64,000 nucleotides of DNA, taken from the NCBI RefSeq assembly GCF_000981765.1, contig NZ_CP010975.1, positions 1,922,001 to 1,986,000 of the forward strand. The letters are read 5' to 3'. A model generated the notes under the pieces. That model did no database searches. It saw nothing but the letters and a program-made list of their open reading frames with translations, and was not told the DNA's origin. Source of the stretch: Kangiella geojedonensis (GTDB lineage Bacteria; Pseudomonadota; Gammaproteobacteria; Enterobacterales; Kangiellaceae). Shown here one piece after another: positions 1 through 64,000 of this stretch (positions are counted from its first letter, which is position 1; every line of letters begins with the position of its first letter). The translations under genes were made by a program, and so were the position numbers.

Positions 1-707
<707 letters not shown>

Positions 708-711
708 TACC

Positions 712-1239
712 ATGATTTTAACCCGAATTTTGCGCATCCTTAGTCTTATCACTGTGACTATATTTATCTTACCGGCTTGTACAACTTTTGGCACTATGGC
801 TGAAGATAACAGCATTGAAAGTCGTGTTTATACCATTACTGATGCTATTGAAGCCAAAAACAAGCCTTCGTTTATTGGTGTAGATAGTCACAATCTTTAC
901 GTCTTAATCTACGGCCAAGTCCCTTCTGAACAAGTGAAAGCCCAAGTATCAAGCGAAGTAAAAGGTATCCCAGAAATACGGAAAATATTTAACGAGCTTC
1001 GTATCGCTGATCCAGAAAAAGTTAGCACCATGTCGGATACATGGATAACCACCAAGGTTAAATCCAGCTTAGCGGCCGAGAAAGGTCTCGATTCCAAACG
1101 TATAAACGTGACTACAGAAGCTGGCGAGGTATTTCTGATGGGGCTTGTCACCCGTGAAGAAGGCGACAAAGCAGCCCTCGTTGCCCGCAATATCTCAGGC
1201 GTTAAAAAAGTGGTAAAAATATTCGAGTACATTAATTAG
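712..1239 (+). CDS. dolP: BON-domain outer-membrane lipoprotein DolP
   Basis: A 175-residue lipoprotein with a hydrophobic signal and lipobox LPAC at residues 20-23, followed by two BON domains (roughly residues 32-95 and 105-172, each with a GxV/GLV-type strand). DolP (YraP) sits in the inner leaflet of the outer membrane, binds anionic phospholipid at the division site and supports outer-membrane integrity. The start at 712 gives a clean signal peptide; an in-frame start at 667 would lie inside gmhA. The yraN-gmhA-dolP order is conserved. The gene ends just before a shared bidirectional terminator. Confidence 0.88.
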   Translation: MILTRILRILSLITVTIFILPACTTFGTMAEDNSIESRVYTITDAIEAKNKPSFIGVDSHNLYVLIYGQVPSEQVKAQVSSEVKGIPEIRKIFNELRIADPEKVSTMSDTWITTKVKSSLAAEKGLDSKRINVTTEAGEVFLMGLVTREEGDKAALVARNISGVKKVVKIFEYIN

Positions 1240-1257
1240 TATTGACGTTACTGTTAT

Positions 1258-1287
1258 AAAAAAGCCCAGCATATGCTGGGCTTTTTT
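1258..1287. terminator. bidirectional intrinsic terminator between dolP and sspB
   Basis: A perfect palindrome (GCCCAGCATATGCTGGGC, 1264-1281) is flanked by six A on the left and six T on the right. It can end transcription of dolP on the plus strand and sspB on the minus strand. Confidence 0.9.
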
Positions 1288-1306
1288 ATTTCTATGGCAT
1301 TAAAAG

Positions 1307-1747
1307 CTATTTCACGACTTTTAAATTAGGTCTGCCTTTTGGCGGTGTCGGTGGCTCATCATCTGGACCATCACTATTATCGCCATGATTATTATCATCA
1401 CTTGACTGTGGGGCATCGCCTTCGCCATACATATTGGGCGAAAACATAATCCCTTGATCGTTCTCTCGCGCATAAATTGCAACGATTGAATTCATCGGGA
1501 TATAGATATCCAATGATTTACCGGAAAAACGAGCACTAAAGCTCAAGTAGTCATGATTCAGTTCAAAGTTGGCAACCGCTTCTGGGGCAATATTGAGAAC
1601 AATCTTGCCATCATTTGCGAATTGCTGAGGAATATTAACTTCTGGGTGAGAGCAGTCGACTAAGACTTGTGGTGTCCAGCCATTATCAATCATCCACTCA
1701 TAATAGGCGATGAGAAGGTATGGCTGTAATGGCGTGGAATCCGCCAT
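1307..1747 (-). CDS. sspB: ClpXP protease specificity-enhancing factor SspB
   Basis: A 146-residue adaptor that binds ssrA-tagged proteins and delivers them to ClpXP. The N-terminal substrate-binding domain (about residues 5-110) starts with the typical PYLLIAYYEWM segment. It is followed by an acidic, proline-rich linker and ends in RPNLKVVK, the ClpX-binding tail of the family. Its ATG overlaps the TAA of sspA by one base (TAATG), so the pair is translationally coupled. The sspA-sspB pair downstream of the bc1 and S9/L13 genes is a common gammaproteobacterial arrangement. Confidence 0.95.
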   Translation of the reverse strand: MADSTPLQPYLLIAYYEWMIDNGWTPQVLVDCSHPEVNIPQQFANDGKIVLNIAPEAVANFELNHDYLSFSARFSGKSLDIYIPMNSIVAIYARENDQGIMFSPNMYGEGDAPQSSDDNNHGDNSDGPDDEPPTPPKGRPNLKVVK

Positions 1748-2379
1748 TACATCAAGCCTAATTTCATTTCACGTTCTTCTTCGGTCAAACTGACTTTGAA
1801 AGATTCACGCTCAAAGATTTTTTCCATATATTCGTGAATAGCTTTGCTACCGCGACCACTAATTTCAATACCTAATTGATCAGCACGCCACAATAATGGA
1901 GCAATGACGCAATCAACTAGTGAAAATTCTTCACTCATGAAGTAAGGGTTGCTTGCAAACACTGGAGATAAGCCCAAAATGCTTTCTTGAAGCTCTTTAC
2001 GGGCTTTCTTGGCTTTAGCCTCAGTACCATTCACAATGATTTCGTACTGGCTGTACCATTCTTTTTGAATGCGGTGCATCATCAAACGGCTACGGCCACG
2101 AGTCACAGGATAAACCGGCATCAGTGGTGGATGTGGAAAACGCTCATCCAGGTACTCCATTACGATGCTTGCTTCATACAGCACTAAGTCACGATCGATT
2201 AGCGTTGGCACTGACCCATACGGGTTCAGATCCATCAAATCTTCAGGGACTTTATCTGAAGTCACTTCTACCACTTCATAATTAACACCTTTTTCCGCCA
2301 GCACAATACGTGCTTGATGACTGTAAACGTCATTGCCTGAATAAAGTGTCATTACCGAACGTTTGGCAACTACGGCCAT
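1747..2379 (-). CDS. sspA: stringent starvation protein A, RNA-polymerase-associated
   Basis: A 210-residue glutathione-S-transferase-fold protein that binds RNA polymerase and acts in stationary-phase and acid-stress transcription. The N-terminal thioredoxin-like half (KRSVMTLYSG to about residue 85) and the helical C-terminal half are both present. The start at 2379 gives MAVVAKRSVMTLY, like other SspA proteins, and has a good ribosome site (AGGAGAAAAAGT) directly upstream. An in-frame upstream start at 2421 would overlap the petC end region and lacks that support. SspA proteins lack the usual GST catalytic residue, so no enzyme activity is expected. Confidence 0.95.
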   Translation of the reverse strand: MAVVAKRSVMTLYSGNDVYSHQARIVLAEKGVNYEVVEVTSDKVPEDLMDLNPYGSVPTLIDRDLVLYEASIVMEYLDERFPHPPLMPVYPVTRGRSRLMMHRIQKEWYSQYEIIVNGTEAKAKKARKELQESILGLSPVFASNPYFMSEEFSLVDCVIAPLLWRADQLGIEISGRGSKAIHEYMEKIFERESFKVSLTEEEREMKLGLM

Positions 2380-2430
2380 ACTTTTTCTCCTAACAGTAAG
2401 GGCCTCTAAGGTGAGGCCCATAAAACCGAA

Positions 2431-3318
2431 TTACTTCTTCTTGATATCTTTCCAGAACTCTTTCTTCAAGAAGTATGCTAATACCAGCAAGATCAATAAG
2501 AACAATAAAGACCATAGGCCAATTGCCTTACTTTTTAGTTTCACTGGGTTAGCGGTATACGCCATAAACGCTACCAAGTCGCGAACCGCATGGTCGTACT
2601 CTTGTGGCGTCATGTCACCTTCTTTAACGATAGTGAACATTTTGCCTTCACGAGCCAGCTTCGCATATTCTAATTCAGCGTCATGCACTTCTTCTTCGAT
2701 TAAAGCAATCTCTTCTTCTGCTTTAGCAACTGCCTCAGCAGAAGCTTCTGCATCGTTAACCGTCGCTCTTAGAACTTCCATGCGAGACTTGCCAGTAGCG
2801 ATAGTATCTTCAACTGCCACTAACTCGTCACTTTTCGCCTGAAGCCCCTGAAGGTCAGATAGCACGTGTGGCATACCGACGCTTGGGAAGACCGTGTTGT
2901 TAACGCCGAATGGACGTGAATCATCTAGGTAGAACGCTCGAAGATAGTTATACACCCAGTCATTACCACGAACACGGGCTACTAAAGAAAGGTCCAGTGG
3001 GTTAACACCAAACCACTTCTCCGCAAGCTCTTTGTCCATAGCTTTATTCATGGTGTCGCCCAGCTTGCCTTCACCAAGAATAAGCTCTGATGCTTGTTCT
3101 TCAGTTAAGTCAAGATCTTGAGCAATACGTGAATAACGCACGTACTCCATTGAGTGACAACCTTGGCAATAGTTAACGTATAACTTTGCGCCGTTTTGGA
3201 TCGACGCCTTATCACCATAATTAATATTCGCCTTATCGTTCGGATAAGTCGTTCCACCACCCGCAGCAAAAGCGGTTACAGGTAGCAGGAATAAAATAGC
3301 TGTAATTAACTTTTTCAT
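2431..3318 (-). CDS. petC: cytochrome c1 of the bc1 complex, with a coiled-coil insertion
   Basis: A 295-residue haem-bearing subunit of ubiquinol:cytochrome c reductase. A signal peptide (cleavage expected after AFA at 16-18) leads into the haem c site CQGCH at 51-55. The axial methionine is Met149, in the GMPHVL segment. A C-terminal membrane helix spans about 266-285. Between the methionine loop and the conserved MTPQEYDHAVRDLV segment, residues about 162-226 form a highly charged E/A/K-rich stretch predicted to be a coiled coil. It makes the protein longer than typical proteobacterial c1. Its ATG overlaps the petB stop by four bases. Confidence 0.93.
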   Translation of the reverse strand: MKKLITAILFLLPVTAFAAGGGTTYPNDKANINYGDKASIQNGAKLYVNYCQGCHSMEYVRYSRIAQDLDLTEEQASELILGEGKLGDTMNKAMDKELAEKWFGVNPLDLSLVARVRGNDWVYNYLRAFYLDDSRPFGVNNTVFPSVGMPHVLSDLQGLQAKSDELVAVEDTIATGKSRMEVLRATVNDAEASAEAVAKAEEEIALIEEEVHDAELEYAKLAREGKMFTIVKEGDMTPQEYDHAVRDLVAFMAYTANPVKLKSKAIGLWSLLFLLILLVLAYFLKKEFWKDIKKK

Positions 3319-4526
3319 TTGTCTGTTACCCTCTCTGGTACTGGCTTAGTCTTCTCAAACTTCGGTAAGAACCAAAGAGCAATAAAGAAGAAGAAGTAGT
3401 AAGCCGTACAAATTTGACCCAATAATGCTGTAGTTGGTGTCACTGCAATCACACCTAACACACCAAGGATGATGAACGATACAACGAAGAAGAATAGTAA
3501 TACTTTAAACGAAGTACCGCGGTAACGAATCGACTTCACTTTCTGACGATCTAACCATGGCAATAAGAATAGAATCACAATCGCCAATGCCATCACGATA
3601 AAGCCACCAAACGGATCTGGAACCGCACGCAACATCGTATAGAACGGCGTGAAGTACCAAACTGGAGCAATATGCGGTGGAGTCTTAAGTGGGTTCGCCG
3701 GCTCAAAGTTTGGACGCTCTAGGAAGTAGCCGCCAAAATCAGGAGCAAAGAACACGATGCTTAAGAAAATCATCAAGAAGACCACCACACCCACAATATC
3801 TTTCACTGTGTAGTATGGGTGGAATGGGATACCGTCTAGCGGAATACCGTTCTCGTCTTTCTTCTCTTTAATTTCTACGCCGTCAGGGTTATTAGAACCG
3901 ACTTTATGTAGCGCCACAATGTGTAAGAACACCATCGCAACCAGCGCTAAAGGTACAGCCACAACGTGTAGTGCAAAGAAGCGGTTTAGAGACGCTAATG
4001 ACAGCGTAAAGTCACCACGAATCCACTCAACCAAGTCAGGACCAATCACTGGGATAGTACCAAACAGGTTAATAATTACCTGAGCACCCCAGAACGACAT
4101 CTGACCCCATGGCAATAGGTAGCCCATGAACGCTTCAGCCATCAAAAGGACAAAGATGATCATACCGAAGATCCACACTAGCTCGCGAGGCTTCTTGTAT
4201 GAACCGTAGATGATGCCACGGAACATATGAAGATAGACCACCACGAAGAACGCAGAAGCACCGGTAGAGTGCAAGTAACGGATAATCCAACCCATGTCGA
4301 CATCACGCATGATGTACTCTACAGAGGCGAAAGGCTCGCTCGGGCTGTAGAACATGGTTAACCAGATACCGGTTAATAATTGGTTCACTAGAACTAGAAG
4401 TGCTAAAGAACCGAAGAAATACCAAAAGTTAAAGTTTTTTGGTGCGTAGTATTCCGCTAAATGCTCATTCCAAACTTTAGTCGCTGGGAAACGTGCATCA
4501 AGCCATGTCATGAAACTTTTAAACAT
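3315..4526 (-). CDS. petB: cytochrome b of the bc1 complex
   Basis: A 403-residue integral membrane subunit carrying both b haems and the quinol oxidation and reduction sites. Candidate haem ligands are His86 and His100 in one helix and His187 and His202 in another. The GYLLPWGQMSFWG segment is at 135-147. The Qo-site motif is PVWY at 288-291 rather than the PEWY of mitochondria and alphaproteobacteria; PVWY is the form I know from beta- and gammaproteobacteria. The gene sits between petA and petC with 1- and 4-base overlaps, so the three subunits are made from one coupled message. Confidence 0.96.
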   Translation of the reverse strand: MFKSFMTWLDARFPATKVWNEHLAEYYAPKNFNFWYFFGSLALLVLVNQLLTGIWLTMFYSPSEPFASVEYIMRDVDMGWIIRYLHSTGASAFFVVVYLHMFRGIIYGSYKKPRELVWIFGMIIFVLLMAEAFMGYLLPWGQMSFWGAQVIINLFGTIPVIGPDLVEWIRGDFTLSLASLNRFFALHVVAVPLALVAMVFLHIVALHKVGSNNPDGVEIKEKKDENGIPLDGIPFHPYYTVKDIVGVVVFLMIFLSIVFFAPDFGGYFLERPNFEPANPLKTPPHIAPVWYFTPFYTMLRAVPDPFGGFIVMALAIVILFLLPWLDRQKVKSIRYRGTSFKVLLFFFVVSFIILGVLGVIAVTPTTALLGQICTAYYFFFFIALWFLPKFEKTKPVPERVTDK

Positions 4527-5113
4527 TAGGCACCTCCATCTTCGCCCACAACAATTACTTTATTTGTTGTGTCGAGTGCATAAGGTGGGACTTCTAAGTT
4601 CGCGTTTGCTGGAACGCCCGCGTAAACACGGCCAGCTAAATCGAACTTAGAGCCATGACATGGGCAGTAGAAGCCGCCTAGCCAATCATTTTCAAGCGAA
4701 CCTGCATCAGCATAAAGCGTTGGTGAGCACCCTAAATGCGTACACAAGCCAACGGCAACGAAAATTTCAGGCTCAATTGAGCGAAATTCGTTTTTACAAT
4801 AAGCCGGTTGTTGATCAGCTTCTGAATTTGGATCAGCAACAATACCTTCGCTTTTAGAAATGCTACCAAGCATTTTCTTGTCACGACGGATAATCCATAC
4901 AGGCTTACCACGCCACTCAACAGTAATCTGCTGACCAACTTCAAGCTTGCTATATTCTTGCTCTACTGGCGCACCGGCCGACTGTGCTTTCGCACTCGGT
5001 GCCCAGGAACGTACAAAAGGTACAGCCGCACCAATCACACCAACCGCGCCTACTGCTGAAGTAGCCCCGATTAGGAGATTCCTGCGTCCTTTGTTAACGC
5101 CCTGATTACTCAT
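4526..5113 (-). CDS. petA: Rieske iron-sulfur subunit of the bc1 complex
   Basis: A 195-residue subunit that passes electrons from ubiquinol to cytochrome c1. A twin-arginine-type N-terminus (RRNLLIG) and one hydrophobic helix (about residues 14-32) export and anchor it. The C-terminal Rieske fold carries the cluster motifs CTHLGC and CPCHGS, with both cysteine-histidine pairs intact. I take the ATG at 5113 because a strong GGGGAG lies eight bases upstream. The longer in-frame start at 5143 would put codons inside the leader hairpin at 5139-5163. First gene of petABC. Confidence 0.94.
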   Translation of the reverse strand: MSNQGVNKGRRNLLIGATSAVGAVGVIGAAVPFVRSWAPSAKAQSAGAPVEQEYSKLEVGQQITVEWRGKPVWIIRRDKKMLGSISKSEGIVADPNSEADQQPAYCKNEFRSIEPEIFVAVGLCTHLGCSPTLYADAGSLENDWLGGFYCPCHGSKFDLAGRVYAGVPANANLEVPPYALDTTNKVIVVGEDGGA

Positions 5114-5138
5114 TCGAATAGTCTCCCCACGAAGAAAA

Positions 5139-5163
5139 CCCATCTGTCAAAACAACAGATGGG
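5139..5163 (-). promoter_or_regulatory. terminator-like hairpin in the petABC leader
   Basis: A perfect 9-bp stem (CCCATCTGT/ACAGATGGG) with a 7-base loop is followed on the minus strand by TTTTCTTC, about 25 bases before the petA start. No gene lies between it and the proposed pet promoter, and rpsI upstream has its own terminator. It may therefore be an attenuator or an RNA-stability hairpin. Confidence 0.45.
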
Positions 5164-5243
5164 ACAAAATCAATATTGATAAATAAACTGCTCAAAACCG
5201 TTAAAGAACACACACGGTGTCAGTGGCAGGTTACTGGGCGCAT

Positions 5244-5272
5244 ATCTTATAGGAAATGTGTGGTTATTACAA
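5244..5272 (-). promoter_or_regulatory. candidate petABC promoter
   Basis: On the minus strand TTGTAA (5272-5267) and TAAGAT (5249-5244) are separated by exactly 17 bases. This gives a sigma-70-like promoter with a leader of about 125 bases before petA. Confidence 0.45.
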
Positions 5273-5350
5273 TGTGGTCAGACCAGATGAGGTTATTCTA
5301 GGAATGCGAATTGGCAAAAAACTAAGCTTTTGAAAATAAAGCAATACAAA

Positions 5351-5380
5351 CAAAAACACCCGCCAATAGGCAGGTGTTTT
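5351..5380 (-). terminator. intrinsic terminator after rpsI
   Basis: A 12-bp stem with one mismatch (AAAACACCtGCC/GGCgGGTGTTTT on the minus strand) and a 4-base loop is followed by further T residues. It lies just downstream of rpsI. Confidence 0.75.
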
Positions 5381-5421
5381 GCAACTCGACAATTCTCGCT
5401 CTTGGAAAGAGCGGCGTAAAA

Positions 5422-5811
5422 TTAACGCTTAGAGAACTGAGGACGTTTACGTGCTTTGTGAAGACCAACTTTCTTACGCTCAACAGCACGTGCATCACGA
5501 GTAACGTAACCCGCTTGACGTAGTGGTGCGCGAAGCTCTTCATCATATTCCATAAGTGCACGAGTAATACCGTGGCGGATTGCACCCGCTTGACCAGTAC
5601 CACCGCCACCAGAAACAGTAACGTAAACATCGAATTTTTCAAGAAGTTCAGTCAACTCTAGTGGTTGACGAACGACCATACGTGACGTCTCGCGACCAAA
5701 ATATTGGTCTAAGCTCTTTTGGTTGACAGTGATATCACCGTTACCAGGACGCAAGAATACGCGAGCTGTTGAGCTTTTACGACGACCTGTACCGTAGTAT
5801 TGTTCAGCCAT
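5422..5811 (-). CDS. rpsI: 30S ribosomal protein S9 (uS9)
   Basis: A 129-residue ribosomal protein whose C-terminal tail reaches the P-site tRNA. The family signature [19 protein letters not shown] and the basic end RKRPQFSKR are intact, as is the N-terminal [15 protein letters not shown]. It lies 11 bases downstream of rplM and is co-transcribed with it, as in most bacteria. A terminator follows at 5351-5380. Confidence 0.98.
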
Positions 5812-5822
5812 GATTTCCTACC

Positions 5823-6251
5823 TTAAATATCTAATTTAATAGGTTGCTGAGCGGCATGATTATGCTCAGAGCCTGCGTAAACTTTCAATTTGCGGAACAT
5901 ATCACGACCTAATGGGTTCTTAGGCAACATACCTTTAACCGCTTTTTCAATAATCATTTCAGGCTTCTCAGCTTGAAGTTTATTGAAGTTAGTCTCTTTG
6001 ATACCACCAGGGTAACCAGAGTGACGGTAGTACATTTTGTTGTCCGCTTTGTTACCAGTTACAGTAACTTTCTCAGCATTGATAACAACGATGTAATCGC
6101 CAGTATCAACGTGAGGTGTATATTCAGCTTTATGCTTGCCTTTTAAACGGCGAGCGACTTCAGTCGCCAAGCGACCTAATGTTTTGCCTTCTGCGTCGAC
6201 GACATACCAGTCGCGCTTTACAGTTTCAGGCTTTGCACTAAATGTTTTCAT
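5823..6251 (-). CDS. rplM: 50S ribosomal protein L13 (uL13)
   Basis: A 142-residue ribosomal protein, the same length as in Escherichia coli. It starts [20 protein letters not shown] and ends [10 protein letters not shown]. The ATG at 6251 matches the conserved start and has GGAGC about nine bases upstream. An in-frame start at 6287 would add 12 unconserved residues. A 110-base leader separates it from a good promoter at 6367-6395. In E. coli this operon is autoregulated by L13; whether this leader does the same cannot be seen from sequence. Confidence 0.98.
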
Positions 6252-6593
6252 ATTCGTTAAGCTCCAAAAAGCCATTTGCACCCGCAAAAATAAGTCATCT
6301 AAGACAACTTATCAGACCGCTGACGCTCGCTAGAAGTCAGTCACCAGCCCATAAAAAAGAGCGCAAATCATACAGAACCCGCCCCTATATTACAAGTGGC
6401 AGGCGAAGGATTTACTAAAATTATGTTTCGTCTTGGGCAAATTTACGAATTTTCAAACAAATCCTTTCAAAAAGACTTTATTTACGGGGCTTTTAACGCT
6501 ATAAATAACACTGCGTTGGGAGAGTCAATTTTGCATTGCTCGCCAAGACAGTACGTATTTTAACAGTCAAACAACCCAAGAGGCAAAGGAAAA
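6252..6593. other. intergenic region between divergent rplM and the HU-like gene
   Basis: This 342-base stretch holds the rplM leader and promoter on the minus strand. On the plus strand a weak promoter candidate has TATAAA at 6500-6505. A clear ribosome site (AAGGAAAA) precedes the HU-like gene. I see no additional gene or repeat. Confidence 0.5.
6367..6395 (-). promoter_or_regulatory. rplM-rpsI promoter
   Basis: TTGTAA (6395-6390) and TATGAT (6372-6367) on the minus strand are spaced by 17 bases. A GC-containing discriminator (TTGCGCTC) follows, typical of ribosomal-protein promoters. Confidence 0.6.
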
Positions 6594-6935
6594 ATGGCAG
6601 ATAATAAAACTCGCAAGATTACTGCGGTCAAAGAGAAGTTCACTAAAACCCAAATTTTAAACGAAATCGCTGCTCAAACAGGCCTTACAAAGAAAGATGT
6701 AGGCGCTGTGATTGATGAATTAGGGATCGTTATCGAGCGTCATATTAAGAAGCGTTCTGTTGGTGAGTTTACCCTTCCAGGCCTATTAAAGATCAGCACT
6801 GTGAAAAAGCCTGCGGTTAAAGCACGTAAAGGCATCAACCCATTCACTGGTGAAGAAACGACATTTAAAGCAAAACCTGCTTCAACTGCTGTAAAAGTTC
6901 GTCCTCTTAAAAAGCTCAAGGATATGGCGAAGTAA
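6594..6935 (+). CDS. HU/IHF-family DNA-binding protein
   Basis: A 113-residue basic protein with the HU/IHF fold. An N-terminal lysine-rich extension of about 16 residues is followed by the helical dimerisation part (TKTQILNEIAAQTGLTKKDV). The beta-arm region includes a GINPFTGE segment, comparable to the NPxTG arm-tip motif of HU proteins. It is longer than HU (about 90 residues) and is not a clear orthologue of HupA, HupB or IHF, so no symbol is given. It probably shapes the nucleoid or local DNA. It is monocistronic, with its own ribosome site (AAGGAAAAATGG) and terminator. Confidence 0.85.
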   Translation: MADNKTRKITAVKEKFTKTQILNEIAAQTGLTKKDVGAVIDELGIVIERHIKKRSVGEFTLPGLLKISTVKKPAVKARKGINPFTGEETTFKAKPASTAVKVRPLKKLKDMAK

Positions 6936-6956
6936 TAAGCACTCCCAAAGATTCCT

Positions 6957-6981
6957 AAAAACCGGCTTTTGCCGGTTTTTT
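6957..6981 (+). terminator. intrinsic terminator after the HU-like gene
   Basis: AAAAACCGGC and GCCGGTTTTTT form a tight hairpin with a four-base loop and a T-run, about 20 bases after the stop codon. Confidence 0.88.
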
Positions 6982-7104
6982 ATTGCCTGAACACATGGCT
7001 TTAGCTATCTATTAAATCCATCGACTGCGACAATTTGTCACATCCCCATCGCCCACTCTTCCTTCTATAATTCGCGCCGTTGCTTACCAACTGACGAATG
7101 AAGT

Positions 7105-9213
7105 ATGAGACACATCACATTATTATTGACTGGCTTTGTAGCCGTTTCTGCTGTGGCAGAAGAGTCCGACGTTTCTAAAAAAATATTAGACACCATGGTT
7201 ATCACCGCCACCCAGACCAAAACGAAACTAAAAGATCGCTCAGAGTCAATAGGTGTTATCGGAGAACAAACCATTGAAGACACCAACCCAACACATGCCG
7301 CTGATACCTTAAATCGTATCGCTGGGGTCAACATCGTTCAGCTTGGTAGTGGCAGCCAGGGTGTTGCAGCTGCCATACGTCAGCCAATTTCCTATGGGCC
7401 GGTCTATTTATACCTCGAAAATGGTGTACCGGTTCGTTCGCCGGCATTTTTTAATCATAACTCACTGTATGAAACTAATTTCTCAGAAGCACACGGTGCT
7501 GAAATCCTTAAAGGACCTGGCTCTGCACTCTATGGTTCTGATGCCATTGGTGGCGTCGTTAACATCCTATCCAACCAGCCGATTACACACGACCGGCAAC
7601 AGCTGACTCTTGAGTCAGGCTCCGACGAGTGGCGTCGACTGCAGTTCAAGTCGGATAACCGATTCGAGCAGGACAGCCTTTCTATTCGCCTCGGTGTCAT
7701 CGATAGCGAAGGCTGGCGCCAGCATACTGCGGTTGATCGTCAGAATGCGCTCATCAACTGGCAAACGTCCGGGTTAGGGTTTGATGAGATAAACAGTCTG
7801 TTCTCTTATACCCAGATAGATATGGATACGGGTGGCTCAGGGTTGCGCTATGAAGACTTCATTAACAACAGTCAGCAAGCTGGCAATTTAATCGGTTTTC
7901 GTGAAGTTGAATCCTATCGACTGTCCAGTGCGCTGCATAAAGATCTTGCCTCAGGACGCTTAACCATTACTCCTTATGTGCGCAGTAACGATCTACAATA
8001 CATGGCGACTTGGACCTTGAATACCGGACGCGAAGTGTTTATCCCTTGGCTCGGTCAAACGGTCCTAGACTCACAAGACGCGCACATTAACCATAGTGGG
8101 CACGACTCAATCGGCGCACTCCTCCGCTACCAACAAGATTCTGAAGCTCTAAATGGATTCTGGATTGTCGGCGTTGACTTAGATAAAAGTGAAGGCTACA
8201 CCCAGCAAACTTATATAGAGCGTACTGACAACGATCCAGGCAACTATTGGCTTGCCTATCAAACCGCCGGGCTTTTGTACGATTACGAGGTAGATTTTAC
8301 TTCGGTATCACCCTACCTCCACATGGAGTCAGATATCACGAACAATCTCAGGGTTAATGCTGGTTTGCGTTATGACAGTGTACGCTATGATTACGACAAC
8401 CATTTAAGTACCGTCACTAGCGGAAGCATCCATTTACGCCCAGCAGATACACAGTTAAGCATGGACCACTTAAGTCCCAAACTCGGCTTAACCTACCAAT
8501 GGTCTGATGATTTAAGTAGTTACGTGTCTTACCGCAATGCTTTTCGCATACCAAGCTCTGGACAGCTGTTCCGCTCTGGAAAAACCCTCGACTCAACCAG
8601 CCTTAAACCGGTTGTCGCCGACAGTTTTGATATCGGTATTCGCGGTAACCTGACCGACGAGATTAATTTTGAATTGGCGCTTTATCACATGGTAAAGGAC
8701 GATGATATTGTCAGCCTAACCGAGGCTGATGGTAGTCGCCGCAATGCCAATGTCGGGGAAACACAGCATCAAGGCTTGGAGCTGGGCTTAGACTATTACT
8801 TCGCTATGAACTGGCAGCTTGGCTTGTCTTACACCACGTCACGTCACGAATTTAAACAATGGCAAGTCTCCGATAGCGATGATTTCAGCAGAAACCGTAT
8901 TCCTCTAGCACCCACTCATTACACCAACCTCCGACTCGCTTATATGCCTGACTTTCTTAACGGTGGACGCATTGAGCTGGAAGGGATTGATATGGGAGGT
9001 TACTTCGTTGATGAAGCCAATACTGATCGCTACTCTGGGCACAGTTTGCTGAATATTCGTACCAATTATTACTTGGGCGATAGCCTTGAACTGTACCTGA
9101 ATATTCTAAACGCTACCGATAAACTGTACGCCGAAACCACCAGTAAATGGGGCCCCACTTATACACCAGGCAAGCCAAGGACCGCTTACCTAGGTCTTCG
9201 TGTGAACTTTTAA
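7105..9213 (+). CDS. TonB-dependent outer-membrane receptor
   Basis: A 702-residue outer-membrane receptor for energised uptake of an iron- or other metal-chelate or cofactor. A signal peptide (about 1-19) is followed by a TonB-box-like stretch (DTMVITAT, near residues 29-36). The plug domain runs to about residue 155, with VNIVQLG and the GPGSALYGSDAIGGVVNI signature. A 22-strand-type barrel follows, ending in the aromatic-terminated strand GLRVNF. The ligand cannot be told from sequence. The gene directly downstream encodes a PepSY membrane protein, a pairing common in iron-uptake loci. A TATAAT lies at 7066-7071 but has no matching -35 element. ATG 7105 is used; an ATG at 7098 is out of frame. 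Confidence 0.9.
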   Translation: MRHITLLLTGFVAVSAVAEESDVSKKILDTMVITATQTKTKLKDRSESIGVIGEQTIEDTNPTHAADTLNRIAGVNIVQLGSGSQGVAAAIRQPISYGPVYLYLENGVPVRSPAFFNHNSLYETNFSEAHGAEILKGPGSALYGSDAIGGVVNILSNQPITHDRQQLTLESGSDEWRRLQFKSDNRFEQDSLSIRLGVIDSEGWRQHTAVDRQNALINWQTSGLGFDEINSLFSYTQIDMDTGGSGLRYEDFINNSQQAGNLIGFREVESYRLSSALHKDLASGRLTITPYVRSNDLQYMATWTLNTGREVFIPWLGQTVLDSQDAHINHSGHDSIGALLRYQQDSEALNGFWIVGVDLDKSEGYTQQTYIERTDNDPGNYWLAYQTAGLLYDYEVDFTSVSPYLHMESDITNNLRVNAGLRYDSVRYDYDNHLSTVTSGSIHLRPADTQLSMDHLSPKLGLTYQWSDDLSSYVSYRNAFRIPSSGQLFRSGKTLDSTSLKPVVADSFDIGIRGNLTDEINFELALYHMVKDDDIVSLTEADGSRRNANVGETQHQGLELGLDYYFAMNWQLGLSYTTSRHEFKQWQVSDSDDFSRNRIPLAPTHYTNLRLAYMPDFLNGGRIELEGIDMGGYFVDEANTDRYSGHSLLNIRTNYYLGDSLELYLNILNATDKLYAETTSKWGPTYTPGKPRTAYLGLRVNF

Positions 9214-9225
9214 CGGTTAATCAAT

Positions 9226-10689
9226 ATGAAATCCTCATCACTGCACCTTAAGGCTCACCGCTGGCACAAACGCTTCGGGCTTGCCTTAGCCGTCGTAACA
9301 ATTATGTGGGGGTTGAGTGGAATCGCTCACCCCTTAATGAGCCGTATCAAGCCTGTTGCACAAGCACAGCTACCGCTTCAAGCTTTGAATATAAGTCAGT
9401 TGTCCAGCATTGGGCAGATACTCGAAACAGCTCCTGAGTCCAACGACGCTTTGATCCTAAACCGTCAGGGGCAAGCGCCTGTCATCGCTTTGCAAACAGC
9501 TTCAGGCTGGCAGTACCATAATGCTAAAACAGGCGAGCGGCTCCAAAACTTTAAAGACAAGTATTTATCCCAACTTGGCGCCCTCTATGCTGGGCTCGAT
9601 AAAGAGCAAGCCAAAACGATCACACTAATTCACCAGTTTGATTACGATTACCCTCGAGTAAACCGTTACCTTCCTGCTTATAAGGTCGAGTTTTCCGATG
9701 ACTTAAACACCACCGTTTATCTCGATGCACAAAGCTTGCAACTGGCCAACGTCAGTAACCAGTACAAGCGTTTCTACACACGGTGGTTTTCGCACCTTCA
9801 CTCATGGGACTTTATTCCTAACCACACCTTTCGCTACGGCTTAATGATATTAGTGACGTTGTTGTTGTTTTTAAGTGCGCTCTTAGGCGTCTACTTAAGC
9901 ATTCGACGCTGGCGACAAGGCAGTTTGCACAAAGGCACTAAGACACGCCGCGCCCACCGTTATATTGGGCTAACCGTTTGTTTAGCAGCTTTAGCCTTCA
10001 GTTTTTCTGGTGGGTTCCATGCCCTGAATAAGTTGGTCAACGGAAACACAGAGTCCTACAGCCAGAAATCAAGCCCAAAACTGCTATTCAACCCCAATGA
10101 CTATCGAACCCTTTGGGAACAGTTTGTGGCACATGAGCCGCCAACTAACATTCAACAGATTCAACTCATTGCAGTAGCAGGGCATCCTGTGCTGCAGCTT
10201 CATCATTTAACCGAAGCTCCGATACGTCACGGCGGTCATCAACACGGTAAACAAAAGAGATTAATAAGAGGGGACATTAGCTACTTTCCTAAAGAAGTGC
10301 TTATCGACGGTCAGCTTGTAAGTACTGGTACGCTATATCTACAGCAGCTCCTTAGTCAAATTAGCCCAAAAGAAATCATCTCGGACTTTCGACTTCAGCC
10401 CCACTTTAATCACGAGTATGGCTTTATTGACAAAAAGCTACCGACATACCGCATCGAAACCGAAGAGAGTCTTTATTTTATTGACCCTACGGCTCAATCG
10501 TTGAGCAAACAAGTTAGTCAGCAGAAACTTTTAGAAAGCATGAGTTTTTCAGTGTTGCACAAAGCCAGCTTCCTTGATGGCTTGGGTAGAGACATTCGAG
10601 ACATTATTATAGTGCTGTTTGTATTAGGCATTATCGCCATCACTATGCTTGGTCTGCGCCTTTCACTCAAACGTCGCTCAAAACCTTAA
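9226..10689 (+). CDS. PepSY-associated inner-membrane protein, probable reductase partner of the TonB receptor
   Basis: A 487-residue PepSY_TM-type protein with four membrane helices (about 15-35, 203-225, 247-268, 461-481) and large periplasmic segments between them. Such proteins accompany siderophore receptors, and some are thought to reduce ferric iron in the periplasm. Conserved features include the RWHKRFGL-like start, FYTRWFSHLHSWDF before helix 2 and RRAHRYIGL before helix 3. The histidines at these helix ends could hold haem or metal. A histidine-rich patch (HGGHQHGK) lies near residue 343. It follows the receptor by 12 bases, so the two form one operon, and it ends convergently over zapE by four bases. 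Confidence 0.8.
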   Translation: MKSSSLHLKAHRWHKRFGLALAVVTIMWGLSGIAHPLMSRIKPVAQAQLPLQALNISQLSSIGQILETAPESNDALILNRQGQAPVIALQTASGWQYHNAKTGERLQNFKDKYLSQLGALYAGLDKEQAKTITLIHQFDYDYPRVNRYLPAYKVEFSDDLNTTVYLDAQSLQLANVSNQYKRFYTRWFSHLHSWDFIPNHTFRYGLMILVTLLLFLSALLGVYLSIRRWRQGSLHKGTKTRRAHRYIGLTVCLAALAFSFSGGFHALNKLVNGNTESYSQKSSPKLLFNPNDYRTLWEQFVAHEPPTNIQQIQLIAVAGHPVLQLHHLTEAPIRHGGHQHGKQKRLIRGDISYFPKEVLIDGQLVSTGTLYLQQLLSQISPKEIISDFRLQPHFNHEYGFIDKKLPTYRIETEESLYFIDPTAQSLSKQVSQQKLLESMSFSVLHKASFLDGLGRDIRDIIIVLFVLGIIAITMLGLRLSLKRRSKP

Positions 10690-11774
10690 GCCAAGTGTTC
10701 TAAAGACAGGTAGTCCTTACTCTGCATTTCTTGCAAACGGCTCAGGGTGCGCTTGAATTCAAAAGCAAGCCCTTTGCCAGTGTAAAGTTCTTCCATCGGC
10801 ACTTCTGCTGAAATAATCAGCTTTACATGGCGCTCATAGAACTCGTCAATTAAGGCAATAAAGCGACGAACCGCATCATTAAGGGAGTCATCCATTTGCG
10901 GTACTTGTCCGACAAAAACGGTGTGATACCCACGTGAGATTTCAATATAGTCCGATGCCGAGCGTTCGGTTTGGCAAATCGCTTTAAAGGTGAACCAGAC
11001 AACACTGTCCGATAGCTTAACCGTATCAATTAAACGACCATCGACTTTAAGCTTGCAATTATCCTGCCCTTCAGTGGCGGCCAGCTGTTTGAAGTACTCA
11101 CGCATGTTGGCGTTGGCGGCTTTATCTAGCGGGTAATGATAAATCTCTGCCTTCTCCAGCGTTCTCATGCGGTAATCAATACCCGCATCCACATTTAGAA
11201 CTTCGCAGTTTTCCTGAATCAATTTAATTGCTGGCAAAAACCGTTCACGTTGCAAGCCATTCCAATACAACCGGTCGGGAGGTATGTTTGAGGTCGCTAC
11301 CAACACCACGTGGCGCTTAAACAACTCCTCGAACAAGCTACCAAGAATCATGGCATCGGTAATATCCGTTACAAAAAATTCGTCGAAACAGATTATCTTG
11401 GCGCGTTCAGCTAGTTGATCTGCAATCTTGACCAAAGGATTCTTTTCACCAGCCAAGGCCTTAAGCTCGTTGTGCACTTCATGCATAAAGCGGTGGAAAT
11501 GAAGCCTAATCTTTGCTTTCAAAGGCAATACACTGAAGAAAGTATCCATTAGGTAGGTTTTACCGCGACCGACTCCACCCCACATGTACAAGCCTTTTAC
11601 AGGCTGACTATCGCCGGATAACCAGCGCGTCAACTTTTGCATAAAACCAGACGTAGGCCGTGATGCCATCAAATCATCGTAAACAGTCTGTAGCGCCTTC
11701 ACGGCTTCTTCCTGAGCTGGATCTTTACTAAAACCGTTGGCAAGATCTTGCTGATACTTTTCGAGAGGTGTCAT
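10686..11774 (-). CDS. zapE: cell division protein ZapE (AFG1-like ATPase)
   Basis: A 362-residue P-loop ATPase. ZapE associates with the division site and lowers Z-ring stability in an ATP-dependent manner; its mitochondrial relative AFG1/LACE1 works in protein quality control. The Walker A motif GGVGRGKT is at residues 66-73 and Walker B is the IICFDEF segment. The LHFHRFMHEVH and RFLPAI segments are family hallmarks. Length matches E. coli ZapE (375). The start codon overlaps the stop of the hydrolase gene upstream by one base. Confidence 0.95.
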   Translation of the reverse strand: MTPLEKYQQDLANGFSKDPAQEEAVKALQTVYDDLMASRPTSGFMQKLTRWLSGDSQPVKGLYMWGGVGRGKTYLMDTFFSVLPLKAKIRLHFHRFMHEVHNELKALAGEKNPLVKIADQLAERAKIICFDEFFVTDITDAMILGSLFEELFKRHVVLVATSNIPPDRLYWNGLQRERFLPAIKLIQENCEVLNVDAGIDYRMRTLEKAEIYHYPLDKAANANMREYFKQLAATEGQDNCKLKVDGRLIDTVKLSDSVVWFTFKAICQTERSASDYIEISRGYHTVFVGQVPQMDDSLNDAVRRFIALIDEFYERHVKLIISAEVPMEELYTGKGLAFEFKRTLSRLQEMQSKDYLSLEHLA

Positions 11775-12412
11775 TAGCGTTTTTCTGGTAAGTGAGGCTT
11801 TAGAGCCGACTCCAGCTCTTCACGAAGTTCTACCAGCCGTCCATGGAAAAAATGACCCGCTCCCGACATTTTGATCAATTCTGGTTGTGGCTCCAGTTCA
11901 TCAATCCAATTAAAAACTGCATCGGGATCGACCACTTCATCGGCATCCCCCATCACCACCAGCCAAGGGCAGTCTGGAATGACAAAGTCATCAAAGCTAA
12001 AGCGGTTTACAGGGGGAGCGATAGAGATCAGTTGTTGAGCATTTTGTGCTTTTGCTTGTAACGCAGCGATCCAAGAACCAAAGCTAAACCCCGCTAGCCA
12101 TAAAGGACGATCAGGATATTGCTCCTGCGCCCACTCAATCACTTTAATCAGATCTTGCTGCTCACCACGCCCCTCATCATACTCGCCCTCTGAGCCACCG
12201 ACTCCTCTAAAGTTAAAGCGAACAGAAGGAATCCCAAGGCTGGATAATGTTCGTGAAACCGTATGGATCACTTTATTCGTCATTGCCCCACCATGCACCG
12301 GATGTGGGTGACAACAAATCGCTATAGCATCACGCTCATCGCCTTCAGGGGCATCCAAAGTGGCTTCGATAGCACCAACGGCTCCGTCAATAATAAACTT
12401 GTCTTTGCTCAA
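11774..12412 (-). CDS. alpha/beta hydrolase
   Basis: A 212-residue minimal alpha/beta hydrolase. It has the HPHPVHGG oxyanion-loop segment (35-42), the nucleophile elbow GFSFG with Ser110, an acid in GDADEV (Asp158 most likely) and the base in GAGHFFHG (His187). The protein resembles small dienelactone-hydrolase/CocE-like proteins widely annotated only as alpha/beta hydrolases. The substrate is unknown. It is coupled to zapE by a one-base overlap. Confidence 0.88.
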   Translation of the reverse strand: MSKDKFIIDGAVGAIEATLDAPEGDERDAIAICCHPHPVHGGAMTNKVIHTVSRTLSSLGIPSVRFNFRGVGGSEGEYDEGRGEQQDLIKVIEWAQEQYPDRPLWLAGFSFGSWIAALQAKAQNAQQLISIAPPVNRFSFDDFVIPDCPWLVVMGDADEVVDPDAVFNWIDELEPQPELIKMSGAGHFFHGRLVELREELESALKPHLPEKR

Positions 12413-12520
12413 AATGATGTAAGGGATAAAGGCTTATGCGGTTATTTTCGCATGTTTTGTACAGTCATGGAACCTAGTAGCTTTGGTCTTTTGGTACTGG
12501 GCAAAGCTTTTATCAGACAC

Positions 12521-12546
12521 AAAAAAGGAGCCCCGAAGGACTCCTT
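12521..12546 (-). terminator. intrinsic terminator after the small secreted helical protein
   Basis: On the minus strand AAGGAGTCC and GGGCTCCTT pair around a TTCG tetraloop (one G-T wobble), followed by six T. The stable tetraloop makes this a confident terminator. Confidence 0.88.
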
Positions 12547-12594
12547 GTACTCGTAAGAGCACCATGAATCGTCAGTTACTAAGAAAGTAGCTGG

Positions 12595-12939
12595 CTATTT
12601 ATCATCTTCTAAACTGGTTTCTGATTCAGCTTCAACATCAGACTTGATGCGAGCATTTTTCTCTTCCTCAGAAACTTCAGCTTTAGTTTCAGATTTAACC
12701 TCAGCTTTCGTTCTTGCTTCTGCTGCACGCTCTTTCGCACGCTCAGCTCTTTCTTTGGCTTCTTCAGCACGCTCACGAGCAGCTTCGCGCTCTTCCTGTG
12801 CTTTTTCCATCGCCTTTTCAGTAGACTCTTGCACTTCCAGTTTTTTCTCAACTTCTACTTGGCTTTTTACACCAACCGCTGAAGCGCCAGCCGATAAAGT
12901 CATCGCGATAATTGTGGCAATTGCTAATTGTGTTTTCAT
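12595..12939 (-). CDS. small secreted charged helical protein
   Basis: A 114-residue protein of unknown function. A signal peptide (MKTQLAIATIIAMTLSAGASA) is followed by a long run of E/K/R/A repeats of heptad character (AEEAKERAERAKERAAEARTK), predicted to be one continuous periplasmic helix or coiled coil, with an acidic end. The ATG at 12939 has AGGTG six bases upstream; an ATG at 12966 would put nine residues before the signal. Composition resembles alanine-rich periplasmic helical proteins such as Lpp-like or stress-induced coils, but there is no lipobox and I recognise no family. It is monocistronic, with its own terminator. Confidence 0.7.
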   Translation of the reverse strand: MKTQLAIATIIAMTLSAGASAVGVKSQVEVEKKLEVQESTEKAMEKAQEEREAARERAEEAKERAERAKERAAEARTKAEVKSETKAEVSEEEKNARIKSDVEAESETSLEDDK

Positions 12940-13124
12940 AATCAACACCTGCTGTTTTATTTTCAAAGTGGACTTTCAGGCTATCTCAAGATGTTCTTAT
13001 CATCTAGCGATTGGGGCTTAAAAAAGCCATCTTTTACACTTTTTAATAGAATTCAGCGTTTTCGTGAAGCAACTCACAAAACAGCATCGCCTCTAAATAT
13101 TTTTCAGTATTAACAATAAGTTAG

Positions 13125-13823
13125 TTATATTTTGTCATGTTCGCCTAGTGGCCGATTATCTTTCACTGTAAAAGAATCACTCCACTCTTTGGCAAAGTCA
13201 CGCTGCCATTTAAAGTTAATACCTGCAACGATTAACATGGTGATTAGAGCGCCGATACTGGCTAATGCCATATCCTTGTGCGCATCCCAAACATCGCCTT
13301 GCGTTCCGAGGTAAGCAATACCTAAGTCACCACCAAAATACTCTGCCGCGCCCCACTCTATCAGCTCAAAGATCATCGACGTCGACATGGTTAAGTCCAA
13401 TGGTAGAAAGTATCCCCAGAACCCTTTAACGTTGCCCACTCGAACAAACACTTCTCGGATCGGATAAGCAAACAGCAAGCCATACAAAAAGTGAACCAGG
13501 CGATCAAAATGGTTTCGCTCCCAACCAAACCAGCTATTCAGCTCAGAACCAAACACTGCCAAGGTCCAGTCATTGTAAGGTACTTTGGCATAAGTGTAGT
13601 GTGACCCTATCTCGTGCAAGCACAGAAAGATAAAGATACAGGTATAAGAAATCTTGGATAGAGGAAATACTTTATAGGTGGCAGCAATACCGATAACAAA
13701 AAGTACCGTTAATACGTTTTCCAGCATCCAGTCTGCCCTGTCATGCGGGTTTATAGCGCAGATGGTGAATACGATGCCGAAAAGTACCCCAAGGATCATC
13801 AAGAAACGCGTATTGTGTGTCAT
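13125..13823 (-). CDS. DUF2238 (YjdF-type) inner-membrane protein
   Basis: A 232-residue polytopic membrane protein with about six helices. The conserved HEIGSHYTY segment, the NHFDRLVHFLYGLLFAYP stretch, the FELIEWGAAE helix and WDAHKDM are hallmarks of the DUF2238/YjdF family, whose function is not known. The many conserved histidines and acidic residues at helix ends suggest metal binding or enzymatic function, which is inference. The start at 13823 places the first helix at residues 6-23; upstream in-frame codons encode an unlikely charged extension. It is divergent from zapG. Confidence 0.82.
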   Translation of the reverse strand: MTHNTRFLMILGVLFGIVFTICAINPHDRADWMLENVLTVLFVIGIAATYKVFPLSKISYTCIFIFLCLHEIGSHYTYAKVPYNDWTLAVFGSELNSWFGWERNHFDRLVHFLYGLLFAYPIREVFVRVGNVKGFWGYFLPLDLTMSTSMIFELIEWGAAEYFGGDLGIAYLGTQGDVWDAHKDMALASIGALITMLIVAGINFKWQRDFAKEWSDSFTVKDNRPLGEHDKI

Positions 13824-13949
13824 TATTCTACTCGAACTTTGTCTTATAATTTGTGTATCATAAGCGTAAAGCACAGATTTCTGCAATTTTCGCAGAAAAC
13901 AGACGACGACAAACACTTTGTCAATAACACAGTTAAAAGGATATCCTGA

Positions 13950-14675
13950 ATGTCACCTGTACTTAGTATTATTCTTATCCTAATCGCTGCCGTAGCAGCT
14001 TTCTTTATTGGTCGCTGGCATGGACTGTCAACAGGCACCAAAGAGCTGACCAAAGAGTTGGAGTCAAAAGATAAAGAGTTAGACGAGTTGAAATCGGGCG
14101 TTGATGAGCACTTCGACGAAACCGCACGGTTATTCTCGAACTTAACCGAAGAATACAAAGCTTTCTATCAACACCTCGCATCAGGTGCGAATAAACTGAC
14201 CAAGCAAGAGTTTAAAGTTAAGCTCTCTGCTCCTGTCGGGCAAGAAGCACTCCCTTCAGAAGCTAGCGCAGCTGAAGTGATTGATGCTGAAGAGCACCTA
14301 AGTAAAGAATTTACTTCTGACACTTCCGATGAAAAACATCATGAAGAAGAATCCTTTATTCGTGAATATAAAGCTATGTCTGATGATGCCATTGAAGCCG
14401 AGAATGGCGCCAATGAAAGTGATGGTCTCACAGAAAGTGCCTCATCACCCGACTTGGATATTGAAGTATCGCCACCAAAAGATTGGGCAGATGGTGACAT
14501 GGACGATGATTACCATCCGAACGATCCTCAGGTAAAAGAGTCAGAGTTTAGCGACCTCGCTAAAGAAGAGGCTAAGAAGCCTAGCGCTCCAGGCTTTGAA
14601 CGAGACGAAAGTGTCAATGACAAAATAGATAAAAGTGCTGAGTCGCCCCAGAATGAATCAGCAACAAAAGTATAA
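13950..14675 (+). CDS. zapG: ZapG (YhcB/DUF1043) cell-envelope division protein
   Basis: A 241-residue protein anchored by one N-terminal helix (about 4-22). A short coiled coil (KELTKELESKDKELDELK) follows, and then the DUF1043 core ending near residue 100 (HFDETARLFSNLTEEYKAFYQHLA). E. coli ZapG is about 132 residues. The extra 110 residues here form a long acidic, proline- and serine-rich tail likely to be disordered. ZapG links the division and elongation machineries. The zapG-degS order matches the yhcB-degQ-degS locus of enterics. Confidence 0.88.
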   Translation: MSPVLSIILILIAAVAAFFIGRWHGLSTGTKELTKELESKDKELDELKSGVDEHFDETARLFSNLTEEYKAFYQHLASGANKLTKQEFKVKLSAPVGQEALPSEASAAEVIDAEEHLSKEFTSDTSDEKHHEEESFIREYKAMSDDAIEAENGANESDGLTESASSPDLDIEVSPPKDWADGDMDDDYHPNDPQVKESEFSDLAKEEAKKPSAPGFERDESVNDKIDKSAESPQNESATKV

Positions 14676-14689
14676 AACCTGAGAACATC

Positions 14690-15850
14690 ATGAAACTACT
14701 CGAATTTATAGGATTCATCGTCAAATATTTATTAATTGGCCTAGGCATCGCAGCATTGTTTATCGTGTTCATGCCTGATCGCTTTTCCAGCCAAGACCAG
14801 CAACCAACACAGCAACTCAAACCAATAGCGGACACTCCAAGAACTCAGCATGGCTTTGCTGATATGTTGGCAAAAGTGACGCCTGCGGTGGTCGGAATTA
14901 AAGCGCGTTCACAAGCTTTCCCGCTCAATAGCGAAGCTTGTAGCTCACGATTACAGGCCCTGCCTCCAGAAACCAATGCCTGCGCCTTTTTAAACAATGG
15001 GTCTGGTGTTTTTATTGATAACAAGGGTCACTTGGTCACCAATGCCCATGTTCTAGACAAAGCATCCACGATTATTGTCGAACTCCAATCAGGGCAGCAG
15101 CTTAAAGCTAATATTGTTGGGGTAGACGTGGATTCAGATATCGCCTTAATAAAAGTTGATGCCGAGCCGACTCACTATCTACCGCTTCCAGAAAATGACA
15201 ATAGCCAAGTTGGTGACTGGGTCTTTGCCATTGGCACACCCAACATGGCTTTTAATCAAACCGTCACTCAAGGCATTATCAGCTCTAAGTTTTTCTCACG
15301 CGTCAGCCACTACATCCAAACTGACGCAGCCCTACGTCCGGGCAACTCCGGCGGAGCCCTAGTGAATGCCGAAGGTGAGCTTGTTGGAATTACCTCGCTC
15401 AGTACTCAAAGCGAACAAGGCGAGAAGCTTTATCAGAGCTATGCCATTGTCGCTAATAACGTGGCGCATGTTGTCAAACAACTCAAGGAACACGGTCAAG
15501 TTCGTCGTGGTTGGTTAGGACTCGATGGTGATATGACCATCAACCTGGATTCCATCAGCTTGGAGCTGGGTTTAACCCCAGAACAAAAGCAACAGTTACA
15601 AGATCGCATCAGCCAACTACCGTACGGAAAAGGGATCGTCATCACCGGTATTAATGCAGAAGGCCCTGCCGATCAGGCAGGCTTACAGCCTCTAGACATT
15701 ATCACCAAGGTAAATGATGAGCCGATATACAATAGTATTGATCTCATCTCAGCGATTTGGAATCTGCCACCTCAAACCTCTGTAGATATAGAGTTTATGC
15801 GAGGTGACGACATGCTTAATCAAACCATTAAGCTGGGACAGAGAAGTTGA
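14690..15850 (+). CDS. degS: DegS-like membrane-anchored serine endoprotease
   Basis: A 386-residue HtrA-family protease. One N-terminal membrane helix (about 8-28) anchors a periplasmic trypsin-like domain with His120 (TNAHV), Asp150 (SDIAL) and Ser220 (PGNSGGA). One PDZ domain lies at about 280-380. A single PDZ plus an anchor is the DegS layout rather than DegP/DegQ. DegS senses unfolded porins and starts the cleavage of RseA that frees sigma-E. Oddity: two cysteines (84 and 98) bracket a short insert before the protease core and could form a disulfide. It lies 14 bases after zapG. Confidence 0.92.
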   Translation: MKLLEFIGFIVKYLLIGLGIAALFIVFMPDRFSSQDQQPTQQLKPIADTPRTQHGFADMLAKVTPAVVGIKARSQAFPLNSEACSSRLQALPPETNACAFLNNGSGVFIDNKGHLVTNAHVLDKASTIIVELQSGQQLKANIVGVDVDSDIALIKVDAEPTHYLPLPENDNSQVGDWVFAIGTPNMAFNQTVTQGIISSKFFSRVSHYIQTDAALRPGNSGGALVNAEGELVGITSLSTQSEQGEKLYQSYAIVANNVAHVVKQLKEHGQVRRGWLGLDGDMTINLDSISLELGLTPEQKQQLQDRISQLPYGKGIVITGINAEGPADQAGLQPLDIITKVNDEPIYNSIDLISAIWNLPPQTSVDIEFMRGDDMLNQTIKLGQRS

Positions 15851-15871
15851 TATCTGATTTTAGTTAACAAT

Positions 15872-15899
15872 AAAAAGGCGCCAATCAGGCGCCTTTTTT
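15872..15899. terminator. bidirectional terminator between degS and murA
   Basis: AAAAAGGCGC and GCGCCTTTTTT form a stem with a 7-base loop. The A-run on one side and T-run on the other let it serve both convergent genes. Confidence 0.9.
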
Positions 15900-15920
15900 C
15901 TATTGACTATAGCTTATCGT

Positions 15921-17189
<1,269 letters not shown>

Positions 17190-17221
17190 TTAGATACGTT
17201 TGCCAGTTGTTACGATTCTGT

Positions 17222-17467
17222 TTATACAAATAACTTCGCTTTTTCCCACTCAGCAGGAGTATAAGCCTTTATGGTTAATGCATGAATCTCACCACTTGCG
17301 ATATGTTCATTCACCGCCGCGTACACCATCTGTTGCTTCTTCACCGCACGCAAGCCCTCGAATTGATCGCTCACGACGATCACTTGGTAATGACTACCAT
17401 CGCCATCGACACGTAATTCGGTGGTATTAATCTCTTGCTCTATTAACTTTTTAATCTCTTCTATCAT
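17222..17467 (-). CDS. ibaG: BolA-family iron-sulfur cofactor protein IbaG
   Basis: An 81-residue BolA-fold protein. IbaG/BolA proteins bind monothiol glutaredoxin through a shared [2Fe-2S] cluster and are linked to acid stress and envelope upkeep. The core VDGDGSHYQVIVVSDQFEG carries the family histidine pattern, and AVNEHIASGEIHALTIKAYTP is the C-terminal family block with its conserved histidine. It lies upstream of murA as in E. coli, but the mla genes normally upstream of ibaG are missing. Confidence 0.93.
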   Translation of the reverse strand: MIEEIKKLIEQEINTTELRVDGDGSHYQVIVVSDQFEGLRAVKKQQMVYAAVNEHIASGEIHALTIKAYTPAEWEKAKLFV

Positions 17468-17821
17468 TAGGAAATTCTTTTGTTGCTGATAAATGACTGA
17501 TTAGCTCACAGTATGACGTCAGATGTTGACGAATTAAAGCCCGAAAAAGGCTACAGAGCTATCAAATGTGACTCTAAAGTGGCGCGATTTTACCTCAAAA
17601 CGGCCCAATTAACACCTATTCACCACCACTTTCCTCACAGAATGATCAAGTCAACTCCTCCGTCGGCTTGTAATGACAACCTCATAACGACCTAGTACAA
17701 TAGCCCGCTAAATTTATAGTTTCTGGGCGTTTAGCTAGCAAACCTTAGTTACACTTTGCTACTGTAATACGATTGCTTACTGATCCTATAATAGTCACTA
17801 GAATAGTCCATTAAGGTCCTC
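17468..17821. other. intergenic region where mlaFEDCB would be expected
   Basis: This 354-base stretch separates divergent ibaG and yrbG. A consensus TATAAT lies at 17787-17792, 29 bases before yrbG, without a recognisable -35. A 60-codon open frame at 17513-17695 has no ribosome site and no family features. I see no remnant of MlaB, MlaC, MlaD, MlaE or MlaF. Confidence 0.6.
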
Positions 17822-18811
17822 ATGTTAGAAAATATTGCGTATATCGTTATCGGTATTACTCTATTGATGTGGAGTGCAGATCGCTTCACGGACGGTGCAG
17901 CGGCGATAGCTCGCAACCTTGGCGTTTCACGTCTCATCGTCGGTTTGACTATTGTTGCTATTGGTTCCTCCGCCCCAGAAATCTTTGTTTCCATTCTCGA
18001 TTCGTTAAAAACCTGCGCTCCCGACAAGCCAGATTGCGGGCCAGAGGTGGCGATTGGTAACGCTTTAGGCTCTAACATCACTAACATTGCCTTGGTACTG
18101 GGGATTACAGCCCTCGTTCGCCCCTTACTCATACACTCAAGTTTATTAAAGCGAGAAATCCCGCTTCTTTTCTTAAGCTCTGCGGCTGCCTTAATATTCT
18201 TCTGGGATCTGCGCCTGAGTCACGTAGAAGGCTTTATTTTACTGACTGGATTAGTCTTTTATTTCTTCTGGTTGGTACGTGTCGGCATGCAATCTCGTAA
18301 AGAGCATGACCCGATGGTGGATGAAATGATTGAAGAGTTACCGGAAGGTATGCCTACCGGTAAGGCGACTTTCTGGGTCATTTTAGGACTGATTCTGCTG
18401 GTTGGTAGTTCGAAGTTATTAATCGAAGGTGCCAGTGGTATCGCCTTAGCTTTCGGCGTATCAGAAACTGTGATTGGCTTAACCATAGTTGCGCTAGGTA
18501 CGAGCTTACCAGAGCTCGGAGCTTCGGTTGCTAGTGTTCTGAAAAACGAACACGAGATTGCCATTGGTAACGTCATTGGCTCCAACATTTTCAACTTGCT
18601 GGGTGTGCTTGGTATTCCAGCAGCCATCGCAGCGCCAACCATCGAAAAAGACATCTTAAACATCGATTATCCACTGATGTTAGGCCTTATTATTGCTATG
18701 GCTATAATGGCTTACGGCTTCCGTGGGCCAGGCAAAATCAACCGTATTGAGGGCGCTATTTTAGTTGCGGTCTTCCTAGGGTATTATATAGTTCGGTTCT
18801 TTGTTCTATAA
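17822..18811 (+). CDS. yrbG: calcium/sodium antiporter (CaCA family, YrbG)
   Basis: A 329-residue inner-membrane cation exchanger with two inverted halves of about five helices each. The alpha-repeats are visible twice: AIGSSAPEIF with NALGSNITNI in the first half, and ALGTSLPELG with NVIGSNIFNL in the second. The central acidic loop (DPMVDEMIEELPEG) separates the halves. E. coli YrbG (ChaA-unrelated) is 325 residues. It heads the yrbG-kdsD-kdsC-lptCAB cluster, as in other Gammaproteobacteria. Confidence 0.93.
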   Translation: MLENIAYIVIGITLLMWSADRFTDGAAAIARNLGVSRLIVGLTIVAIGSSAPEIFVSILDSLKTCAPDKPDCGPEVAIGNALGSNITNIALVLGITALVRPLLIHSSLLKREIPLLFLSSAAALIFFWDLRLSHVEGFILLTGLVFYFFWLVRVGMQSRKEHDPMVDEMIEELPEGMPTGKATFWVILGLILLVGSSKLLIEGASGIALAFGVSETVIGLTIVALGTSLPELGASVASVLKNEHEIAIGNVIGSNIFNLLGVLGIPAAIAAPTIEKDILNIDYPLMLGLIIAMAIMAYGFRGPGKINRIEGAILVAVFLGYYIVRFFVL

Positions 18812-18856
18812 AAGCGACAAAAAAGTCATATAAGCCAAATAGTTAGGGAGCATAGT

Positions 18857-19837
18857 TTGAGTCATAAGCCGACTAAAGAGCAACTACTGCAAAGCGCTGA
18901 GCGCGTGATCAGTATTGAAAGCCAAGCCGTAGAACAATTAAAAGAGCAGTTAAACGATAATTTTGTGACTGCTTGCCAACGTCTTATCGACTGCCAAGGC
19001 AAAGTTGTTGTCATCGGTATGGGCAAATCTGGTCATATCGGCGGCAAAATGGCTGCGACCTTTGCCAGCACTGGCACTCCAGCATTTTTTGTACATCCGG
19101 CAGAAGCCAGTCATGGTGACTTAGGGATGATCGAAGAGCGTGATGTCGTCATTGCTCTTTCCAACTCTGGCGAAACACACGAAGTCACTTCCCTAATTCC
19201 AGTCATCAAGCGCCGTGATATTCCACTGATCAGCATTACCAGTAACCCGGGTTCCAGTTTAGCAAAAGCCAGTGAAGTTCATTTAACGGTTAAAGTACAG
19301 CAGGAAGCCTGCCCACATAACCTTGCCCCAACAGCATCCACTACCGCGGTATTAGCCCTTGGTGATGCGATTGCGGTCAGCTTACTGGAAGCGAAAGGCT
19401 TTACGCCGGATGATTTTGCGTTATCGCATCCAGGCGGCAGTTTAGGTAAACGGTTGCTACTTCATGTTGAAGACCTTATGCACACCGCGGAAAACTTTCC
19501 TGCGGTAACGCCACAAACGTCGGTCAAAGATGCTTTATTGGAGATCACCGACAAACGCTTGGGTATGACCGCAGTGCTTGATGGTAACAAACATTTGCTG
19601 GGTATCTTTACCGATGGTGACTTACGCCGAGCATTTGAAAAAGGCATTAATGTTGACACTCCTATTGAAAGCGTTATGACAACAGGTGGTAAAACCATTA
19701 CTGCGGACGCGCTTGCGGTCGATGCTGTAGGCCTGATGGAGCGCAACAGTATCACCTGTCTCATCGTCGTTGATGAGCAGAACAAACCGGTCGGCGCAGT
19801 GCACATGCATGATCTGCTGAAAGCAGGAGTGGTATAG
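18857..19837 (+). CDS. kdsD: D-arabinose 5-phosphate isomerase KdsD
   Basis: A 326-residue enzyme converting ribulose 5-phosphate to arabinose 5-phosphate for KDO synthesis. A SIS domain (about 35-185; GMGKSGHIGGKMAATFASTGTP and SNSGETHEV) is followed by two CBS repeats (about 205-326; IFTDGDLRRAFEKG). The conserved HPAEASHGDLG motif is present. The start codon is TTG, preceded by AGGGAG six bases upstream, and gives MSHKPTKEQL. No ATG or GTG lies near the family start, so weak initiation may keep expression low. Confidence 0.95.
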   Translation: MSHKPTKEQLLQSAERVISIESQAVEQLKEQLNDNFVTACQRLIDCQGKVVVIGMGKSGHIGGKMAATFASTGTPAFFVHPAEASHGDLGMIEERDVVIALSNSGETHEVTSLIPVIKRRDIPLISITSNPGSSLAKASEVHLTVKVQQEACPHNLAPTASTTAVLALGDAIAVSLLEAKGFTPDDFALSHPGGSLGKRLLLHVEDLMHTAENFPAVTPQTSVKDALLEITDKRLGMTAVLDGNKHLLGIFTDGDLRRAFEKGINVDTPIESVMTTGGKTITADALAVDAVGLMERNSITCLIVVDEQNKPVGAVHMHDLLKAGVV

Positions 19838-20377
19838 ATGAATAAACCAACCTATTCACAAGACCTGTGTCGAAAAGCCCACGAGATAAAGCTGCTTATT
19901 TGTGATGTTGATGGTGTGCTCAGCAATGGCCAAGTTATTATTGGCAACCAAGGCGAAGAGCTGAAAACTTTTAACATCAAAGATGGGCTGGGTTTGAAAA
20001 GCTTGATGAAGCATAATATTCAAGTCGCAATTATTACTGGCAGACGCTCTGAAATCGTCGAGAAACGCTGTCGTGAGCTGGGGATTAAGCACTGTTACCA
20101 AGGTCAATCAGATAAAATCGCAGCCTATGAAGAGCTGTGTGACCATTTATCACTCGAACCAAGGCAAGTGTGTCATGTTGGTGATGACCTGCCTGATCTG
20201 CCATTAATGCGACGTTCAGGCCTAGGTGTTACAGTAGCTGATGGGCACTGGTTTGTGCGCGAAAAAGCAGACTGGACAACTCAGAACAATGGTGGCTTCG
20301 GCGCAGTGCGTGAAATTACCGACCTTATTCTTGAGAGTAAAGGTTTGCTTGAAAAGATTCACCAGGAGTACTGTTGA
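19838..20377 (+). CDS. kdsC: KDO 8-phosphate phosphatase KdsC
   Basis: A 179-residue HAD-superfamily phosphatase without a cap domain, active as a tetramer. It releases phosphate from KDO 8-phosphate. The nucleophile pair Asp23/Asp25 lies in CDVDGVLSNG, TGRRSEIVEKR is motif II, and GDDLPDLPLMRRSGLG is motif IV with the metal-binding aspartates. It abuts kdsD (no gap) and overlaps lptC by four bases. Confidence 0.95.
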   Translation: MNKPTYSQDLCRKAHEIKLLICDVDGVLSNGQVIIGNQGEELKTFNIKDGLGLKSLMKHNIQVAIITGRRSEIVEKRCRELGIKHCYQGQSDKIAAYEELCDHLSLEPRQVCHVGDDLPDLPLMRRSGLGVTVADGHWFVREKADWTTQNNGGFGAVREITDLILESKGLLEKIHQEYC

Positions 20378-20931
20378 TGAAATTTTTGAAAGGTCGCCAA
20401 ATATTATGGCTATTAGTCCCTGCAGCATTTGTAGTGGCCTTTCTTTGGGACGGCTCTGTGCAACGAAAGCCTGATTTTGTCCTAGCTGATAATAACCCCG
20501 ACTATTACCTAGTTAATACATCAACGTTAGAGTTTAATGTTGATGGTCAACGAGTCCGACAATTTACCAGTGATAAGACGTCTCACTTTAAAGACATCAT
20601 GCAAACTCGCATGGAAAATCCTGAGTTTAAAATGATGACGCCAGAGCAAAACTGGGAAGTGTCAGCCCAGAAAGCGCTTAGCAATGAGCTTAGTGAGCAG
20701 CTTGAGCTAGAGGGTGATGTCAAAATCACCATGAACACAAAAGACCCAAACCCTGAAATGACTTTATCTATGCCAACATTAAAAGTCGATTTCACAACCC
20801 AAACTGCATTCACAGACTCAAAAGTTGAGTTAAATAACACGATTTTTCGTCAGACGGCCAAAGGCATGAGCGCTGACTTAAAAGCGAATACTATAGAATT
20901 TAAATCTCAGGTTGTTTCAGAAGAACTATGA
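20374..20931 (+). CDS. lptC: LPS export protein LptC
   Basis: A 185-residue bitopic inner-membrane protein of the LPS transport bridge. One helix at about 10-27 is followed by a periplasmic beta-jellyroll that receives LPS from LptB2FG and passes it to LptA. The PDFVLADNNPDYYL segment is typical of the domain start. It overlaps kdsC and lptA by four bases on each side, indicating tight coupling. Confidence 0.9.
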   Translation: MMKFLKGRQILWLLVPAAFVVAFLWDGSVQRKPDFVLADNNPDYYLVNTSTLEFNVDGQRVRQFTSDKTSHFKDIMQTRMENPEFKMMTPEQNWEVSAQKALSNELSEQLELEGDVKITMNTKDPNPEMTLSMPTLKVDFTTQTAFTDSKVELNNTIFRQTAKGMSADLKANTIEFKSQVVSEEL

Positions 20932-21746
20932 ACAAACTCTTTACCCTTTTTACTGGAATTGTCGGCTTTCTCATGATGAGCCAACCATTAGCGGCCGCTC
21001 AATTCGAGAAATCACGTTTAAAGGCGGATAACTCTTACTTGGATGCTTCGAAAGAAACACCAACGATTGTCTATGAAAATAACGTGGTCTATGAGCATGG
21101 TCAGATGGTGATCTATGCCGACAAGTTAATCAAGCAGGGTGAAGACGCCGGCACCATTACCGCAGAAGGCACGCCAGTGAAGATTCACTATGTTGATCAG
21201 TTTGGTGAAACCACCGACATTGAAGCGCCGAGCATCAGTTACGAACAAAAGACTGGTGAGCTTGCAGCTGACGGTGATATTCAGATTGTTCAGACCTCAG
21301 AGCAAGACAAACTTACCCTGCTAGGGAACAAACTTCGTGCTAACCAAAAAATCACTGATGGCTTCAGTTTTGTACTGACTGGTAATCCCACTAAGTTTAT
21401 TTTGAAGCAACCGAGTCAAACTGAAATTACGGCCATAGCGGATACCTTGCGCTCGAATGGTAAAGACCGTAAAACGCAGCTAGTAGGTTCTGTCAAACTA
21501 AGCCAAGGCTCTTCCAACACATCAGCAGCCTTACTGACGTACGATGGGCAAACTAAGCGCATTTCTGCAGATCAAAGTTCTGATGGTTCACAACCCGTTG
21601 TCACTGAATTTTATTGGCAAGATGAACCACAGCAAGAAAAGACTGAAACCGAAAAAGCATTAGAAGAAACCGCTGACGACAATATTGAATCTACGGTTGA
21701 TGAGTCACAGGACGCACTAACCGATAAAGAAGAAGGCAAGCAATAA
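20928..21746 (+). CDS. lptA: LPS transport periplasmic protein LptA with acidic C-terminal extension
   Basis: A 272-residue OstA-domain protein that forms the periplasmic bridge for LPS. A signal peptide ends near LAAA at residues 21-24. The jellyroll runs to about 225, with the repeated KxxGxIxAEGxPV-type strands. E. coli LptA has 185 residues. Here about 45 residues rich in Glu, Asp and Thr follow the fold and are likely disordered. Their role is unknown; such tails are variable in the family. It lies between lptC and lptB in the conserved order. Confidence 0.92.
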
Positions 21747-21748
21747 CG

Positions 21749-22474
21749 ATGACGTCTTTACGAGCACAAAACCTAGCTAAAAGTTATAAAACACGGAAAG
21801 TCGTTGAAAGCGTTTCATTAGAGGTTGACCAAGGATCTATCGTTGGCCTTTTGGGGCCTAATGGTGCCGGGAAGACGACTTCTTTTTACATGATCGTAGG
21901 GCTCGTACCTTCTGATGCCGGTCAGATCTTTTTAGGGGGTGAAGACATTACTGGAGCAGCGATGCACGCCCGTGCAAAGAAAGGCATCGGTTATCTCCCC
22001 CAAGAAGCCTCAATCTTTAGAAAGTTATCCGTTCAAGATAACATCATGGCGATTTTGCAGCTTCGAAAAGACTTAAATGAACAGCAGCGGGAAGAGAAGC
22101 TGGACGAATTACTGGCAGAATTCCACATTGAACATATTCGCCTGAGTCTAGGCATGAGCTTATCAGGCGGTGAGCGTCGACGAGTCGAAATTGCTCGCGC
22201 TCTAGCGAATGACCCTAAGTTCATTTTGTTGGATGAGCCGTTCGCTGGAGTTGATCCCATCTCAGTCATTGAAATCAAAAGCATTATCATGCAACTGAAA
22301 GACCGTGGGCTTGGCGTCTTGATCACCGATCATAATGTCCGTGAAACTCTTGATGTGTGTGAGCGAGCCTATATTGTCGATAGCGGTAGCATTATCGCCG
22401 ATGGCGATACTGACACGATTCTTGAAAATCCAGTAGTTAGACAGCGATACCTCGGTGAACACTTTAAAATGTAA
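21749..22474 (+). CDS. lptB: LPS export ABC transporter ATPase LptB
   Basis: A 241-residue ABC ATPase that drives LPS extraction with LptF/LptG, which are not in this window. Walker A is GPNGAGKTT at 36-44, the signature is LSGGE at 138-142 and Walker B is FILLDEPF with Asp162/Glu163. The length equals E. coli LptB. In most Gammaproteobacteria rpoN follows directly; here it is replaced by a 483-base gap. Confidence 0.97.
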
Positions 22475-22957
22475 GCCTAACACTCAGATCAATTTTCGCC
22501 ATCTAAACCCAGCAAAGGCTGACTGAGCTTCATAGATAATAACCATCAAACCATTGAAAATAGTTTCCTAAGCCCCAGATAAATAATAAGCCTTGCAAGA
22601 TGATGCATCTCAAGGTAACTTGTAATTAAAGGGTAATAAAAAGGAAACTATTGGCTTACGTGGCAACAACTAAACGCCTACAACTCAACCCCCTTCTCAT
22701 TTGGTTCAAATCAAAGCCAAAGAATTTGTTTAAGCCAAACTCAGTTACCCTTAAAGTTCTTTCAACAAAGTTTTTCTATCACAGTTTTCTCCAACCTAAC
22801 CTAGGAGGTGAACTATCAAAAACTATCAACGTCAAATCTTCAGTAATCCCAATATTACAATCCTGTCTGCGTGTGGAACCTTCCCACCTTAGACTCCGTA
22901 ACTCACCGAGCGTGATTACATTTATCCATTAAATTAATGATAGAAGGAAAGTTTATT
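22475..22957. other. gap between lptB and hpf where rpoN is normally found
   Basis: A 483-base spacer without a convincing gene. A 93-codon frame (22651-22932) has a TTG start preceded by AAGGA, but its translation has no recognisable domain and does not look like sigma-54. A strong anti-16S match, AGGAGGTGA at 22803-22811, has no start codon at a usable distance. This may be degenerated DNA left after rpoN loss, or a regulatory leader of hpf. Confidence 0.6.
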
Positions 22958-23245
22958 ATGCAAATCAATCTAACAGGGCGTCACTTAGACATTACAGAAC
23001 CACTAAAAGAATTCGTTGACGAAAAATTCTCAAAGCTAGAACGACACTTTGACCACATTAATAACGTTTATGTGATTTTAAGTGTTGAAAAAATTCGTCA
23101 AATTGCTGAAGCGACCGTCCACGTTAATGGTGCTGAGATTTTCGCCAACAGTGAATCAGAAGATATGTATGCTGCGATTGATTTATTGATTGATAAGTTA
23201 GACCGACAAGTGATAAAACATAAGGAAAAGATGACCCGACACTAG
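22958..23245 (+). CDS. hpf: ribosome hibernation promoting factor (short HPF)
   Basis: A 95-residue ribosome-binding protein that promotes 100S dimers in stationary phase. The beta-alpha-beta fold is complete, with MQINLTGRHLDITEPLKEFV at the start and the basic C-terminus RQVIKHKEKMTRH. The ATG at 22958 matches the family start and has AAGGAAA nine bases upstream. The short form fits a gammaproteobacterium. One base separates it from ptsN. Confidence 0.95.
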   Translation: MQINLTGRHLDITEPLKEFVDEKFSKLERHFDHINNVYVILSVEKIRQIAEATVHVNGAEIFANSESEDMYAAIDLLIDKLDRQVIKHKEKMTRH

Positions 23246-23246
23246 A

Positions 23247-23729
23247 ATGCACATATTAGACACTATTGCGCCCGAGCGATGCCTGCTCGGGTTGCAAGCG
23301 ACCAGCAGAAAGAAAGCTCTTCAAGCAATCGCAAACCTCTTCAGTAAAAACAATCCAGAACTCGATTCCTTTGAAATACTTCAAGCGTTTACTGAACGTG
23401 AGCAGCTAGGATGTACCGCCATCGGTCATGGCATTGCCCTGCCTCATGGCCGCTTAGCGTCTTGTGAGAAGCCTGTAGCCATTTTAGGCACATTAGAGCA
23501 AGGCGTGGATTTCTTTGCTTCTGACAGAGAAGATGTGGATATAGTGTTTGGGCTATTAATTCCAGAAGACTTAGATTTCAGGGACTTGAAAGGAATTGAG
23601 CTCATTAAGCCTATATTTGATAACAAAACGCTATGCGCCCAAATTAGAAATGCACACAATAATGAAGCATTATTTGATATCATTGAACATGCCATTAAAG
23701 AATATAGCACTAAGGAAGAAGCTTCGTGA
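23247..23729 (+). CDS. ptsN: nitrogen-regulatory PTS EIIA component PtsN
   Basis: A 160-residue EIIA(Ntr) domain that accepts phosphate from NPr and regulates potassium transport and envelope functions. The phospho-accepting His67 lies in the intact motif GIALPHGR. The family is named for its linkage to rpoN, which is absent here, while hpf-ptsN-rapZ are retained. It overlaps rapZ by four bases. Confidence 0.95.
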   Translation: MHILDTIAPERCLLGLQATSRKKALQAIANLFSKNNPELDSFEILQAFTEREQLGCTAIGHGIALPHGRLASCEKPVAILGTLEQGVDFFASDREDVDIVFGLLIPEDLDFRDLKGIELIKPIFDNKTLCAQIRNAHNNEALFDIIEHAIKEYSTKEEAS

Positions 23730-24574
23730 AACTTGTTATTGTCAGCGGAAGGTCAGGATCTGGCAAATCCGTTGTGCTTAAGGCGCTGGAAGACGCTGGT
23801 TATTATTGCATTGATAATTTGCCCTTAGGTTTAACGCTTAACGTCATCAACGACCATATCCTAAAAAATGAATTAATTGCGATTAGTGTGGATGCTCGTA
23901 ACCCTTCGGACTTAGAACAGTTCTCTGATGAAATGGAGAAGATTAAAGCCGCGGCACCGCATGCAAGAATTCTCTTTATAGATGCCGATGAAAATATATT
24001 GCTGAAACGATTCAGCGAAACCCGTCGTCGGCACCCTTTGACCAAGCAAGGCTACTCACTGCGCGATGCTATTCATGAAGAAAATATACTGTTAGCGCCG
24101 GTTCGAGCTTTAGCTGATCTAGTGATCAACACTTCTGAATTGACGCCTCATGATCTACGAGAACGAGTCCGCGAACGAGTCAGTTCGAATAAAGCCCCTC
24201 AAATGGATATTCGCTTGGTGTCCTTTGGCTTTAAGCACGGAGCACCTAAAGATGCTGATTTTGTCTTTGACGTGCGCTGTTTACCTAACCCCTATTGGGT
24301 TGAAGAGCTTAAGGATTTCACGGGTAAAGACCAAGAGATCGTCGATTACTTATCTTCAAGCTCCATGGTTATGGAATACACTTGGCAATTAAAAGTGTTC
24401 CTCACCACTTGGATTCCTGAGTTTAGCAAACAAGACCGTAGCTACTTCACTTGCGCCATTGGTTGTACCGGTGGTCGCCACCGTTCCGTTTACATGGTGG
24501 AAACTCTCGGACATTACCTGAAACAGCATTATCCAAACATTTCCGTAGAGCATAGTCGCCTTAATAAAATGTAA
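23726..24574 (+). CDS. rapZ: RNase adapter protein RapZ
   Basis: A 282-residue protein that, in E. coli, binds GlmZ/GlmY small RNAs and steers RNase E to control glmS. The N-terminal P-loop GRSGSGKS (8-15) and the C-terminal domain with CAIGCTGGRHRSV, the residues that bind RNA and metabolite, are both present. A npr gene, which follows rapZ in many species, is not present downstream. It is coupled to ptsN by a four-base overlap. Confidence 0.95.
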   Translation: MKLVIVSGRSGSGKSVVLKALEDAGYYCIDNLPLGLTLNVINDHILKNELIAISVDARNPSDLEQFSDEMEKIKAAAPHARILFIDADENILLKRFSETRRRHPLTKQGYSLRDAIHEENILLAPVRALADLVINTSELTPHDLRERVRERVSSNKAPQMDIRLVSFGFKHGAPKDADFVFDVRCLPNPYWVEELKDFTGKDQEIVDYLSSSSMVMEYTWQLKVFLTTWIPEFSKQDRSYFTCAIGCTGGRHRSVYMVETLGHYLKQHYPNISVEHSRLNKM

Positions 24575-24675
24575 ATCTTGAAGAAGAATAGACGGACGCA
24601 CCAAATCCCGCTGGATAAGGCCATCTAGCTACGTTAGAATAAGCAATAAAATCAACCACTAACGAGGCAAGGGCT

Positions 24676-26055
24676 ATGGCTGAGAATCAAAACAACCAGA
24701 CTCGTCAAGAGCAGCTACAGCTTCTAAACTCCGCGCTCGATAGTGGTCATTTAATCCCCGTTCGTAATCTGCTCGAAGAGTTACATTCCGCGGACATTGC
24801 ACACCTTCTTGAATCCACACCGCCCCGTGTACGTAACGTTATTTGGCAATTGCTGGATAAAGAACGTGAAGGTGATGTACTGCAACACCTGAACGACGAA
24901 ATTCGTCAAAACTTCATCGAAAACATGCAGCCACAAGAGCTGGCAAATGCTCTAGCTGACTTGGATACCGATGACGTGGTGGATATTCTTGGTGATCTGT
25001 CGCACAACGTCAGTAACCAAGTATTACGCCTCCTCGACGAGCAAAACCGTGCGCTAATTGAGCACGCGCTAACGTATCCAGAAGATACCGCTGGCGGTTT
25101 GATGAATATTGACACCATCATGATACGCCCGCGTGTGTCGGTTGAAGTAGTTTTACGCTACTTGAGAATTCGAGGTAGCATGCCACCTAATACTGACCAC
25201 CTGTATGTGGTGAACTCTCGTGACGTGTTAATTGGCTCTGTCCCTATCAGTGCTATCTTAACTTGTGACCCTGATACTTCGATCACCCAGATTGTAGACG
25301 AAGAGATGTTTACCATTCCTGCGGATATGGAAGATACCGAAGTGGCGCAAATCTTCGAGCGACATGACTTGGTTTCAGCTCCCGTGCTGGACGAAGAAGG
25401 ACGGTTACTGGGTCGTATTACGATTGATGACGTGGTTGATGTTATCCGGGAAGAAGCTGATCACTCATTAATGTCCATGGCCGGCTTGGACGAACTAGAA
25501 GACACTTTCGGCCCAATTATGGTCACTGCACGTAAACGCGCTATTTGGCTAGGCATTAATTTACTAACAGTGATTCTGGCAGCTCTGGTGATTGGCCTTT
25601 TTGAAAGCACCATTGGCAAAGTTACATTACTCGCGGTGTTGCTGCCAATCGTGCCGAGTATGGGGGGTATCGCTGGAACACAAACGCTAACGCTGGTAAT
25701 TCGAGGTATGTCCCTCGGCCACATCAGCGACGGAAACCAATCCTATCTGCTCAAGAAAGAACTCGCCGTGAGTATTATTAACGGTATTATCTGGGCGGTC
25801 ACAATTTCAACATTGGTTTATGCATTTTCTTATTACAAAGAATCTGGCATCAATCATTTACACCTTGCCATTACTATCGGCGGTGCCATGTTGTTTAATT
25901 TAGTGACTGGCGTTTTGAGTGGGGCCAGTATTCCGCTTATTTTGAAAAAGCTGAACATCGACCCAGCTATCGCCGGCGGTGTTGTTTTGACAACGGTTAC
26001 CGACGTAGCGGGGTTCTTTGCTCTATTAGGTCTAGCCACTTACTTCTTTGGGTAG
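24676..26055 (+). CDS. mgtE: magnesium transporter MgtE
   Basis: A 459-residue magnesium channel. The N-terminal superhelical domain (about 15-130) is followed by two CBS domains (about 140-265) that sense cytosolic magnesium. Five membrane helices (about 290-457) follow, with the conserved PIVPSMGGIAGTQTLTLVIRG-type pore region and the acidic-pore residue context TTVTDVAGFF at the end. The gene lies 101 bases after rapZ. I see no recognisable M-box-like structure upstream in that short space. Confidence 0.94.
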   Translation: MAENQNNQTRQEQLQLLNSALDSGHLIPVRNLLEELHSADIAHLLESTPPRVRNVIWQLLDKEREGDVLQHLNDEIRQNFIENMQPQELANALADLDTDDVVDILGDLSHNVSNQVLRLLDEQNRALIEHALTYPEDTAGGLMNIDTIMIRPRVSVEVVLRYLRIRGSMPPNTDHLYVVNSRDVLIGSVPISAILTCDPDTSITQIVDEEMFTIPADMEDTEVAQIFERHDLVSAPVLDEEGRLLGRITIDDVVDVIREEADHSLMSMAGLDELEDTFGPIMVTARKRAIWLGINLLTVILAALVIGLFESTIGKVTLLAVLLPIVPSMGGIAGTQTLTLVIRGMSLGHISDGNQSYLLKKELAVSIINGIIWAVTISTLVYAFSYYKESGINHLHLAITIGGAMLFNLVTGVLSGASIPLILKKLNIDPAIAGGVVLTTVTDVAGFFALLGLATYFFG

Positions 26056-26081
26056 CCCCTTTACTTTTATTGCTAGGCAGA

Positions 26082-27461
26082 TTAAGCGGCGATCGTCATA
26101 CCATCGATAGCAACTGAGCCGGTTAATATACTTGAGCGACCATCAACATCACTCCCTACCGCAATAATTGACTGCAACATATCTTCTAGATTGCCTGCAA
26201 TCGTGATCTCCTGGACATAGTGTTGAATTTCACCATCCTCAAACCAAAAGCCACTAGCGCCACGAGAATAATTGCCAGTAACAATATTAACACCCTGCCC
26301 CATAACCTCAGTGATCAGTAATCCCGTACCTAGTTGTTTAAGCATCGCGTCTAAAGACTGCTGTGGTGACTCAATAAGGATATTATGTATACCTCCTGCA
26401 TTACCCGTGGTTTCCATTCCTAAACGCCTGGCTGAATAACCACTCAGAAAGTACCCATCCAGCCTCCCTTGTTCGACAATGGTTCTTTTAGCAGTAGCGA
26501 CACCATCACTGTCATAATTTGAGCTGCCAAGGCCCTTTAAGATAAAAGGATCTTCAATTATAGAGATATCTTTTGGCAAAATATGATGCCCTAACTTATC
26601 AAGCATAAAAGATGAGCGTTGATACAAGGCACCGCCTTTTAGAGCGCCCAGCAAATGTGACCATAAGCCTCGAGCCACTTCGGGGTTAAACACCACAGGA
26701 AACTTGCCAGAGCGACTCTTACCCAACTTGAGTTTAGCTTGAATTCGTTGCGCAGCTTCGGTTCCTACAGCCTCAGGTGCTAATAGATCAGCGTAATCTC
26801 TGCCCAACGTATAGTAACCATCCCGAATCATACCCTTCTCAGTTTGGCCGATGAGGATGTTAGAAAGGCTGTAGCGGGTCGTTTGATTGAAGCCACAAAA
26901 ATCATGACTATTGGCATAACAAGACACTGAACGGTGGCTATAACAATTAGCGCCTTCAGATTGCTTGATATGTTGGCTGTTCAGCGCGGATGCTTCTGCC
27001 TGTTTGGCTGACGTGACCATATCGTCGATGGTTAAGGCAAAGGGATGATCCAACGATAAGTCTTTGAACTCTGAAGCCATGCGACTGGATTCAACCAAGC
27101 CTGCATAAGGATCCGGCTCAGTAAACTTAGCGATATTGCAAGCAGCCTCAAGACCTTGCAAAGCAGCAGACTCGGTTAAATCATTAATCGAAACGGTGCC
27201 TTTTCTCTGTTCAAAATAAACATTAATTCCGAGGTGGCTGTCTTGATTAAACTCTAATGTCTCAAGCTCATTATTGCGAACTTCGACGCTATTACCAATG
27301 GTGTTATAACTCCAAACTTCAATGTCATCAGCCCCAGCGCCTTTGGCTCGGTCAATCAAAGTCTCTGCTATCTGTCGCATTGTGTGTGCCGTTTGCGCCT
27401 GTTGCTCAGCAATTTGCACCAGCGTTAATTGTTCATTATCACGTTGAGTCAATCGTTTCAC
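26082..27461 (-). CDS. pmbA: TldE/PmbA subunit of the TldD/TldE metalloprotease
   Basis: A 459-residue subunit. TldE lacks the zinc motif itself and forms a heterodimer with TldD, which degrades unfolded peptides and matures microcin B17 in E. coli. Typical segments include SHRSVSCYANS, GFNQTTRYSLS, and a C-terminal TGNYSRGASGFWFEDGEI block. The darP-pmbA divergent pair with tldD nearby is common. The chosen ATG (27461) gives an N-terminus slightly longer than usual; inner starts cannot be excluded. Confidence 0.94.
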   Translation of the reverse strand: MKRLTQRDNEQLTLVQIAEQQAQTAHTMRQIAETLIDRAKGAGADDIEVWSYNTIGNSVEVRNNELETLEFNQDSHLGINVYFEQRKGTVSINDLTESAALQGLEAACNIAKFTEPDPYAGLVESSRMASEFKDLSLDHPFALTIDDMVTSAKQAEASALNSQHIKQSEGANCYSHRSVSCYANSHDFCGFNQTTRYSLSNILIGQTEKGMIRDGYYTLGRDYADLLAPEAVGTEAAQRIQAKLKLGKSRSGKFPVVFNPEVARGLWSHLLGALKGGALYQRSSFMLDKLGHHILPKDISIIEDPFILKGLGSSNYDSDGVATAKRTIVEQGRLDGYFLSGYSARRLGMETTGNAGGIHNILIESPQQSLDAMLKQLGTGLLITEVMGQGVNIVTGNYSRGASGFWFEDGEIQHYVQEITIAGNLEDMLQSIIAVGSDVDGRSSILTGSVAIDGMTIAA

Positions 27462-27552
27462 CTTACATCAATAATTAATTTACTGTTTACTCGCTACCAC
27501 TCATCTCTGGAAAACGTTATCATAAACCAAAGCCAAGTAACCAACTGATTGT

Positions 27553-28074
27553 ATGACTGAGCACTTTGACGAATACGATGACATGGGGCAAGAAAAGTCC
27601 AAGTCACAAGTCAAAAAAGAACTCCTAGAGCTAACAGCTCTTGGTCAGCGACTGAGCAAATTGCCAAAACACCAATGGCAAGACTTGCCGATTTCTGCAA
27701 CCCTAAAGCATGCGTTAAGCGAAGTCGCTAAGATCAATCATCACATTGGCCTCAAGCGACATATCAAATATATTGGCAAGCTTCTTCGTAACGAAGATGT
27801 CGATGCCATTGAGCAGCGACTCATACTCGATAATCAACAACACACCCTAGAAGTTCAGCGCGAGAAACTGTGTGAGCACTGGCGAGACCGACTGGTTTCT
27901 GAGGGTGATGATGCAACTTTCGAGTTATTAAAAGTTGCTAACAACCTTGACCGTCAACAGTTACGTCAACTGGTCCGAAACGCAAGTAAAGAGCAACAGC
28001 TGGATAAACCGCCAAAATATCAACGAGAACTTTATCGTTACTTACGAGATCACGCTGCATTCAACGACGAATAA
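27553..28074 (+). CDS. darP: ribosome biogenesis factor DarP (YjgA, DUF615)
   Basis: A 173-residue highly charged helical protein that binds late 50S precursors near the peptidyl-transferase centre. The DUF615 pattern is visible: KSKSQVKKELLELTALGQRLSKLP near the N-terminus, RHIKYIGKLLRNED in the middle and QLRQLVRNASKE near the end. Length is close to E. coli DarP (183). It is divergent from pmbA, as in many Gammaproteobacteria. Confidence 0.95.
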   Translation: MTEHFDEYDDMGQEKSKSQVKKELLELTALGQRLSKLPKHQWQDLPISATLKHALSEVAKINHHIGLKRHIKYIGKLLRNEDVDAIEQRLILDNQQHTLEVQREKLCEHWRDRLVSEGDDATFELLKVANNLDRQQLRQLVRNASKEQQLDKPPKYQRELYRYLRDHAAFNDE

Positions 28075-28087
28075 CCCCACGTTATCG

Positions 28088-29530
28088 CTAGCCCGCCTGT
28101 GTTCCACCCACGGTCAGTTTATCCACTTTTAGCGTCGGCTGACCGACACAAACCGGAACACTCTGACCATCTTTGCCACAAACACCAATTCCCGGATCAA
28201 GCTGGCTGTCGTTTCCGACCATACTGACATATTTCAGTACTTCAGGGCCATTGCCTGCCAAAGTGGCCCCCTTTATAGGGGCTGTTAGTTTACCATCTTC
28301 GATCAAATAAGCTTCGCTGGCACTAAAGACAAAGTTACCCGAGGTAATATCCACCTGTCCGCCGGCAAAGTTAGGCGCATAAATACCTTTTTTCACACTC
28401 GCTATGATATCGCCAGGCTCAGAACTCCCGCCGACCATCAAAGTATTGGTCATACGAGGCATTGGTAAGTGCGCATAAGACTCACGACGCCCATTACCGG
28501 TCGGTGCTTGTCCCATCAGTCTAGCGTTATGCTTGTCTTGCATGTAGCCTCTTAGGACACCCTTTTCTATCAAAACATTGGATTGCGTTGGCGTACCTTC
28601 GTCATCCACATTAAGTGAGCCCCTCTGCCCTTGCAAAGTGCCATCATCAACAACGGTGCACAATTCTGAGGCTACCTTCTCACCAATTCGTCCAGCATAG
28701 GCAGACGAGCCCTTTCGGTTAAAGTCGCCCTCTAATCCATGCCCCACAGCCTCATGTAACAATACGCCGGGCCAACCATTACCCAGCACGACTTCCATGG
28801 TGCCCGCAGGGGCTTCGACCGCATCTAAGTTGACCACCGCTTGATCTACGGCTTTCTTCGCTAAACTTTCTAGGTCTAGTGAAATAAGATGTTGCCAGTC
28901 ATATCGTCCGCCCATGCCAGCACTACCACGCTCACGTCGCCCCGCATGTTCAGCAACGACCGTTACATTTAATCGAATCATCGGCCTAATGTCAGCGGCT
29001 AAAGTGCCGTCAATGGCAGCAACCAACATATGCTCATCAGCAGCAGATAGGCTCACAATGACTTGCTTAACTTTTTCGTCAAGCTGCCTAGCCTTAGCAT
29101 CTAATTGTCGAAGCAGTGCAATTTTATGAGCTTGCTCCACATCGCCTAAGGTGTTTTTCTCGGTGTATAAACTGCTTGATTTCGACGGCTGATTAAAACT
29201 AACCGTTTTGGACTGGCCAGCTCTGCTGATACTGGTCGCTGCCGTTAAGGCATTATTCAAAGCCGTTAGTTCGAATTGATTGGCGTAAGAAAAACCTGTT
29301 TTTTCACCATCAATACTCCGAATACCTAGGCCCTTATTGAGATTAAAGCTCGCATCTTTTACAAGACCATCTTCAAGCTGCCAATACTCCATCACGACTT
29401 CTTGTAAGAATATATCCGCATAGTCTTGCTGATAGCGCCCCATCGACTGGATGGCTTGCTTAATAGCATCAACCGACAGGTTAGATTCTCTGAACAGGTG
29501 GCTTTCGACACGCTCTATAATACTAGTCAT
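28088..29530 (-). CDS. tldD: zinc metalloprotease TldD
   Basis: A 480-residue catalytic subunit. The zinc motif [11 protein letters not shown] supplies two histidines and a glutamate, followed by the third ligand region in the C-terminal half ([17 protein letters not shown] and the late cysteine segment [12 protein letters not shown]). It works with TldE encoded nearby. The order tldD-yhdP-rng-maf-mreDCB on one strand is the E. coli order. Confidence 0.96.
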
Positions 29531-29579
29531 TCTTTACCTTAAACTTTTATTGTCACAGCTCTGGTAGCCGTAGCTACTT

Positions 29580-30398
29580 TTAAAGTCGCCTATGAGTATG
29601 GACAGGGAAGCGCTTTTTAATCATTTCAATTTGCTCAATGTCTAGAGTGTGGTTGATGTAACCTTCCTCACCCTCCATAGCATCGAGCACTTCTCCCCAT
29701 GGTCCCACAAACATGCTATGGCCATAAGTTTTGCGTTTATTGTCGTGCTCTCCAGTTTGATTCGAAGCTACCACAAAACATAAATTTTCAACGGCTCTTG
29801 CCTGCAATAAAAGCTGCCAATGTACCTCACCGGTTTTCAGAGTGAAGGCTGAGGGTGCAAGAATAATATCCACCGCAGATTTCTGATACTGTCTATAGAG
29901 CTCAGGAAAGCGTAAATCGTAACAAACCGACAGACCGAAATTAATACCATTAATTGTAAAGGTCTTGACCTCATCGCCCGCAAGAGTATTGTCAGACTCA
30001 GAGTACACTTCATCGTCTTTCACAGCCACATCAAACATGTGGATTTTATCATAGTAGGTCATCTCGTCGCCTTGTGCATCATACACATAACAGCGTGCAA
30101 AAGGTCGCTCTTCGACTCCTGACTCAATGGCAATAGTTCCGCCGACAACGATCACACGATTCTCTTGCGCCACACGTCGCATCCAATCTTGAATCGGTCC
30201 CTCTTTGTGCTTCTCCACAAAGCCAAGTTTCTGACCATTATATTTTTCCATAAGCGCAAAGGTTTCGGGTAACACCACCATGTCTGCGCCATCATGGGCA
30301 GATGCACGTATTAATGCCTCGGCTTTTTGTAAATTAGCTTCAACCTCGCTGGAAGAAGACATCTGAATCAATCCTATATTAATAGTCTTGCTACTCAT
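29580..30398 (-). CDS. nitrilase-family carbon-nitrogen hydrolase, in frame with yhdP
   Basis: A 272-residue hydrolase of the omega-amidase/NIT class. The Glu-Lys-Cys triad is visible in VVLPETFAL, YYDKIHMFD and SVCYDLRFPE. The likely substrate is a small omega-amide or deaminated glutathione. In related genomes it is a separate gene after yhdP. Here the ATG at 30398 (GGGGGA shortly upstream) sits in the same frame as yhdP, so the sequence as given reads straight through and makes a 1570-residue fusion. The TAATG at 30400-30396 looks like an ancestral stop-start overlap, so separate translation remains likely. Confidence 0.85.
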   Translation of the reverse strand: MSSKTINIGLIQMSSSSEVEANLQKAEALIRASAHDGADMVVLPETFALMEKYNGQKLGFVEKHKEGPIQDWMRRVAQENRVIVVGGTIAIESGVEERPFARCYVYDAQGDEMTYYDKIHMFDVAVKDDEVYSESDNTLAGDEVKTFTINGINFGLSVCYDLRFPELYRQYQKSAVDIILAPSAFTLKTGEVHWQLLLQARAVENLCFVVASNQTGEHDNKRKTYGHSMFVGPWGEVLDAMEGEEGYINHTLDIEQIEMIKKRFPVHTHRRL

Positions 30399-33300
30399 TA
30401 ACTGTCCCCCATCATTATCTACCGGTTGATTATCTTGGTCAGTTTGGTTTTCTGAAGCGCTTTGCTCTTCATGCTCCTGCTCTAATGCTGGTTCTGCTTT
30501 CGGCTGTGATTCTTGCGTTTGTTCTGGTTCTGGTTCTGGCACAGCAACTTCTTTAGATTTCTTGTTGACCTCAATAACTTGAGGGTTGGTTAAGTCACCG
30601 CTAACTTTATACTCAATACTCACCACCACATCTATGACAGGCTCAAATATTTTATTGACCAATAACATGATAAGACCAGTGGTCGGCTCCACTGCCCAGC
30701 CAGCTAAAACGGGCAAACTAGAACCAAGCTTAGGCACCACAGTGACATTCTGATTAACCGTTTGCTTGACCAAATCGATTGAGCCTTTCACTCTAACATC
30801 TGCACTGGTGCCGTCAATGAAGACATTATCGCTGTGAACCACACCACTTTTGATGGTGAACTCACCATTCATTTTGTCGTAGAAGAATCCATCTTCAAAC
30901 AGGTCACTAAAGTCTAAGGACAGTCTGCGCCTGACACTTTGTAGAGAAAACAGACTAAACACTCGAGCTTGACGGTCGCTCAATTCCTTGACCACTCCCT
31001 CACCTGTTTCTAGCTTGATGGTTCCATTTAAGTTTTTCAGGCTGATATCATGAAACCCACCGGCCCAAGATAACTGTATTGCGCCGGTTGTTTTCGTGCC
31101 TTCAATACCATCACCAAACCCCCACAGCTGTAATAACCTACCAGTGTCCTGAGTGGTGAAGTCTATACTTACCGAGCTTTCTTGTCTTTGCCAGCGTCCT
31201 TCTAGGTATGCGGATAACTGCCCTTCAATCTGACTGTCTCCTTTAACCACTACTATACCGTTCTCTAAATTAGAAACTAAGGTAAGCTTTCCCGTATCAA
31301 TGCCGTTGATTTTGCAGCTTAGGCACTCAAGCTGCCAATTATCTAACGAAGTCTTATTAATGCTTACTTCTGAACTCGACAACTGGTTAAATGAATTAAG
31401 CTCAATATCCAATGCTTCGATCGTGACGTGCTTTCTACCGTCAGCATACAAAGTAAGATTACCAAATCCTTCTTTAGCCTCAACGTTAAACCGTACACTA
31501 TCGTCCTCTAATAATGAGTCGGTAAACACCACGTCATGCAGGGATTGGCCTGCGATTGTAAACAAAGCTGTCCGAATGGATATATGGTCAATCCAGTCTG
31601 GCCAATAGAAATCTCCCTCCTTTTTAACCTGCAAACTATTCAGCCACTCATCACTATGTATTTCACCAAAAAAACCTTCAATAGCGACACCTTTTTCAGG
31701 CACCTTAATCGAGTGGGTTGCTAAATCTCCCATAGCAATCACACCATTAATATCTTCCGGTGTTCCCACTCCAAAATTAAGCTGGGATGAAATTGTATCT
31801 CTATAAATAGTTCGAGCATGAATTCGATTGTTACTGCGATACAGTGTCGCTAAGAAGGGGCTTTTTTCTTCTTTTGTTTTACTCAGCCAAGAAGGCCCAT
31901 TTAGCTCAGTTCCCTCTAAGTCACTGCGCACAATCATGGATTCAGCTCCCTCACTATCTTGACGATAGTGCAGGTTAACGAGGCTCTTTCCCTCAACATA
32001 AATAGGAAGCTGCATGTTCAGCGAGGCCACCGCTTTAGCGACATCAAAGCTTGAACTGGCGTTAATGTTCACCAAGTCATGGTTATTAGTGTATTCATCC
32101 ACGGCGATATCAATGGCCACAGGGCTGTGCCAAAGGGTCGCATCAAGCTTTTCCGCAACGGCCCCCTTCTCAGTATAATGCAGCTCGCCTTGTATACCTT
32201 TAAGTCCGAGCGAGTAGCTTTGCAACTCTATATCTTGACCAGCAAACGTAATGACGCCTTCTAAAGTGGCATCAGGACTATCATCGCTTAGCGGCACCGT
32301 GACCTTCAGGTTATTCTTAAGTTGTCCACTAAATTTGAGGTCCAGTAACTCCTCTCCTAGCCACTCTTTTAAAGGAGAGTTTAAAAACAGAGACTGGTAA
32401 GGAGCAAACGCAACCTGGTTCTTAAGATCTAACTTGAGTACTGATCCTTCTGTGAATACTGACTCGATAACTCCTTCGACGTTATCAAAGCCATTGCCCA
32501 AAATGCTGCCTTCAGTGGCGGATAAAAACATTTGGTTGTTGGAGAAGTGTGCCTTGGCAGCAAGCCCCTCTACTGCAGGCCAATCAGAATCAAACTTAAA
32601 GGTGCTATTGTCTACAGTGGCTTGAAGATCAAACTGTCCCTCATTATTCTGATATGGGAAATCATCATAGTTGCCGCGCCAAGTTAATGTTGCTAATTTA
32701 ACCTCGCCGCTGATTAAAGCCATATCGAGAAATTCGAGGACATCATCCTCCATCTCATTTCTCGGCCAGTACTTTTCAAGCTCAGCAATGTTAATATTTT
32801 TTGATTCACCGTAGATGGATACATCCACATCATTATCTAAAATTCTCAATGCACCATTAATGGTTGTGCTTACATCGGCATTATCTAAACTGAATTGATT
32901 GATATTAATCAATGGCCGGTCAAGGAAGCTGACCCAAGAATCAAGCATCAAACTGTCAACAGGAATGGCCTCCTTAAAAGCCTCACCCCACTCAATTTGA
33001 GTATTTGAAGCACTGGCTTTAATTCTCCAGCCCTCACCTTCATCACGAATAGAAATACGATCCAGTTGAAATTTTGGCGACAAAGAACTTTCTTCGATGG
33101 AGACATTGACGAGCTCAGCGTTACCAAATTTTGGCAGTATTCCTTTTTCTGTCTGCTGTGCTTCAATGTCGAGCGTAACCAACTCACCTTGTGGCTGAAT
33201 TTTGCTCAATGGATCCCTAAAATCCAGTGGCATAAATGGGCTGGCTAAAGTCATGAAGTAACCAATTGGCGTATTTTCTGCCTCCAAAAGCCAGTCAGTA

Positions 33301-34292
33301 TTGGTAGCAGATGTTTCTCGTCTCACTAATTTAAAATAACTGTCATAATTTTTTAGTTGGCCTTCGCCACTTCGTTCAACCACATGGAACTGATCGCTGG
33401 AAAAAATCGATAGATTCCCTTCCGTTTGATAGTTAATTTCAGCATCAAGTTTAGCTACCCGTGAACTAGTGCTTGCAGCTGAGAATAACAGCCGACCGGA
33501 CTTAGGGGTTTCACCTTCGTACTCCAACCAGAACTCAGTATCGGCTAACTCCACTGGAATGCCTTGTGGTAACTCAAAAAAGTCAGTGCTATCGATAACA
33601 TCAAAGTCTCTTAATAATCCGTAGACTTTAATAGGGTTCTTTTTATCGAATGGTTGCCCTTTAGACTCAACAATAATTCTGCCTTGTGAGGCAAAAGAAC
33701 TTTGAGACTCAATAATTAGCTGCCGTTGTTGGCCGAGCTTTGTAAAGCCGATTGAGTTAAATTGCACCGTTCTGACTGTATTGTCTTTATGCAAATTAAG
33801 GCTGACATCATTAAGGTTGATAGATTCTTGATCGATGATTTCAGGGTAACGTTTAAGTAACACACTAAAATCTACCGAAAACGGTTCTACATTTTGTGTC
33901 AAGCTGGAAATTAAAATTTCAGCACTGGCTTGGTTAACCTCAATGGTTTCAGTGATCAAGTAACCGTTAAATAAACTTTCCCAAAAATTTAATACAACGT
34001 AAGTTTTATCGGCTTGGTAGGATTGAGATTTGTTTTGATTGCTCCAGGTCGCTCCATTGATAAAGATGCTAGGCTTAAACTCAGACCAATCAACTTCCAG
34101 CGACTCATAATCAAATGCCCCGCCTATCTGGCCTTCAACCAGAGCAACCATACGCTCTTTATTGTCGGTCCAATAAGGAAGGGTTAGCTTAACGACAGAC
34201 AGGAGTAAAACGAAAATAATGACAAGAATTGACACTAACCATAAGACTGAGGTTAGAAAACGTCTAAATAATCGTGTCAATGTTTTAGCCAT
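29580..34292 (-). CDS. yhdP: YhdP (AsmA-like) envelope protein, read-through fusion to nitrilase
   Basis: The frame encodes 1570 residues. Residues 1-1298 are YhdP: one N-terminal membrane helix (about 12-33), then a very long AsmA-like periplasmic beta-groove. YhdP helps move phospholipid from the inner to the outer membrane, with TamB and YdbH. A low-complexity acidic, Q/E/P-rich tail (about 1230-1298) precedes the nitrilase. E. coli YhdP has about 1266 residues, so the AsmA-like part is complete. A cytosolic nitrilase on a periplasmic C-terminus makes little sense. Removing one G from the GGGGG run at 30406-30410 would stop YhdP at the TAA at 30400. Confidence 0.85.
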   Translation of the reverse strand: MAKTLTRLFRRFLTSVLWLVSILVIIFVLLLSVVKLTLPYWTDNKERMVALVEGQIGGAFDYESLEVDWSEFKPSIFINGATWSNQNKSQSYQADKTYVVLNFWESLFNGYLITETIEVNQASAEILISSLTQNVEPFSVDFSVLLKRYPEIIDQESINLNDVSLNLHKDNTVRTVQFNSIGFTKLGQQRQLIIESQSSFASQGRIIVESKGQPFDKKNPIKVYGLLRDFDVIDSTDFFELPQGIPVELADTEFWLEYEGETPKSGRLLFSAASTSSRVAKLDAEINYQTEGNLSIFSSDQFHVVERSGEGQLKNYDSYFKLVRRETSATNTDWLLEAENTPIGYFMTLASPFMPLDFRDPLSKIQPQGELVTLDIEAQQTEKGILPKFGNAELVNVSIEESSLSPKFQLDRISIRDEGEGWRIKASASNTQIEWGEAFKEAIPVDSLMLDSWVSFLDRPLININQFSLDNADVSTTINGALRILDNDVDVSIYGESKNINIAELEKYWPRNEMEDDVLEFLDMALISGEVKLATLTWRGNYDDFPYQNNEGQFDLQATVDNSTFKFDSDWPAVEGLAAKAHFSNNQMFLSATEGSILGNGFDNVEGVIESVFTEGSVLKLDLKNQVAFAPYQSLFLNSPLKEWLGEELLDLKFSGQLKNNLKVTVPLSDDSPDATLEGVITFAGQDIELQSYSLGLKGIQGELHYTEKGAVAEKLDATLWHSPVAIDIAVDEYTNNHDLVNINASSSFDVAKAVASLNMQLPIYVEGKSLVNLHYRQDSEGAESMIVRSDLEGTELNGPSWLSKTKEEKSPFLATLYRSNNRIHARTIYRDTISSQLNFGVGTPEDINGVIAMGDLATHSIKVPEKGVAIEGFFGEIHSDEWLNSLQVKKEGDFYWPDWIDHISIRTALFTIAGQSLHDVVFTDSLLEDDSVRFNVEAKEGFGNLTLYADGRKHVTIEALDIELNSFNQLSSSEVSINKTSLDNWQLECLSCKINGIDTGKLTLVSNLENGIVVVKGDSQIEGQLSAYLEGRWQRQESSVSIDFTTQDTGRLLQLWGFGDGIEGTKTTGAIQLSWAGGFHDISLKNLNGTIKLETGEGVVKELSDRQARVFSLFSLQSVRRRLSLDFSDLFEDGFFYDKMNGEFTIKSGVVHSDNVFIDGTSADVRVKGSIDLVKQTVNQNVTVVPKLGSSLPVLAGWAVEPTTGLIMLLVNKIFEPVIDVVVSIEYKVSGDLTNPQVIEVNKKSKEVAVPEPEPEQTQESQPKAEPALEQEHEEQSASENQTDQDNQPVDNDGGQLMSSKTINIGLIQMSSSSEVEANLQKAEALIRASAHDGADMVVLPETFALMEKYNGQKLGFVEKHKEGPIQDWMRRVAQENRVIVVGGTIAIESGVEERPFARCYVYDAQGDEMTYYDKIHMFDVAVKDDEVYSESDNTLAGDEVKTFTINGINFGLSVCYDLRFPELYRQYQKSAVDIILAPSAFTLKTGEVHWQLLLQARAVENLCFVVASNQTGEHDNKRKTYGHSMFVGPWGEVLDAMEGEEGYINHTLDIEQIEMIKKRFPVHTHRRL

Positions 34293-34303
34293 TAAGAATC
34301 CAG

Positions 34304-35797
34304 CTACATTAAGACCACATCAAACTGCTCAGGTGAGTAAAGACTTTCTACCTGCAGTTTAATAGGTTTATCAATTTCGACTTCTAGATCGCCGAGACTA
34401 CTCGCCTCTTCATCCAATAAACAGTCAACGACTTCCTGACTCGCCAACACTAGGAACTTTTGCACATCGTAGGTTCGTGCCGCACGACTCAGCTCTCGGA
34501 AAATTTCATAACAGACCGTCACTGCTGTTTTCACATAACCGCGACCATTACACTGTTGGCAGGGCTCACACAATAAACGCTCCAAACTTTCACGAGACCG
34601 CTTGCGAGTCATTTCAACTAGACCGAGCGATGACACTTCCGTGATTTGTGTTTTGACATGGTCCTTTTCGAGAAGCCTTTCTAAGGTTCGGAGGACTTGT
34701 CGCTTGTGCTCCTCTTCTTTCATATCAATGAAATCAACAATGATAATTCCACCGAGGTTTCTCAGGCGCAATTGTCTCGCCAACGCTGTAGCGGCTTCGA
34801 GGTTGGTCCTAAAAATTGTTTCCTCTAAATTCTTATGCCCAACAAAAGCCCCGGTATTGACGTCAACCGTGGTCATGGCTTCAGTTTGATCAATAATTAA
34901 ATAGCCACCAGACTTAAGCTGTACTTTTCGTTCTAAGGCTTTCTTAATTTCTTCTTCAACATTATAAAGGTCGAAAATGGGGCGTTCGCTTTCGTACAGC
35001 TCAATGCGGCTTTCCATATCTGGAAGAAATTTTTGTACAAATTTAATGATTCGATCTAAGGTTGTCTGATCATCAATACGCACTCGCTCAACATCATCTT
35101 CAAAGATATCGCGCATAATCCGAAGCTCTAAACTCAAGTCTTCATGAATTAAGCCCGGTGCTTTTACCTGCTTAGATTTCTCGGTCACGCCTTTCCACAG
35201 CTTCGCCAGAAACAGTGCATCTCTGACCAACTCTTTTTCGCTGGCACCTTCTGCGGCCGTCCGAATGATAAAGCCATTATCGAGATCTTCGTGTTCTTCA
35301 AGAAGTTCACGCAATCTTACTCGCTCATGCTCATCATCAATTCGCTGAGAAACCCCCACATGCTCCGTGTCTGGCATTAAAACTAGATATCGGGATGGAA
35401 TCGTAATATGAGTTGTGAGTCGAGCGCCTTTACTGCTAATAGGGTCTTTAATAACCTGAACAGTTATTTTCTGACCTTCATGCAACACGGAAGTGATATC
35501 CGTTTCTTGTGCCTGTTGCTTATCTAACAGTTGAGCCCCTTCTATGGCTTGTTTACTGCCTTCGGCTTTGTCCGTCACAATATCAGCCAGATGCAGAAAA
35601 GCCGCTTTTTCATGCCCAATATCAACAAATGCAGCCTGCATACCGGGCATAACGCGTTTTACAACGCCTTTGTAGATATTTCCAACGATGCCTCTATTCT
35701 CGGTGCGTTCAATATGCAGTTCCTGCAATACACCATTTTCGACAATAGAAGCTCGCGTTTCTTGAGGGGTGATATTAATTAGAATTTCATCGCGCAT
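34304..35797 (-). CDS. rng: ribonuclease G
   Basis: A 497-residue endoribonuclease of the RNase E/G family that matures the 5' end of 16S rRNA and trims messages. An S1 domain occupies about 35-125. The catalytic core includes TTVDVNTGAFVG and IIIVDFIDM, whose aspartates bind magnesium, and the zinc-link cysteines are in CEPCQQCNGRG. Length matches E. coli RNase G (489). It has no long RNase E-type scaffold tail. Confidence 0.96.
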   Translation of the reverse strand: MRDEILINITPQETRASIVENGVLQELHIERTENRGIVGNIYKGVVKRVMPGMQAAFVDIGHEKAAFLHLADIVTDKAEGSKQAIEGAQLLDKQQAQETDITSVLHEGQKITVQVIKDPISSKGARLTTHITIPSRYLVLMPDTEHVGVSQRIDDEHERVRLRELLEEHEDLDNGFIIRTAAEGASEKELVRDALFLAKLWKGVTEKSKQVKAPGLIHEDLSLELRIMRDIFEDDVERVRIDDQTTLDRIIKFVQKFLPDMESRIELYESERPIFDLYNVEEEIKKALERKVQLKSGGYLIIDQTEAMTTVDVNTGAFVGHKNLEETIFRTNLEAATALARQLRLRNLGGIIIVDFIDMKEEEHKRQVLRTLERLLEKDHVKTQITEVSSLGLVEMTRKRSRESLERLLCEPCQQCNGRGYVKTAVTVCYEIFRELSRAARTYDVQKFLVLASQEVVDCLLDEEASSLGDLEVEIDKPIKLQVESLYSPEQFDVVLM

Positions 35798-35819
35798 GCT
35801 ACAACAACCTCTCTCCAGA

Positions 35820-36425
35820 CTAACCCAGCCCGCTTAACGCAAACTGAACCTTGGCCTGTTCAAGCAGCTGACGCGTTTCATAAACAGGCAACCCCACAAC
35901 ATTAGTATAACTACCACTAATCGTTTCTATCAGGCTACCACCGATTCCTTGTATGGCATAACCACCAGCTTTCCCCAGCGGTTCTTGAGTTTGGCAATAA
36001 GCCTCGATGGTCTTTTGCTTTAATGCTGCAAAAACAACGTCTGTTTTAACCGTTTTTTGTAAGAAACCACCACTCACAGCCAAAACCACACTCGACATAA
36101 CCGTATGACGGTCACCGCTTAATCGCAGTAACAGTTCTGCCGCATGCTCAAGATCATTCGGTTTGCCTAATGGCTCTCCCTGATGAGCCACCGTCGTATC
36201 CGCACTGAGAATAGGTAGTTGGTTAGGGTTATCCAGTGACTTAAGGGCTGACTGAGCTTTGCCTAGAGCAACTCGCTCAACATAATCAAGCGGCGACTCA
36301 TCCAGCAAACGAGTTTCATCAAAGTCGTTTGCAATTTGAATATAGTCCACTCCTAACTGCGTCAATAACTCCTTTCTTCGAGGAGAACCAGAAGCCAAGT
36401 AAATTTTTGAGTAATGAGTACTCAC
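35820..36425 (-). CDS. maf: Maf-family dTTP/UTP pyrophosphatase (YhdE)
   Basis: A 201-residue nucleotide pyrophosphatase that hydrolyses dTTP, UTP and modified variants. The phosphate-binding ASGSPRRKELL is at the N-terminus, and SADTTVAHQGEPLGKP contains the catalytic aspartate. The start codon is GTG (36425), which abuts the mreD stop (TAAGTG), so initiation relies on ribosomes ending on mreD. The following gene is rng, as in E. coli. Confidence 0.93.
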   Translation of the reverse strand: MSTHYSKIYLASGSPRRKELLTQLGVDYIQIANDFDETRLLDESPLDYVERVALGKAQSALKSLDNPNQLPILSADTTVAHQGEPLGKPNDLEHAAELLLRLSGDRHTVMSSVVLAVSGGFLQKTVKTDVVFAALKQKTIEAYCQTQEPLGKAGGYAIQGIGGSLIETISGSYTNVVGLPVYETRQLLEQAKVQFALSGLG

Positions 36426-36914
36426 TTATTGCACCTTAAAATAGCGTCGGATGTCACGCAGCAAAATAAACAACCAGGGCCAGAGCACCGCATCGATAGC
36501 TGCCGAAATCCAGTAAGTCCAAGTACTTTCTGGGCTACCGGTGACTCTTGATAGCCATAGCACTAATGCCATATATAGCAAAGCGATACCACCCATAGTC
36601 AGCGCTTGTTTCCAAATAGGGTAAATTCGAATTCTGAGGTAGTTCAACTGCAAGATGAAAGCAATGACACAAAGGGTAAAACTGTGCAAACCAAGAGTAC
36701 TTCCCAGTAGTGCATCAAAAATAAGCCCCCAAATGAATGCCCATAACAAACCAATTCGATGTGGCAGAGCAATGACCCAGTAACTGAACACCAGCAAAAT
36801 CCAATCGGGACGATATGGCGACCAAGATTCTGGTAAAGGAATAACCGTTAGGATTAAAGCAATAATAAAGGTAAGGATGATGACCCAAGTACCACGCTTT
36901 TGTTTACTCTGCAT
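36426..36914 (-). CDS. mreD: rod-shape-determining protein MreD
   Basis: A 162-residue inner-membrane protein of the elongasome, with about five helices. The conserved segments RPDWILLVFSYWVIALPHRIG and GLIFDALLGSTLGLHS match MreD. It partners MreC and RodA/PBP2. It overlaps the 3' end of mreC by 11 bases and abuts maf. Confidence 0.93.
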   Translation of the reverse strand: MQSKQKRGTWVIILTFIIALILTVIPLPESWSPYRPDWILLVFSYWVIALPHRIGLLWAFIWGLIFDALLGSTLGLHSFTLCVIAFILQLNYLRIRIYPIWKQALTMGGIALLYMALVLWLSRVTGSPESTWTYWISAAIDAVLWPWLFILLRDIRRYFKVQ

Positions 36915-37809
36915 CGGAGGCCTCCTCTATAGCATCGGCGGTATCATCGTCACCCTCTCCTTTTGAAGACCTGGCTTTAGTAGCTTTCTGAGGGTCGTGA
37001 TATGGCCAGAGCAATAGGACATGGTTTGCGCGGTTAATATTTGCGGTTGGCTCAGCAAGAATTTCCGCATAAGGTTGAGCAGATTGTCGTATCACTGAAA
37101 TGACCTTAGCCACAGGATAACCATCAGGAAACTTTTGTCCCAAGCCCGAACTTAAAAGCAAATCACCTTCTTCGATATCAATCGTGTTTGGCAGGTGCCT
37201 TAAATAAAGCGTGCGTCCATTACCCTGAGCAATTGCTCGAACACCATTCCTATCCACTCGCACAGGAATCGCATGTTTTTGATCGTTAAGCAGAATCATA
37301 CGAGAGGTCGATGTAGACACTTCAACGATTTGCCCCATGATACCCTCGGCATCAACCACAGGCTGACCTACAAAGACGTCATCAATACTGCCTTTATTCA
37401 ATAACAACTCATTGGCAAACAAGCTGCTATCGATATTAAGCACTTCCGCAATAACGCGTTTACCACGAAGCGTCCGCGACGATCCTAATAATGATCGAAG
37501 TCTAGCATTCTCAGACTCTAAGCCGATTAATCTTTGATTCTGAGCTTTCAGAATGAGTAATTCATCTTTCAGACGTCGGTTTTCGTTGAGCAGATCATTG
37601 CGACTAACGATGTTGCTGTCTGCCCATGAAGCGACTTCATTCGGCAGGTTGGCTAAAAAATAAATCGGTGCCAATACCGTGGAAACACCTTTACGGGCGC
37701 TACTTAAGTAATCATAGCGGTAATCAAGTACCATCAAAATAGCAGCTAAAATCAAGCTTAGCACCAGCTGCAAAACCAGTGATGGGCCTCGTGCGAATAG
37801 ATTTTTAAT
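36904..37809 (-). CDS. mreC: rod-shape-determining protein MreC, probable ATT start
   Basis: About 301 residues: a short cytosolic tail, a membrane helix, a coiled coil (about 60-95) and the periplasmic beta domain (NKGSIDDVFVGQPVVDAEGIMG onward). The conserved MreC N-terminus (RGPSL before the helix) lies upstream of any ATG, GTG or TTG that would preserve it. Between an in-frame TAG and RGPSL only GCC and then ATT (37809-37807) occur, and GGGAGGAG sits at a proper distance from the ATT. The first standard start (TTG 37773) would remove RGPSL. MreC activates PBP2 with MreD and MreB. Confidence 0.88.
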   Translation of the reverse strand: MKNLFARGPSLVLQLVLSLILAAILMVLDYRYDYLSSARKGVSTVLAPIYFLANLPNEVASWADSNIVSRNDLLNENRRLKDELLILKAQNQRLIGLESENARLRSLLGSSRTLRGKRVIAEVLNIDSSLFANELLLNKGSIDDVFVGQPVVDAEGIMGQIVEVSTSTSRMILLNDQKHAIPVRVDRNGVRAIAQGNGRTLYLRHLPNTIDIEEGDLLLSSGLGQKFPDGYPVAKVISVIRQSAQPYAEILAEPTANINRANHVLLLWPYHDPQKATKARSSKGEGDDDTADAIEEASDAE

Positions 37810-37894
37810 GGCCTACTCCTCCCGAGAGAGTAAATTCTTATGGTTAGTCCACGTCAATAGACTTTAGTTTAGCAATTTTTATGTGATACATACA

Positions 37895-37923
37895 AAAATC
37901 GGGCAATCTAAGTGCCCGATTTT
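37895..37923 (-). terminator. hairpin between mreB and mreC
   Basis: AAAATCGGGCA and TGCCCGATTTT form an 11-bp stem with a 7-base loop and a T-run on the minus strand, after mreB. It probably reduces read-through into mreCD, giving more MreB than MreC. Confidence 0.8.
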
Positions 37924-37941
37924 AATGGAATTTTTGTTCAA

Positions 37942-39018
<1,077 letters not shown>

Positions 39019-39223
39019 TCAAATTCGTTAAAATAATTGTCATTCAAAAGGGCTTAAAACCAATAGCGACAAGGCTTGTGAGAATATTCTCAATCGCGTT
39101 ACTCTAACAATACTCGTCTAACTCGGCAAGCTTAAAAGCCTAGCATATAAGATTATTTTCACAGATTGGCGACTTAGTATGACTTTTGCTCCCAGCCACC
39201 TATAGAAAGACCCAGTTTCACCG

Positions 39224-40063
39224 TTAAAGTTCCGGCTTTTGTCCACAAGTTACGCGATCATGCCCTGAATAGTCGCTCAAAGTTTCAACGTGGACAAAAC
39301 CGTGACTCTGAAGAATCGCCCTGACTTTTGGCCCTTGCTCATAGCCATGTTCAAACATCAACCAACCTAAAGGTGTTAAGTGAGTCGTTGCTTGCTGAGT
39401 AATTTCTTTAATATCAGACAACCCCTGCTCTGCGGAGACCAAAGCCGATGTTGGCTCAAACGTCAGGTCCTGAAGATGAGGATCGTCTTGGTCGATATAA
39501 GGTGGATTACTCATGATGAGATCGAAAGGCTCACCCTGCCAGTCGCGAAGCCAGTGCCCTTGATGACAGGTAACATTATCCAGCTTGTACTTCTGACGAT
39601 TGTACCCGGCGACGACAAGAGCATCTGCGCTCAAATCCATAGCCCATACCCGCGCCTTAGGTCTTTCTGACGCGACTGCGAGCGCAATAGCGCCAGTGCC
39701 CGTGCCTAAATCCACAATTCGATGACTATCTTGCGGAGCGACTTTTGTTAACGCTAACTCAACCAGGTGCTCGGTTTCAGGGCGTGGTATTAACGTGGCA
39801 GGTGTTACTTTTAACGATAAAGTCCAGAAATCTTGTCGCCCAACAATATAAGCGACCGGCTCGCCGTTACGTCGACGCTCAACTTTCTCTTCGAACGCAC
39901 GCATTTGTTCAGGCGTTAACGCTTTATCGGACCAAGTTTTTAACCAAGTTCGGTTTTGTTGTACGGTCTCGGCGAGTAACACTTCAGCGTCGAGTTTAGC
40001 TGTGTCAAACATCTTGAGCTGTGAAACAGCCCAAGACAGAATGTGTTCAACGGTTTGGTTCAA
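39224..40063 (-). CDS. prmC: release-factor glutamine methyltransferase PrmC
   Basis: A 279-residue SAM-dependent enzyme that methylates the glutamine of the GGQ motif in RF1 and RF2. The N-terminal helical domain binds the release factor. The SAM motif VDLGTGTGAIALA and the catalytic NPPY (in MSNPPYIDQ) are present. It lies 19 bases downstream of prfA, its substrate gene, as usual. Confidence 0.95.
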   Translation of the reverse strand: MNQTVEHILSWAVSQLKMFDTAKLDAEVLLAETVQQNRTWLKTWSDKALTPEQMRAFEEKVERRRNGEPVAYIVGRQDFWTLSLKVTPATLIPRPETEHLVELALTKVAPQDSHRIVDLGTGTGAIALAVASERPKARVWAMDLSADALVVAGYNRQKYKLDNVTCHQGHWLRDWQGEPFDLIMSNPPYIDQDDPHLQDLTFEPTSALVSAEQGLSDIKEITQQATTHLTPLGWLMFEHGYEQGPKVRAILQSHGFVHVETLSDYSGHDRVTCGQKPEL

Positions 40064-40082
40064 AATGATGCGGGAGGCAGGA

Positions 40083-41174
40083 TTAAGACTGGCCCGAAAG
40101 CGCTGCTAACTGGTCAGCTTGATGCTCTTGCACCAGAGGCTCAAGGATTTGATCAATATCGCCTTCCATAATCTCATCAAGCTTATACAGCGTTAGATTA
40201 ATACGGTGATCGGTCATGCGACCTTGAGGATAATTATAGGTACGGATACGGTCTGAGCGGTCACCAGTACCGACTAAGTTACGACGCATTTCGGTCTGCT
40301 CAGACTGATGTTTCGCTTCTTCGGCTGCCTGCAAACGAGACTGTAATACCGACATCGCTTTAGCACGGTTTTTATGTTGCGAGCGCTCGTCCTGACATTC
40401 GACAACCACACCCGTTGGCAAGTGCGTAATACGAATCGCAGAGTCAGTTTTGTTCACGTGCTGACCACCCGCGCCTGATGCACGGAACGTATCAACTTTT
40501 AAATCACTTGGATTAATATCAATCGCATCGACTTCATCCGCTTCTGGCATCACAGCCACGGTACACGCAGAGGTATGAATACGGCCTTGTGACTCAGTTT
40601 CCGGTACGCGTTGTACACGATGGGCGCCTGATTCGAATTTCAGATGCGAAAAGACCGCATCACCGACGATACGTAAAATAATTTCTTTGTAACCACCCTG
40701 CTCGCTCTGACTTTCACTGATGACTTCTACTTGCCAGCGTTTCTTTTCCGCATACTTACTGTACATACGGAATAAATCACCCGCAAAAATAGCCGCTTCA
40801 TCACCGCCAGTACCCGCACGAATCTCTAAGAAGGTGTTTTTGTCATCATTCGGATCACGCGGCAGCAGTAATTTCTGCAAATCAATTTCAAGCTGCTCGA
40901 TGGTAGCTTTAGATGCTTTGAATTCTTCCTGAGCCATTTCTCGCATGTCTGGATCATCGTCTTTCAGCATTTCTTCTGCATTTTGAAGATTTTCTACCGC
41001 TTCCTGATAATCTTGAAAAGCTTTAACCACTTCTTCCAGCTGAGAATATTCTTTCGACAAGTCGCGAAATTTATTTTGATCAGAAATAATCTCTGGGTCG
41101 CCTAACAAAGCTTCGAGTTCTTCGTGGCGATCAACCAGACCTTCTAGTTTTTGACTGACAGAATCCTGCAACAT
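40083..41174 (-). CDS. prfA: peptide chain release factor 1
   Basis: A 363-residue factor that reads UAA and UAG. The GGQ loop ([19 protein letters not shown]) is intact. The stop-codon-reading domain contains the PET tripeptide ([11 protein letters not shown]), specific for RF1. The start at 41174 gives the usual length (E. coli 360). The order hemA-prfA-prmC is conserved. Confidence 0.97.
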
Positions 41175-41236
41175 GCTATTTCTTTGTTCCTATCGGTATA
41201 ATTCTTTATAAAACAATGATTAAAGTAATGTTTTAC

Positions 41237-42505
41237 TTAATCATCTGAGTTTTTGTCAAGCTGAAACAATTGACGAGTAATGTCGTGACGATCCAATTCC
41301 TCGTCATCTTCTCTTAGCCACACCATCGGCTGGTGTAAGAATTTCTTCGTTAAGCGGTGTGAGAAATGCTCTAACGCCGCTTCTATATCATTACCATTTT
41401 TCAACTGAGCCTTGGCTCGCTCAAGTTCCGCTTGAGCAATGTCAGCAAACATTTGATGCAGCTCACGAACTGTATCATGTTTTTGACGACCCGCGTGCCA
41501 CTTCTCGAAATCTTCTGCGAACTCATCCAAGATGACCAGTGCTTCTTCAGCCGCTTCTTGGCGCGCCTGCAAATTCTCCTGAATAACGCCTTCTAAATCA
41601 TCAACGCTATAAAGGTAGACATCATCCAGCTTTGCCACCGAGCTTTCAATATCACGGGGTACCGCCAGATCAACCATGAACATGCTCTTGCGACGACGTT
41701 CCTGAATGGCTGTTTCGACCATACCCTTGCCGATAATTGGCAACATGCTTCCGGTTGAGCTAATCACAATATCCGCCTGAGCTAAATAGTGGGGTATGGC
41801 ATCCAGCCCAACCGCCTTTCCCTCAAACTCATCGGCTAATTTGTGAGCGTTCGCTAGCGTTCGATTCGCCATAACCATTTGCTTAACGCCGCTCTGTTCT
41901 AAATGGCGCGCAGCCAGTTCAATGGTTTCACCAGCACCGACAAACAAGACGGTTAATTTAGAAAAGTCGGCGAAGATATGCTTAGCCAGCGTCACTGCGG
42001 CATAAGCCACCGACACTGGGTTCGATCCTATGTCAGTTTCATGACGCACTTTCTTGGCTGCGGCAAAAGCCTTTTGGAACAAACGCTCCATGATCTGCTC
42101 TACCGTGCCAGCACGTTTCGCTTTCTGGTAGCAGGCTTTGAGCTGACCTAAGATCTGTGGTTCACCAAGAACCATCGAATCTAAGCCACTCGCCACTTTC
42201 ATCAGATGCTTAACCGCATCCACACCTTTATGGTAATAAATAACCTCGTCGAGATCGTCACTCAGCTCTTTCTTAGCTTTGAGCCAATCCAGCAACTGTG
42301 CTTTTATCTGCTCATGTTGGTGCGATTCATTCGATAAATAAAACTCAACACGATTACAGGTCGACAACAAAGCCACCTCTGAACCCTGGGTCTGCTGTTT
42401 GACCTCAGCCATGATTTCGCCGAGTTCATGATCGGCAAAGGCCACCGTCTCACGGATGGCAAGCGGTGCAGTTTTATGGTTAATTCCCAAAACAATCAAA
42501 GACAT
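41237..42505 (-). CDS. hemA: glutamyl-tRNA reductase
   Basis: A 422-residue enzyme that reduces glutamyl-tRNA(Glu) to glutamate semialdehyde, the first step of C5 tetrapyrrole synthesis. Start MSLIVLGINHKTAP at 42505 matches the family and places the catalytic Cys50 in STCNRVE, as in E. coli. An in-frame ATG at 42607 would add 34 unconserved residues. The NADPH domain (VLFVGAGETIELAARHL) and the C-terminal dimerisation helices are complete. It is divergent from the TPR lipoprotein gene. Confidence 0.95.
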   Translation of the reverse strand: MSLIVLGINHKTAPLAIRETVAFADHELGEIMAEVKQQTQGSEVALLSTCNRVEFYLSNESHQHEQIKAQLLDWLKAKKELSDDLDEVIYYHKGVDAVKHLMKVASGLDSMVLGEPQILGQLKACYQKAKRAGTVEQIMERLFQKAFAAAKKVRHETDIGSNPVSVAYAAVTLAKHIFADFSKLTVLFVGAGETIELAARHLEQSGVKQMVMANRTLANAHKLADEFEGKAVGLDAIPHYLAQADIVISSTGSMLPIIGKGMVETAIQERRRKSMFMVDLAVPRDIESSVAKLDDVYLYSVDDLEGVIQENLQARQEAAEEALVILDEFAEDFEKWHAGRQKHDTVRELHQMFADIAQAELERAKAQLKNGNDIEAALEHFSHRLTKKFLHQPMVWLREDDEELDRHDITRQLFQLDKNSDD

Positions 42506-42739
42506 AGGTTTGAAACAGCTATCAAAAAGGTCACTCACTAAAGGCGCGGCATGACTCATGAAAATGCCTAAGGCATGCAATTGGCGCGAATTATAACACC
42601 GCTTCAAGATGTCTGCTAATTTTAAACATTCGTAAAAACTACATTTTTACACTGTACTCGGCTACCTTTCCTGATACTCTGTTTTAACTATGTGGAGCAC
42701 TTTCACAAAAAGTTTACTGGAATCTTTTATACTGGACGT

Positions 42740-44716
42740 ATGAACAGACTTTTCTCGGCTAAAACCCTATTCGTTTCAATATGCTGTGTATTGCTCGCCT
42801 CCTGCGCCACCACACAGCCACAAAAGATTGAAACACCCACGGCATCCAGCACTTCCCAAGCGCCGGAACACCCTTCTGTGGCTAATTTATCTGCCGAGGA
42901 TCGGAGCCAACTGTATTTCAGTATTTTGCTGGCGGATATCGCCAACAAACAAAAACTCTACGATGTAGCCCAAAGCAATTATTTTTACGCCGCCGAACAA
43001 ACCGGCAGCAAAGAACTGTCGTCGAGAGCAGCCATGGTTGCCTTGATTGAGCGCGACTACAATAACTCGCTGGAAGCTACTGAGTTATGGATGGCATCAG
43101 CCCCAGACGATAAAAACGCTTACAAAATAGCTCTAATCGCTAGTTTAGCTCAAGGACACACAGAGCAGGCCACAGCTTATTTACACCAACTGTTACCCTT
43201 GCTTCCTGAGAATGAAGACGAAAAGCTGTATGAACTCCTCCGCATGGCCAGCTTTCAAGAAGAAGCCGATTTCGTTGCATTCTTTGAGCAAGTTAATACC
43301 CCGCTTGAGTCACCACATATCGCCACAGCCGAAGCTTATTTACGCTTAAAGTCAGGGCAACCGTTGGAACAATTTGCTCGTATCCAGCAGTTGCTTGATT
43401 ATACTCTGGCTGAGCGCCCTAACTTTTTATCGGCCATCGAATTAAAAGGTGAAGCACTCGCCCTTCACTCCAAAGAAAAACGTCAGCAGTACTTAAGCCA
43501 AGTACTTCAGAACAACAAGCTGTCGCTCGAACAAACCTACAAAATAGGCGAGCTTCTTTATACACAACGTAGCTTTTCGGAGGCCTTAATCGCCTTTAAG
43601 CGGGTTCTTAAAGAGCGTCCACAGGATCAACAAACACTATTTTTAGAAGCCAGCAGCTACTACGCCATGGAAGACTATCAAAAAGCGAGTGAACACTTCT
43701 GGCAGTTAGCAAAGAATAACTACAAAAAAGAAATCAGCAGTTACTATTGTGCCGACTCTGCTGCTCGTGTGAATGACTTTGTTAAAGCCTACAGTTGTTA
43801 CGAAATGGTGCCTGTTGGCCGTTACTATATGACCGCACGGACTGAACTGGCTCAGCTATACGCCGAGAAAGATATGATGCAAGCGTCCGTCAATAGCCTT
43901 CGCCAAGCACAACGTAAGGTTGGCCTTGATGATCGCCAACGCTTGCTGGAGTTTGAAATTAACTTGTTAACTCAAGCTGGGGATTATGAACAAGCTGAAC
44001 GCCGTATTACTTCGGCGCTCCAAGTCAGCCCTAATAAGCCCTTCTTGTTTTATCTAAAGCTACAACTATTAAATCAAACCCAATCGGTCACAGAATTTGT
44101 GCAATCGGTAAAAACCCTGCGAGCCAATAGCGAGGCCGAACAGCTTAAAGTGGATATCACCTTAATCGGTGCAAACTTCTTACAGGGCCGTAACAGTTAC
44201 CTTATCGCTTACCAGCTGATCGAAGAAGCAGCAGCGGAACATCCAGACAACATCGAGCTGCTGTATAGCAAAGCATTGGCGGCGGAGCCGTTAGAGTATT
44301 ACAGCTCGATGGAGCGTGATTTACGCCAAGTGTTAAAGATAGATCCTGACCATCATCATGCTAAAAACTCGCTGGGGTATACCCTAGCCGACTTAAACCG
44401 TTCGCTGGATGAAGCGAAAGAGCTGATCGAAAGCGCCTACAAAGAACAACCAGACAATGTCGCCATTCAAGACTCCATGGGCTGGGTTCATTACCGTTTA
44501 GGCAACTACGATGAAGCGCTCAAATTCCTTGAAATGGCCTATGAACAAGAAGCCACTCCTGAAATTGCATCACACCTAGGTGAAGTGCTGTGGAACATGG
44601 ATTTACAAGAGCGAGCGATTGATGTTTGGCAAAAAGCCTTGCGGATGAACCCTAATAACCAGTATATTTTGCGGACACTCAGACGTTTTCCTGAAGCGAA
44701 AGTACTGACTGATTAA
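42740..44716 (+). CDS. TPR-repeat outer-membrane lipoprotein
   Basis: A 658-residue lipoprotein. The signal and lipobox LASC lie near residues 17-20. Many tetratricopeptide-type helical repeats follow across the whole length, clearest at the C-terminus (DPDHHHAKNSLGYTLADLNRSLDEA, about 540-630). Its position upstream of lolB-ispE-prs and divergent from hemA is shared with Pseudomonas. The function is unproven; a scaffold role in outer-membrane or envelope assembly is plausible. The ATG at 42740 gives the signal peptide directly; an in-frame upstream start (42692) would add 16 residues before it. Confidence 0.85.
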   Translation: MNRLFSAKTLFVSICCVLLASCATTQPQKIETPTASSTSQAPEHPSVANLSAEDRSQLYFSILLADIANKQKLYDVAQSNYFYAAEQTGSKELSSRAAMVALIERDYNNSLEATELWMASAPDDKNAYKIALIASLAQGHTEQATAYLHQLLPLLPENEDEKLYELLRMASFQEEADFVAFFEQVNTPLESPHIATAEAYLRLKSGQPLEQFARIQQLLDYTLAERPNFLSAIELKGEALALHSKEKRQQYLSQVLQNNKLSLEQTYKIGELLYTQRSFSEALIAFKRVLKERPQDQQTLFLEASSYYAMEDYQKASEHFWQLAKNNYKKEISSYYCADSAARVNDFVKAYSCYEMVPVGRYYMTARTELAQLYAEKDMMQASVNSLRQAQRKVGLDDRQRLLEFEINLLTQAGDYEQAERRITSALQVSPNKPFLFYLKLQLLNQTQSVTEFVQSVKTLRANSEAEQLKVDITLIGANFLQGRNSYLIAYQLIEEAAAEHPDNIELLYSKALAAEPLEYYSSMERDLRQVLKIDPDHHHAKNSLGYTLADLNRSLDEAKELIESAYKEQPDNVAIQDSMGWVHYRLGNYDEALKFLEMAYEQEATPEIASHLGEVLWNMDLQERAIDVWQKALRMNPNNQYILRTLRRFPEAKVLTD

Positions 44717-44786
44717 TTAAATCAGCTTTCAGCTGACTATAGCTGACAGGAACAACTCCCGATAATGACTGATAGCGACAGCTCTT

Positions 44787-45488
44787 ATGCCGACAACCTT
44801 AATGTATACAAAAATAACAAAAAATCTTTGCCTCTCAGTTTTCTTGATACTCTTTATAGCCGCTTGCGAAACGGTTCCTGTAAAACAAGAAACCACCGTT
44901 TGGGATGATCCCTTGTGGCAAAAACACTACAAGCTCCTAAAAACGTTTGAGCAATACCAGATAAAAGGCCGAATCGGCATCACCCATCCTGATGATAGTT
45001 TTTCATCAAACTTCCTATGGCAACAGCAAGAACCGAACCACTTTACCTTTCGTATGTATGGTGCCTTTGGCCAAACCTACATGATTCTTAAAGTACAACC
45101 ACACCTCAGTACTTTAGACACGGGCGATGACGAGCATTATGAGGGTGTTGATGCTCGCCAACTGCTGTACGGTGTATCGGGCTGGGATATTCCAGTATCG
45201 CTGATGCAAGACTGGATAAAAGGTCTACCCACAGGCATCAATAAAAGCGATCTGCGGATAAACGCCGACGGCACTTTGCAACAAATCAAATACCTGGATT
45301 ACGTGGTCGATTTTGTGCGTTACGACGTTGCCGAACTGCCTATAGCAGCGAGTGGAGATGCTGGCGATAAAACCATTGAACTCAAAATGCCGGATAAAAT
45401 CCGCATCGTTCAAAACAATGGAGCGCAGGGCGAAAACAAAATCGTTCTTTCCATCCGCTCTTGGGATATAGCGCCAAGCGGAGATTAA
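44787..45488 (+). CDS. lolB: outer-membrane lipoprotein receptor LolB
   Basis: A 233-residue lipoprotein that accepts lipoproteins from LolA and inserts them into the outer membrane. Lipobox IAAC is followed by the LolB fold, including YQIKGRIGIT and the segment SSNFLWQQQEPNHFTFRMYGAFG. The ATG at 44787 or the one at 44802 could be used, and neither has a strong ribosome site. The lolB-ispE-prs-rplY-pth-ychF order is conserved. Confidence 0.9.
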   Translation: MPTTLMYTKITKNLCLSVFLILFIAACETVPVKQETTVWDDPLWQKHYKLLKTFEQYQIKGRIGITHPDDSFSSNFLWQQQEPNHFTFRMYGAFGQTYMILKVQPHLSTLDTGDDEHYEGVDARQLLYGVSGWDIPVSLMQDWIKGLPTGINKSDLRINADGTLQQIKYLDYVVDFVRYDVAELPIAASGDAGDKTIELKMPDKIRIVQNNGAQGENKIVLSIRSWDIAPSGD

Positions 45489-45491
45489 CTG

Positions 45492-46364
45492 ATGACCTTT
45501 GCTCACTCCACAGGATACACCAACCCACAGGGGTACTCCTACTGGCCAGCCCCGGCGAAATTAAACCTTGAGCTCAGAATTCTCGGTCGTCGCGATGATG
45601 GTTACCACGACTTACAGACCCTTTTTCAGCTCTTAGACTGTGGTGATGACATTTGGATAAAGCCCAATGACTCAGGCCAAGTCACACTCCAGTCTGAATA
45701 TGATGAAGTTCCCAGTGACGATAATTTAATCATTAAAGCAGCGCGCGCGCTTGAACCGTTTAAAGGGAAGCACCAAGGCGCTGACATTCGTCTCAATAAA
45801 AAACTTCCTTCAGGCGCCGGACTAGGCGGTGGTAGTTCTGACGCAGCCACAACCTTAGTCGCTTTGAATCAATTATGGGATATCAAACTCCCTAACGAAA
45901 AGCTTTGCGAACTGGGGAAAAGTCTCGGCGCTGATGTTCCGGTATTCGTCAAGGGTAAAACTGCGTGGGCGGAAGGCATTGGTGAAATTTTAACCGAGAC
46001 AGAGGTACCCGAAAAGTGGTACTTAATTGTCTATCCTGATGTAAAAATAAACACTTCGATAATTTTTTCGCATCCAGCGTTGACAAGAGACAATAAACCG
46101 ATTAAATTACGCGCCTCTCGCACAGAGGCAAGTTTAGAACTTGGTTACAACGCCTTTGAGCCTCTTGTCGCGAAGCTATATCCAGAAGTACGCGAAGCCC
46201 TTGAGTTTCTTAGTAAATTTGGAAAAGCAACGCTGACAGGAACTGGAAGTTGTGTGTTCTTAACCTTTGACAAAGAGCGAGAAGTCCGTAAAATAGCGGC
46301 ACTGTGCAAGCAGCGCTGGCTAACCTTAACAGCACGAGGCATTAACACTTCACCGCTGATTTAA
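45492..46364 (+). CDS. ispE: 4-diphosphocytidyl-2-C-methyl-D-erythritol kinase
   Basis: A 290-residue GHMP kinase of the MEP isoprenoid pathway. WPAPAKLNLELRILGRRDDGYHDL binds substrate, and the ATP loop PSGAGLGGGSSDAA is intact. The C-terminal GTGSCVF glycine motif is also present. A GGAG sits eight bases upstream of the ATG. The gene lies three bases after lolB and directly before tRNA-Gln. Confidence 0.95.
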   Translation: MTFAHSTGYTNPQGYSYWPAPAKLNLELRILGRRDDGYHDLQTLFQLLDCGDDIWIKPNDSGQVTLQSEYDEVPSDDNLIIKAARALEPFKGKHQGADIRLNKKLPSGAGLGGGSSDAATTLVALNQLWDIKLPNEKLCELGKSLGADVPVFVKGKTAWAEGIGEILTETEVPEKWYLIVYPDVKINTSIIFSHPALTRDNKPIKLRASRTEASLELGYNAFEPLVAKLYPEVREALEFLSKFGKATLTGTGSCVFLTFDKEREVRKIAALCKQRWLTLTARGINTSPLI

Positions 46365-46377
46365 GGTGCAACATTGC

Positions 46378-46452
46378 AGGGGTATCGCCAAGCGGTAAGG
46401 CAGCGGCTTTTGATGCCGCCATTCGTTGGTTCAAATCCAGCTACCCCTGCCA
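46378..46452 (+). tRNA. tRNA-Gln (anticodon TTG)
   Basis: A 75-base cloverleaf. The acceptor arm AGGGGTA pairs with TACCCCT and is followed by GCCA. The anticodon stem GCGGC/GCCGC encloses the loop TTTTGAT, reading TTG. CCA is encoded. A tRNA-Gln between ispE and prs is usual in Gammaproteobacteria. It is probably co-transcribed with its neighbours, since no promoter is evident in the 13 bases after ispE. Confidence 0.97.
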
Positions 46453-46514
46453 TTTTCTTTACTTAAACATCAACTCTCTGCTTGTGAATTTGGGGCAAAA
46501 CACAGGGCTTTCCG

Positions 46515-47462
46515 ATGTCAGATTTAATGCTTTTCAGTGGTAACGCCACTCCTGATCTCGCTCAACGAATTTCCACCTACTTAAAAGTTCCTCTCGGTAA
46601 AATCACCTCGTCTAGCTTTAGCGATGGCGAATGTAATGTTGAGATCCTTGAGAACGTTCGTGGTAAAGACGTTTTTATTATTCAATCAACCTGTGCGCCT
46701 ACGAATGACAACTTGATGGAGTTGATCATTATGGCTGACGCGTTAAAGCGTGCTTCTGCCAAGCGTATTACAGCGGTTGTTCCTTACTTTGGTTATGCAC
46801 GTCAAGACCGCCGAGTTCGCTCAGCGCGTGTTCCGATTAGTGCAAAAGTAGTTGCCGACATGATCAGTGGCGTCGGTTTTGACCGCGTACTGACGGTAGA
46901 CTTACACGCCGACCAAATCCAGGGCTTTTTCAACATCCCGGTAGACAACGTTTACGCGACTCCCGTACTTCTTGACCATATCGCATCACAATCTGGCAAA
47001 AACCTGATGGTTGTTTCTCCAGATGTTGGCGGTGTGGTACGTGCACGCGCTATCGCTAAGCGTCTTAATGATGCCGACCTATCGATTATCGACAAACGTC
47101 GCCCACGCGCCAACGAAGTTGGTGTGATGAATATCATTGGTGACGTGAGTGGTCGTGACTGTGTCATCGTCGATGACATGGTCGATACTGCGGGAACCCT
47201 ATGTCAGGCAGCGAAAGCGCTGAAAGACAATGGCGCCAACAGCGTATCAGCCTACGCGACTCACCCAGTATTATCGGGCAAAGCTATCGATAACTTGAAC
47301 AACTCAGACTTAGATGCCTTAGTCATTACCAATACGATTCCGTTGAGCGAAGAAGCTCAATCGTGTGACCGTATTGAAACTCTCGACTTAGCACCGCTTT
47401 TAGGTGAATCCATTCGCCGTGTGAATACGGAAGAATCGATTTCGACGATGTTCTTGGACTAA
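46515..47462 (+). CDS. prs: ribose-phosphate pyrophosphokinase
   Basis: A 315-residue enzyme making PRPP from ribose 5-phosphate and ATP. The ATP/metal segment [13 protein letters not shown] and the PRPP-binding loop [13 protein letters not shown] are intact, as is the RPRANEV flexible-loop region. The length equals E. coli Prs. A terminator follows at 47522-47550. Confidence 0.98.
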
Positions 47463-47521
47463 GCTCCTAGGCTAGGTTTCTCAAGCTAGAACCTAACGCT
47501 CGAACACCTTTATATAGCACT

Positions 47522-47550
47522 AAAATCCCGCGCACTGTCGCGGGATTTTT
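47522..47550 (+). terminator. intrinsic terminator after prs
   Basis: AAAATCCCGCG and CGCGGGATTTTT form an 11-bp stem with a 6-base loop and T-run, about 60 bases after the stop. The symmetrical A/T flanks could also work on the other strand. Confidence 0.88.
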
Positions 47551-47726
47551 GTATTTGAAGCCTTCTAGCGCAAAAAATCCGTAAAATTCCCTAAAAAGCT
47601 AGGAATTATGCCTAAATAGGCTAGCTTATTGCTTTTGGATCACGGTATAATTCGCGTCCGATTTTTTCGGGTTAAGCTTGGTCGCAAGGCTTAACCATTT
47701 ATTTACTCAACTTGTGGAGAAACACA

Positions 47727-48413
47727 ATGAGCGATTTTACATTAAAAGCTGAATCACGCAGCGATATAGGGAAAGGTGCGAGCCGCCGCCTACGTCGTCT
47801 TGCGGACAAGATCCCTGCTATCGTTTACGGTGGTAAAGAAGACGCTAAGTCAATTACCCTTGAACACGATGAAATCAACAACATGTTGGATGACGAAGCA
47901 GCATACTCTTCAATCATCAACTTAGTTATCGACGGCGAAACTGAAGAAGTTCTTATCAAAGACCTTCAGCGTCACCCGTTCAAACTAAAGTTATTGCACG
48001 TTGACTTCAAGCGCATCGTTCGTGGTGAAAACATGGAAGCAAACGTTCCATTACACTTCATCAACGAAGACAAAGCACCTGGTAAGAAAGAAGGTGGCGT
48101 AATGTCTCACCAATTAACAACGGTTGAGATTTCATGTCGTCCACGTAACTTACCTGAGTACATTGAAGTGGATCTTGGCGAAATGAACATCGGTGATTCT
48201 ATCCACTTGAGTGAAATCACGTTGCCAGAAGGCGTTGAACTAGTTGCCTTCATGCACGGCGATGTTGAAGATAACGACCTAACTGTAGCTAACATGGTAC
48301 CGCCAGCTGTTGAAGAAGTTGAAGACGACGCTGACGAAGTTGATGAAACTGAAGTTCCAGCTAGCGAACAGAAAGGTGACGAAGGCGATTCAGAAGAAAA
48401 GAACGAAGATTAA
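47727..48413 (+). CDS. rplY: 50S ribosomal protein L25 (bL25, CTC form)
   Basis: A 228-residue protein. The N-terminal L25 domain (about 1-95) binds 5S rRNA; it opens FTLKAESRSDIGKGASRRLRR. A C-terminal CTC domain (about 95-190) and a strongly acidic tail follow. E. coli L25 lacks the CTC part, but many other Gammaproteobacteria have it. The ATG at 47727 has GTGGAG upstream; an in-frame start at 47712 is less likely. A TATAAT at 47646-47651 marks a possible promoter. Confidence 0.95.
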   Translation: MSDFTLKAESRSDIGKGASRRLRRLADKIPAIVYGGKEDAKSITLEHDEINNMLDDEAAYSSIINLVIDGETEEVLIKDLQRHPFKLKLLHVDFKRIVRGENMEANVPLHFINEDKAPGKKEGGVMSHQLTTVEISCRPRNLPEYIEVDLGEMNIGDSIHLSEITLPEGVELVAFMHGDVEDNDLTVANMVPPAVEEVEDDADEVDETEVPASEQKGDEGDSEEKNED

Positions 48414-48452
48414 TTCTTCGTTCTAACTGAACGTTTTCAGTTAGACTGAATA

Positions 48453-49046
48453 ATGTCTAGCATCAAGTTAATTGTGGGCCTGGCCAATCCAGGCTCACAA
48501 TATCAAGATACCCGTCATAACGCTGGTGCCTGGTATGTCGAAGAACTGGCACGGGCTTATAATATCCCCTTCAAAGTCGACAGTAAGTTTCATGGCCTAT
48601 TCGCCAAAGGCTTAATTGGCTCTGAAGATATCAAATTACTGATCCCCTCCACTTTTATGAATCTCAGCGGTAAAGCCATTCAGGCCGTCGCTAGTTTTTA
48701 TAAAATTGATCCTGAGGAAATTCTTGTCGCGCACGACGAACTCGATATAGACCCAGGAACGCTAAAGCTTAAAAAAGGCGGCGGACATGGTGGTCATAAC
48801 GGTTTACGCGACACCATCAGTAAACTTGGTAATAACAAAGAATTTATGCGATTACGCGTCGGCATTGGCCACCCAGGTCATAAAAGCCAAGTCACAGGCT
48901 ATGTGCTCGGTAAGCCAAGTCCAGACGACCGTAATGCAATCAATTTAGCAATCGACGAAGCGGTACGCGAAACCCCAACGCTATTAAGTGGCGACTGGGA
49001 TAAGGCCGTACATCGATTACACAGCGTAAAAGCAGGCGCTGAATAA
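48453..49046 (+). CDS. pth: peptidyl-tRNA hydrolase
   Basis: A 197-residue enzyme that releases tRNA from dropped-off peptidyl-tRNA. The catalytic His22 lies in TRHNAGAW, Asp95 in VAHDELDI, and FMNLSGKAI and [11 protein letters not shown] are family blocks. Typical length. It lies between rplY and ychF, as in most Gammaproteobacteria. Confidence 0.97.
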
Positions 49047-49072
49047 CCCAATCAATCGTAGAGAGAAGTAAC

Positions 49073-50164
49073 ATGGCACTAAATTGTGGAATCGTGGGCT
49101 TGCCCAATGTTGGAAAATCAACACTTTTCAATGCACTGACTGACGCAGGCATCGACGCTGCCAACTACCCTTTCTGTACTATTGAACCGAATACCGGCGT
49201 GGTGCCAATCCCTGACCCGCGTTTAGACGCTATTTCAGCAATCGCTAAGCCACAAAAGATCTTACCGGCTACGATGGAGTTCGTAGACATCGCAGGCCTA
49301 GTAGCGGGCGCCTCAAAAGGCGAAGGCTTGGGTAACAAGTTCCTAGCCAATATCCGTGAAACTCACGCTATCGCCCACGTGGTACGCTGCTTCGACAACG
49401 ACGACGTGGTACACGTCGATGGTAAAGTTGATCCACTGGCTGACATCGACACCATTAACACCGAGTTAGCGCTAGCGGATCTAGAAGCCGTTGAAAAGCG
49501 CATGATAAAAACGGCGAAAGTCGCTAAAAGCGGCGACAAAGACGCTAAAATCGAGTTAGAGCTGTTAGAAAAGTCAAAAGCCTGTCTCGACGAAGGTAAC
49601 GCCCTTCGCAGCATGGACTTGGACAAAGACGAGCGTAAATTAATGCGCAAGTTCCAGTTAATTACGATTAAACCGACCATGTACATCGCCAACGTCAGCG
49701 AAGACGGTTTTGAAAACAACCCACTACTTGACCAAGTACGTGAGTTCGCTGCTTCAGAAAACGCCGAAGTAGTACCAATCTGCGCCTCTATCGAATCTGA
49801 AATCGCCGCCCTAGACGATGAAGACAAAATCGACTTCCTAGCCGACCTAGGCCAAGAAGAGCCAGGTTTGAACCGCGTGATTCGTGCTGGTTATAACCTA
49901 CTTGAGCTACAGACTTACTTCACCGCAGGTGAAAAAGAAGTTCGCGCATGGCAGGTCAAAGTCGGCGCCACAGCTCCACAAGCCGCTGGCGTGATCCACA
50001 CAGACTTCGAAAAAGGCTTCATCCGCGCCGAAGTCGTGGCTTATGACGACTACATCGCTGGAAACGGCGAAGCAGGCGCTAAAGAAGCCGGAAAATGGCG
50101 TCTAGAAGGCAAAGACTACATCGTCAAAGACGGCGACGTCATGCACTTCCGCTTCAACGTATAA
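49073..50164 (+). CDS. ychF: redox-regulated ATPase YchF (Obg family)
   Basis: A 363-residue OLA1-type P-loop protein that prefers ATP and binds ribosomes. Walker A is GLPNVGKST, the switch region is [19 protein letters not shown], and the C-terminal TGS-like domain (about 280-363) ends VMHFRFNV. It is the last conserved gene before the tRNA-Met integration site. Confidence 0.97.
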
Positions 50165-50202
50165 CAGATGACAAAAAAGGCGCATATTTTCACCCGAAAG
50201 GC

Positions 50203-50231
50203 TTGACATAAAGCCCCGAAATCACGAAAAT
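50203..50231 (+). promoter_or_regulatory. tRNA-Met promoter
   Basis: A consensus TTGACA (50203-50208) lies 17 bases from GAAAAT (50226-50231). A GC-rich discriminator (ACGCGCCAC) follows, typical of growth-rate-controlled stable-RNA promoters. Confidence 0.65.
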
Positions 50232-50248
50232 ACGCGCCACTGAATTAA

Positions 50249-50325
50249 GGCTATGTAGCTCAGCTGGTTAGAGCACAGCATTCATAATGCTGGGGTCGGT
50301 GGTTCAAGTCCACCCATAGCTACCA
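50249..50325 (+). tRNA. tRNA-Met (elongator, anticodon CAT), integration target
   Basis: A 77-base tRNA with encoded CCA. The anticodon loop reads TTCATAA and the T arm is GGTGG-TTCAAGT-CCACC. The acceptor stem GGCTATG/CATAGCT has a G1-T72 wobble, where E. coli elongator tRNA-Met has G1-C72. From base 50281 onward its sequence is repeated at 59526-59573. The 3' half of this functional tRNA was therefore probably supplied by the integrated element. Confidence 0.96.
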
Positions 50326-50328
50326 TAT
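50281..50328 (+). repeat. attL: 48-bp direct repeat in tRNA-Met
   Basis: These 48 bases, from the anticodon loop to just past CCA, recur without a mismatch at 59526-59573. This is the expected core duplication of a tyrosine integrase that targets a tRNA 3' end. Confidence 0.93.
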
Positions 50329-50333
50329 ATATC

Positions 50334-50366
50334 AAAGGGTTACGTCATTTTTCGTAACCCTTTTTT
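50334..50366 (+). terminator. intrinsic terminator after tRNA-Met
   Basis: AAAGGGTTACG and CGTAACCCTTTTTT form an 11-bp stem ending in a T-run. A terminator at the equivalent place follows the attR copy (59575-59610), so this is part of the element end. Confidence 0.88.
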
Positions 50367-50381
50367 ATTGCCTGAAAAAAC

Positions 50382-50401
50382 GTAAGTCCACCGTAAGTCC
50401 A
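50382..50401 (+). repeat. GTAAGTCCA double repeat, left arm
   Basis: GTAAGTCCACCGTAAGTCCA holds two GTAAGTCCA units 11 bases apart. It begins 101 bases after the start of the att core. Identical copies lie at 59365-59384 and 59627-59646. These are candidate arm-type integrase binding sites. Confidence 0.7.
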
Positions 50402-50502
50402 ACGTAGATTAATAAAACACCTCTTTTTTTATACTTATCTCTTCCATAAACACCTGTTTAGAGGTTAGATAAGGTATATTTTTTCGCAAAAATGAAAATG
50501 CC

Positions 50503-51162
50503 ATGTGTGGACTAATTGAACTGACACAAAAGCCAGCTAAAAAGGTCGAGAAAACTCTGGATCTACAAGTGCCACTAGAGCTAGGTACATTTCGTTGCTA
50601 TAAACCTGTACAGATAGTCTTGAATGACGGCCAGACCAACAATGTCATTAAAGCAATGTGGCAGTTTTTATTGGAGAATAAGTCAAGAGAGTGGAAAGCT
50701 AGCAAGTACACTTCTTTTAATAGTCGTTGGTATGAAGGGAAAGGCTTTAAAAAGTCATTTACTAAGGCGTACCGTGAATCCCGCTGTCTAATACCTGCTA
50801 GTGGGTTCGTGGAAGGAATGAACAAAGTCTATCACTTGCTAAAGCCCATAGATGGAAGTCCGATATACTTTGGAGGCCTATTCAAGCAATGGGGTGATCC
50901 AGAGAACCCTGTATATTCTGCCTCTATGATTACCATTCCCCCACACGAAAAGTTAGCCAATATTCATAAAAAAGCCATGCCTTTAATGATACCTTATGAT
51001 GATTTAACAATGTGGCTAGATTCAGACCTTACCAACACAGACGCTTTCAGCGACTTTATGCGCCCACAATTAAAGCAAGACTTTGATGCAGTTCAGATAA
51101 GGGGGTGGAGGGACCTAACACCTGTAAGCGATAAAGTTCTAATAGAGTCAGATTTAAAATAA
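50503..51162 (+). CDS. SRAP domain protein (HMCES/YedK type)
   Basis: A 219-residue SRAP protein. This family covalently captures abasic sites in single-stranded DNA through a thiazolidine link to Cys2 and shields them from breakage. The catalytic set is complete: Cys2 after the start methionine, Asn73 in FNSR, Glu104 in IPASGFVE and His155 in NIHKKAMP, at positions close to those of E. coli YedK. Because Cys2 must be exposed after methionine removal, the ATG at 50503 is the only sensible start, although its ribosome site is poor. It is the first gene inside attL, on the opposite strand to the rest of the island. SRAP genes are frequent on phages and islands. Confidence 0.9.
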   Translation: MCGLIELTQKPAKKVEKTLDLQVPLELGTFRCYKPVQIVLNDGQTNNVIKAMWQFLLENKSREWKASKYTSFNSRWYEGKGFKKSFTKAYRESRCLIPASGFVEGMNKVYHLLKPIDGSPIYFGGLFKQWGDPENPVYSASMITIPPHEKLANIHKKAMPLMIPYDDLTMWLDSDLTNTDAFSDFMRPQLKQDFDAVQIRGWRDLTPVSDKVLIESDLK

Positions 51163-51270
51163 AGCATTATTTACAAGACAATATGCAGTAAAGTGAAAAG
51201 TTAAAACACAGAAGTTAGGCGGATGCTGGCGACTACCTTCAAAAAATATGAATAAGACTGCTGAGGTAAT

Positions 51271-51981
51271 TTATTTAGCTTCGCTACTATCAATAAAATC
51301 TAAGGCTGAAGATATTGCAAATTTTCTTATTTTGAAAAAGCTATTAACGTCAATAATATCCCTTGCCATTTCTAAAACAAACTTCTTCTTTATCGATTTA
51401 GCATCTAGCTCTCCTTCCCCTTCCCTTTGTTCTAATATTTCAGAAGTAAGCTTTGATGCATTTTGCATAGCCTGATCTCTAACATGGCCCCTACTAGCAT
51501 CTCCTCTTAGAGCCTCAGCTAACGATTCACTACTACCAATATCTATCAAAGCGTGTTCAATTGGGATTAAATTTTCACTCATTTCCTCAGAAATCCAAGG
51601 TGAATAATCTATCCTGATGCTTGCTAGCTCCCTTCCCATATTCGTAGCTTCCTCACAAGCTCCTCTAGCAAAGAGCTCTCCAATAACCTGATGAAGTTTT
51701 GCTATATAGGTTTGGCAAAATTCAGCATGCTTCTCGAATATTACTTCAGCCATAGGTGATTGTGAGGCAAGCTCAAACATATGCTGGTTACTCTGTAGGT
51801 ATTTTTGTCTCTCATAAGCTACACTATCAATAAGAATCTTAGCTACTATACTCAAACTTGCAATAACCCCAGGTACTGCAAGAAAACCTTTGAACCAACT
51901 GTCATCATCTGTAACTAAAGCTATCCAATAAGAGACAACAGCCAATAGAATTAATAAGATGTACGCACCAGTTTTATTCAT
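51271..51981 (-). CDS. two-helix membrane protein of the conjugation-like operon
   Basis: A 236-residue protein I do not recognise. Two N-terminal membrane helices (about 5-23 and 31-52) are followed by about 180 mostly helical, soluble residues with a charged stretch (LEQREGEGELDAKSIKKK). It lies nine bases after the four-helix protein, with a clear ribosome site (AAGGAAATTCT) that overlaps the previous stop, and it is the last gene of the operon. A membrane effector or sensor role is inferred only from the company it keeps. Base composition is AT-rich like the whole operon. Confidence 0.75.
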   Translation of the reverse strand: MNKTGAYILLILLAVVSYWIALVTDDDSWFKGFLAVPGVIASLSIVAKILIDSVAYERQKYLQSNQHMFELASQSPMAEVIFEKHAEFCQTYIAKLHQVIGELFARGACEEATNMGRELASIRIDYSPWISEEMSENLIPIEHALIDIGSSESLAEALRGDASRGHVRDQAMQNASKLTSEILEQREGEGELDAKSIKKKFVLEMARDIIDVNSFFKIRKFAISSALDFIDSSEAK

Positions 51982-51990
51982 AGAATTTCC

Positions 51991-52713
51991 TTAAAGGTTA
52001 TCACAAGCGCCTAACAAGCTTTTTGCATATCTAAAAGCTCTAGTAGTTACTATATCCATAGTCACAAATGAAATAGTATTAATCAAATACAAGGTATTTA
52101 ATATTAAACACAATATTAGTGGTGTTCGTCCTATCTCGGAAAAAATAGAAGAGGATACAAATGTGAGTGTCGTGAGAAAAATCAGATAAATTAGGCACAA
52201 TAAAGATATAACTATAGCAGCAGATTTCAATGCAAATAAATTCCTCATAAATCCATATGCTACATTATCCGCAAAAACTAGGGGGAACTTATTGTTGTCT
52301 CGAGTAGATTCTCTTAAATAGTTAGTAGCAGAACGATACTTTTCATCACTCCCATGAGGGTCACTACTTTCCTCATCATATGTTGGCATTTGGATGTTAA
52401 GTGCCAGTGACAAGAAGTCATGGTACCTCTTCTTGGTGATATTATCGATACGATCATCATGATGTCGTAAGATTATAGTTGTTGGCTCCGCACCAAGATA
52501 CTCAAATATTTTTGTTTGTATTTTATTACCAATCAAAGATACGTAATTTGAAAGTAAAAATAACAAGCCTGTCCAACCTAGAAATGTGTAAAGATATTGA
52601 ACTGTACTCAATAACTCTCTATGTACTAGTGTTATTAGTGCGATTGGTATAGAAATATACGCTAAAGGTAATATTCTTGCCTTAAAATTGTAAATATTAA
52701 ACTTATTAACCAT
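51991..52713 (-). CDS. four-helix membrane protein of the conjugation-like operon
   Basis: A 240-residue protein of unknown family. Helices lie at about 14-30, 40-62, 163-188 and 197-220. A cytosolic or periplasmic middle domain of about 100 residues (63-162) contains a polar acidic loop (YDEESSDPHGSDEKYRSATNYLRES). The ATG at 52713 overlaps the stop of the E2-E1-JAB gene in ATGGTTAA and has GGAGGG 12 bases upstream. An in-frame ATG at 52764 lies deep in the previous gene and is less likely. The hairpin-pair topology resembles membrane effectors of abortive-infection systems in general outline only. Confidence 0.75.
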   Translation of the reverse strand: MVNKFNIYNFKARILPLAYISIPIALITLVHRELLSTVQYLYTFLGWTGLLFLLSNYVSLIGNKIQTKIFEYLGAEPTTIILRHHDDRIDNITKKRYHDFLSLALNIQMPTYDEESSDPHGSDEKYRSATNYLRESTRDNNKFPLVFADNVAYGFMRNLFALKSAAIVISLLCLIYLIFLTTLTFVSSSIFSEIGRTPLILCLILNTLYLINTISFVTMDIVTTRAFRYAKSLLGACDNL

Positions 52714-54964
52714 CTGCAAGTAATTCCCTCCACTCATTTGGTATAGCAAGCTGAACAGTTTCATCGTTATTAGATACTGTCATTAGAGCAAATGGGGTGC
52801 TTATTTGCCTTTCAATTGTTTCTTTCATTTTTATATCTTTACCAGAAAACTTACTTGTACCAGAGGGGTGAGTATGCCAACTCCCTACAAGCTGTAACAT
52901 ACCTGCCGATCTTTCTTCAATATTTTTATGTTCTTCACTACTTTCAGCACTAGGCAACTCTAACTCAAATTCGGTAGCTTTAGTTGGATTTACTTCAGTC
53001 TCCTTAACAATAACGATCCTTTGCTCTTTAAGATTTAACCTACCATATAAAAATCCTCCACATTCAACTGGCGAGTTTGCATGTAATTTACCTCTAATTG
53101 ATTGGATTACATCATCACAAATACTTATCTCCCAACCTTCATTTTTTATTTTTTTAAAATCCGATACTTGAAACTGAGTACATCCAAGAGATAACCCATC
53201 TTTATTGAGTGAGTTAACCCATATAGAGTTATTAATTTTATTATTCTTTAGTATACAATTAACTACCGCGTTAAAATTAGAAACATGATTTCTAATATAA
53301 CTTACAGATAAACGTGTTGTTATAGAAGAGCAACTCATTCCGACCATTGTTGCTGTTGGGTTAGCCTCTGAGTTTAACCAGTCTTTTACGAAATCTTCCT
53401 CTAAACTTTTCATTAGTAAATAAACTTCAAGGTCCTCTAGGTTGCATTCAGCTTTATCTTTGGTAAATAGTAACACGCCAGTTTTACCTTTGTTTGATAT
53501 GTAGCATCTTGCAACTTTGTTTACAGGAAGCGAATCTAAAGAATAAATGGTGTCTTTGTCAGCTGTTGCATCAATAACCAAATCAGAATTTACAAGTTGA
53601 CTTTTTATTTCATCATCTATGTTCCTAAGCTCATTAGTGGATGATGTAATATTCCCATAGCCGTTATTTAATAAGTGCTCCTTGAGCTGATTTGACTTCC
53701 CCCACCCAATATCAGATTTCTGTAAAACATGTCTTGATATATTATGGGTCTCAAATTTATCATTATCTATTAATAATAAATTTGATCTACCCTCCCTAGC
53801 TAATGTATCTGCCAAATGTGATCCAACAGAACCACATCCTACTATTGAAATAGTACCATCACCGCTTTCTTCAATCCCAGATATCATTTTTGACAACTCT
53901 GCAGTTGGATTAGGAGTAATACTTAACTGCTCAACCTCTTTTATATCGGTCATCCCTGAATCTTGACTGTAGTGAACATGAATGACAAAAGAAAAAAGCT
54001 CAACTTTTCTGGCCTCGCCTGTTGCATCCGTAGGGATTTCTTTAATTAATTCTATTGTTCTTGGAATAGCAACAACCAGTATCATTTTTAATGGACTTTT
54101 AATTTCGCGACTTTTATCTAAGACTATCCTTTTTAATTGTTCAAATTTTTGCCCTACACCATGAACGTTACAAAATTCTTTTAAACTTTTTGAAGAGTTG
54201 ATATTTCTTAAATAGCGTGCATCAACTTCGTTTACTTTATCAATATATATCCCAGACCATATTGTATCTAAATAAAACTCAGCATCATCCTTATCTTTCT
54301 GTTTAAATGAAATACTTGGTAATTTTGTTAACTCAATATTATTTAATTTAAATGAATAGACTCTTCTGCCGTTAAAAACAAAACTAAATCCAGAAATACG
54401 CCCAAAACAAATACCTGAACGTTCCATTTTCTCATAAAAAAAACGTTGTAGCTCACCAATGTTTGTTACCAAAACATTGTCACTTACAAATGGTGTTGGC
54501 TCCCAACCATCATAATCCAGAAACCCACTTGCAGCATCAGTAAGCCACTGGGAAAGTACTTTGACAACTCCTCTAATACCAATATCCTTATACATTACAT
54601 TCGCACCAAGTCGAGACACACATATACTCATTGGTGAATTTTCATTAACTGGATTTAAATGTGGAAGATCCTGAGGAAAGTCTATGCGGTCCGAATATAT
54701 AGATGGCGCATCTACTGCTTCTCGAAATACAAGAACAATCTTTTCTTCAACTTGAATATCTTCTCTTATTGTTCTTCTTGGAATATCCCTTCTAACGCAT
54801 AAAGCAAAAATAAATGAATCATTAAAGCGCCTTATAGTAACTTTCCCTAAAACATTTTCACTTTGGATTAACTCAAAGTATTCAGACTGTAATTTTTTAG
54901 GAAGAGCTTTTACCTCTATTTCCACGCCTAGTTCAGATATTAGTTTAATTTTATTATTAACCAT
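52706..54964 (-). CDS. E2-like / E1 (ThiF) / JAB fusion: ubiquitin-like conjugation and deconjugation protein
   Basis: A 752-residue protein with three recognisable parts. Residues about 30-185 resemble prokaryotic E2-like domains (DLPHLNPVNENSPMSICVSR, then VLSQWLTDAASGFLD), with Cys115 as candidate E2 cysteine. Residues about 350-575 form an E1/ThiF adenylation domain: GCGSVG at 376-381, LLLIDND ending at Asp402, Asn408/Arg411, and DAT at 465-467. Cys545 in MVGMSCSS is a candidate E1 cysteine. Residues about 620-745 form a JAB/JAMM isopeptidase with a complete zinc set: Glu634 in ECGG, His697 and His699 in SWHTHPSG, Ser707 and Asp710. Activation, transfer and removal of a modifier are thus joined in one chain, as split between Cap2 and Cap3 in type II CBASS. 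Residues 186-350 are unassigned. It overlaps both neighbours by eight bases. Confidence 0.88.
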   Translation of the reverse strand: MVNNKIKLISELGVEIEVKALPKKLQSEYFELIQSENVLGKVTIRRFNDSFIFALCVRRDIPRRTIREDIQVEEKIVLVFREAVDAPSIYSDRIDFPQDLPHLNPVNENSPMSICVSRLGANVMYKDIGIRGVVKVLSQWLTDAASGFLDYDGWEPTPFVSDNVLVTNIGELQRFFYEKMERSGICFGRISGFSFVFNGRRVYSFKLNNIELTKLPSISFKQKDKDDAEFYLDTIWSGIYIDKVNEVDARYLRNINSSKSLKEFCNVHGVGQKFEQLKRIVLDKSREIKSPLKMILVVAIPRTIELIKEIPTDATGEARKVELFSFVIHVHYSQDSGMTDIKEVEQLSITPNPTAELSKMISGIEESGDGTISIVGCGSVGSHLADTLAREGRSNLLLIDNDKFETHNISRHVLQKSDIGWGKSNQLKEHLLNNGYGNITSSTNELRNIDDEIKSQLVNSDLVIDATADKDTIYSLDSLPVNKVARCYISNKGKTGVLLFTKDKAECNLEDLEVYLLMKSLEEDFVKDWLNSEANPTATMVGMSCSSITTRLSVSYIRNHVSNFNAVVNCILKNNKINNSIWVNSLNKDGLSLGCTQFQVSDFKKIKNEGWEISICDDVIQSIRGKLHANSPVECGGFLYGRLNLKEQRIVIVKETEVNPTKATEFELELPSAESSEEHKNIEERSAGMLQLVGSWHTHPSGTSKFSGKDIKMKETIERQISTPFALMTVSNNDETVQLAIPNEWRELLADG

Positions 54965-56021
54965 AAGTGAACGGAGTTCTATTTACTTGTTCTTTTTGCA
55001 TTTTTGTATTTTTTTTATTAAATCCCTTTTCATCAAACTCAAATACTACTTTTCCAGGTTTTCCGTTATCATTTACAGCTGTGTTTATAAATCTTTCTTT
55101 ATACTCAAAACTTTTATGCTCCTTTAGAATACCAAGATACTTTTGCTTGGCTTCATAAGAAGGGGGGTTGTCAGCATCATCCTTAACTTCTTTGCTACTA
55201 CAAACTATGAAGCCATCACAGTTTTTATCTATTTTACTTAAAGCATTTAAAGCACCATCAGAATATATATACTTTTCGTCTTTTTCTTTTCGAGCTATAC
55301 ATTTTCTTGAACAATGATGAGGTGCTAGCAATATTGACCAGCTTAACTCTTCATCTTTGAAGTCTTTTCTTATGCGCTCCCACACATTAACTCCTGCATC
55401 CCCTCCCAGCAAAATGTAACTACTTTCACTATTACTAATATATTCCCATCTTATTACTATGCTACTGTCATTACTGGAGTTAGGGGTTTCTTTATCTTCA
55501 GCTTTAGGAATATTAGCCTCATCTTTCGTCGGAGCCAGTAATTTCCATTTTAAATTATCTGTTAGCTCCCCGTTTGGAGTATCTTCTACACTCATTACCA
55601 ATAAACTATTGCCATCCGAAGACGAAACCTTTTTATTTCTTCTCTTTATTTCATTTAGAATTGGTTTTGAATCTTCTGTATCATAGTTTGGCTCTATACA
55701 ATATTGGCTACACCATATTTCCTTTACAAGAATTTTTCCCGACTTAGGATTGTATGTAGATGGATCACCAAGATGAAATAAGTCCTTCGTGCCACTAATA
55801 TGATCTTTATCTGGATGTGTACAAACAAAAATATCTAGCTCGTACCTATCACCGACTCTACAAGCATCTTTGATATCTTGCCTTATGTCGTAATCCTCCG
55901 AACTATCTTCTTCTGAAGACTTTCTATGGTTAATATCAGTCAAAACTGTCTTACCATCCAACTCAAATAAAACAGTATCTCCATTACCGACAGGGAAAAA
56001 TGAGACTTTATCTTTATTCAT
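54957..56021 (-). CDS. ComEC-like metallo-beta-lactamase-fold hydrolase
   Basis: A 354-residue stand-alone protein of the ComEC/Rec2-type MBL class. The metal motif THPDKDH (68-74) gives His69, Asp71, Asp73 and His74. NDSSIVIRW (184-192), LLGGDAG with Asp208, and APHHCS with His235/His236 complete the set typical of the ComEC branch, whose members act on nucleic acids or phosphodiesters. There is no signal peptide or membrane helix, so it is cytosolic. A lysine-rich tail (about 333-354) extends past the fold. It is the first gene of the four-gene operon, and its stop overlaps the next ATG in ATGGTTAA. It could be the effector, or the protein modified by the E1/E2 partner. Confidence 0.85.
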   Translation of the reverse strand: MNKDKVSFFPVGNGDTVLFELDGKTVLTDINHRKSSEEDSSEDYDIRQDIKDACRVGDRYELDIFVCTHPDKDHISGTKDLFHLGDPSTYNPKSGKILVKEIWCSQYCIEPNYDTEDSKPILNEIKRRNKKVSSSDGNSLLVMSVEDTPNGELTDNLKWKLLAPTKDEANIPKAEDKETPNSSNDSSIVIRWEYISNSESSYILLGGDAGVNVWERIRKDFKDEELSWSILLAPHHCSRKCIARKEKDEKYIYSDGALNALSKIDKNCDGFIVCSSKEVKDDADNPPSYEAKQKYLGILKEHKSFEYKERFINTAVNDNGKPGKVVFEFDEKGFNKKNTKMQKEQVNRTPFTYG

Positions 56022-56149
56022 GATCGCTCCTAGCTTGTTGTTCTAGGCCTATATGGGGGCTTCATTAGTAATTTCAACGGAACGCATCACATTTTATTAA
56101 ATAATCTAATATTGCAATGTTGCTCTTTATACCCATGCAACAATGCAAC
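56022..56149. promoter_or_regulatory. operon upstream region with 12-bp inverted repeat
   Basis: This 128-base spacer precedes the MBL gene. TTGCAATGTTGC (56112-56123) and GCAACAATGCAA (56137-56148) form an inverted repeat with one mismatch and a 13-base centre, one base after the end of repA. It may be an operator for the defence-like operon or a weak terminator for repA. Confidence 0.4.
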
Positions 56150-57130
56150 TTAGTCTAACTTCCCTTTTGCCTTCAAATATTTAAACTTTCTACTGATAGT
56201 AGACTTATTAACTCCAAGTTCCTCTGCTATTTCTGATTGGTTTAGCCCTTCCCCACTTAGCTTTCTAATTTTTAATAACTCAGAATCTTGTTTTTTTTGC
56301 CACTGCCACTGATAGCCCTCTTTATCTTCTATTTCCAATCTAGCCTCTATTGGCTCAGCATCTTCGCCACTAAACCCTCTGGCTTTCTCAAAGTGTACTT
56401 CAAATCTTGCACCATCAGACTGTTTGTAGTCATCTGGGTGCTTTAGTGCTACAACCGTATCTAACGTATCTTCTCTTTTACTTGTACCACGCTGTCCTCC
56501 TCCCTTACCTGAGTGATGCACAAACAATACTGACCTACCCTCAGCTCTCAGTCTTAATGCCCACCCTTCAGTTATTCTCCAACTTTCTGCCTCGTTCTCA
56601 TTACCTGTACGGCAAAGCGTAGAAATATTATCGACAACAATTAAATCTACATCTGTAAAGTGTTTTAGTCGCGCTAATGAGCAAGGATCTGATAAGTCAG
56701 GCATTGCACCGCTTTGCTCATCGGGTGTCATTATTCGTAAATTATCACCCGGTATTAACCCGGTACGCTTTTGTATTTGTTTTAGCCTTGTTTGTAAGTC
56801 AGCAGAAGGCATTTCCCCATCAATATATAAAACTTTAACTGGTCTAGGTGCTTTCCAACCTAAGAATTCGCCACCTGTAGCTAATGCCACAGCTACTTCT
56901 AATGCAAAGTGTGTTTTACCCACACCCCTTGGAGCATAAACCATTGCTAAACCTTGTTTTGGTAGCCATGGTGCTAATAGTAACTCTCTAGGTGGTATTT
57001 TCTTTTTTAAGAACTCACCAATCTTTGAGACTTTAAAAGCAGGTGCGATATCATGTTCAGCCTTTGCCCAATTACCATCAAACTCTTCTGCTTCTCGATT
57101 AGTAGTAGGGATATGTTGATTAGGCATCAT
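56150..57130 (-). CDS. RepA-like hexameric ATPase with C-terminal helix-turn-helix
   Basis: A 326-residue RecA/DnaB-fold ATPase of the AAA_25/RepA type found on plasmids and integrative elements. Walker A is APRGVGKT (66-73), YIDGEM (102-107) carries the catalytic glutamate, and Walker B is LIVVDN (163-168). SVLFVHHSGKGGGQRGTS is the sensor-like histidine segment. A C-terminal helix-turn-helix (about 290-322, LNQSEIAEELGVNKSTISRK) is fused on. A role in element replication as a helicase is likely. Its start overlaps the AlpA-like gene by 11 bases. Confidence 0.82.
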   Translation of the reverse strand: MMPNQHIPTTNREAEEFDGNWAKAEHDIAPAFKVSKIGEFLKKKIPPRELLLAPWLPKQGLAMVYAPRGVGKTHFALEVAVALATGGEFLGWKAPRPVKVLYIDGEMPSADLQTRLKQIQKRTGLIPGDNLRIMTPDEQSGAMPDLSDPCSLARLKHFTDVDLIVVDNISTLCRTGNENEAESWRITEGWALRLRAEGRSVLFVHHSGKGGGQRGTSKREDTLDTVVALKHPDDYKQSDGARFEVHFEKARGFSGEDAEPIEARLEIEDKEGYQWQWQKKQDSELLKIRKLSGEGLNQSEIAEELGVNKSTISRKFKYLKAKGKLD

Positions 57131-57326
57131 AACCTCCCTGCACCGTTTGATTATCCAAGAAAGTTGATAGGTCTTTGCTTCTATAGCGTATATATCGCCC
57201 TACTTTAATATAAGGCAAGGGATAGCGGTTCTCACAACGCCATACTGCTAAAGTGTGCTCAGTAACCCCTAAGATTTCAGAAACCTCTTTAGGCGTTAAT
57301 AATGATTCTTGTGAATTTAGATTCAT
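57120..57326 (-). CDS. AlpA/excisionase-type helix-turn-helix protein
   Basis: A 68-residue DNA-binding protein with a winged helix-turn-helix of the MerR/AlpA class (LLTPKEVSEILGVTEHTLAVWRC, then YIKVGRYIRYRSKDL). Such proteins direct integrase toward excision or activate the integrase gene. It lies between the integrase-linked gene and repA, as on many tRNA-borne elements. Confidence 0.85.
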   Translation of the reverse strand: MNLNSQESLLTPKEVSEILGVTEHTLAVWRCENRYPLPYIKVGRYIRYRSKDLSTFLDNQTVQGGYDA

Positions 57327-57422
57327 GGTAACTGCTCCAAATGTAGTTGAATGTATGGAGCAGATACTAGAATTTATTATGTTGAAATGTGTGATCCCTA
57401 ACGTTAGCGATCTGATCGCTAA

Positions 57423-58094
57423 CTATTCAAGAGTGCTTATTGCATCTCTAATGTGCCTTGCCATAGTTTGTTGATTAAATGGAATTTCTCCATCAGGCCA
57501 CCATATTAAAGACTTTTCATCTATAACCTTAGCTACTTTAGGCGCACTTACTTTTCCAGCAGTCTTGCACTGCTCTGGGAACTTAACCAACACTGCAACA
57601 ACGGCACGAAACATTAACTCGCGATCATCTGAGTATTTCTTTGCTTTTCTTGGCTTGATATGGCTTGTACTAGCTTTCTGTAAATACTCTTTTATTGCCC
57701 CGCTAAACACTCTAGGTTTAGGGAATTCTTTAGCCTCTACCCAATCTATGAAGTCCTCTTTCATAATTCGCCAGTCAGAGGGCTTAGCTTCTGGATTTAA
57801 GACTTTCAAGCTAGTTAAATAATCCGACTTGATACATTTTTTTACGTCTTCTGTATAAAAGTCTTTTCTTAAACTAGGCCAGTCTGTTGGTATAACTCCC
57901 ATTAACAATGGTATAGCCTCTCTATCAATAAGCCATGTATCTGCTTTAAAATAATTAACTACTCTTTGCACAAATAAACTAGAGTTGTTGGTATATTCTT
58001 CATATCTATCTTTAGCTTGGTTATAACTAGTTTCATAGAACTTATCTAAAGTTTGCCCAAAGACTTCCAGCGGATTATCAATTTTCTTATTCAC
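57423..58094 (-). CDS. island protein of unknown function
   Basis: A 223-residue soluble protein that I do not recognise. It is rich in Lys, Trp and aromatic residues. A C-terminal part (ELMFRAVVAVLVKFPEQ to FNQQTMARHIRDAIS) looks helical and could be a DNA-binding fold. The segment DWRIMKEDFIDWVEAKEFPKP recalls small element-encoded accessory proteins near integrases. It lies 12 bases downstream of the integrase and is probably co-transcribed with it. Confidence 0.7.
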   Translation of the reverse strand: MNKKIDNPLEVFGQTLDKFYETSYNQAKDRYEEYTNNSSLFVQRVVNYFKADTWLIDREAIPLLMGVIPTDWPSLRKDFYTEDVKKCIKSDYLTSLKVLNPEAKPSDWRIMKEDFIDWVEAKEFPKPRVFSGAIKEYLQKASTSHIKPRKAKKYSDDRELMFRAVVAVLVKFPEQCKTAGKVSAPKVAKVIDEKSLIWWPDGEIPFNQQTMARHIRDAISTLE

Positions 58095-58106
58095 ATATCC
58101 TCCTAT

Positions 58107-59348
58107 TTAACCTAATGTTGCTACCGCATCAGCCCTGTGCTCTGGTGCTAGGTGTGCGTATCTTAATGTTGTATTCATATCAGCATGACCGCATAGCTCT
58201 CGCACCGTATTAAGCGGTACGCCATTCATAACCAGTTTTGAGGCAAAGTCATGCCTCATGTCATGCCATCTAAAGTTAGGTATCTCTGCTTGCTTTAATA
58301 TGGAGGCCCATGACTTTTTAACGTTTGTTAGTTTCGTGCCGTTATGGGATGGGAATACTAAAGGATTACTTTTATCGCATTGGTCATGCCATGCCTTTAA
58401 TGCGGTGTATGCGGTATTATTAAGCGGTATATGACGGGTTCTGCTAGACTTTGCATTCTCTGCTCTTACGGTTAAAACCCGGTTATTCATGTCTACGTCA
58501 TGCCATGTTAAAGCGAACAACTCACCGCGTCTTAACCCGGTTTTAAGCGATAAAATAATCATTGGAGTCATTCGATCCCCATAAGCATGGGGTGTTAGAT
58601 CGGGTAACAAGGGGTAGTTTCTTTGTTTACGCCACTCATTACCCCTTTGACGTTCTTCTTTTAATGCGGTATCCCGGTCACTAAGTACCCTATATAACCG
58701 GGTTTCTTCACCGGGCGACAGATACCGTACTAATGGGGTAGTACCCGTTTTTAATGCCTTTAGTTTTTGTAAGGGATGCTCAGAGATAACTTCCCATTCA
58801 ACTGCTTTAGTCAGCAAACCTCTAAGAGAAGCGACTTGCCTATTAACTGTGGTCGGCTTGATACCATCCCCCAAACGATCTTTACGCCATGCCTCAACCC
58901 TTCTTACAGTTATCTCTTCTAACGGGGTATTCATGAAGCAAGCATAACGCGAACGGATTAAGGACATAGTGCCTTTACCGTATTTATGGTGGGTTAATAT
59001 CCAAGGCTCATACAGTTCATCAATAAACGCACCAAGCCTTCTATTTTTTGTAGCTTCGGCTTCCTTTCTTTGTTTAACCTTTTCACTCTGAACATCTATC
59101 CCTTTCATGATGTCTGAGTATCTTTGTTGAGCAACCGATCTGGCATTGGCTGGAGTCATGTTATCGACTGCACCAAGCCTAATTCTTCTTCTAAGGTTTT
59201 GTGAGTTTCTATAGGTAAAGTAATAGCTCTTTTTGCCAGTTGGTTGAACCCTAACTAACAGCCCTGTCATCTCATCATCATGCACTTCATAAGGACGGGG
59301 TTTTGGCTCTAATTCTTCTACTAATGCCTTGGTAATCCGTTTTTTCAC
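58107..59348 (-). CDS. tyrosine integrase
   Basis: A 413-residue phage-type site-specific recombinase. An N-terminal arm-binding DUF4102-like region (about 1-95) precedes a core-binding SAM-like domain (about 105-200) and the catalytic domain. Catalytic residues are Arg273 (GLRRGE), His362 and Arg365 (WHDMRHDF), His388 (CGHAD) and nucleophile Tyr397 (RYAH). The start is GTG at 59348. A copy of the GTAAGTCCA double repeat lies 17 bases upstream, so integrase could bind at its own promoter. It should act on the 48-bp tRNA-Met core. Confidence 0.95.
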   Translation of the reverse strand: MKKRITKALVEELEPKPRPYEVHDDEMTGLLVRVQPTGKKSYYFTYRNSQNLRRRIRLGAVDNMTPANARSVAQQRYSDIMKGIDVQSEKVKQRKEAEATKNRRLGAFIDELYEPWILTHHKYGKGTMSLIRSRYACFMNTPLEEITVRRVEAWRKDRLGDGIKPTTVNRQVASLRGLLTKAVEWEVISEHPLQKLKALKTGTTPLVRYLSPGEETRLYRVLSDRDTALKEERQRGNEWRKQRNYPLLPDLTPHAYGDRMTPMIILSLKTGLRRGELFALTWHDVDMNNRVLTVRAENAKSSRTRHIPLNNTAYTALKAWHDQCDKSNPLVFPSHNGTKLTNVKKSWASILKQAEIPNFRWHDMRHDFASKLVMNGVPLNTVRELCGHADMNTTLRYAHLAPEHRADAVATLG

Positions 59349-59364
59349 CGTTTTTAAACATTTC

Positions 59365-59384
59365 GTAAGTCCACCGTAAGTCCA
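59365..59384 (+). repeat. GTAAGTCCA double repeat, integrase-side arm
   Basis: Identical 20-mer to 50382-50401, 161 bases before the attR core. In the excised circle this copy and the 50382 copy would flank the core on opposite sides, as arm-type sites do. Confidence 0.7.
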
Positions 59385-59525
59385 ATATAGATGAATTTAG
59401 CTGAATAAAAGATGAACACCCATGAAACAAGACATCTTTGTAAAGCATTGTTTTAATTGATTTTATAGCGATTTACAAAGAAATTCGATTGATTAAATTT
59501 CATACAGATTCATGGCCAGATCGCT

Positions 59526-59573
59526 TTCATAATGCTGGGGTCGGTGGTTCAAGTCCACCCATAGCTACCATAT
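59526..59573 (+). repeat. attR: 48-bp direct repeat (tRNA-Met 3' fragment)
   Basis: A perfect copy of 50281-50328, the 3' part of tRNA-Met from the anticodon loop to past CCA. It lacks the 5' half, so it is not a functional tRNA. Confidence 0.93.
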
Positions 59574-59574
59574 T

Positions 59575-59610
59575 AAAAAAGGCTTACAGAGCAATCTGTA
59601 AGCCTTTTTT
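59575..59610 (+). terminator. terminator beyond attR
   Basis: AAAAAAGGCTTACAG and CTGTAAGCCTTTTTT form a long stem with a T-run. Its sequence differs from the terminator after attL but its position relative to the core is the same. It has A- and T-runs, so it could act on both strands. Confidence 0.85.
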
Positions 59611-59626
59611 ATTGCCTTGGATTTAT

Positions 59627-59646
59627 GTAAGTCCACCGTAAGTCCA
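59627..59646 (+). repeat. GTAAGTCCA double repeat outside attR
   Basis: Third identical 20-mer, 101 bases after the start of the attR core and therefore outside the island as delimited by the att repeats. It matches the left-arm position exactly. Confidence 0.7.
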
Positions 59647-59658
59647 TTCTTATAATTA

Positions 59659-59670
59659 ACTCTGACCCCA
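59659..59670 (+). repeat. 12-bp inverted repeat, left copy
   Basis: ACTCTGACCCCA here is the reverse complement of TGGGGTCAGAGT at 60594-60605. The pair brackets the membrane-protein gene at 59706-60479. Confidence 0.65.
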
Positions 59671-59705
59671 TTTATTGAACCCCAGTACTTAAATCTGCTA
59701 TTTCA

Positions 59706-60479
59706 CTATACTTCAGAGTAGATATCTTTCAAATTCCCAATCATATTATTAGCTGCTACTTTATTTAAATTTCTTATATACTCTTCATGTACAGCTTGAA
59801 AATCATCTATTTCTTTTTTACTTGATTTTTTCCATTTGAAATAAAAAAATAAACCCTTTGTAGTGAAGTATGGAGTATTACCCCAATATTTAATGGCACC
59901 AATTTCCCTCAATGACTCAAGTAAATCGTGATCGACATTATTAAGATCTTCAGTAGAGCGCATTCTGGTGATTTCATCCTCATATAATTTGAAAACTTCC
60001 TTATTCAGATCACTGTTTGATTGCTCAAACCACATAGAAATTATTTCATGATCTAGGCGAGTTTCACTACTATTTGCAAGAAGTCGAAGATAATAATTAT
60101 CAATTAAAGCATAGAATGCATTCGAATACTTTCGATTTTCTATTACTAGATATCTATCTCTTTTATCTAAAGCAGCGTCAACTTTACCGAGAGCGAGCTT
60201 GAAAGCTCCATAAATAAAATGAAAAAGAACCCCTACAACAATATATAACAAAAAAATTCCTGCAGATTTTAATAGAGGGTAAAATAGTAAATCATAAACA
60301 TTAAAGTAACCTTCTAGAACTCCTACTTTGCTAGCAAAGGACCCTTTTAAAGAAAACAAGCCTATCAAAAGTTTCCAGTTATGAAATATCCATGCTGTGA
60401 TAAAAAAAACTATATAGGGGCTAGATAACCTTTCTTTAATTCCAGCCGCAGTTTCAGATATTACATTGTGTTCTCCCAA
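59706..60479 (-). CDS. membrane protein of unknown function in the second remnant
   Basis: A 257-residue protein. One membrane helix lies at about 22-43, with the start context KERLSSPYIVFFITAWIFHNWKLLI, and a long hydrophobic stretch at about 64-95. A cytosolic C-terminal region of about 155 residues looks like a winged-helix fold (HDLLESLREIGAIKYWGNTPYFTTKGLFFYF). The N-terminal pattern occurs in uncharacterised proteins scattered through accessory regions. The gene is AT-rich and flanked by 12-bp inverted repeats. The function is unknown; a defence or sensor role would be speculation. Confidence 0.72.
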   Translation of the reverse strand: MGEHNVISETAAGIKERLSSPYIVFFITAWIFHNWKLLIGLFSLKGSFASKVGVLEGYFNVYDLLFYPLLKSAGIFLLYIVVGVLFHFIYGAFKLALGKVDAALDKRDRYLVIENRKYSNAFYALIDNYYLRLLANSSETRLDHEIISMWFEQSNSDLNKEVFKLYEDEITRMRSTEDLNNVDHDLLESLREIGAIKYWGNTPYFTTKGLFFYFKWKKSSKKEIDDFQAVHEEYIRNLNKVAANNMIGNLKDIYSEV

Positions 60480-60593
60480 AACAATATTCCCTATTTGTGA
60501 AAATAAATTTTAATATAACACATTATTCATTAACTCCAATCTTAGAGTAGGTAACTGTTTTTAATCAGCTTTAATAATAATTGGGGTAATAAT

Positions 60594-60605
60594 TGGGGTC
60601 AGAGT
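60594..60605 (+). repeat. 12-bp inverted repeat, right copy
   Basis: TGGGGTCAGAGT, the partner of 59659-59670. A shorter TTGGGGT lies just before it at 60581. GGGGTCAGAGT-type motifs often border IS200-like or Y1-transposase genes in Gammaproteobacteria, but no transposase is present here. Confidence 0.6.
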
Positions 60606-60627
60606 ACAATTTCTTTAAAGACACTGA

Positions 60628-60650
60628 ATCCCGCGGTTAAATCGCGGGAT
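60628..60650 (-). terminator. hairpin after dbpA
   Basis: ATCCCGCG and CGCGGGAT form an 8-bp stem with a 7-base loop, 11 bases past the dbpA stop. No T-run follows on the minus strand, so it may be a stabilising hairpin and not a strong terminator. Confidence 0.5.
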
Positions 60651-60660
60651 GACACCTGTG

Positions 60661-62043
60661 CTAAATCTTCCTTGCTCTAAACTTTTTGCCTTTCATTTTG
60701 CCGCCGTTTAGGAGTTGTAGTGCAGCGTCGAGGATGTCGCTTTTGACGGCGACGTAGGCCCAGCTGTTGGCGATTTGGATTTTGCCGACGTCGTTGCCTT
60801 CGATACGGTAGTCTGCTGTGAGTGCGCCTAAAATATCACCGGGGCGGAGTTTTTGCTTTTTGCCACCGTCGATTTGGATGGTGGACATGGGGGCTTTGTA
60901 AGTTGGCTGGTTTAGCAGCTTGGTGTCAGGTAGTCCAAAGGTTTCAATGTCTTGCCCAAGATATTCCTCAAGGCGTTTTAATTTATGTTTTTCTTTACCG
61001 ATGACGATTGAGGCTGCGTTGCCTTTGTTACCAGCGCGGCCAGTACGCCCGATACGGTGGACGTGGATTTCTGGATCGCTGGCGATGTGGTAGTTAATCA
61101 CTAAATCGAGCGAGTCGATATCAAGACCGCGTGCCGCGACGTCAGTGGCGACCATAATCGAGACGCTGTTGTTGGTGAAACGCACTAGAGCTTGGTCACG
61201 TTCTTTTTGGTCCAAGTCGCCATGCAACGCTAGCACGCTAAAGCCGTAACTTTTTAGGTACTGGGTTAAGTCTTTGACGTGGCGCTTGGTGTTGCAAAAG
61301 ATCACGGTGGAGTCTGGGCGATGTTGTAGCAGTAATAATCTCACGGCGACGTCTCGCTCACCTTCGTCGCTGATGCGGTAGAAGTCCTGCTCGATGGTAG
61401 AGCCGGTATGTTGCTCTTCTAGTTTCACCGTTACTGACTCAACCATAATATGGTCAGCCATGGACTGAATTTCTTTAGGGTAAGTAGCGCTGAATAGCAG
61501 CGTTTGTCGTGCGCGCGGAATTTCAGCGACGATAGCTTCCATCGCATCTTCAAAGCCCATGTCTAGCATTCTGTCGGCTTCATCTAAGACTAAGGTAGAG
61601 ACTGAATCCAGATCTAGGGTTTGCTTTTCCAGATGATCCATAATTCGCCCAGGCGTGCCGACGACAATGTGAGCACCGAACTTTAACGAATCAGCCTGCG
61701 GTCTTAGCGGCGTACCACCACACAAGGTTAGTACTTTAATATTAGGAATGGGTCGCGCTAGACGGCGAATTTCTTCCGCCACCTGCTCCGCCAGTTCACG
61801 GGTCGGACACATCACCACCGATTGCACCGAGAATTTTTTTGGCTCTAATTTTTGTAGCATCCCGAGACCGAACACGGCTGTTTTACCCGAGCCAGTTTTG
61901 GCCTGAGCGATCACGTCTTTACCTTCTAACACATGCGGTAAGGCTTGCTCTTGGATCGGCGTCATGCCCTCGAAGCCTAACTCGGCAAGGTTGGCTATTA
62001 ACTCTTGTTTTAGCGGTAAGGTGTTAAAGGCGACGTGACTCAT
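60661..62043 (-). CDS. dbpA: ATP-dependent RNA helicase DbpA
   Basis: A 460-residue DEAD-box helicase that is activated by hairpin 92 of 23S rRNA and helps 50S assembly. The Q motif, AKTGSGKT (motif I), PTRELAEQ (Ia), DEAD (in LVLDEADRMLD), SAT (motif III) and HRIGRTGR (motif VI) are all present. The C-terminal RNA-recognition domain (about 385-460; IQIDGGKKQKLRPGDILGAL) is specific for DbpA. Length matches E. coli (457). This gene marks the return to chromosomal DNA. Confidence 0.96.
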   Translation of the reverse strand: MSHVAFNTLPLKQELIANLAELGFEGMTPIQEQALPHVLEGKDVIAQAKTGSGKTAVFGLGMLQKLEPKKFSVQSVVMCPTRELAEQVAEEIRRLARPIPNIKVLTLCGGTPLRPQADSLKFGAHIVVGTPGRIMDHLEKQTLDLDSVSTLVLDEADRMLDMGFEDAMEAIVAEIPRARQTLLFSATYPKEIQSMADHIMVESVTVKLEEQHTGSTIEQDFYRISDEGERDVAVRLLLLQHRPDSTVIFCNTKRHVKDLTQYLKSYGFSVLALHGDLDQKERDQALVRFTNNSVSIMVATDVAARGLDIDSLDLVINYHIASDPEIHVHRIGRTGRAGNKGNAASIVIGKEKHKLKRLEEYLGQDIETFGLPDTKLLNQPTYKAPMSTIQIDGGKKQKLRPGDILGALTADYRIEGNDVGKIQIANSWAYVAVKSDILDAALQLLNGGKMKGKKFRARKI

Positions 62044-62273
62044 GATGGTATCCTAGTATATTCGAGATAAGGCATTCATACAGTGAAAATGCTTCGGTCT
62101 TGTTGAGCTACCTTCAGAACTGAGATATCGCACGCAGTAAGGCAGAGAAATCGGCTTTTGGCCTGTGTGAATTATAAACAGTGGTTGACGCTTATGAAAG
62201 GCTTAATCCCAGTTTGTCTAACAAAGATTGGCTGATATGGTCAATGAGCTGCGCCGATACCATGGAGCGTTAC

Positions 62274-62300
62274 AAAAAAGCCGTGCTAAACACGGCTTTT
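62274..62300 (-). terminator. intrinsic terminator after the lipoprotein gene
   Basis: AAAAGCCGTG and CACGGCTTTT pair around a 5-base loop, followed by T residues on the minus strand, just after the stop at 62315. Confidence 0.88.
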
Positions 62301-62314
62301 GAAGAGAGACTTTG

Positions 62315-63163
62315 TTATTGCGCTTGATCTGCAAGCCAACGAGTATAAGTCCAACCACTGTTCTTCTGTCCATCGATCTCAAAATTGATTTTTATTTTCT
62401 CAAAAGGAAACTCACCCTGCCCCTTCGAATACAACTCTTTTGCTCTTAGAGTGTACTCGCCAAGCTCTTCAATAGTTACCGTAACTGCTGAAGCGGACTT
62501 ATTGGCTGTGCATTTTCCACTATTTAAAAACTCAGTAACCTCGGCATTATTCGACTTACCTCTGAGCAATATATCCAGACTCGTTACATGAAGCGGTGTT
62601 TTACAACTGACAAACACATTGTTGGGTTTAATATTTAGTTTTTCGCCGATCAACTCATCAAACTTTGGATCATACGATAAACCTAACCAACGTGGGTCAT
62701 CGGTCAATACGCGCCCTCGGTCGGTTGACGCTACATCATCAAATAAAACGCGGTACTGTTTACCATCGATGTCAATATGAAGGGTAATGTCTTGCTTTAG
62801 ATCCCCTTCTTCCAGCTCATCAAACTCAACTTTGGCCAATGTTGCGTTGTCCCAGCCACCGTTCATCTTACCGTAAGCAATGATTTCATTGACTGCTTCG
62901 CTAGTTTTTCGCTTTTGTTTTGCCACCCGCTGACTAACCTCTTGTGGGCTAGGCTTTTTGCTGGTCGCTTTTTGCTTGTTGCCTTCGGATATTAACCAGT
63001 AGTAATCATCTTCATTTGCATTAAGTTTGATAATAGCTTCTGATTGACCTTGTTTTAACTGTTCAAACAGTCTCTCACCAAATGCTTTAGGATCTTCAGT
63101 ACCACCACACGCTACAAGTAAAGCCGACACGCTTAATGCGCCAAGAGTTTTGGAAAAATTCAT
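62315..63163 (-). CDS. lipoprotein of unknown function
   Basis: A 282-residue lipoprotein: signal and lipobox LVAC with Cys19, then GGTEDP. The mature part is mixed alpha/beta with a basic stretch (about residues 65-90: KQKATSKKPSPQEVSQRVAKQKRK) and an apparent beta-sandwich region toward the end. Two further cysteines (about 189 and 219) could form a disulfide. I recognise no family. It is monocistronic with its own terminator. Confidence 0.75.
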   Translation of the reverse strand: MNFSKTLGALSVSALLVACGGTEDPKAFGERLFEQLKQGQSEAIIKLNANEDDYYWLISEGNKQKATSKKPSPQEVSQRVAKQKRKTSEAVNEIIAYGKMNGGWDNATLAKVEFDELEEGDLKQDITLHIDIDGKQYRVLFDDVASTDRGRVLTDDPRWLGLSYDPKFDELIGEKLNIKPNNVFVSCKTPLHVTSLDILLRGKSNNAEVTEFLNSGKCTANKSASAVTVTIEELGEYTLRAKELYSKGQGEFPFEKIKINFEIDGQKNSGWTYTRWLADQAQ

Positions 63164-63304
63164 AAATTCCCCGAATTATAATTTATTAAGTTTTAATGAT
63201 TTTATTAATGTTAAGACGAAATCTTTAGTTATCGTCTTAGGCAAGCCAGAATGAAGTATAGATATCCCACTGATTAATATCAATTTTTATTGCATAAGCA
63301 ATCA

Positions 63305-64000
63305 CTATTGTAACTTTGTCTTAATTATCGACTCACTGTGTAACGTTTTATGCACGGGGCATAAATCTGCGATTTCCAGCAGTCGCTGGCGTTGTTCTGG
63401 TGTGATGTCTCCTTCGATACTAATGGTCCTTGCGAACTGGTCCACTTTGGCAGTCTTGTCTTTACAGTGATCGCAATCTTCGGCATGTACCTTGTCGTGG
63501 CTGACGTTGACGATGACCTTGGATACTTCGAGTTTCTTGCGGCGTGCATACATATTTAAAGTCATGGCGGTACAGGTACCTAATGCAGTCGATAAGTAAT
63601 CATACGGTGTTGGACCTAGATTGGTGCCACCCAGCCGTTCTGGTTCATCCGCGAGAAACTCATGACCATTGGCATTAACATGGTTTAAGAAGCCTTCACT
63701 GGTTTGTGCGGCGACCACCACGTTATCTTTTGCTTCGGGTATTTCGGTTTTTTCTTTAAGGTCGATGTACCGTCTCGCCCAGCTTGCTAGGACATGGCCC
63801 GCATACATTGAATCTTCGGTCTTGCTGATGAGGTGGTCGGCTTTATCCAGCGTAATAAAACTCTTAGGATGTAACGCTGATTTGTAAATTGTCTCCGCTT
63901 CACTAATCGATACTGTGTCGTCAATCGGCGAATGCATCACCATCAAGGCTTTGCCCAGACTGCGATAATCCATTTTGTGGTTATGAACGTCATCGACAAA
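63305..64000 (-). CDS. alpha/beta hydrolase-OsmC fusion protein, C-terminal part (5' end outside window)
   Basis: The frame stays open to the window edge, so the N-terminus is missing. The first visible part (FVDDVHNHKMDYRSLG to LDKADHLIS) is the end of an alpha/beta hydrolase with its late aspartate (SPIDDTV) and base histidine (KADHLIS). Residues from about 95 on form an OsmC domain with both redox cysteines: LGTCTAMTL and DLCPVHKTL. OsmC/Ohr proteins reduce organic hydroperoxides. Such bifunctional proteins are about 400 residues long. An inner ATG at 63973 is not the real start. Confidence 0.85.
   Translation of the reverse strand, partial: FVDDVHNHKMDYRSLGKALMVMHSPIDDTVSISEAETIYKSALHPKSFITLDKADHLISKTEDSMYAGHVLASWARRYIDLKEKTEIPEAKDNVVVAAQTSEGFLNHVNANGHEFLADEPERLGGTNLGPTPYDYLSTALGTCTAMTLNMYARRKKLEVSKVIVNVSHDKVHAEDCDHCKDKTAKVDQFARTISIEGDITPEQRQRLLEIADLCPVHKTLHSESIIKTKLQ

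Follow-up and report, generated by a model that had tools for sequence, protein, structure and literature searches.

A 6A-MBL operon in a mobile island of Kangiella geojedonensis and the conserved glycine tail of its metallo-beta-lactamase-fold hydrolase

In a 64,000-nucleotide stretch of the Kangiella geojedonensis genome (the window; contig NZ_CP010975.1, positions 1,922,001 to 1,986,000), four open reading frames at 51271-56021, all on the minus strand, encode a metallo-beta-lactamase (MBL)-fold hydrolase, an E2-E1-JAB fusion and two membrane proteins, TM1 and TM2; each lies where an earlier note, made from the sequence alone, had placed it in a four-gene operon. We consider it likely that this operon is 6A-MBL, related to the conjugation machinery of type II CBASS, and that the MBL is itself the protein conjugated. 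The MBL-fusion core is a named type already known and is not new. The MBL reached 251.6 bits against the NCBIfam model NF058524 '6A-MBL_enzyme' (cut-off 220) and the fusion 364.9 bits against NF058523 '6A-MBL_cap2_3' (cut-off 320), and an MBL gene directly upstream of a single E2-E1-JAB chain, here with an overlap of 8 nt, corresponds to row 6a in Table 1 of a 2006 survey (PMC1779556). In the accessible part of that survey, row 6a usually comprises two genes, no membrane protein is named and no E1-E2-conjugated protein is given for this class, then a prediction. The window, by contrast, adds TM1, which is usual in relatives, and TM2, for which no relative was found. NCBIfam names the pair anti-phage 6A-MBL, and on this curator's label we infer an anti-phage function; the earlier link to defence was right. 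The name '6A-MBL' was not found in the literature searched, nor did a search that reached neither preprints nor most subscription papers find a published description of the glycine tail or TM1.

The fusion (752 residues, 52706..54964) carries its domains in the order E2, E1, JAB on one chain, as had been read before: an E2-like domain at residues 73-160 (54485..54748; PF14457 Prok-E2_A, E 1.9e-12), an E1/ThiF adenylation domain at residues 371-478 (53531..53854; PF00899, E 3.6e-15) and a JAB/JAMM isopeptidase domain at residues 618-724 (52793..53113; PF14464 Prok-JAB, E 4.4e-12). The catalytic residues proposed in the earlier note are intact: Cys115 in the E2-like domain (54620-54622), the candidate E1 Cys545 beyond the ThiF domain (53330-53332), and Glu634, His697, His699, Ser707 and Asp710 of the JAMM motif are each conserved in all 40 non-redundant fusions. 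This set derives from 59 fusion loci, most of them from one scan favouring Alphaproteobacteria (the window, L003-L007, L040-L082 without L081, and 11 plasmid loci). Three loci had been fetched twice (L004/L058, L005/L040, L006/L071), leaving 56 distinct ones, and collapsing proteins more than about 90% alike gave 39 MBLs and 40 fusions; a further locus, L083, is a fragment and yielded no gene. No fusion relative was confirmed among viral contigs, and we do not take the operon to be of phage or viral origin.

Several features connect the operon with type II CBASS. Its E1 domain is related to Cap2 (PDB 7to3, residues 372-478, E 2.3e-7), the fusion matches the PADLOC E1-E2 (2.2e-26) and JAB (7.7e-14) models, and both systems have an effector-like third gene and a partner enzyme with a C-terminal glycine. 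In contrast to type II CBASS, the partner here is an MBL hydrolase and not a nucleotide cyclase, and no nucleotidyltransferase was among the Pfam matches listed for nine proteins (for the AAA protein, the best 25 of 36 matches). Moreover, JAB is fused to E1, whereas Cap3 is a separate protein; the Cap3 model was matched weakly (1.2e-4), far below its cut-off.

The MBL (MBL-1; 354 residues, 54957..56021) is ComEC-like, as had been proposed, for its family profile matches the MBL domain of ComEC in the PDB (E 2.3e-5). All 21 aligned proteins share its HPDxDH, GDA and HH motifs and the residues H69, D71, D73, H74, D208, H235 and H236 without change, and the MBL probably acts as a phosphodiesterase or nuclease. 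Equally invariant is Gly354, which closes a C-terminal tail (residues 340-354, 54960..55004) ending in FTYG. In a structure model of moderate confidence (75.7), this tail is disordered (pLDDT below 50), and Ala, Gly, Ser and Thr make up 49% of it, compared with 27% of the body. A flexible tail closing with glycine is found in all 39 non-redundant MBL-1s, the window included: glycine is exactly terminal in 30 and followed by one to six further residues in nine, and an HG, YG, AG or QG pair lies within the last nine residues of every one. Among 11 other MBLs from the surveyed loci, a set from which L081 with its truncated fusion was removed, none is glycine-terminal and none has such a pair at its end; two of 51 fusions end exactly in glycine, and none of 48 TM1s does. 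Glycine anywhere within the last seven residues is not rare (5/11 other MBLs, 22/51 fusions, 13/48 TM1s); MBL-1 is set apart solely by the exactly terminal position and by the pair. Three MBLs fetched after the tail idea had been formed (L130-L132) all agree with it, as a partly redundant set in which the tail of L132 is nearly identical to that of L059; L131 and L132 are not included in the totals of 39 MBLs and 40 fusions. Next to L130, the E1 gene is incomplete in the fetched stretch, with E2 and JAB unconfirmed there.

A terminal glycine could in principle be a by-product of the overlap between MBL stop and fusion start, as CATGG or TATGG contains an ATG. In the window the last two MBL codons (TAT GGT) do overlap the fusion start codon, and the YG found here could therefore be partly such a by-product. 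An ATG spans the terminal codons in 9 of the 39 loci, this one among them, but is absent from the other 30, and several MBLs end in CAC GGC with the fusion-frame ATG some bases past the stop. As a cause of the tail we thus reject the overlap for those 30 loci and regard it as very improbable overall, a reading largely refuted.

The glycine tail mirrors that of cGAS in type II CBASS, which suggests that the MBL itself is the protein that E1 and E2 conjugate. According to the accessible part of PMC10097602, cGAS is conjugated through a C-terminal Gly or Ala that is conserved only together with Cap2 and Cap3, and Cap3 cleaves after this residue. By analogy, the MBL would take the part played by cGAS. 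Its flexible tail might be adenylated at the glycine and loaded on Cys545 of E1, passed to Cys115 of E2 and then joined to lysines of target proteins, while the JAB domain would trim tails with residues beyond the glycine and also remove the MBL from its targets. Conjugation could switch on or place the MBL, with TM1 as its membrane-bound partner or executioner. The earlier idea that the modifier pathway controls either the MBL or the membrane pair is in this way sharpened toward the MBL as conjugated protein; its membrane pair is not conserved.

Alternatively, the fusion could handle a distinct ubiquitin-like modifier whose gene lies at another place in the genome, in the manner of Bil systems, and the MBL or TM1 would be no more than a target or effector. 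In Bil and polyUbl operons such a protein indeed accompanies E1, E2 and JAB, and BilABCD resembles the present operon in uniting E1, E2 and JAB activities, although its genes are separate where one fused chain is found here. No ubiquitin-like gene (BilA) was seen in the island that carries the operon, by Pfam scan of its proteins and inspection of small gap ORFs, a search confined to the island and so leaving room for one elsewhere in the genome. Against a separate modifier also speak the glycine ending, which marks every MBL-1 and none of the other MBLs, and the close covariation of MBL and fusion, whose distances correlate with r 0.91 over 27 loci (kinship uncorrected). We consider such a modifier unlikely.

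TM1 (240 residues, 51991..52713) is all-helical, probably with four membrane helices as judged from hydropathy and a model with pLDDT 94.6. Its start is more likely at 52713, from which relatives align and where it overlaps the fusion stop by 8 nt, than at 52764 (257 residues). Within the 40 non-redundant fusion loci it is present in 31 and absent from nine, one of which stops at a contig edge; of the 56 distinct loci, 46 have it, and a longer stretch of L003 raises this to 47. This suggests that TM1 is the usual third component of the system. The earlier note would have been refuted had homologues of the fusion never been found with the MBL or membrane genes; this was checked, and fusion relatives do accompany both the MBL and the first membrane gene. 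Across 398 genomes the fusion exceeded its cut-off in six and TM1 in six, and the four with both had them in the same neighbourhood each time. Leaving out the window's genome, the figures are five, five and three shared of 397, with a chance probability of about 1e-5 uncorrected for kinship of the loci. TM1 distances track those of the fusion (r 0.56) and of the MBL (r 0.37) more weakly, again with kinship uncorrected.

TM1 has no family of its own in Pfam, NCBIfam or PADLOC, and matches of single relatives to Pfam and NCBIfam families (for each family, one of the 23 members) seem to be chance hits. It was not found in phages. Foldseek gave hits at E of about 1 only, to MotA/ExbB/TolQ stators and pore toxins, and there was no PDB sequence match; that TM1 is a known channel is no more than a possibility. 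Since no PDB or BFVD structure was matched at E <0.001, an effector role, as membrane-bound partner or executioner, would rest on topology and context. TM2 (236 residues, 51271..51981), which starts 9 nt after TM1, has two N-terminal hydrophobic helices and no family match. It had no plasmid match and was found in its own genome only, both among 41 and among 369 genomes; with no relative in plasmids, 40 relatives or 368 other genomes of the class, we discard it as a conserved partner. Of the two membrane proteins that the earlier note had joined to the fusion, TM1 thus stands as a widespread partner of fusion and MBL, while the conserved pair does not.

TM1 is also found apart from the fusion: in 14 of 15 such loci opened it adjoins another ComEC-like MBL (46 plasmid records carried TM1, of which 20 were opened). 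This pairing fits a further reading, in which the MBL does the killing, as a gated DNase that conjugation or JAB cleavage releases or puts in place, and TM1 serves not as effector but as anchor, receptor or safety partner. For Hachiman and AVAST, the accessible part of PMC12799240 describes MBL nucleases that are gated proenzymes and degrade DNA once cleaved; those are protease-activated, whereas the partner here is an E1-E2-JAB chain. The ComEC-like MBL is shared with AVAST (Avs1a), Lamassu (LmuA), DRT (RTasMBL) and Hachiman (HamM), and among PADLOC models the MBL of the window matches LmuA (2.2e-12), RTasMBL (1.9e-11) and Avs1a (1.4e-8), besides the ComEC match of its family profile. Yet the position behind the fusion is variable: a patatin-like phospholipase occupies it in L092, and other predicted membrane proteins do so in L007, L048, L071 and L094, as expected for an exchangeable membrane effector. 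An MBL that kills is a possibility to be taken seriously, if not the one we would favour.

PADLOC PDC-M48B likewise has a ComEC-like MBL beside TM1, and in a scan of five such MBLs it was the best model for every one (lowest E 8.6e-114). Those five, however, have no adjacent E2-E1-JAB gene and are not glycine-terminal; the window MBL matches the model weakly (3.7e-6). PDC-M48A was not among the matches listed for nine island and flank proteins (for the fusion, the best 25 of 55 matches), and its model had no match in six related genomes or records of TM1-MBL loci, nor in control genomes; these PADLOC searches do not support TM1 as PDC-M48A.

We may tentatively speculate, at somewhat less than even confidence, that a ComEC-like MBL has been turned into a ubiquitin-like modifier without the beta-grasp fold, as cGAS has, and that MBL and TM1 form a general defence pair that comes in a short and a long version. 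The short one would consist of an MBL without glycine tail (MBL-2) and TM1, the long one of glycine-tailed MBL-1, E2-E1-JAB and TM1. The two would parallel type I and type II CBASS, with a hydrolase where CBASS has its nucleotide cyclase and with a membrane protein family not yet described as partner. Should this hold, bacterial immunity would have used more than once, and not only in cGAS, a design in which a whole enzyme is conjugated through its own tail. TM1 is a concrete candidate for the membrane partner or executioner. That it also pairs with other MBLs suggests a second system of simpler composition.

The operon lies within a 9.2-kb integrase island at a tRNA-Met gene (50249-50325), and the mobility proposed in the earlier note is confirmed. 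The 3' end of the tRNA gene forms attL (50278..50328, plus strand), a 51-nt direct repeat whose second copy is attR (59523..59573, plus strand; 98% identical), and a tyrosine integrase is encoded at 58107..59348 (minus strand; PF00589, E 1.1e-32). In three of three congeners, fetched from those matched, the joined flanks align without the island. It also holds an AAA_25/HTH protein (56150..57130, minus strand; PF13481, E 3.7e-31), presumably RepA-like. No near match to 50000-62000 of the window was found in E. coli genomes, and a promoter scan gave fewer matches than in shuffled sequence. With relatives of the operon carried on plasmids, its place in an island might also be taken to mean that it serves mobile-element upkeep or transfer, or a stress response, and not defence. 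The NCBIfam labels of both core proteins, the patchy distribution (6 of 398 genomes) and the presence of WYL genes near 5 of 11 plasmid loci and of type I restriction-modification genes near one argue against such a role, which seems to us improbable. An SRAP-family gene (50503..51162, plus strand; PF02586, E 1.3e-22) also belongs to the island and is transcribed toward the operon.

The four minus-strand genes of the operon (51271-56021) lie in the window where the earlier note had placed them. Along the 752-residue fusion, Pfam domains follow in the order Prok-E2_A, ThiF and Prok-JAB. NCBIfam assigns this chain to 6A-MBL_cap2_3 (364.9 bits versus a cut-off of 320) and the metallo-β-lactamase-fold (MBL) protein encoded upstream to 6A-MBL_enzyme (251.6 bits versus a cut-off of 220); the name shows that somebody has already studied the 6A-MBL system. 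The two membrane proteins encoded 3' of the fusion, TM1 (240 residues) and TM2 (236 residues), reached no Pfam, NCBIfam or PADLOC model, and the best sub-threshold match of TM1 was Pfam MerC (E 0.26), far under the cut-off. The membrane ORF that the earlier note described after the fusion exists, with its start most likely to be moved to 52713, overlapping the fusion stop codon, because the alignments of TM1 relatives begin there.

A family search across 398 genomes of the phylum, its own genome among them, found the fusion above the cut-off in six, and a genome-contig scan yielded 44 fusion loci, almost all from Alphaproteobacteria going by their titles. Plasmid records with the fusion came from Bacteroidota (loci L085, L092, L093 and L096), a cyanobacterium (L087) and Proteobacteria (L089-L091, L094, L095 and L101). 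The resulting set of 59 loci corresponds to 56 distinct places and 40 non-redundant proteins, and in all 40 of these Cys115, Cys545 and each of the five JAMM residues are kept. An MBL of the same family stands directly 5' of the fusion in 55 of the 56 distinct places; the lone exception is L077, where a gene has inserted into the fusion and divides it. The ORF separating the two pieces in this alphaproteobacterial MAG (L077:4599-5693) is one that we take to be transposase-like.

At its C-terminus, the MBL encoded 5' of the fusion has a variable tail in which Ala, Gly, Ser and Thr account for 49% of the letters, versus 27% in the body; in the window's protein, the structure model predicts disorder for this tail (residues 340-354). 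The tail closes with Gly, as His-Gly in 32 of 39 non-redundant MBLs, and an HG, YG, AG or QG pair occurs within the last nine residues of all 39. Gly forms the exact end in 30, and the other nine extend one to six residues beyond it, as precursors would; DDD after HG is one such natural extension. Among other MBL-fold proteins from these loci, neither a Gly end nor such a pair near the end occurs (0/11 each), and elsewhere in the same loci a Gly end is found in two of 51 fusions, the window's being one of them, and in none of 48 TM1s. Gly anywhere within the last seven residues is common (5/11 other MBLs, 22/51 fusions and 13/48 TM1s), and we therefore place weight only on the exact end and the pair. 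All three MBLs fetched later (L130, L131 and L132) agree with the Gly tail; the L132 tail nearly equals that of L059, and L130 adjoins a ThiF gene that is incomplete in the fetched stretch. Since CATGG and TATGG hold a start codon, the Gly end could also be produced by an overlapping start of the following gene. In nine of the 39 loci, the window included, an ATG lies across these codons; it is absent from the other 30, for which a start-codon artefact is ruled out.

One study describes for cGAS a C-terminal Gly or Ala whose conservation is confined to operons that also encode Cap2 and Cap3; thioester formation and conjugation proceed through this residue, and Cap3 cuts after it (PMC10097602). 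According to another, PspA is joined to the cyclase C-terminus, and Cap3 removes the cyclase scarlessly (PMC11153139). The Gly tail of the MBL follows the same pattern as the C-terminal Gly/Ala of cGAS in the Cap2/Cap3 operons so described (PMC10097602). The protein that the 6A-MBL system conjugates is, we infer, the MBL itself. It would be loaded by its Gly onto Cys545, passed to Cys115 and from there to target lysines, while the JAB domain would trim and release it; TM1 might either anchor the MBL at the membrane or itself do the membrane damage. Neither the Gly tail nor TM1 was found in the literature searched, a scope outside which most subscription papers and bioRxiv preprints fall.

As to activity, the MBL family profile, searched against the PDB, hits the MBL domain of ComEC, and the best fold matches of the MBL model are to the phosphorylcholine esterase Pce, followed lower in the list by RNase J-type nucleases. 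Hachiman and AVAST MBL proteins are gated DNases, as stated in PMC12799240. For the MBL of the operon, a phosphodiesterase or nuclease activity is likeliest.

Among 41 proteins encoded 3' of the fusion in loci from the contig scan, a single-sequence search with TM1 matched 36, at E-values that are those of a small set. TM1 occurs in 46 of the 56 distinct fusion places and in 30 of the 40 non-redundant ones (31 counting a longer stretch of L003); in 27 of these 40, it is the next gene downstream on the same strand. It was found in six of the 398 genomes, four of them within the six fusion genomes, and is absent from the fusion genomes G183 and G271. In three shared genomes, TM1 and the fusion are direct neighbours, and in G213 (L033) the two are separated by a second MBL. 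With the own genome excluded, the fusion is present in five, TM1 in five and both in three of 397 genomes (chance about 1e-5, kinship ignored).

In the two TM1 genomes that lack the fusion, another ComEC-like MBL (MBL-2) adjoins TM1 (L109, L110). Such an MBL adjoins TM1 in 14 of 15 opened TM1 loci without an adjacent fusion, from Rhodococcus, Curtobacterium, Variovorax, Staphylococcus and others; the fifteenth, L128, lies beside an IS element. For all five scanned MBLs from these TM1 loci, the PADLOC candidate PDC-M48B was the best model. Since an MBL stands beside TM1 even where no fusion is adjacent, TM1 is tied first to MBLs and second to the E1-E2 chain. The two-gene module of MBL-2 and TM1 with no adjacent E2-E1-JAB (L086, L088, L098, L099, L102 and L109, further L110, L126, L127, L129 and L130) is possibly a separate small defence system. 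In L003/L033, L089 and L130, a ThiF/E1 gene accompanies a Gly-tailed MBL, and a second MBL with TM1 lies nearby.

The place of TM1 is taken by other predicted membrane proteins in L007, L048, L071, L094 and, on the opposite strand, L095, and by a patatin-like phospholipase in L092 (Fibrella plasmid, 6145-7467), which resembles the effector swaps of CBASS. L093 and L096 have no obvious partner there, and L069 reaches the contig end. By eye, the L048, L071 and L094 proteins are alike, with an SLK start and a GHRAFS motif, and possibly form a second family in this slot.

The TM1 model is all-helical and confident (pLDDT 94.6), with no PDB or BFVD match at E < 0.001. Over 27 loci, distances correlate at r 0.91 for MBL and fusion, 0.56 for fusion and TM1 and 0.37 for MBL and TM1, each value being reached by none of 2000 permutations, with kinship left in. 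The MBL and the fusion move as one unit, TM1 being more exchangeable. No relative of TM2 (51271-51981) turned up in any collection searched; the protein is most plausibly a local passenger, or else an accessory that changes quickly.

A 51-nt repeat lies at the tRNA-Met 3' end (50278-50328), and a second copy of 98% identity at 59523-59573. Between them, in coordinate order, a SRAP gene comes before the operon, which is followed by an AAA/HTH protein, then a small ORF, the unnamed gene at 57423-58094 and a tyrosine integrase. In all three congeners fetched, the joined island flanks align as one piece over the junction. From the repeats and these joined flanks, it follows that the operon was brought in by an element some 9.2 kb long, into a genome that is a single contig of 2.5 Mb. 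Immediately outside attR, a 257-residue membrane ORF (59706-60479, minus strand) matches PHROGs 4780 and 13369 weakly, both of unknown function, and falls outside the congener matches listed. An ORF of about 100 residues (57080-57480, minus strand), flanked by the AAA gene and the gene at 57423-58094, contains what we take to be an AlpA/excisionase-like HTH stretch. The same 20 bases occur three times in the window, near both att sites (50382-50401, 59365-59384 and 59627-59646), and are possible arm sites of the integrase.
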